Shown here piece by piece: positions 1 to 14,430 of a stretch of DNA of 14,430 nucleotides; the stretch's first letter is position 1; the number at the start of each line of letters is the position of its first letter. A program made the position numbers and the translations under genes. The notes beneath the pieces are model-generated. The model searched no databases, was not told the DNA's origin, and saw only the letters and a program-made list of their open reading frames with translations. Location of the stretch: the NCBI GenBank assembly GCA_030044375.1, contig JASHVX010000034.1, forward strand, positions 1 through 14,430. The letters are read 5' to 3'. This DNA comes from Nitrososphaerales archaeon. GTDB taxonomy: Archaea; Thermoproteota; Nitrososphaeria; Nitrososphaerales; Gagatemarchaeaceae.

Positions 1-2
1 TC

Positions 3-113
3 GCCGACCTGGGCTGGGGCCTGACATACAGGTTCGGCGGCGGCCTGGCCTCGAGCGCCACCAGCCACTTCGTCTGGGACATAGTCATCTTCATCGTCCG
101 ACCCATCCGTTAG
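3..113 (+). CDS. C-terminal fragment of a CPBP (CAAX-like) intramembrane protease
   Basis: The window opens inside a gene. The last 36 residues are readable in frame 3 and stop at TAG 111-113. They contain a glycine-rich stretch, then SHFVWD, then a hydrophobic segment (IVIFIV). This resembles the last conserved motif of CPBP-family membrane metalloproteases, where a histidine followed by a short hydrophobic helix closes the protein. The family consists of multi-spanning membrane proteins; some process prenylated peptides and many have no known substrate. The catalytic motifs EExxxR and FxxxH lie outside the window, so activity cannot be judged. The next gene starts 42 bases downstream with its own TATA-like box, so the two are probably separate transcripts. 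The family call rests on one short motif. Confidence 0.45.
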   Translation, partial: ADLGWGLTYRFGGGLASSATSHFVWDIVIFIVRPIR

Positions 114-125
114 TCTGGGCAAACG

Positions 126-133
126 AATAATAT
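126..133 (+). promoter_or_regulatory. TATA-like box for the thiolase pair
   Basis: The A/T-only octamer AATAATAT stands in GC-rich sequence. Its centre is about 26-27 bases before the GTG at 156, the usual archaeal TATA-to-transcription-start distance. The mRNA would therefore be leaderless, starting at or next to the GTG. There is no Shine-Dalgarno sequence in front of the GTG, which agrees. Confidence 0.6.
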
Positions 134-155
134 CGCGCCCTCGGGGGCCCGAGGC

Positions 156-1295
156 GTGGCTGAAAGGATAGGGATCGTCGGCGTAGGATACGAAGGGTTC
201 AGGCCGGCCATCACAGACGTCTCCACCAGGGAGCTCATGTATCTCGCGGCCTCCAAGGCGTACGGCGACGCGGGCATCGACCCCAGGAAGGAGATAGGCT
301 CGTTCATCTGCTGCACCGAGGACTTCTGGGAGGGCTGGAGCATCACCGACGAGATGGTGCCCGACCAGGTGGGAGGGGCGCGGAGGCCCGTCTGCACCGT
401 GCCGGCCGACGGCGTCATAGGGCTTGGCCATGCAGCGATGCACATCAGGTCTGGGGTGGCGGACGTGGTGTCGGTCGAGGCTCACAGCAAGGTCGCCGAT
501 GTTGTCGACAAGCAGAGGGTCGAGAACCTCGCGCTGGACCCTCAGCTGCACAGGGTGGCCGGGGTCAACGGCGACATACTGGCAGGCTTGGAGATGAGCG
601 CGTTCATGAAGCGCAAAGGGGTGACGAGGGATGAGGTCAGTCAGGTCGTCAAGACCGAGAAGGGGAACGCATCGCTGAACCCGAGGGCGAGCTACGGGGG
701 CGCGCTGGGTGTCGAAGAGATCGGAGAGGCCGAACCGGTCGCGGACCCCCTCAGGAGGTTCGACAAGGCCGACTACGCCGAGGCCGGGGTGGTGCTCGTG
801 GTGGCGTCGGAGAGCTGGATAAGGAGGAACAAGAAGGACGCGGTCTACGTCGACGGGGTCGCGTGGCGCTCGTGCGCCCCATGGTTCGACGGCGGGGACG
901 CCGGGACCGCCAGATACGCCTCCGACTCGTACGCCGCGGTGAAGAAGCAGGCAGGGTTCAGGGACCTCGACTCGTTCGACGTCCTCGAGCTGGACGACAC
1001 TTACTCCTTCAAGCTGCTGCAGCACCTGATGTCTCTCGGCTTAGACAAGAGGTCCGCGCTCGCGACGCTGGCAGACAAGAAGCGCAGGCTGAACCCCAGC
1101 GGCGGCTCGCTGGGCACCGGATATCTCATCGAGGCGAACGGGTCGCACAAGGTGCTGGAGTGCGTCCTCCAGATCAGAGGCGTGGCTGGGCCGAACCAAG
1201 TCAAGAGGGCTGGCAGCGCGCTCGCCGTGTCGTGGAGAGGGAACCCGACCGGGACGGGGGCGGCGGTCGCGCTTTCGGGGGCGAGCTCGGCATGA
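156..1295 (+). CDS. Thiolase-fold protein lacking the catalytic Cys and His (member 1 of a pair)
   Basis: This 379-residue protein has the thiolase/SCP-x (lipid-transfer-type) fold. It opens with IGIVGVGYEGF and ends with the family's NPSGGSLGTG loop (residues 313-322) and a QIRGVAGPNQVKRA segment. Real thiolases carry a nucleophilic Cys in a CASG-like turn before the long active-site helix. Aligning on ADG (84-86) and IRSGVADVV (97-105) puts Pro83 at that site; the nearest Cys, C80, lies three residues upstream. The GHP histidine is replaced by Tyr323 (GYL). Ordinary thiolysis through an acyl-enzyme is therefore unlikely. The GTG start matches a leaderless promoter. The stop overlaps the next start (ATGA, 1292-1295), implying coupled translation and probably a heteromeric product. 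Relatives are often annotated as acetyl-CoA acetyltransferase, but the missing residues argue against that function. The fold is clear; the reaction is unknown. Confidence 0.85.
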   Translation: MAERIGIVGVGYEGFRPAITDVSTRELMYLAASKAYGDAGIDPRKEIGSFICCTEDFWEGWSITDEMVPDQVGGARRPVCTVPADGVIGLGHAAMHIRSGVADVVSVEAHSKVADVVDKQRVENLALDPQLHRVAGVNGDILAGLEMSAFMKRKGVTRDEVSQVVKTEKGNASLNPRASYGGALGVEEIGEAEPVADPLRRFDKADYAEAGVVLVVASESWIRRNKKDAVYVDGVAWRSCAPWFDGGDAGTARYASDSYAAVKKQAGFRDLDSFDVLELDDTYSFKLLQHLMSLGLDKRSALATLADKKRRLNPSGGSLGTGYLIEANGSHKVLECVLQIRGVAGPNQVKRAGSALAVSWRGNPTGTGAAVALSGASSA

Positions 1296-2449
1296 AGCGC
1301 GTGGCAGTGGTAGGGGCAGGGATGACGAAGTTCAGGCGGCGCATGCTGGAGACAGGGAGGGAGCTCTCCTTCGAGGCGACTAGGATGGCGCTGGACTCCG
1401 CGAGGATGGAAATGAAGGACGTGGAGTCCGTGGTCATGGGCACCGCGCCCGACGCCTTCGACGGGGTCCACATGAAGGAGGAGTACCTGATGGACGGCGC
1501 GGGAGGGACGAACAAGCCCTACAGCCGGGTGTACGTCGGAGGCGGCACCGGGGTCTTCGCGCCGGTCGCGGGCTGGTGGCACGTCGCCTCCGGGATGTTC
1601 GACACGTGCATGGTCGTGTCGGAGGAGAAGATGTCTCCACTGCACCCGCACCCGCAGTACGCCTTCTGGAGCATATTCGACCACACGCTCGAGAGGCCTC
1701 TGGGAGTCACGCTCCTCTGGATCTTCTCGCTCGAGATGAGACGCTACATGGCCGTACACAAGGTCAAGGAGGAGGACATCGCGCTCGTCTCGGTCAAGAA
1801 CAAGGGAAACGCGATGGACCACCCCTGCGCCCAGCTGCCTGCCAGGATCACCGTAGACGACGTGATGAAGAGCGAGCCCATATGCCTCCCTGTGAAGAGG
1901 CTCGACGTCTCTCCCACCTCGGACGGGGCCGCGGCCCTGATGCTGGTATCGGAGGACGTCGTGCACAAGTACACGGACGACCCCGTGTGGATCGACGGGG
2001 TAGGCTGGAACGTCGACACGCAGTATTGGACGAACAGGGACCTGTACTATCCGCGCTACGTCGAGGCCGCGGCCAGGATGGCGTACAAGATGGCGAAGAT
2101 CGACAACCCGCGCAAGCAGATAGACTTCGCTGAGGTATACGACCCCTTCGACTACAAGGAGCTCCACCACATCGAAGGCGTCATGCTGGCGGGGAAGGGA
2201 GAGGCTCCCAAGCTGACCAGGGAGGGGGTCACGCAGAGGGACGGCGACCTCCCGATAAATCCGTCCGGCGGCCTGCTCGGGGTCGGCAACCCCATCGCGG
2301 CGGCAGGGACGATGAAGGTCTGCGAGCTGTTCTGGCAGCTCAGGGGAGAGGCCGGGAAGAGGCAGGTCAAGAAGGAGGTCAACAGGGGCCTCGCACAGGC
2401 CTGGGGCGACTTACTACAAGTGGGGACTGTCATTACGATGAAGCGGTAA
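1292..2449 (+). CDS. Thiolase-fold protein lacking the catalytic Cys and His (member 2 of a pair)
   Basis: This is a 385-residue thiolase/SCP-x-like protein starting MKRVAVVGAGMTKF. I chose the ATG at 1292 because it overlaps the previous stop (ATGA) and gives the normal family N-terminus; the frame is open further upstream, but that part is a shadow of member 1. The active-site turn reads VGGGTG (82-87), so Gly84 sits where the nucleophilic Cys should be. The following WWHVASGMFDTCMVV matches the family helix. The C-terminal motif NPSGGLLGVGNP (323-334) has Asn333 in place of the GHP histidine. EVYDPFDYKEL (281-291) occupies the region of the usual HNEAF-type motif. The family tail LRGEAGKRQVKK is intact, so this is a conserved variant and not a decayed gene. 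With member 1 it probably forms a heteromer, perhaps with the DUF35 proteins at 5860-6836. Its 3' end overlaps the remnant at 2433-3365 by 17 bases. Confidence 0.85.
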   Translation: MKRVAVVGAGMTKFRRRMLETGRELSFEATRMALDSARMEMKDVESVVMGTAPDAFDGVHMKEEYLMDGAGGTNKPYSRVYVGGGTGVFAPVAGWWHVASGMFDTCMVVSEEKMSPLHPHPQYAFWSIFDHTLERPLGVTLLWIFSLEMRRYMAVHKVKEEDIALVSVKNKGNAMDHPCAQLPARITVDDVMKSEPICLPVKRLDVSPTSDGAAALMLVSEDVVHKYTDDPVWIDGVGWNVDTQYWTNRDLYYPRYVEAAARMAYKMAKIDNPRKQIDFAEVYDPFDYKELHHIEGVMLAGKGEAPKLTREGVTQRDGDLPINPSGGLLGVGNPIAAAGTMKVCELFWQLRGEAGKRQVKKEVNRGLAQAWGDLLQVGTVITMKR

Positions 2450-3365
2450 CGCCTTCTCGAGCGACCCTGTCACCCGCTAGTTTCGTGTACTTCGAGGGCC
2501 AGACTCCACCCGCACCAACAGCGCCCAGTTCGCCCCGAAGTCTAAGCGCGTCCTCTAGTTTTCTCTGTTTGAGCTTGTCTGCGAAACCAACTTCGCGGCA
2601 GAACCTGCCCACATCGTCGGTCCTGTTCAGGGTGAAAACCCAATTTGCGTCGTTTGCGACGCCCAGGTTTGTCTTCTGACCGCGCCTTGAATTGACTCTC
2701 AATCTACCCGGATGGTAGCCTAGTTGGAGCGCGCCAGGTCACGGCGGTATCGTACTAGTTCGTAGTCTGAGTTAGAGACGCACAAGCCTACTTAGAGCCT
2801 TGGGCCCGTTCCGTGCAGCCAAGCTCGTGACCGGGCAGCCCTCAGCCGTAAAGAAGCCCCTTAGAAAGCGGGCAGGACTCCGTATGCTCTGCTTCAACAG
2901 GTCGAAGGGTTGAGTCGCAAGCCCGTACAGTTCCACGCTCGTCACTTTGACATTATACCACCTTCCACCGTCGTCCTCGGTAGTCCAGACCCTGTAAGGT
3001 CTCCTGCGTGAGAGGAGTGAGTTCGTCGCCGCCGCGAATTCGCCGGCGAATGACTGCGAGCGCACCTTGAGGCGCATCCTAGCGCCGCCGTCTGAGGTGT
3101 CGCCCCAGCCGTCTCCAAGCCAGCCACCCAAGTAGAAGCTGAGAGAGTCACTCCGCGACGCGTCGAGTTGCAAGACGTTGGTGAAGGGAGACGTGTCGCC
3201 AGCAACCCATCTCCGCAGGGTAGCTCTCGATGGAATGCGTATGCCCTCAGACACCAGGGTCGATACAAGCTCCGACTGCGGCCCGGTCCAGCCAGCGTCA
3301 ACCAGTCCTTTGATGGCCCTGTACGCCTTCATCCGCTCTTCGAGCGGCGAGAACCTCCGTTCCAT
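2433..3365 (-). pseudogene. Decayed LAGLIDADG homing endonuclease gene
   Basis: The intact 5' part (3365 down to 2772, 197 codons) has an N-terminal helix-turn-helix-like segment (PSRATLRRWVAG, 45-56). Two LAGLIDADG-type helices follow: FYLGGWLGDG (77-86, acidic D85) and RFLRGFFTAEG (166-176, acidic E175). Translation then meets TAA at 2772-2774. The protein continues in a shifted frame as NSDYELVRYRRDLARSN, stops again, and resumes in the original frame as LGYHPGRL and on to WVFTLNRTDDVGRFCREVGF, the typical end of this family, stopping at 2433. So there are at least two indels with compensating frames. Both catalytic acidic residues survive, which suggests recent inactivation. The gene lies antisense between genes of one metabolic locus, as expected of a free-standing homing endonuclease. 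It has its own TATA (TTATAA 3387-3392), placing the ATG at a leaderless position. It accounts for the whole 2450-3365 interval. A sequencing error is possible but would need two events. Confidence 0.75.
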
Positions 3366-3386
3366 CTTCGCGGAAAGGATTCTGGC

Positions 3387-3392
3387 TTATAA
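3387..3392. promoter_or_regulatory. Palindromic TATA shared by two divergent genes
   Basis: TTATAA reads the same on both strands. On the minus strand its centre is about 25 bases before the ATG at 3365 of the endonuclease remnant, a good leaderless spacing. On the plus strand it lies 31 bases before an in-frame TTG (3421) and 46 before an in-frame GTG (3436) of the acetoacetyl-CoA synthetase gene. One box may therefore serve both directions. Confidence 0.5.
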
Positions 3393-3435
3393 CCACCACG
3401 TGGGCGCGAATGACCGTCAATTGGCCGCAGGCAGA

Positions 3436-5343
3436 GTGCTCTGGGAGCCGGACCCGTCCTTCGCGAGGAAGACCTCCATCAGCGCCTACATGAAGTGGCT
3501 GGAGAAGCGCGGCGCCTCGTTCGACTCGTATGGCGACCTCTGGAAGTGGTCGGTCGACGACATCGACGGGTTCTGGGGCTCGATATGGAAGTACTTCGAC
3601 GTGGCCGACGCAGACTATCCCGTCCTCGAAGAGAGGAAGATGCCAGGCGCCAAGTGGTTCCCGGGCGCGGACGTCAACTTCGCCGGACACGTCTTCAGGC
3701 AGGTCCGCGAAGGCACGGCCCTGATCTGCAAGGCCGAGGGAGGGCGCGAGCAATCTCTGACGTGGGAGTCGCTCGAGAAGAGGACGGCGGCACTAGCCGC
3801 AACCCTCAGGGAGATGGGCGTGGCCGCAGGCGACCGGGTCGCGGCATACATAGCGAACGGGCCCGAAGCCGTCGTGGGCCTCCTGGCGTGCGCGAGCGTC
3901 GGGGCGGTCTGGTCGAGCTGTCCCCCTGAGTTCGGGGCGCCTGCCGTGGTCGACAGGTTCGGGCAGATTGGCCCGAAGGTGCTCCTGGCCGCTGACGGAT
4001 ACTCGTACGGCGGCAAGTGGATTGACAGGTCCGGAGAGGTGAAGAAGATCGCGGCCAGCCTCCCCGGGGCCAAGGTGATAGGGGTCGGCGGCGGGGTAGC
4101 AGGCGCCTCGTGGGACGACGCGGTCTCCGGAAAGGCGCGGCCGGAATACGAGCCCCTCCCCTTCGACCAGCCGCTCTGGGTCCTGTACTCGTCGGGGACC
4201 ACGGGACTGCCGAAGCCGATAGTGCACAGCCAGGGCGGGATACTCGTCGAGCTCCTGAAGGAGCTCGCGCTCCACAACGACATAAGGCAGGGGGACCGGT
4301 TCTTCTGGTTCACGACCACGGGGTGGATGATGTGGAACTACCTGGTGGGCGGGCTGCTGCTTGGGGCGACGTTGGTGCTCTATGCAGGGAGCCCGGGCTA
4401 CCCGAGCCTCGACGCGCTCTGGGACCTGGCCGAGAGCACCGACATGACATTCCTGGGGACCAGCGCCGCGTTCCTCTCGTCCTGCGAGAAGGCCGGCCTT
4501 GAGCCGCGGTCCACCCATGGGCTCAAGAGACTGAGGGGCATCGGATCGACAGGTTCGCCCCTCTCAGAGGGGAGCTTCGACTGGGTGTACTCGAAGGCGA
4601 AGGAGGAAGTGTGGCTGGCCTCCATAAGCGGGGGGACAGACGTATGCACGGCGTTCGTCGGGGGCTGTCCCGTGCTGCCTGTGAACTCGGGCGAGATACA
4701 GTGCAGGTGCCTGGGGGCCAAGGTCGAGGCCTACGACGCCGAGGGCAAGCCGGTCGTCGGGAAGATGGGCGAGCTCGTGATCACGGAACCGATGCCCAGC
4801 ATGCCGCTCTTCTTCTGGGGAGACGAGGACGGCTCGCGGTACAGGGAGAGCTACTTCAGCGCGTACCCCGGCGTCTGGAGGCACGGCGACTGGATCCAGG
4901 TCACCCCGAGGGGCACCTGCGTGATTTACGGCCGCTCCGACGCGACCATCAAGAGGCTGGGGGTGCGGATAGGGACCAGCGAGATCTACCGTTCGGTGGA
5001 GTCGATGCCGGAGGTGACCGACTGTGTCGCGGTAGACGTAGAGAGGCCAGGAGGCCAGCCGCGCCTCGTCCTGTTCGTAGTCTTGGCAGCCGGCAGGAAG
5101 CTGGACCAGCAGACGGCCGACGCCATCAGGCAGAAGGTGAAGTCGGACCTCTCTCCCAGATACGTGCCGGACGAGGTGGTGGAGGTCGAGTCTGTCCCTA
5201 GGACGCTAAGCGGGAAGAGGCTCGAAGTCCCCATCAAGAGGATACTGATGGGCGCGGACCCGTGGACCACGGTGAGCGCGGGGGCGCTCGCGGACCCTAC
5301 GTCGCTGCAGCAGTACGTAGAATACGCGAAGCGGGCGGCGTGA
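3436..5343 (+). CDS. Acetoacetyl-CoA synthetase family acyl-CoA ligase
   Basis: This ANL-superfamily enzyme makes an acyl-adenylate and then an acyl-CoA, acetoacetate being the family substrate. It is 635 residues from the chosen start, close to the usual ~650. The N-terminal signature LWEPDPSF is followed by YGDLWKWSV and FWGSIWKYF. The phosphate-binding loop YSSGTTGLPKP is near residue 251. The family hallmark TTTGWMMWNYL is near 297, with GATLVLYAGSPGYP after it. HGDWIQVTPRGTCVIYGRSDATIK marks the C-terminal hinge, and the adenylation lysine is K594 in LSGKRLE. The start is uncertain: in-frame GTG 3400, TTG 3421 and GTG 3436 all fit. I chose 3436 because LWEPDP is the normal beginning and the TATA at 3387-3392 would place transcription start after 3400. 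It probably belongs functionally with the thiolase pair and the DUF35 genes. Another beta-keto acid as substrate cannot be excluded. Confidence 0.88.
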   Translation: MLWEPDPSFARKTSISAYMKWLEKRGASFDSYGDLWKWSVDDIDGFWGSIWKYFDVADADYPVLEERKMPGAKWFPGADVNFAGHVFRQVREGTALICKAEGGREQSLTWESLEKRTAALAATLREMGVAAGDRVAAYIANGPEAVVGLLACASVGAVWSSCPPEFGAPAVVDRFGQIGPKVLLAADGYSYGGKWIDRSGEVKKIAASLPGAKVIGVGGGVAGASWDDAVSGKARPEYEPLPFDQPLWVLYSSGTTGLPKPIVHSQGGILVELLKELALHNDIRQGDRFFWFTTTGWMMWNYLVGGLLLGATLVLYAGSPGYPSLDALWDLAESTDMTFLGTSAAFLSSCEKAGLEPRSTHGLKRLRGIGSTGSPLSEGSFDWVYSKAKEEVWLASISGGTDVCTAFVGGCPVLPVNSGEIQCRCLGAKVEAYDAEGKPVVGKMGELVITEPMPSMPLFFWGDEDGSRYRESYFSAYPGVWRHGDWIQVTPRGTCVIYGRSDATIKRLGVRIGTSEIYRSVESMPEVTDCVAVDVERPGGQPRLVLFVVLAAGRKLDQQTADAIRQKVKSDLSPRYVPDEVVEVESVPRTLSGKRLEVPIKRILMGADPWTTVSAGALADPTSLQQYVEYAKRAA

Positions 5344-5521
5344 ACCGGCCCTGGCTGAGCCGAGCTCGTCTGGCAGGGACTGGGGCAGGACGCGCCCTGA
5401 CGCGGCGCGGCTCCTGTTCTGCGCAGGTGCGTCCCTTGCGAGCGCGGCCGGGCTTGCTGCTCTCGCCTTCGTCGCCCTGGGGGTCGGGCTCAGCCCGGCC
5501 CGCGAGCCCGGCCTTGCGATC

Positions 5522-5803
5522 TTGGCCGTCGTCCTGGTGGGGACGGGCCTGGGAGCAGGCGCCGCGACCAAGTGCCTGCGCCGCGGCCTCGCCGCGGTCC
5601 TGTGTGACGGCCTGACAGCCGTAGCGGTGGGCCTCTTCCTCGTCGGCGGATACTTGGTGACCGCGGCGTACCTCCCTGGCGGCGTGGCGACCGCCTTCGG
5701 GAGCCTGCTGGCCTTCGGCGTGGGAACGTGCTACGTAGCCGCCGCCCTCGCGGCGATAGAGCTGGCGAACAGGCTGCGGTCGAAGGCGGCCAGGAAGGGA
5801 TGA
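5522..5803 (+). CDS. Small alanine/glycine-rich membrane protein, start uncertain
   Basis: I do not recognise a family. From the first conventional start (TTG 5522) it is 93 residues with about three membrane segments: AVVLVGTGLGAGAA, AVAVGLFLVGGYLVTAAY, and LLAFGVGTCYVAAALAAIEL. It ends with a basic tail, RLRSKAARKG. The same frame is open upstream back to 5321 with high GC at third codon positions. It encodes one more hydrophobic stretch (LLFCAGASLASAAGLAALAF, about 5411-5470), yet has no ATG, GTG or TTG between 5321 and 5521. The true gene may therefore start at a rare codon (CTG 5351, seven bases after the preceding stop), or an indel may hide the start. It follows the ligase gene on the same strand and is probably co-transcribed. 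Its role is unknown. Confidence 0.5.
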   Translation: MAVVLVGTGLGAGAATKCLRRGLAAVLCDGLTAVAVGLFLVGGYLVTAAYLPGGVATAFGSLLAFGVGTCYVAAALAAIELANRLRSKAARKG

Positions 5804-5859
5804 GGGGCGGTCCGAGAGAAAGGCTTGAAATGCCTGGCCGGGGGGGCTAAGGAAGCAGC

Positions 5860-6369
5860 TTGAGCTCCAAGATACGGGACTACCCTGGCACCGAGGTCGA
5901 CCCGAAGGAGCTGCAGGCGGGCAAGTTTCTCACTACGAGGTACGAGACAGTGCTCAGGTACTCCTGGACCTCCGGCGTGGCCATCAGCAGGTTCCTGGAC
6001 GGCCTGAAGGAGGGAGAGCTTTGGGCTACGAAGTGCGACAGGTGCGGCAGGGTGCTTGTCCCGCCGAGGGCGTACTGCGAGGAGGACTTCGCCCCTATCG
6101 ACAAGTGGGTCCGCGTGAAGGACACGGGGACGGTCAACACATTCTCGATAAGCTACGTCAACAACGACGCGAGCAGGAGGAAGAAGCCCATCATAGTGGC
6201 CGTGATAGACATCGATGGCGCGTCTCCGGGAATGGGCATCCTGCACATAATGGGCGGCGTCGACCCGCAGAAGGTGCACGTCGGGATGAAGGTAGAGGCG
6301 GTCTGGAAGCCGAAGGCCGAGAGGGCAGGGGCGATCACAGACATAACTCACTTCAGGCCGAGGGTCTGA
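5860..6369 (+). CDS. DUF35 zinc-ribbon/OB-fold protein 1 (three-Cys variant)
   Basis: This 169-residue protein has the DUF35 layout: an N-terminal helix (SGVAISRFLDGLKEGELWA), a rubredoxin-like zinc ribbon, then an OB-fold. The ribbon reads CDRCGRVLVPPRAYCEED, with Cys59, Cys62 and Cys73, but the expected fourth Cys is Asp76. The OB part runs from about 82 to 169 (KDTGTVNTFSISYV, IIVAVIDIDG, GMKVEAVW). DUF35 proteins are non-catalytic partners of thiolase-fold enzymes: they bridge thiolase and HMG-CoA synthase in archaea and help gate the acyl-CoA site in Ltp2-type aldolases. The TTG start has GGAAG a few bases upstream and a weak TATA-like element near 5824-5831. It lies five bases before its paralogue and on the same strand as the thiolase pair, its likely partners. 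Confidence 0.85.
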   Translation: MSSKIRDYPGTEVDPKELQAGKFLTTRYETVLRYSWTSGVAISRFLDGLKEGELWATKCDRCGRVLVPPRAYCEEDFAPIDKWVRVKDTGTVNTFSISYVNNDASRRKKPIIVAVIDIDGASPGMGILHIMGGVDPQKVHVGMKVEAVWKPKAERAGAITDITHFRPRV

Positions 6370-6374
6370 GATCC

Positions 6375-6836
6375 ATGGCATTGAAAGAGAGGATAACGAG
6401 CACAGACAAGATCAGGTCGTGGACCGACCAGATCCCGTTCCACTACGAGTACACGGCCGGCGTCGCGGGTGAGAGGTTCCTGCGGGGCCTTCAGGAGGGA
6501 AAGGTCCTCGCCTCCGAGTGTGTTTCGTGCGGGAAGCTCCAGCTGCCGCCGAAGGCATACTGCGTCGACTGCTTCGCGCAGACCAAGAGATACAGGAGGG
6601 TCGGTCCGGAAGGGACTGTGGCCGCCCTGACCCGCAGCAGCGTCGGGTTCGAAGGCGAGCGCCTTCCGAGGCCCCAGGCGTTCGTCTACGTCACGTTCGA
6701 AGGCGTAGTGGGAGGCGTCGTCCACAGGGCATTGGGCGACGGCGTCGAGATAGGGTCGAAGGTGGCCCCAAGGTTCAAGGCGCAGGGCAAGCGGACGGGC
6801 TCGATGCTGGACATCGAAGGGTTCGCGAAAGCCTGA
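6375..6836 (+). CDS. DUF35 zinc-ribbon/OB-fold protein 2
   Basis: This 153-residue paralogue of the preceding gene has the same order of parts. A helical lead (TAGVAGERFLRGLQEGKVLA) precedes a complete four-Cys zinc ribbon: CVSCG (Cys49, Cys52) and YCVDC (Cys63, Cys66). An OB-fold follows (GPEGTVAALTRSSV, AFVYVTFEGVVGGVV, GSKVAPRF). The shared frame FxxGLxEGxxxAxxCxxCGxxxxPPxAYC shows that the two arose by duplication. The ATG at 6375 lies five bases after the first gene's stop, so they form an operon. Two diverged DUF35 proteins beside two diverged thiolase-like proteins suggest a four-component complex, or two one-to-one pairs. The protein should act as a docking and substrate-channel subunit, not as a catalyst. 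The longer open frame upstream of this ATG only shadows gene 1. Confidence 0.88.
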   Translation: MALKERITSTDKIRSWTDQIPFHYEYTAGVAGERFLRGLQEGKVLASECVSCGKLQLPPKAYCVDCFAQTKRYRRVGPEGTVAALTRSSVGFEGERLPRPQAFVYVTFEGVVGGVVHRALGDGVEIGSKVAPRFKAQGKRTGSMLDIEGFAKA

Positions 6837-6843
6837 GCGCCGG

Positions 6844-7761
6844 CTACATGTCGACCCGGGTCAGCCACTTCGAGTACTTCGCGACCTTGCCGTGCACCAC
6901 GTCCCTGTAGAGGGCGCTGATCCGCTCGGTGACTGGGGACCGGCCGTTCCCTATCTTCCTCCCGTCGACCTCCCGCACCTTCGCTATCCCCACGGCGGTC
7001 CCGCTGAAGAACAGCTCGTCCGACGTGTACAGCTCCTCCCGGGTGAAGTCGTTCCTGTAGAACTTCAGGTTCGTGTCCAAGGCAAACTGGATCACCGTGT
7101 CCCTGGTTATGCCCCTGAGTATCCCTGAGCTGGCCGGCGGCGTGCTGAGGATGCCGTCCTTGACTCGGAAGACGTTCTCTCCCGGCCCCTCGGCGACGAC
7201 GCCGTGGCTGTTCAGGAGTATCGCCTCTTCCACGCCAGCCGCTATCGCCTCCATCTTGGCCAGCCCGGAGTTGGCGTAGTTGGCTGAGCACTTCGCCTGA
7301 GGAGGAAGCGACCTCGGGTCGAGCCTCACCCAGCTCGAGACCATGGCCCTCACGCCCCCGTCGTTGCCTTCCTTCCCGAGGTAGTCGCCCCACTCCCACG
7401 ACGCTATCGACACGGATATCTTGTTGCTGAGGGGGTTCAGGCCCATCTCGCCGTAGCCTGTGTAGGCTATGGGACGGATGTATGACTCGGGGACGCCGTT
7501 CTTTCTGACCAGGTCGATGCACGCTTCGCGGAGCTCGTTCGCGGAGAAGCCCAGGTTCATCCTATAGATCTTGGCGCTGTTGAGGAACCGGTCGATGTGC
7601 CCGTCCAGCCTGAATATCGCGGGCCCGTGGGCAGTCGAGAAGCAGCGGATCCCTTCGAAGATCGAGTAGCCGTAGTGGAGCCCGTGCGTGAGGACGTGTA
7701 TCTTCGCGTCCTCCCAGTCGACGAACTTCCCGTCCATCCAGATCTTCTTGAGCGCCTTCAT
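6844..7761 (-). CDS. ilvE: Branched-chain amino acid aminotransferase
   Basis: This 305-residue fold-type IV PLP enzyme transfers the amino group between Leu, Ile or Val and 2-oxoglutarate. It has the normal length and order of motifs. IWMDGKFVDWEDAKIHVLTHGLHYG is the N-terminal family signature. FEGIRCF (35-41) and RLDGHIDRFLNSA (51-63) follow. The PLP lysine is K157 in QAKCSANYANS. The family loop EGPGENVF (191-198) and GILRGITRDTVI are intact, as is FSGTAVGIAKV near the C-terminus. The ATG at 7761 is preceded by a TATA-like box at 7791-7798 that would give a leader of about seven bases. The gene converges on the DUF35 pair, with seven bases between stops, and diverges from the thiolase at 7923. 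It may supply branched 2-oxo acids to the nearby CoA enzymes, but biosynthesis is the default role. D-amino-acid aminotransferase is a less likely alternative. Confidence 0.92.
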   Translation of the reverse strand: MKALKKIWMDGKFVDWEDAKIHVLTHGLHYGYSIFEGIRCFSTAHGPAIFRLDGHIDRFLNSAKIYRMNLGFSANELREACIDLVRKNGVPESYIRPIAYTGYGEMGLNPLSNKISVSIASWEWGDYLGKEGNDGGVRAMVSSWVRLDPRSLPPQAKCSANYANSGLAKMEAIAAGVEEAILLNSHGVVAEGPGENVFRVKDGILSTPPASSGILRGITRDTVIQFALDTNLKFYRNDFTREELYTSDELFFSGTAVGIAKVREVDGRKIGNGRSPVTERISALYRDVVHGKVAKYSKWLTRVDM

Positions 7762-7790
7762 GACTGACGGTCCGCCTCCCGCAAGCGTCT

Positions 7791-7798
7791 CTATTTAG
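7791..7798 (-). promoter_or_regulatory. TATA-like box for ilvE
   Basis: On the minus strand this reads CTAAATAG, centred about 33 bases before the ATG at 7761. That predicts transcription start a few bases upstream of the ATG. It is one arm of a divergent promoter region shared with the thiolase at 7923. Confidence 0.5.
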
Positions 7799-7890
7799 GG
7801 ATGAGCGGCGAGGTGGTCTCTCCTGCGCCGCGCGCGACGTTCCAGCGCGGGGACGTGCGGCGACTCGACACCGCGAGGAGCTGCGCTCCG

Positions 7891-7898
7891 TTTATTAT
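7891..7898 (+). promoter_or_regulatory. TATA-like box for the acetyl-CoA acetyltransferase
   Basis: TTTATTAT stands in GC-rich sequence, centred about 28-29 bases before the ATG at 7923. The mRNA should be leaderless or carry a leader of a few bases. No Shine-Dalgarno sequence precedes the ATG. Confidence 0.6.
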
Positions 7899-7922
7899 CG
7901 GTGGAACGCGACCCCGTCAGGA

Positions 7923-9110
7923 ATGGAAGACCCCGTGATCCTCTCGGCGTGCAGGACGGGAATCGGGAAGTTCGGGAAGAGCCTCGTCGGCGTGAAGGCG
8001 ACGAAGCTGGGCTCAGTGGTCATCCAGGAGGCGCTGCGAAGGGCGAAGGTGGAGCCCTCGAAGGTCGACGAGGTCATCATGGGCAACGCGCTCGCCGCGG
8101 GCCTGGGCCAGAACCCCGCAAGGCAGGCTGCGATCGGGGGAGGAGTCCCCTTCGGAAAGGGCGCCGTCACGGTGAACAAGGTCTGCGGCTCGGGGCTCAA
8201 AGCAGTGATGCTCGCGGCTCAGGCCGTCAAGGCGGGGGACGCCGAGGTCGTGGTCGCAGGGGGGATGGAGAGCATGAGCAACGCGCCCCACATAGTGAGG
8301 GGCGAGCGCTGGGGGGTCAAGTTCGGCGACGCCCGGCTCCTCGACGCGATGCTCCTAGACGGGCTCTGGGACGCCTACCACGACTACCACATGGGGATCA
8401 CTGGCGAGAACGTGGCGAGGCGATACGGAATCACCAGGAAGGAGGCCGACCAGTTCGCGCTCGAGAGCCACATGAAGGCCGCAAGCGCCTCGAAGTCCGG
8501 GGCGTTCGCCGAAGAGATGGTCAAGGTCGATGTGGAGAGGGAGGACGGGAGCGCGTCGGTGTTCGATTCTGACGAATGCGTCAGGGCGGACACCACGCTC
8601 GAGAGGCTCGCCCAGCTCCGCCCGGTCTTCAAGGAAGGCGGGCTGCTGACCGCAGGGAACTCGTCCCAGCTCAGCGACGGCGCGTCTGCGCTTGTCGTGG
8701 CCTCCGAGAGGGCCGCGGACAGGCTGGGCGCGGAGCCCCTGGCCAAGATACTCGGCTACTCGACAGGCGGGCTCGAGCCGGCCAGGGTGATGGAGGCGCC
8801 GATACCCACCACGAAGGCGCTGCTCAGGAAGACGCGGATGACCGTGTCGGACATCGACTTGTTCGAGCACAACGAGGCGTACTCGACGGCCTCGATAGCC
8901 GTGAGGAGGGCGCTGGGGATACCGGAGGAGAAGTTCAACGTCAACGGAGGGGCGGTGGCGCTCGGCCACCCGATAGGGTGCAGCGGGGCCCGCGTCCTGA
9001 CCACTCTGATCTACGCCCTCAGGAGGGCCAAGAAGGAGACCGGGCTCGCGACGCTCTGCCTGGGGGGCGGCAACGCGGTCTCGATGGTCATTCAGAGCCA
9101 GGCTCTCTGA
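7923..9110 (+). CDS. Acetyl-CoA C-acetyltransferase (canonical thiolase)
   Basis: This 395-residue thiolase converts acetoacetyl-CoA plus CoA to two acetyl-CoA, or the reverse condensation. All three catalytic elements are present: Cys88 in KVCGSGLKAV, His349 in ALGHPIGCSG, and Cys379 in LCLGGGNAVS. The start signature ILSACRTGIGKFGKSL, the segment AGGMESMSNAPH and the motif EHNEAYSTA are typical of the acetyl-CoA acetyltransferase (AtoB/PhaA) type. Its intact active site contrasts directly with the two Cys-less paralogues at 156-2449. The ATG fits a leaderless promoter. The 3' end overlaps the convergent ligase gene by 23 bases. A 3-ketoacyl-CoA thiolase with a wider chain-length range is the main alternative; whether it degrades or builds acetoacetyl-CoA cannot be read from the sequence. 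Confidence 0.93.
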   Translation: MEDPVILSACRTGIGKFGKSLVGVKATKLGSVVIQEALRRAKVEPSKVDEVIMGNALAAGLGQNPARQAAIGGGVPFGKGAVTVNKVCGSGLKAVMLAAQAVKAGDAEVVVAGGMESMSNAPHIVRGERWGVKFGDARLLDAMLLDGLWDAYHDYHMGITGENVARRYGITRKEADQFALESHMKAASASKSGAFAEEMVKVDVEREDGSASVFDSDECVRADTTLERLAQLRPVFKEGGLLTAGNSSQLSDGASALVVASERAADRLGAEPLAKILGYSTGGLEPARVMEAPIPTTKALLRKTRMTVSDIDLFEHNEAYSTASIAVRRALGIPEEKFNVNGGAVALGHPIGCSGARVLTTLIYALRRAKKETGLATLCLGGGNAVSMVIQSQAL

Positions 9111-10797
9111 GCCTGCGCCTGAGGACCTTTCCGACGAGCGTCTTGGGGAGCTCCTGGACGAACTCGACCTTCTTGGGGACCTTGTACTTGACGAGCCGCT
9201 CGGCGCAGAACCTTTCGATCTCGTCCTCGGTAGCCAGAGGGGCGCCCGCCTTTCTGACGACGAAGGCCTTCACCACCTCCCCGCTGAACTCGTCCGGCGC
9301 GCCGACCACCCCGGCGTCCTGAATTCCGGGGTGCTCGAAGAGAACCTCTTCCACCTCACGCGGGTACACATTGAAGCCGCCTACGTTGATCATGTCCTTC
9401 TTCCTGTCCACGATGTAGAAGTAGCCGTCGCCGTCCATCCTCGCGATGTCCCCGGTGAGGAACCACCCGTCGCGGAAGGCGCGCGCTGTCTCGTCGGGGT
9501 TGTTCCAGTACCCTTTCATCACCTGCGGCCCCCTCACGGCGAGCTCGCCGGTGGAGCCCGCCTCGAGCGCCTTGCCCGGGTCTCCGATGTCCACGACTGT
9601 CGCGTCTGTCTCCGGGAAGGGTATCCCGATCGAACCGTCCCTTACGCCGCCTTCGGTGAGAGGGTTGCAGTGGGTGATCGGGCTCGTCTCGGACAGGCCG
9701 TAGCCCTCGACCAGCCTGGCGCCGGTGAGCTCGATGAACCTCCTGCGGACGGCCTGCGGGAGCGCCGACCCGCCGGACACGCAGACCTTCACCGACCTCA
9801 GGTCGAAGCCGCGCGCCTTGGGGCTGCTGTTGACCGCGATGTACATAGCCGGGACCCCGCAGAAGGACGTGACCCTCTGCTTCTGGATGGTCTTCATGAC
9901 CTCGTTCACATGGAAGCTGGGCAGCAGCACGACCCGCGACCCGGCGTACAGCGGTGCGTTCAACGCCGCGGTCAGGCCATAGATGTGGAACAACGGCAGG
10001 ACCGCGAGCGCTACGTCGCCCTCGGTGAGCGGGAGGTATCGCGCCGTCCTTACCGCGTTGCAGTAGAGGTTGTAGTGCGTGAGCATCGCCCCCTTGGAGA
10101 CGCCTGTGGTGCCTCCCGTGTATTGGAGCACTGCGGTGTCCTGCACGGGGTCGACCGAGGCGGACGACCGGAGGGGAGGGCTGGAGGCAACCAGCGACCT
10201 GAAGTCGACCGTGTCCTCCCTCTTGACGCTTCTGACCCCGCCCAGGGGGGCCAGCCTCCTCTTCAGGCTGGGTAGGTAGTCGGCGACGCTCGTCGTCACG
10301 ACGTGGCGCAAGGAGGTCTTCTTCCTGCAGCGCCCGACGCTGTCGTAAAGGTCGGCCCCCTTGACCACGTCGCTGGACGCAACTATCACTTCGGCCCCGG
10401 AGTCGCTCAGTTGGCGCTCCAGCTCCCTCTCCTTGTACAGCGGGTTGTTGGCGACTACGACGGCCGCCGCCTTCAGGGTCCCGAAGAACGAGAACACGAA
10501 CTGTGGGGTGTTGGGAAGGAAGATGGCGACCCTGTCTCCGCGCTTCACGCCGAGCCCTGCGAGCGCGGACGCGAACCTGGAGGAGACCTCGTCTACCTCA
10601 GAGTAAGGGAAGTCCCGGCCCTGGTAGTGCAGGCACACGGCGGCAGGGCTCCTCTTCGCGGGCTCAGAGACGAGCGCGTGGAGGGGCTTGGGCTCCGGAG
10701 CCGCCCCTGTCGCCCCCGCCCGTGCAAGCTCCTGGAGCTGGACTCTCGACCACGGCCGGTCCTCTTGCAATCTCTGGGTCGGAGAGGCAGCGGACAC
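9088..10797 (-). CDS. Medium/long-chain acyl-CoA ligase (AMP-forming)
   Basis: This ANL-superfamily ligase (569 residues) activates a carboxylic acid through an adenylate to its CoA thioester. Motifs appear in order: FLPNTPQFVFSFFGTLKAAAVVVANNPLY (about 93-121), the P-loop YTGGTTGVSKGAM (226-238), LPLFHIYGLTAALNAPL, EGYGLSETSP, DGWFLTGDIARMDGDGYFYIVDRKKDMI, the GGFNVYPREVEEV loop, and the C-terminal adenylation lysine K557 in LPKTLVGKVLRR. The pattern resembles FadD-type enzymes more than acetyl-CoA synthetases; the chain length accepted is not visible. The GTG at 10797 gives the longest reading. A TATA-like CTTAAG at about 10801-10806 would instead put transcription start near 10777 and favour the in-frame TTG at 10770. 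It converges with and overlaps the canonical thiolase, a common fatty-acid or carboxylic-acid catabolic pairing. Confidence 0.9.
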   Translation of the reverse strand: MSAASPTQRLQEDRPWSRVQLQELARAGATGAAPEPKPLHALVSEPAKRSPAAVCLHYQGRDFPYSEVDEVSSRFASALAGLGVKRGDRVAIFLPNTPQFVFSFFGTLKAAAVVVANNPLYKERELERQLSDSGAEVIVASSDVVKGADLYDSVGRCRKKTSLRHVVTTSVADYLPSLKRRLAPLGGVRSVKREDTVDFRSLVASSPPLRSSASVDPVQDTAVLQYTGGTTGVSKGAMLTHYNLYCNAVRTARYLPLTEGDVALAVLPLFHIYGLTAALNAPLYAGSRVVLLPSFHVNEVMKTIQKQRVTSFCGVPAMYIAVNSSPKARGFDLRSVKVCVSGGSALPQAVRRRFIELTGARLVEGYGLSETSPITHCNPLTEGGVRDGSIGIPFPETDATVVDIGDPGKALEAGSTGELAVRGPQVMKGYWNNPDETARAFRDGWFLTGDIARMDGDGYFYIVDRKKDMINVGGFNVYPREVEEVLFEHPGIQDAGVVGAPDEFSGEVVKAFVVRKAGAPLATEDEIERFCAERLVKYKVPKKVEFVQELPKTLVGKVLRRRLREPGSE

Positions 10798-10844
10798 CCC
10801 TTAAGCGTATCTGGCGGGCCGAGGTCGAAAACATCGGGTCTAGA

Positions 10845-10853
10845 CTTAAGTAT
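10845..10853 (+). promoter_or_regulatory. TATA-like box for the DUF373-uppS operon
   Basis: CTTAAGTAT is centred about 33-34 bases before the ATG at 10883, predicting a leader of about eight bases. A GGAG touches the ATG too closely to act as a normal ribosome binding site. Confidence 0.45.
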
Positions 10854-10882
10854 CGTCGGCGTCACTTCGTGGAACGACGGAG

Positions 10883-12001
10883 ATGTCAGGGGAGCCTGAG
10901 CACCTTCTAATCCTGTGCGTGGACAGAGACGACGACCTGGGCGTCAAGGCGAGAGTCCAGACTCCCGTCGTAGGCAGGGACGCCGCCCTAGCGGCTGCCA
11001 CCAAGCTCGCCCTCTCCGACCCCGAGGAGGCCGACGCCAACGCGATCTTCGCCGCGGTGAAGAGGCTGGACGAGCTCTCCTCGAAGGGGACGGACTGCGA
11101 GGTCGCAGTGGTCTCTGGTGACATCAACAGGGGCATCGACGCGGACAGGCATGTGAGCAGGGAGATACAGGGGATACTCAAGGGGTCGAACTACACGGGG
11201 GTGATCCTCGTCTCCGACGGCGGCGATGACGAGAGCGTCATCCCTGTCGTGCAGAGCCTGAAGCCCATCGTCTCCGTGGACAGGGTGGCGGTGAAGCACA
11301 GCCAGTCCGTCGAGGAGACATACATGGTGCTCGGCCGCTACCTCAGGATGCTTGTCTTCGACCCATATTACTCGAAGTGGAGTCTCGGAGTCCCAGGGCT
11401 CATCCTCATCCTCGCCGGCATCCTCACGGTCTTCGGCAAGGTGCTTGACGCCGAGCTCGCCGCGCTCTTGATCCTCGGAGGTGCCTTCTTCATCAGGGGG
11501 TTCAACGTCGACAGGACCGTAGCCGGTCTCCTGCACAGGGGGCCCACAGGATACATACGGTTCTTCTCCATGGTGACCAGCGTGCTCGTGGTCGTAGCCG
11601 GGATATTCACCGGATACAGCGACATGATAATGACGCCCGCGGCTAACGCGGTGGCTGCCGACCCGTCTCAGCTTTTCATATTCGGCGGGAGGCTCGTGGG
11701 CTACCTCATCAGCGGGAGCCTGAACCTCGTCTGGGCGGGCGTGGCCATCTATGCCACCGGCGCGCTGCTCTCCCACCTCGCGCGCGACAGCGTCCGCTGG
11801 AGGCGCGACGTCTTCCTGCTGGTGATGCTGGGGCTCTTCTATCTCCCCGTCAACACCTTCTCGGAGTTCCTCATCAGCGGGACCGCGGAGTCGACTCTCC
11901 TCCTGATATCGTACATCCTGCTTGGGCTCGCGGCGACCTTCGTCCTGACGACCGCCCTCTACCCAAGGCTGAGGACCAAGGGATTCACAGACAGGGACTA
12001 G
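10883..12001 (+). CDS. DUF373 family integral membrane protein
   Basis: This 372-residue protein is of the DUF373 type, which is essentially archaeal and has no established function. The N-terminal ~165 residues look soluble and Rossmann-like: HLLILCVDRDDDLGVKA (7-23), the family segment ALSDPEEADANAIFAAVKRL (43-62), EVAVVSGD (73-80), and GVILVSDGGDDE (106-117). From about residue 168 on there are roughly six to seven hydrophobic segments, starting VPGLILILAGILTVFG, with later ones including FFSMVTSVLVVVAGIF and LLLISYILLGLAATFVLTTAL. The stop lies three bases before the uppS start, so the two genes are almost certainly co-transcribed. That pairing suggests a role near membrane lipid or polyprenol metabolism, which is inference only. 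The family call is firm; the function is open. Confidence 0.87.
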   Translation: MSGEPEHLLILCVDRDDDLGVKARVQTPVVGRDAALAAATKLALSDPEEADANAIFAAVKRLDELSSKGTDCEVAVVSGDINRGIDADRHVSREIQGILKGSNYTGVILVSDGGDDESVIPVVQSLKPIVSVDRVAVKHSQSVEETYMVLGRYLRMLVFDPYYSKWSLGVPGLILILAGILTVFGKVLDAELAALLILGGAFFIRGFNVDRTVAGLLHRGPTGYIRFFSMVTSVLVVVAGIFTGYSDMIMTPAANAVAADPSQLFIFGGRLVGYLISGSLNLVWAGVAIYATGALLSHLARDSVRWRRDVFLLVMLGLFYLPVNTFSEFLISGTAESTLLLISYILLGLAATFVLTTALYPRLRTKGFTDRD

Positions 12002-12004
12002 CCG

Positions 12005-12787
12005 ATGCTCGACTCGGTTCTCCGGACGGTCGGAGCGTACAGGCTGTATGAAGGGAGGCTCAAGGCTCAGGTGGAGGCCGAGCCGATCCCCTCACACATA
12101 GGCATCATACTCGACGGGAACAGGCGCTGGGCGGCCAGCCAGGGGCTCACCAACGGGCTGGGCCACAAGGAAGGCGCGAACAGGGCCGAGGAGCTGCTGG
12201 ACTGGTGCCACGAGCTCGGCATAAGGACCGTGACCCTCTATGTGCTCTCGACTGAGAACCTGGAGAGGGAGATAGACGAGCTCAAGGGGCTCTTCGAGCT
12301 GATCGAGGCCAGGCTGAACGGCCTCCTGTCCGACGAGAGGATAGTGAGGTACAAGGTGAAGGTGAGGGCGATAGGGCACCTCGACCTCCTCCCTCAGTCC
12401 ATCCGCGACCTCCTCTCGGCCATCGAAGCCAAGACGGCCCAGTTCGACACGCACTTCCTCAACATAGCCGTCGCATACGGCGGGAGGGCGGAGATCACTG
12501 ACGTCATGAGGGCGGTCGCCCGGGAGGTGAAGGCCGGGGCGCTGGACCCCGAGGAGATCACCGAGGAGACGATCGGCAGGAGGCTCTACACGTCGTTCCT
12601 GCCGAACCAGGAGCCGGAGCTGATCATAAGGACGTCCGGCGAGGAGAGGATGAGCGGATTCCTCCTATGGCAGGGGGCGTACTCGGAGCTCGTGTTCATG
12701 GACGTGTTCTGGCCGGCCTTCCGGAAGATAGACCTGATGAGGGCGATAAGGACGTACCAGAGAAGGACGCGCAGATACGGAAAGTAG
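12005..12787 (+). CDS. uppS: cis-Prenyltransferase (undecaprenyl-diphosphate-synthase type)
   Basis: This 260-residue cytosolic cis-prenyltransferase adds isopentenyl diphosphate units in cis to make long polyprenyl diphosphates. In archaea these become the dolichol-type carriers for glycan assembly. The conserved regions are complete: ILDGNRRWA (35-43), with the Mg-binding catalytic Asp37; GLGHKEGA (51-58); TLYVLSTENLER (77-88); NIAVAYGGRAEI (153-164); and RTSGEERMSGFLLWQGAYSELVF (209-231). The SEL element helps bind the homoallylic substrate. The length is typical. The ATG follows the DUF373 stop after three bases, so translation is probably coupled. The TAG at 12785-12787 is followed at once by the promoter of the next gene. 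The exact chain length of the product cannot be told. Confidence 0.94.
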   Translation: MLDSVLRTVGAYRLYEGRLKAQVEAEPIPSHIGIILDGNRRWAASQGLTNGLGHKEGANRAEELLDWCHELGIRTVTLYVLSTENLEREIDELKGLFELIEARLNGLLSDERIVRYKVKVRAIGHLDLLPQSIRDLLSAIEAKTAQFDTHFLNIAVAYGGRAEITDVMRAVAREVKAGALDPEEITEETIGRRLYTSFLPNQEPELIIRTSGEERMSGFLLWQGAYSELVFMDVFWPAFRKIDLMRAIRTYQRRTRRYGK

Positions 12788-12794
12788 CAACAAC

Positions 12795-12803
12795 GATTAT
12801 AAC
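12795..12803 (+). promoter_or_regulatory. TATA-like box for the eL22-like gene
   Basis: GATTATAAC lies just after the uppS stop, centred 30 bases before the TTG at 12829. This spacing supports the TTG as the start, with a very short leader. A GAGGAGG stretch at 12808-12814 lies too far from the TTG to be a good ribosome binding site. Confidence 0.55.
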
Positions 12804-12828
12804 AGCAGAGGAGGACGGGTCAAAAGGA

Positions 12829-13365
12829 TTGAAGATAGTCCTCGGCACGCTGAAGGACAAGGGCGAAGAGCTCGTAGGGTTCCTGGAGCCGAGGGTGGGG
12901 ACCAAGCCGTCGCTGTCGAGCGGCGAGATAGACGTCGAAGACGAGGCGGTGAGGAAGGGGGTCAAGCCGAGGCACGTCAAGACGTACATCAAGAGGTTCC
13001 TTTACATGAACGGCCTCAAGAAGAACTACAGGATCTTCGTCGCGGGGACGGAGCTCACGGTCCAGGAGATAGAGGTAGGCGAGAAGGAGGAGAAGGAGAA
13101 AGAGAAGGAGGAGAAGAAGCGGGAAGAGAAGGAGGAGGCCGAGCAGCGCGAAGTCGAAGCCGAGAAGGAGAAGGAGAAGAAGCGCGAAGAGAGGAAGAAG
13201 GAAGCCGAAGCCGCCTCCGAGGAGGCCGAACCCAAGAAGGAGGAGCCTAAGGCGAAGAAGCCCCGCGCCAAGAAGAAGAAGGGAGAGAAGAAGGACGACG
13301 AAGACGCAGGCAAGGAAGACGAAGCGTCGGGCAAGGACGCCGAAGCTAGCGGCGACGCGCCCTAG
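12829..13365 (+). CDS. Ribosomal protein eL22-like protein with a long Lys/Glu tail
   Basis: This 178-residue protein has two parts. Residues 1-84 look like a small globular domain: MKIVLGTLKDKGEELVGFLE, then VKPRHVKTYIKRFLYMNGLKKNYRIFV (45-71), then GTELTVQEIEV (73-83). This order resembles eukaryotic ribosomal eL22, which begins LKFTLDC, has [24 protein letters not shown] and closes with YELRYFQI before an acidic tail. Residues 85-178 are almost only Lys, Glu, Arg, Ala and Asp and should be a disordered or helical charged tail. There is no ATG or GTG at the right place. TTG 12829 is chosen because the domain begins there and a TATA box lies 30 bases upstream; earlier in-frame codons lie inside uppS. 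eL22 is mainly eukaryotic and reported from some archaea. The match is from remembered family pattern, so a different RNA-binding protein is possible. Confidence 0.55.
   Translation: MKIVLGTLKDKGEELVGFLEPRVGTKPSLSSGEIDVEDEAVRKGVKPRHVKTYIKRFLYMNGLKKNYRIFVAGTELTVQEIEVGEKEEKEKEKEEKKREEKEEAEQREVEAEKEKEKKREERKKEAEAASEEAEPKKEEPKAKKPRAKKKKGEKKDDEDAGKEDEASGKDAEASGDAP
13081..13290 (+). repeat. Purine-rich low-complexity coding tract
   Basis: About 200 bases are made mostly of AAG, GAG and GAA codons, so the plus strand is very purine-rich. This is the DNA form of the Lys/Glu tail of the gene at 12829-13365, not an independent element. Such tracts are prone to length change. Confidence 0.6.
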
Positions 13366-13714
13366 GCCTCGAGCTCTCGCGAAGAAGGACCCTCAGGTAG
13401 TTCCTCGCCTCTCTCAGGTCCCTCAGAGACCCGATGTAGTCCCCTGCGGCGAAGCTCTGGGAGCCCCTCCTCAGGTGCTTCAGTGAGAACTGCAGTGCCT
13501 GCCTCTCGTCGGGGACCTTGTACCTCTTCGGACTGATGAACCGGCCAGGGTTCTCTTCGTCGATCTCGACCCTGACGAAGACGATGCTCTTCTCGAGGTC
13601 GACGTAGGACACCCATATCGAGTGCATCTGGTCGCGCGTCGGGTCCCCTGAGATCGAAGCGATCAGCGATGACAGCCTGGCCTCCGCGTCGGCAAGGTCA
13701 GCCTTCGTCTCCAC
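13346..13714 (-). CDS. Helical protein of unknown function
   Basis: I do not recognise a family. From the GTG at 13714 it is 122 residues. It has an N-terminal helix (ADLADAEARLSSLIASI), a central strand-rich part (IWVSYVDLEKSIVFVRVEIDEENPG), and a C-terminal helical pair: ALQFSLKHLRRGSQSFAAGDY, then GSLRDLREARNYLRVLL. The helical pair recalls TPR- or HEPN-like hairpins. It ends in a very basic tail (RPRARRR), compatible with nucleic-acid or ribosome contact. The frame is open up to a GTG at 13807, but the added residues are Gly/Pro-rich and a TATA-like box (13795-13800) lies inside that extension, so I prefer 13714. Its 3' end overlaps the eL22-like gene's end by 20 bases in convergent orientation. 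Confidence 0.6.
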   Translation of the reverse strand: METKADLADAEARLSSLIASISGDPTRDQMHSIWVSYVDLEKSIVFVRVEIDEENPGRFISPKRYKVPDERQALQFSLKHLRRGSQSFAAGDYIGSLRDLREARNYLRVLLRESSRPRARRR

Positions 13715-13769
13715 GCGCCAGTCTTGGTCTCGGCCTCTTGGACCGCCCGGGCACGAGGGGTTCGGGCTC

Positions 13770-13789
13770 AAAGGCCCGCCAAGGCCTTT
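13770..13789. promoter_or_regulatory. Perfect inverted repeat in a divergent promoter region
   Basis: AAAGGCC, a six-base spacer, then GGCCTTT form a perfect 7-bp palindrome. It ends five bases from the TTATAA at 13795-13800, on the side where minus-strand transcription would begin. The position suits an operator for a dimeric repressor. It could also be chance in GC-rich DNA. Confidence 0.3.
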
Positions 13790-13794
13790 CAACC

Positions 13795-13800
13795 TTATAA
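13795..13800. promoter_or_regulatory. Palindromic TATA between divergent genes
   Basis: TTATAA is centred 27-28 bases before the plus-strand TTG at 13825, an excellent leaderless spacing. On the minus strand it would start transcription near 13771, leaving a leader of about 57 bases before the GTG at 13714. This is the same arrangement as at 3387-3392. Confidence 0.55.
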
Positions 13801-13824
13801 CTGACACGAAGCGGGCGCCCCTCG

Positions 13825-14430
13825 TTGCCGAGGAAGGAAGAGCAGAGGATCGGAGGCGCGTGCTACGTCGGCCTCGAGTCGCTCGTGGAGCTCGGCAGGC
13901 TCTCCTGCTTCCTTGAAAGGGCGCCGTTCCCGCTCTTCGCCTTCAAGCAAGGGCGCTCGGTGAGGATTGCGGCCCAGGCAGACCTCTTCATGGGGACGCC
14001 CGTGTTCTACTATTCTGACAGTTCGGTTGCGGACGAGTTCCTGGCCTACAGGATAGCCGGGGAGGCCGAGGAGGTGCACCTCGTCCCGACCGCGAGCAAC
14101 GCGTCCTACCTCTACGCCCCGGTCATCAGGGTGCAGAAGATGCCCGGCCCTCTCGAGGAGAAGGAGGAGTTCCCTGACAAGTTCATGTCGGTCGAGGTGG
14201 AGAACGTGCCCAGCCTCGTGAAGGTCGGCGCATACAAGACGCTGTTCGAAGAGCCGCCCCTGCCGCTGTTCGCGTTCAAGGACGGTTCCTCGTCGGTGGT
14301 GGGCACTTTCGCCAGGATAGACGACTACGAGGAGGCCTCGATCTTCTTCTATGCGAGGATAAAGGAGCCGCCGACCGGCTTCGTGAAGTACTCCTATGAC
14401 AGGGTGTCCGAGGCGGCCTTCGTGAACAGG
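13825..14430 (+). CDS. Protein of unknown function with an internal domain duplication (3' end outside window)
   Basis: The frame runs 202 residues from TTG 13825 to the window edge without a stop. The TTG is chosen because a TATA box lies 27-28 bases upstream. I recognise no family. Two similar units are visible. Residues 19-64 (ESLVELG, then PFPLFAFKQGRS, then GTPVFYYSD) match residues 129-177 (PSLVKVG, then PLPLFAFKDGSS, then ASIFFYAR). Each has SLVxxG, a PLFAFKxG core and an aromatic strand ending FYY or FFY. The composition is soluble, acidic and strand-rich, without a signal peptide or membrane segment. The LFAFKxG turn could be a ligand-binding or self-association element, but nothing in the sequence says which. 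Confidence 0.65.
   Translation, partial: MPRKEEQRIGGACYVGLESLVELGRLSCFLERAPFPLFAFKQGRSVRIAAQADLFMGTPVFYYSDSSVADEFLAYRIAGEAEEVHLVPTASNASYLYAPVIRVQKMPGPLEEKEEFPDKFMSVEVENVPSLVKVGAYKTLFEEPPLPLFAFKDGSSSVVGTFARIDDYEEASIFFYARIKEPPTGFVKYSYDRVSEAAFVNR

Follow-up and report, generated by a model that had tools for sequence, protein, structure and literature searches.

Two overlapping genes at the start of the archaeal DNA analysed here encode a pair of thiolase-fold proteins from which both the nucleophilic Cys and the GHP His are absent, and we can conclude that this loss is the mark of a conserved system rather than of decay. The window, by which we mean the whole stretch analysed, comprises 14,430 nt (JASHVX010000034.1 of assembly GCA_030044375.1, positions 1 to 14,430, forward strand) from a Nitrososphaerales archaeon of the Gagatemarchaeaceae. 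Member 1 (TH1; 156..1295, + strand) is probably a partner subunit and member 2 (TH2; 1292..2449, + strand) probably the catalytic one, and the genes are joined by an ATGA overlap, with the ATG at 1292-1294 and the stop TGA at 1293-1295, as a preliminary description of this DNA had it. Together with two DUF35 proteins the pair may form a Cys-free retro-aldolase of four subunits, in which member 2 would be catalytic and would cleave a C-C bond of a beta-hydroxyacyl-CoA in the manner of the steroid side-chain aldolases, and it is to this reading that we lean, tentatively and with somewhat less than even confidence.

Loss of the thiolase residues

In a MAFFT alignment with the canonical thiolase of the same window, an acetyl-CoA C-acetyltransferase (7923..9110, +) that does carry C88, H349 and C379 as had been noted, the C88 column is occupied by Pro83 in member 1 (codon 402..404, +) and Gly84 in member 2 (1541..1543, +), and the H349 column by Tyr323 (1122..1124, +) and Asn333 (2288..2290, +), respectively, exactly the four residues that the preliminary description had placed there; the C379 column is furthermore Trp in both. 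As a positive control, Cys, His and HDCF are found together in five of the seven outgroup rows of this alignment, the other two being a distant Cys-less pair in locus L109. The accompanying claim that the other family motifs are intact was mistaken, since HDCF, the third catalytic motif, is replaced as well, by YDPF in member 2 (Y283-F286; 2138..2149, +) and by DDxY or DDxF in at least 59 of 90 member-1 rows (eight commonest forms).

Residues were counted over 110 loci (L005-L114), 11 of which were left out for want of an intact member-2 ORF above 400 bits, namely six truncated ones (L097, L101, L103, L104, L105, L108) and five serving as outgroup (L109-L113). Member 2 has Gly in the nucleophile column and Asn in the GHP-His column in 100/100 rows each, for which chance is excluded, and YDPF likewise stands in 100/100 rows where Cys-bearing relatives show HDCF. 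The 90 rows of member 1 are variable both in the nucleophile column (A25 T25 S14 P13 G8 C5) and in the GHP-His column (N23 Y19 V19 H11 and others), and Cys and His occur together in none of them. Neither Cys80 of member 1 nor any Cys of member 2 would appear to take the nucleophile position: Cys80 lies three residues ahead of that column and is Cys in 28/90 rows, the segment from P83 to G100 seems, when the sequences are compared by eye, to fit the canonical thiolase free of gaps, and the best Cys column of member 2 reaches no more than 63/100 rows.

These counts bear on the notion that we are dealing with an ordinary thiolase whose nucleophile is unusual, of the type of the haloarchaeal beta-ketothiolases BktB/PhaA, which combine a Cys-less thiolase with an OB-fold partner. 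Ser-His-His is reported for those enzymes (PMC7137286), the member-1 column does hold Cys in 5/90 and Ser in 14/90 rows, and true thiolases are the best fold matches of the pair; the invariant Gly and Asn of member 2 and the lack of any member-1 row with both Cys and His nevertheless make the notion highly improbable, and Ser-His-His is found in the residues of neither member.

The asymmetry between an invariant pocket in member 2 and a variable one in member 1 fits the earlier suggestion that one subunit is perhaps only structural. That both proteins should be devoid of activity and merely provide another enzyme with a scaffold or a carrier of acyl-CoA is distinctly unlikely, since a scaffold has no need of a pocket that is invariant across the archaeal and bacterial member-2 rows examined, and since the gene maps, in which neighbours are annotated in part, hold no constant partner beyond the two DUF35 genes. 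The variable active-site positions of member 1 would agree with such a role, as would the acyltransferase PhlABC (5m3k), which combines a superfamily subunit lacking the Cys with one of DUF35 type. There PhlA, which has Gly in place of the Cys, is regarded as necessary for assembly but as having no direct part in acyl transfer; PhlC however retains Cys88 and His347, and PhlA is nearest to HMG-CoA synthases and KAS III-type synthases (PMC6392133).

Fold and resemblance to Cys-free aldolases

NF004721 (PRK06065) covers member 2 with 671.7 bits (cut-off 455), and the top NCBIfam model for member 1 is NF004722 (PRK06066) with 363.8 bits, under its cut-off of 516; both models are named 'thiolase domain-containing protein', names without function. 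The AlphaFold model of member 1 has a pLDDT of 92.7. Benzoylsuccinyl-CoA thiolase BbsAB (7pxp, 7pyt), which has a zinc-finger/OB partner, is a close fold match, but it is classed as a true thiolase, and members 1 and 2 reach 47.5 and 117.6 bits against the cut-off of 750 of the BbsB model NF053628. Both members find their best fold match, alone or in a tie, in the archaeal acetoacetyl-CoA thiolase (6et9/6esq for member 1), which has a DUF35 partner, yet that enzyme retains its Cys (Cys85; PMC6392133).

In overall fold and sequence the pair is closer to true thiolases than to aldolases, which speaks against the aldolase reading; the residues nevertheless favour the analogy with Ltp2 that had been drawn, since member 2 has the Tyr motif of the aldolases and a Gly like that of Sal. 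The steroid aldolase Ltp2-ChsH2 (6ok1) shares with the present proteins the thiolase fold and a Tyr base in YD-x-F at the same place, and the bile acid aldolase Sal-Shy (9myr) shares the Tyr base and Gly at the nucleophile place, a DUF35 partner (ChsH2, Shy) being present in both and probable here; the catalytic bases are Tyr294 of Ltp2 and Tyr302 of Sal, and Tyr344 of Ltp2 corresponds to Gln352 of Sal (PMC12329534). Residues 277-332 of TH2 match 288-343 of Ltp2 at equal lengths, which by the alignment end points puts Y283 on Tyr294, and the alignment with Sal is likewise equal in length. Furthermore, Tyr283 and Asn333 are spaced by 50 as are their counterparts in Ltp2 and Sal, and Asn333 takes the place of Tyr344 and Gln352 provided that the register continues. 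Member 2 has the Tyr of a YD-x-[FY] motif and a Cys-free nucleophile place, whereas the catalytic acid is lacking: where Ltp2 has YDHF and the acid Tyr344, member 2 has YDPF and Asn333, and where Sal has the acid Cys304 of YDCY and Gln352, it has Pro285 and Asn333, so that the known aldolase proton donors are absent. The window differs from Ltp2-ChsH2 also in holding two thiolase-fold and two DUF35 genes, and identity to 6ok1 is only 22-24 percent.

A quite improbable alternative is that a CoA ester of malonyl type is the substrate and undergoes decarboxylation or enolate chemistry without a Cys, such as is reported at a low rate for the Trypanosoma SCP2-thiolase-like protein TbSLP. Structures of TbSLP are among the fold matches, and the protein (YDCF) decarboxylates malonyl-CoA slowly, but it has been proposed to be really an aldolase and Sal is described as being without such activity (PMC12329534); in addition, the Cys of YDCF is missing in member 2, which has Pro285.

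The four-gene unit and its neighbours

The first DUF35 protein (5860..6369, +) has a zinc ribbon, with Asp at the fourth zinc-ligand position, and an OB fold, and is followed by the second (6375..6836, +); in the related locus L117 (genome G393) the fourth gene matches the DUF35 structure 3irb (SSO2064). Among the 99 loci in which the member-2 ORF is intact, a member-1-like gene adjoins member 2 in 89, and two DUF35 genes lie downstream of member 2 in 89/99. The gene set occurs in archaea and in bacteria, and the TH1 and TH2 rows, 26 of each, form one clade apiece (100/99 and 100/100). Matches to member 2 were found in 558 plasmid records, all with best places below 60% identity (35.5% at most among the matches listed), and hence no close copy is present there.

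In the window's clade member 2 is separated from the DUF35 genes by an acetoacetate--CoA ligase gene (3433..5343, +, the start being provisional in a frame open from 3178; TIGR01217 786 bits, cut-off 520.9). Of the 19 TH2-positive genomes that have a ligase, 8, from three families, carry it no more than 10 kb from TH2, and an acyl-CoA dehydrogenase is found at up to the same distance in 8 of 16 genomes (16 genera) against an expected 0.86, both figures resting on rounded genome sizes and ignoring relatedness. The eight B12 mutases near the unit have Phe (8/8) and Gln (7/7 readable) at marker residues that we take to distinguish isobutyryl-CoA-type mutases. These neighbours suggest catabolism of short or branched acyl-CoA. 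A branched-chain amino acid transaminase, IlvE, is encoded at 6844..7761 (-) and is found at the same place in L035, L036, L037, L038, L047, L051 and L115 and in L105, which is cut at the contig end, with no match in L042, L046, L049, L050, L065 and L103. IOR and enoyl-CoA hydratase are unsupported as constant neighbours, and the annotated neighbours in L076 (aminomutase, DNA polymerase IV, CdaA) and in L052, L055 and L102 (TldD, M29 peptidase, radical SAM) have no common theme. The neighbouring dehydrogenases are not assigned as isovaleryl-CoA dehydrogenase, since GAGT, presumably the mark of that enzyme, is confined to the outgroup L109, the readable rows having mainly IGEGT, YEGT and IGDGT and several no match. 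An acetone carboxylase partner was likewise rejected, its gamma subunit being found in 1/32 genomes (G176, which is TH2-negative) and, with the same model, in 0/14 controls.

The ligase gene, which belongs to the operon in the window's clade and lies close to the unit in two other families, might by its position also be read as a sign of the forward direction, that is of aldol or Claisen-like C-C bond formation on a CoA thioester free of an acyl-enzyme, for instance in the building of HMG-CoA. A thiolase and a DUF35 protein are the working partners of archaeal HMG-CoA synthase (PMC6392133), the unit is followed in L125 by a protein with KAS III/chalcone-synthase-type domains and by a B12 mutase, and the TH2-positive genomes G197, G350 and G313 match the archaeal HMG-CoA synthase model weakly (26-54 bits). 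The complete same-genus genome G338 however has an HMG-CoA synthase above cut-off (447.5 bits), so that none is missing there and a substitute for this enzyme is rejected for the window's genus, though for that genus only; the acyl-CoA dehydrogenase neighbours moreover suggest breakdown, and we consider the forward direction rather unlikely.

Proposed reaction

A heteromer acting without an acyl-enzyme, as proposed earlier, is plausible. In the retro-aldolase that we favour, members 1 and 2 and both DUF35 proteins would form one complex with its working site in member 2, where the beta-hydroxyl of the substrate, a beta-hydroxyacyl-CoA, would meet Tyr283 of YDPF as the base. The C-alpha/C-beta bond would then be split to give a ketone or aldehyde and the enolate of a shorter acyl-CoA, and since Gly84 is in the nucleophile's place, no acyl-enzyme would be formed. 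Member 1 would be the paralogous partner shaping the dimer, and the DUF35 proteins may complete the acyl-CoA site by analogy with Ltp2-ChsH2 and Sal-Shy. The likeliest substrates would be short branched, perhaps tertiary, beta-hydroxyacyl-CoAs, for which oxidation to a ketone for ordinary thiolysis is impossible. In an extended version of this reading, which is on the whole unlikely, Gly/Asn/YDPF would be a third catalytic arrangement, and the widespread complex would cleave short tertiary beta-hydroxyacyl-CoAs such as 3-hydroxy-3-methylbutyryl-CoA, so that archaea and anaerobic bacteria could degrade leucine and similar acids with a beta-methyl branch without methylcrotonyl-CoA carboxylase or HMG-CoA lyase.

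A special case of the retro-aldolase would be an enzyme that does the work of HMG-CoA lyase when leucine is broken down, yielding acetoacetate and acetyl-CoA for the ligase and a thiolase to follow, and the canonical acetyl-CoA C-acetyltransferase of the window may indeed have acetoacetyl-CoA as substrate. The ligase and this thiolase are suitable neighbours, joined in some members of the clade by IlvE, and the HMG-CoA lyase model is above cut-off in 0/80 genomes against 3/14 controls. The lyase is however missing from 31 TH2-negative genomes too, and its absence is therefore no pointer to replacement. The carboxyltransferase PF01039, required from leucine to HMG-CoA, is found in 12/22 TH2-positive and 6/10 TH2-negative genomes, but it is unmatched in G000 and in G338, and because the latter is a complete genome of the same genus, leucine breakdown via carboxylase and HMG-CoA is unlikely in the window's genus. 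We therefore hold this special case to be very unlikely.

In the literature searched, we found no function for the four-gene set and no treatment of it as one enzyme; what the databases already hold are the two models without functional name and the DUF35 structure 3irb. If the retro-aldolase reading is right, some archaeal genes labelled thiolase or acetyl-CoA acetyltransferase are misnamed, and Sulfolobus acidocaldarius, described as genetically tractable in PMC6449355, becomes an organism in which a missing step in the breakdown of branched acyl-CoA can be tested.

Catalytic positions of the pair

The window (contig C86 of a 0.94 Mb genome that is 72% complete) encodes two adjoining thiolase-fold proteins, member 1 or TH1 (156-1295) and member 2 or TH2 (1292-2449), whose genes overlap at ATGA, as well as a canonical thiolase (7923-9110; C88, H349, C379). 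Alignment with the latter places P83 and Y323 of member 1, and G84 and N333 of member 2, at the C88 and H349 positions, in agreement with the preliminary description, and a Trp of both members in the third Cys column. The accompanying claim that all other motifs are intact is wrong, since HDCF, which is kept in 5 of 7 outgroup rows of the same alignment, is replaced: member 2 reads YDPF there, and member 1 DDTY.

Among 100 aligned rows of member 2, the window included, Gly in the nucleophile column, Asn in the His column and YDPF as the third motif are found in all 100; the surroundings of the site residues are conserved (ExYDPFxYKxLHH and GVGNPIAA), and Cys reaches at most 63 of the 100 rows in any column. 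The 90 rows of member 1 have A (25), T (25), S (14), P (13), G (8) or C (5) in the nucleophile column and N (23), Y (19), V (19), H (11) and others in the His column, the window's relatives L035 and L037 being among those with His, and Cys and His occur together in none of these 90 rows. Identity to the window copy is 33 to 71% for TH1 (53 other rows, alignment A2) and 59 to 96% for TH2 (50 other non-outgroup rows, alignment A1), and among named relatives the closest to member 2, at 96%, is L035, a Nitrososphaerales MAG. In a 60-row tree TH1 and TH2 (26 rows each) form one clade apiece (support 100/99 and 100/100) and the two join at 97/93, with TH1 branches mostly longer than those of TH2. 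Just outside them lies a more distant Cys-less thiolase-fold pair from Desulfobacterota (L109:8705-11173) with S/N in one protein and G/N plus YAPF in the other, an acyl-CoA dehydrogenase upstream and one DUF35 gene downstream. Given the residue columns, the tree and this distant pair, the loss of the catalytic residues looks ancient and retained.

A conserved unit with two DUF35 genes

We compared 110 loci, namely the 30 best matches of the phylum sample (L005-L034) and the best 80 of a genome-contig search (L035-L114). The member-2 ORF is intact in 99 of these, the window itself being left out of the count, and of these 99, 89 have a member-1-like thiolase directly upstream and likewise 89 have, on the same strand, two DUF35 genes in the 6 kb that follow, the remaining loci, some at contig ends, having no DUF35 gene (8) or one (2). 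Member 1, member 2 and the DUF35 genes are a conserved unit, whose hosts include Nitrososphaerota, Thermoproteota, Asgard lineages, Thermoplasmatota, Bacillota and Myxococcota (MAG labels as deposited). NF004721, the NCBIfam model covering member 2, is over its cut-off in 85 of 398 genomes of the phylum sample, and the fourth gene of locus L117 (genome G393) matches the SSO2064 DUF35 structure 3irb over its full length (E 1.2e-98); the system is therefore partly in databases already, without a function. SSO2064 is described in PMC2954200, which also ties the DUF35 family, through phlABC, to an active and an inactive thiolase-superfamily member. The literature searched, covering few subscription journals, yielded no function for the TH1/TH2 pair. 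The pair is a real, apparently ancient and conserved variant of the DUF35-linked thiolase fold, functionally unassigned.

The first DUF35 protein of the window (5860-6369) has CxxC...CxxD in place of CxxC...CxxC, and of the 91 first-DUF35 genes in the compared loci, 6 have Asp as this last ligand.

Neighbouring genes and pathway

Of 16 genomes of 16 genera, drawn from those with retrieved flanks, 8 have an acyl-CoA dehydrogenase (PF00441) no more than 10 kb from TH2 (0.86 expected; P 5.5e-7 if independent), and these 8 span 7 families. An enoyl-CoA hydratase is that close in 1 of the 16, and IOR alpha stands near TH2 in only 2 (G393, above the cut-off, and G197, with 294.6 bits). At single loci, IOR alpha is close to the unit in L100 and L117 (over cut-off) and in L099 and L123 (by similarity), and the sequence cluster of enoyl-CoA hydratase is represented in 12 of 60 named loci, four of them outgroup. 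B12 mutases occur near the unit in 7 of the 60 and in L125, with Phe (8 of 8) and Gln (7 of 7 readable) at the residues that mark isobutyryl-CoA over methylmalonyl-CoA mutase. In L125 a KAS III/chalcone-synthase-type protein (6128-7363) directly follows the four-gene unit, and the B12 mutase comes next, together with the small subunit of this mutase.

Of 49 genomes with TH2, 19 have an acetoacetate--CoA ligase over cut-off, vs 3 of 31 without TH2 (Fisher p 0.005 if relatedness is ignored). The ligase is no more than 10 kb from TH2 in 8 of the 19 (0.24 expected; families f1, f17 and f32). In the window's clade it separates member 2 from the DUF35 genes, with a canonical thiolase beyond the latter and IlvE between in part of the clade, and in the bacterial locus L096 a ligase-like and a thiolase gene are found a few kb upstream of the unit.

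Against a leucine-HMG-CoA route stands the lack of PF01039 matches in G000 and in G338, a 100% complete, single-contig genome of the window's genus; the family occurs in 18 of the 32 genomes compared (12 of 22 with TH2, 6 of 10 without). HMG-CoA lyase is over cut-off in none of 80 genomes, TH2-negative ones included, by a model that placed 3 of 14 controls over cut-off, and weaker matches to its superfamily occur in 66 of the 80. Acetone carboxylase gamma is found in 1 of 32 genomes and HMG-CoA synthase over cut-off in 18 of 32, G338 among them. Cleavage of 3-hydroxy-3-methylbutyryl-CoA would require none of the missing genes, but it leaves the acetoacetate--CoA ligase without explanation.

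In four genomes of family f5 (G376:C12, G281:C1, G301:C22, G001:C22) an open frame of the HMGL superfamily, 444-455 aa long, is found about 1 kb or less from the ligase and is possibly another source of acetoacetate.

Comparison with Cys-less aldolases

According to PMC12329534, the base of Ltp2 (6ok1) is Tyr294 of YDHF and its acid Tyr344; Sal (9myr) relies on Tyr302 and Cys304 of YDCY, has Gln352 in the place of Ltp2 Tyr344 and carries Gly at the nucleophile place. With phmmer, residues 277-332 of member 2 align to 288-343 of 6ok1 at equal lengths (E 0.24 for this short piece), and the full-length match ends at the same residue pair (E 2.2e-15); this puts Y283 on residue 294, and N333 would come next, on 344. 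The 9myr match is likewise of equal length and would fit the same register if the chain index is the paper numbering plus 24, and the spacing from the base Tyr to the position of Ltp2 Tyr344 is 50 in Ltp2, Sal and member 2 alike. Member 2 is thus like both aldolases in the Tyr base position and like Sal in its Gly, but has neither known acid. The pair is most likely a Cys-free aldolase, in which member 2 would be a retro-aldolase with a third catalytic arrangement; as guesses, the acid could be Asn333, Tyr288, Lys289, His292, His293 or a residue of member 1.

Other features of the window

Between member 2 and the ligase lies an insert (2450-3378) with a LAGLIDADG-like ORF on the minus strand (2772-3365; 197 aa) that matches PF14528 weakly, below cut-off. 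Kindred sequence occupies the same place in L039, L042, L046, L051, L103, L105 and L108, and by ORF ends there is no such gap in L035, L036, L037, L038, L044, L047, L049, L050 and L065. A DUF373 protein gene (10883-12001) adjoins an ORF (12005-12787) judged by eye to be polyprenyl-diphosphate-synthase-like.
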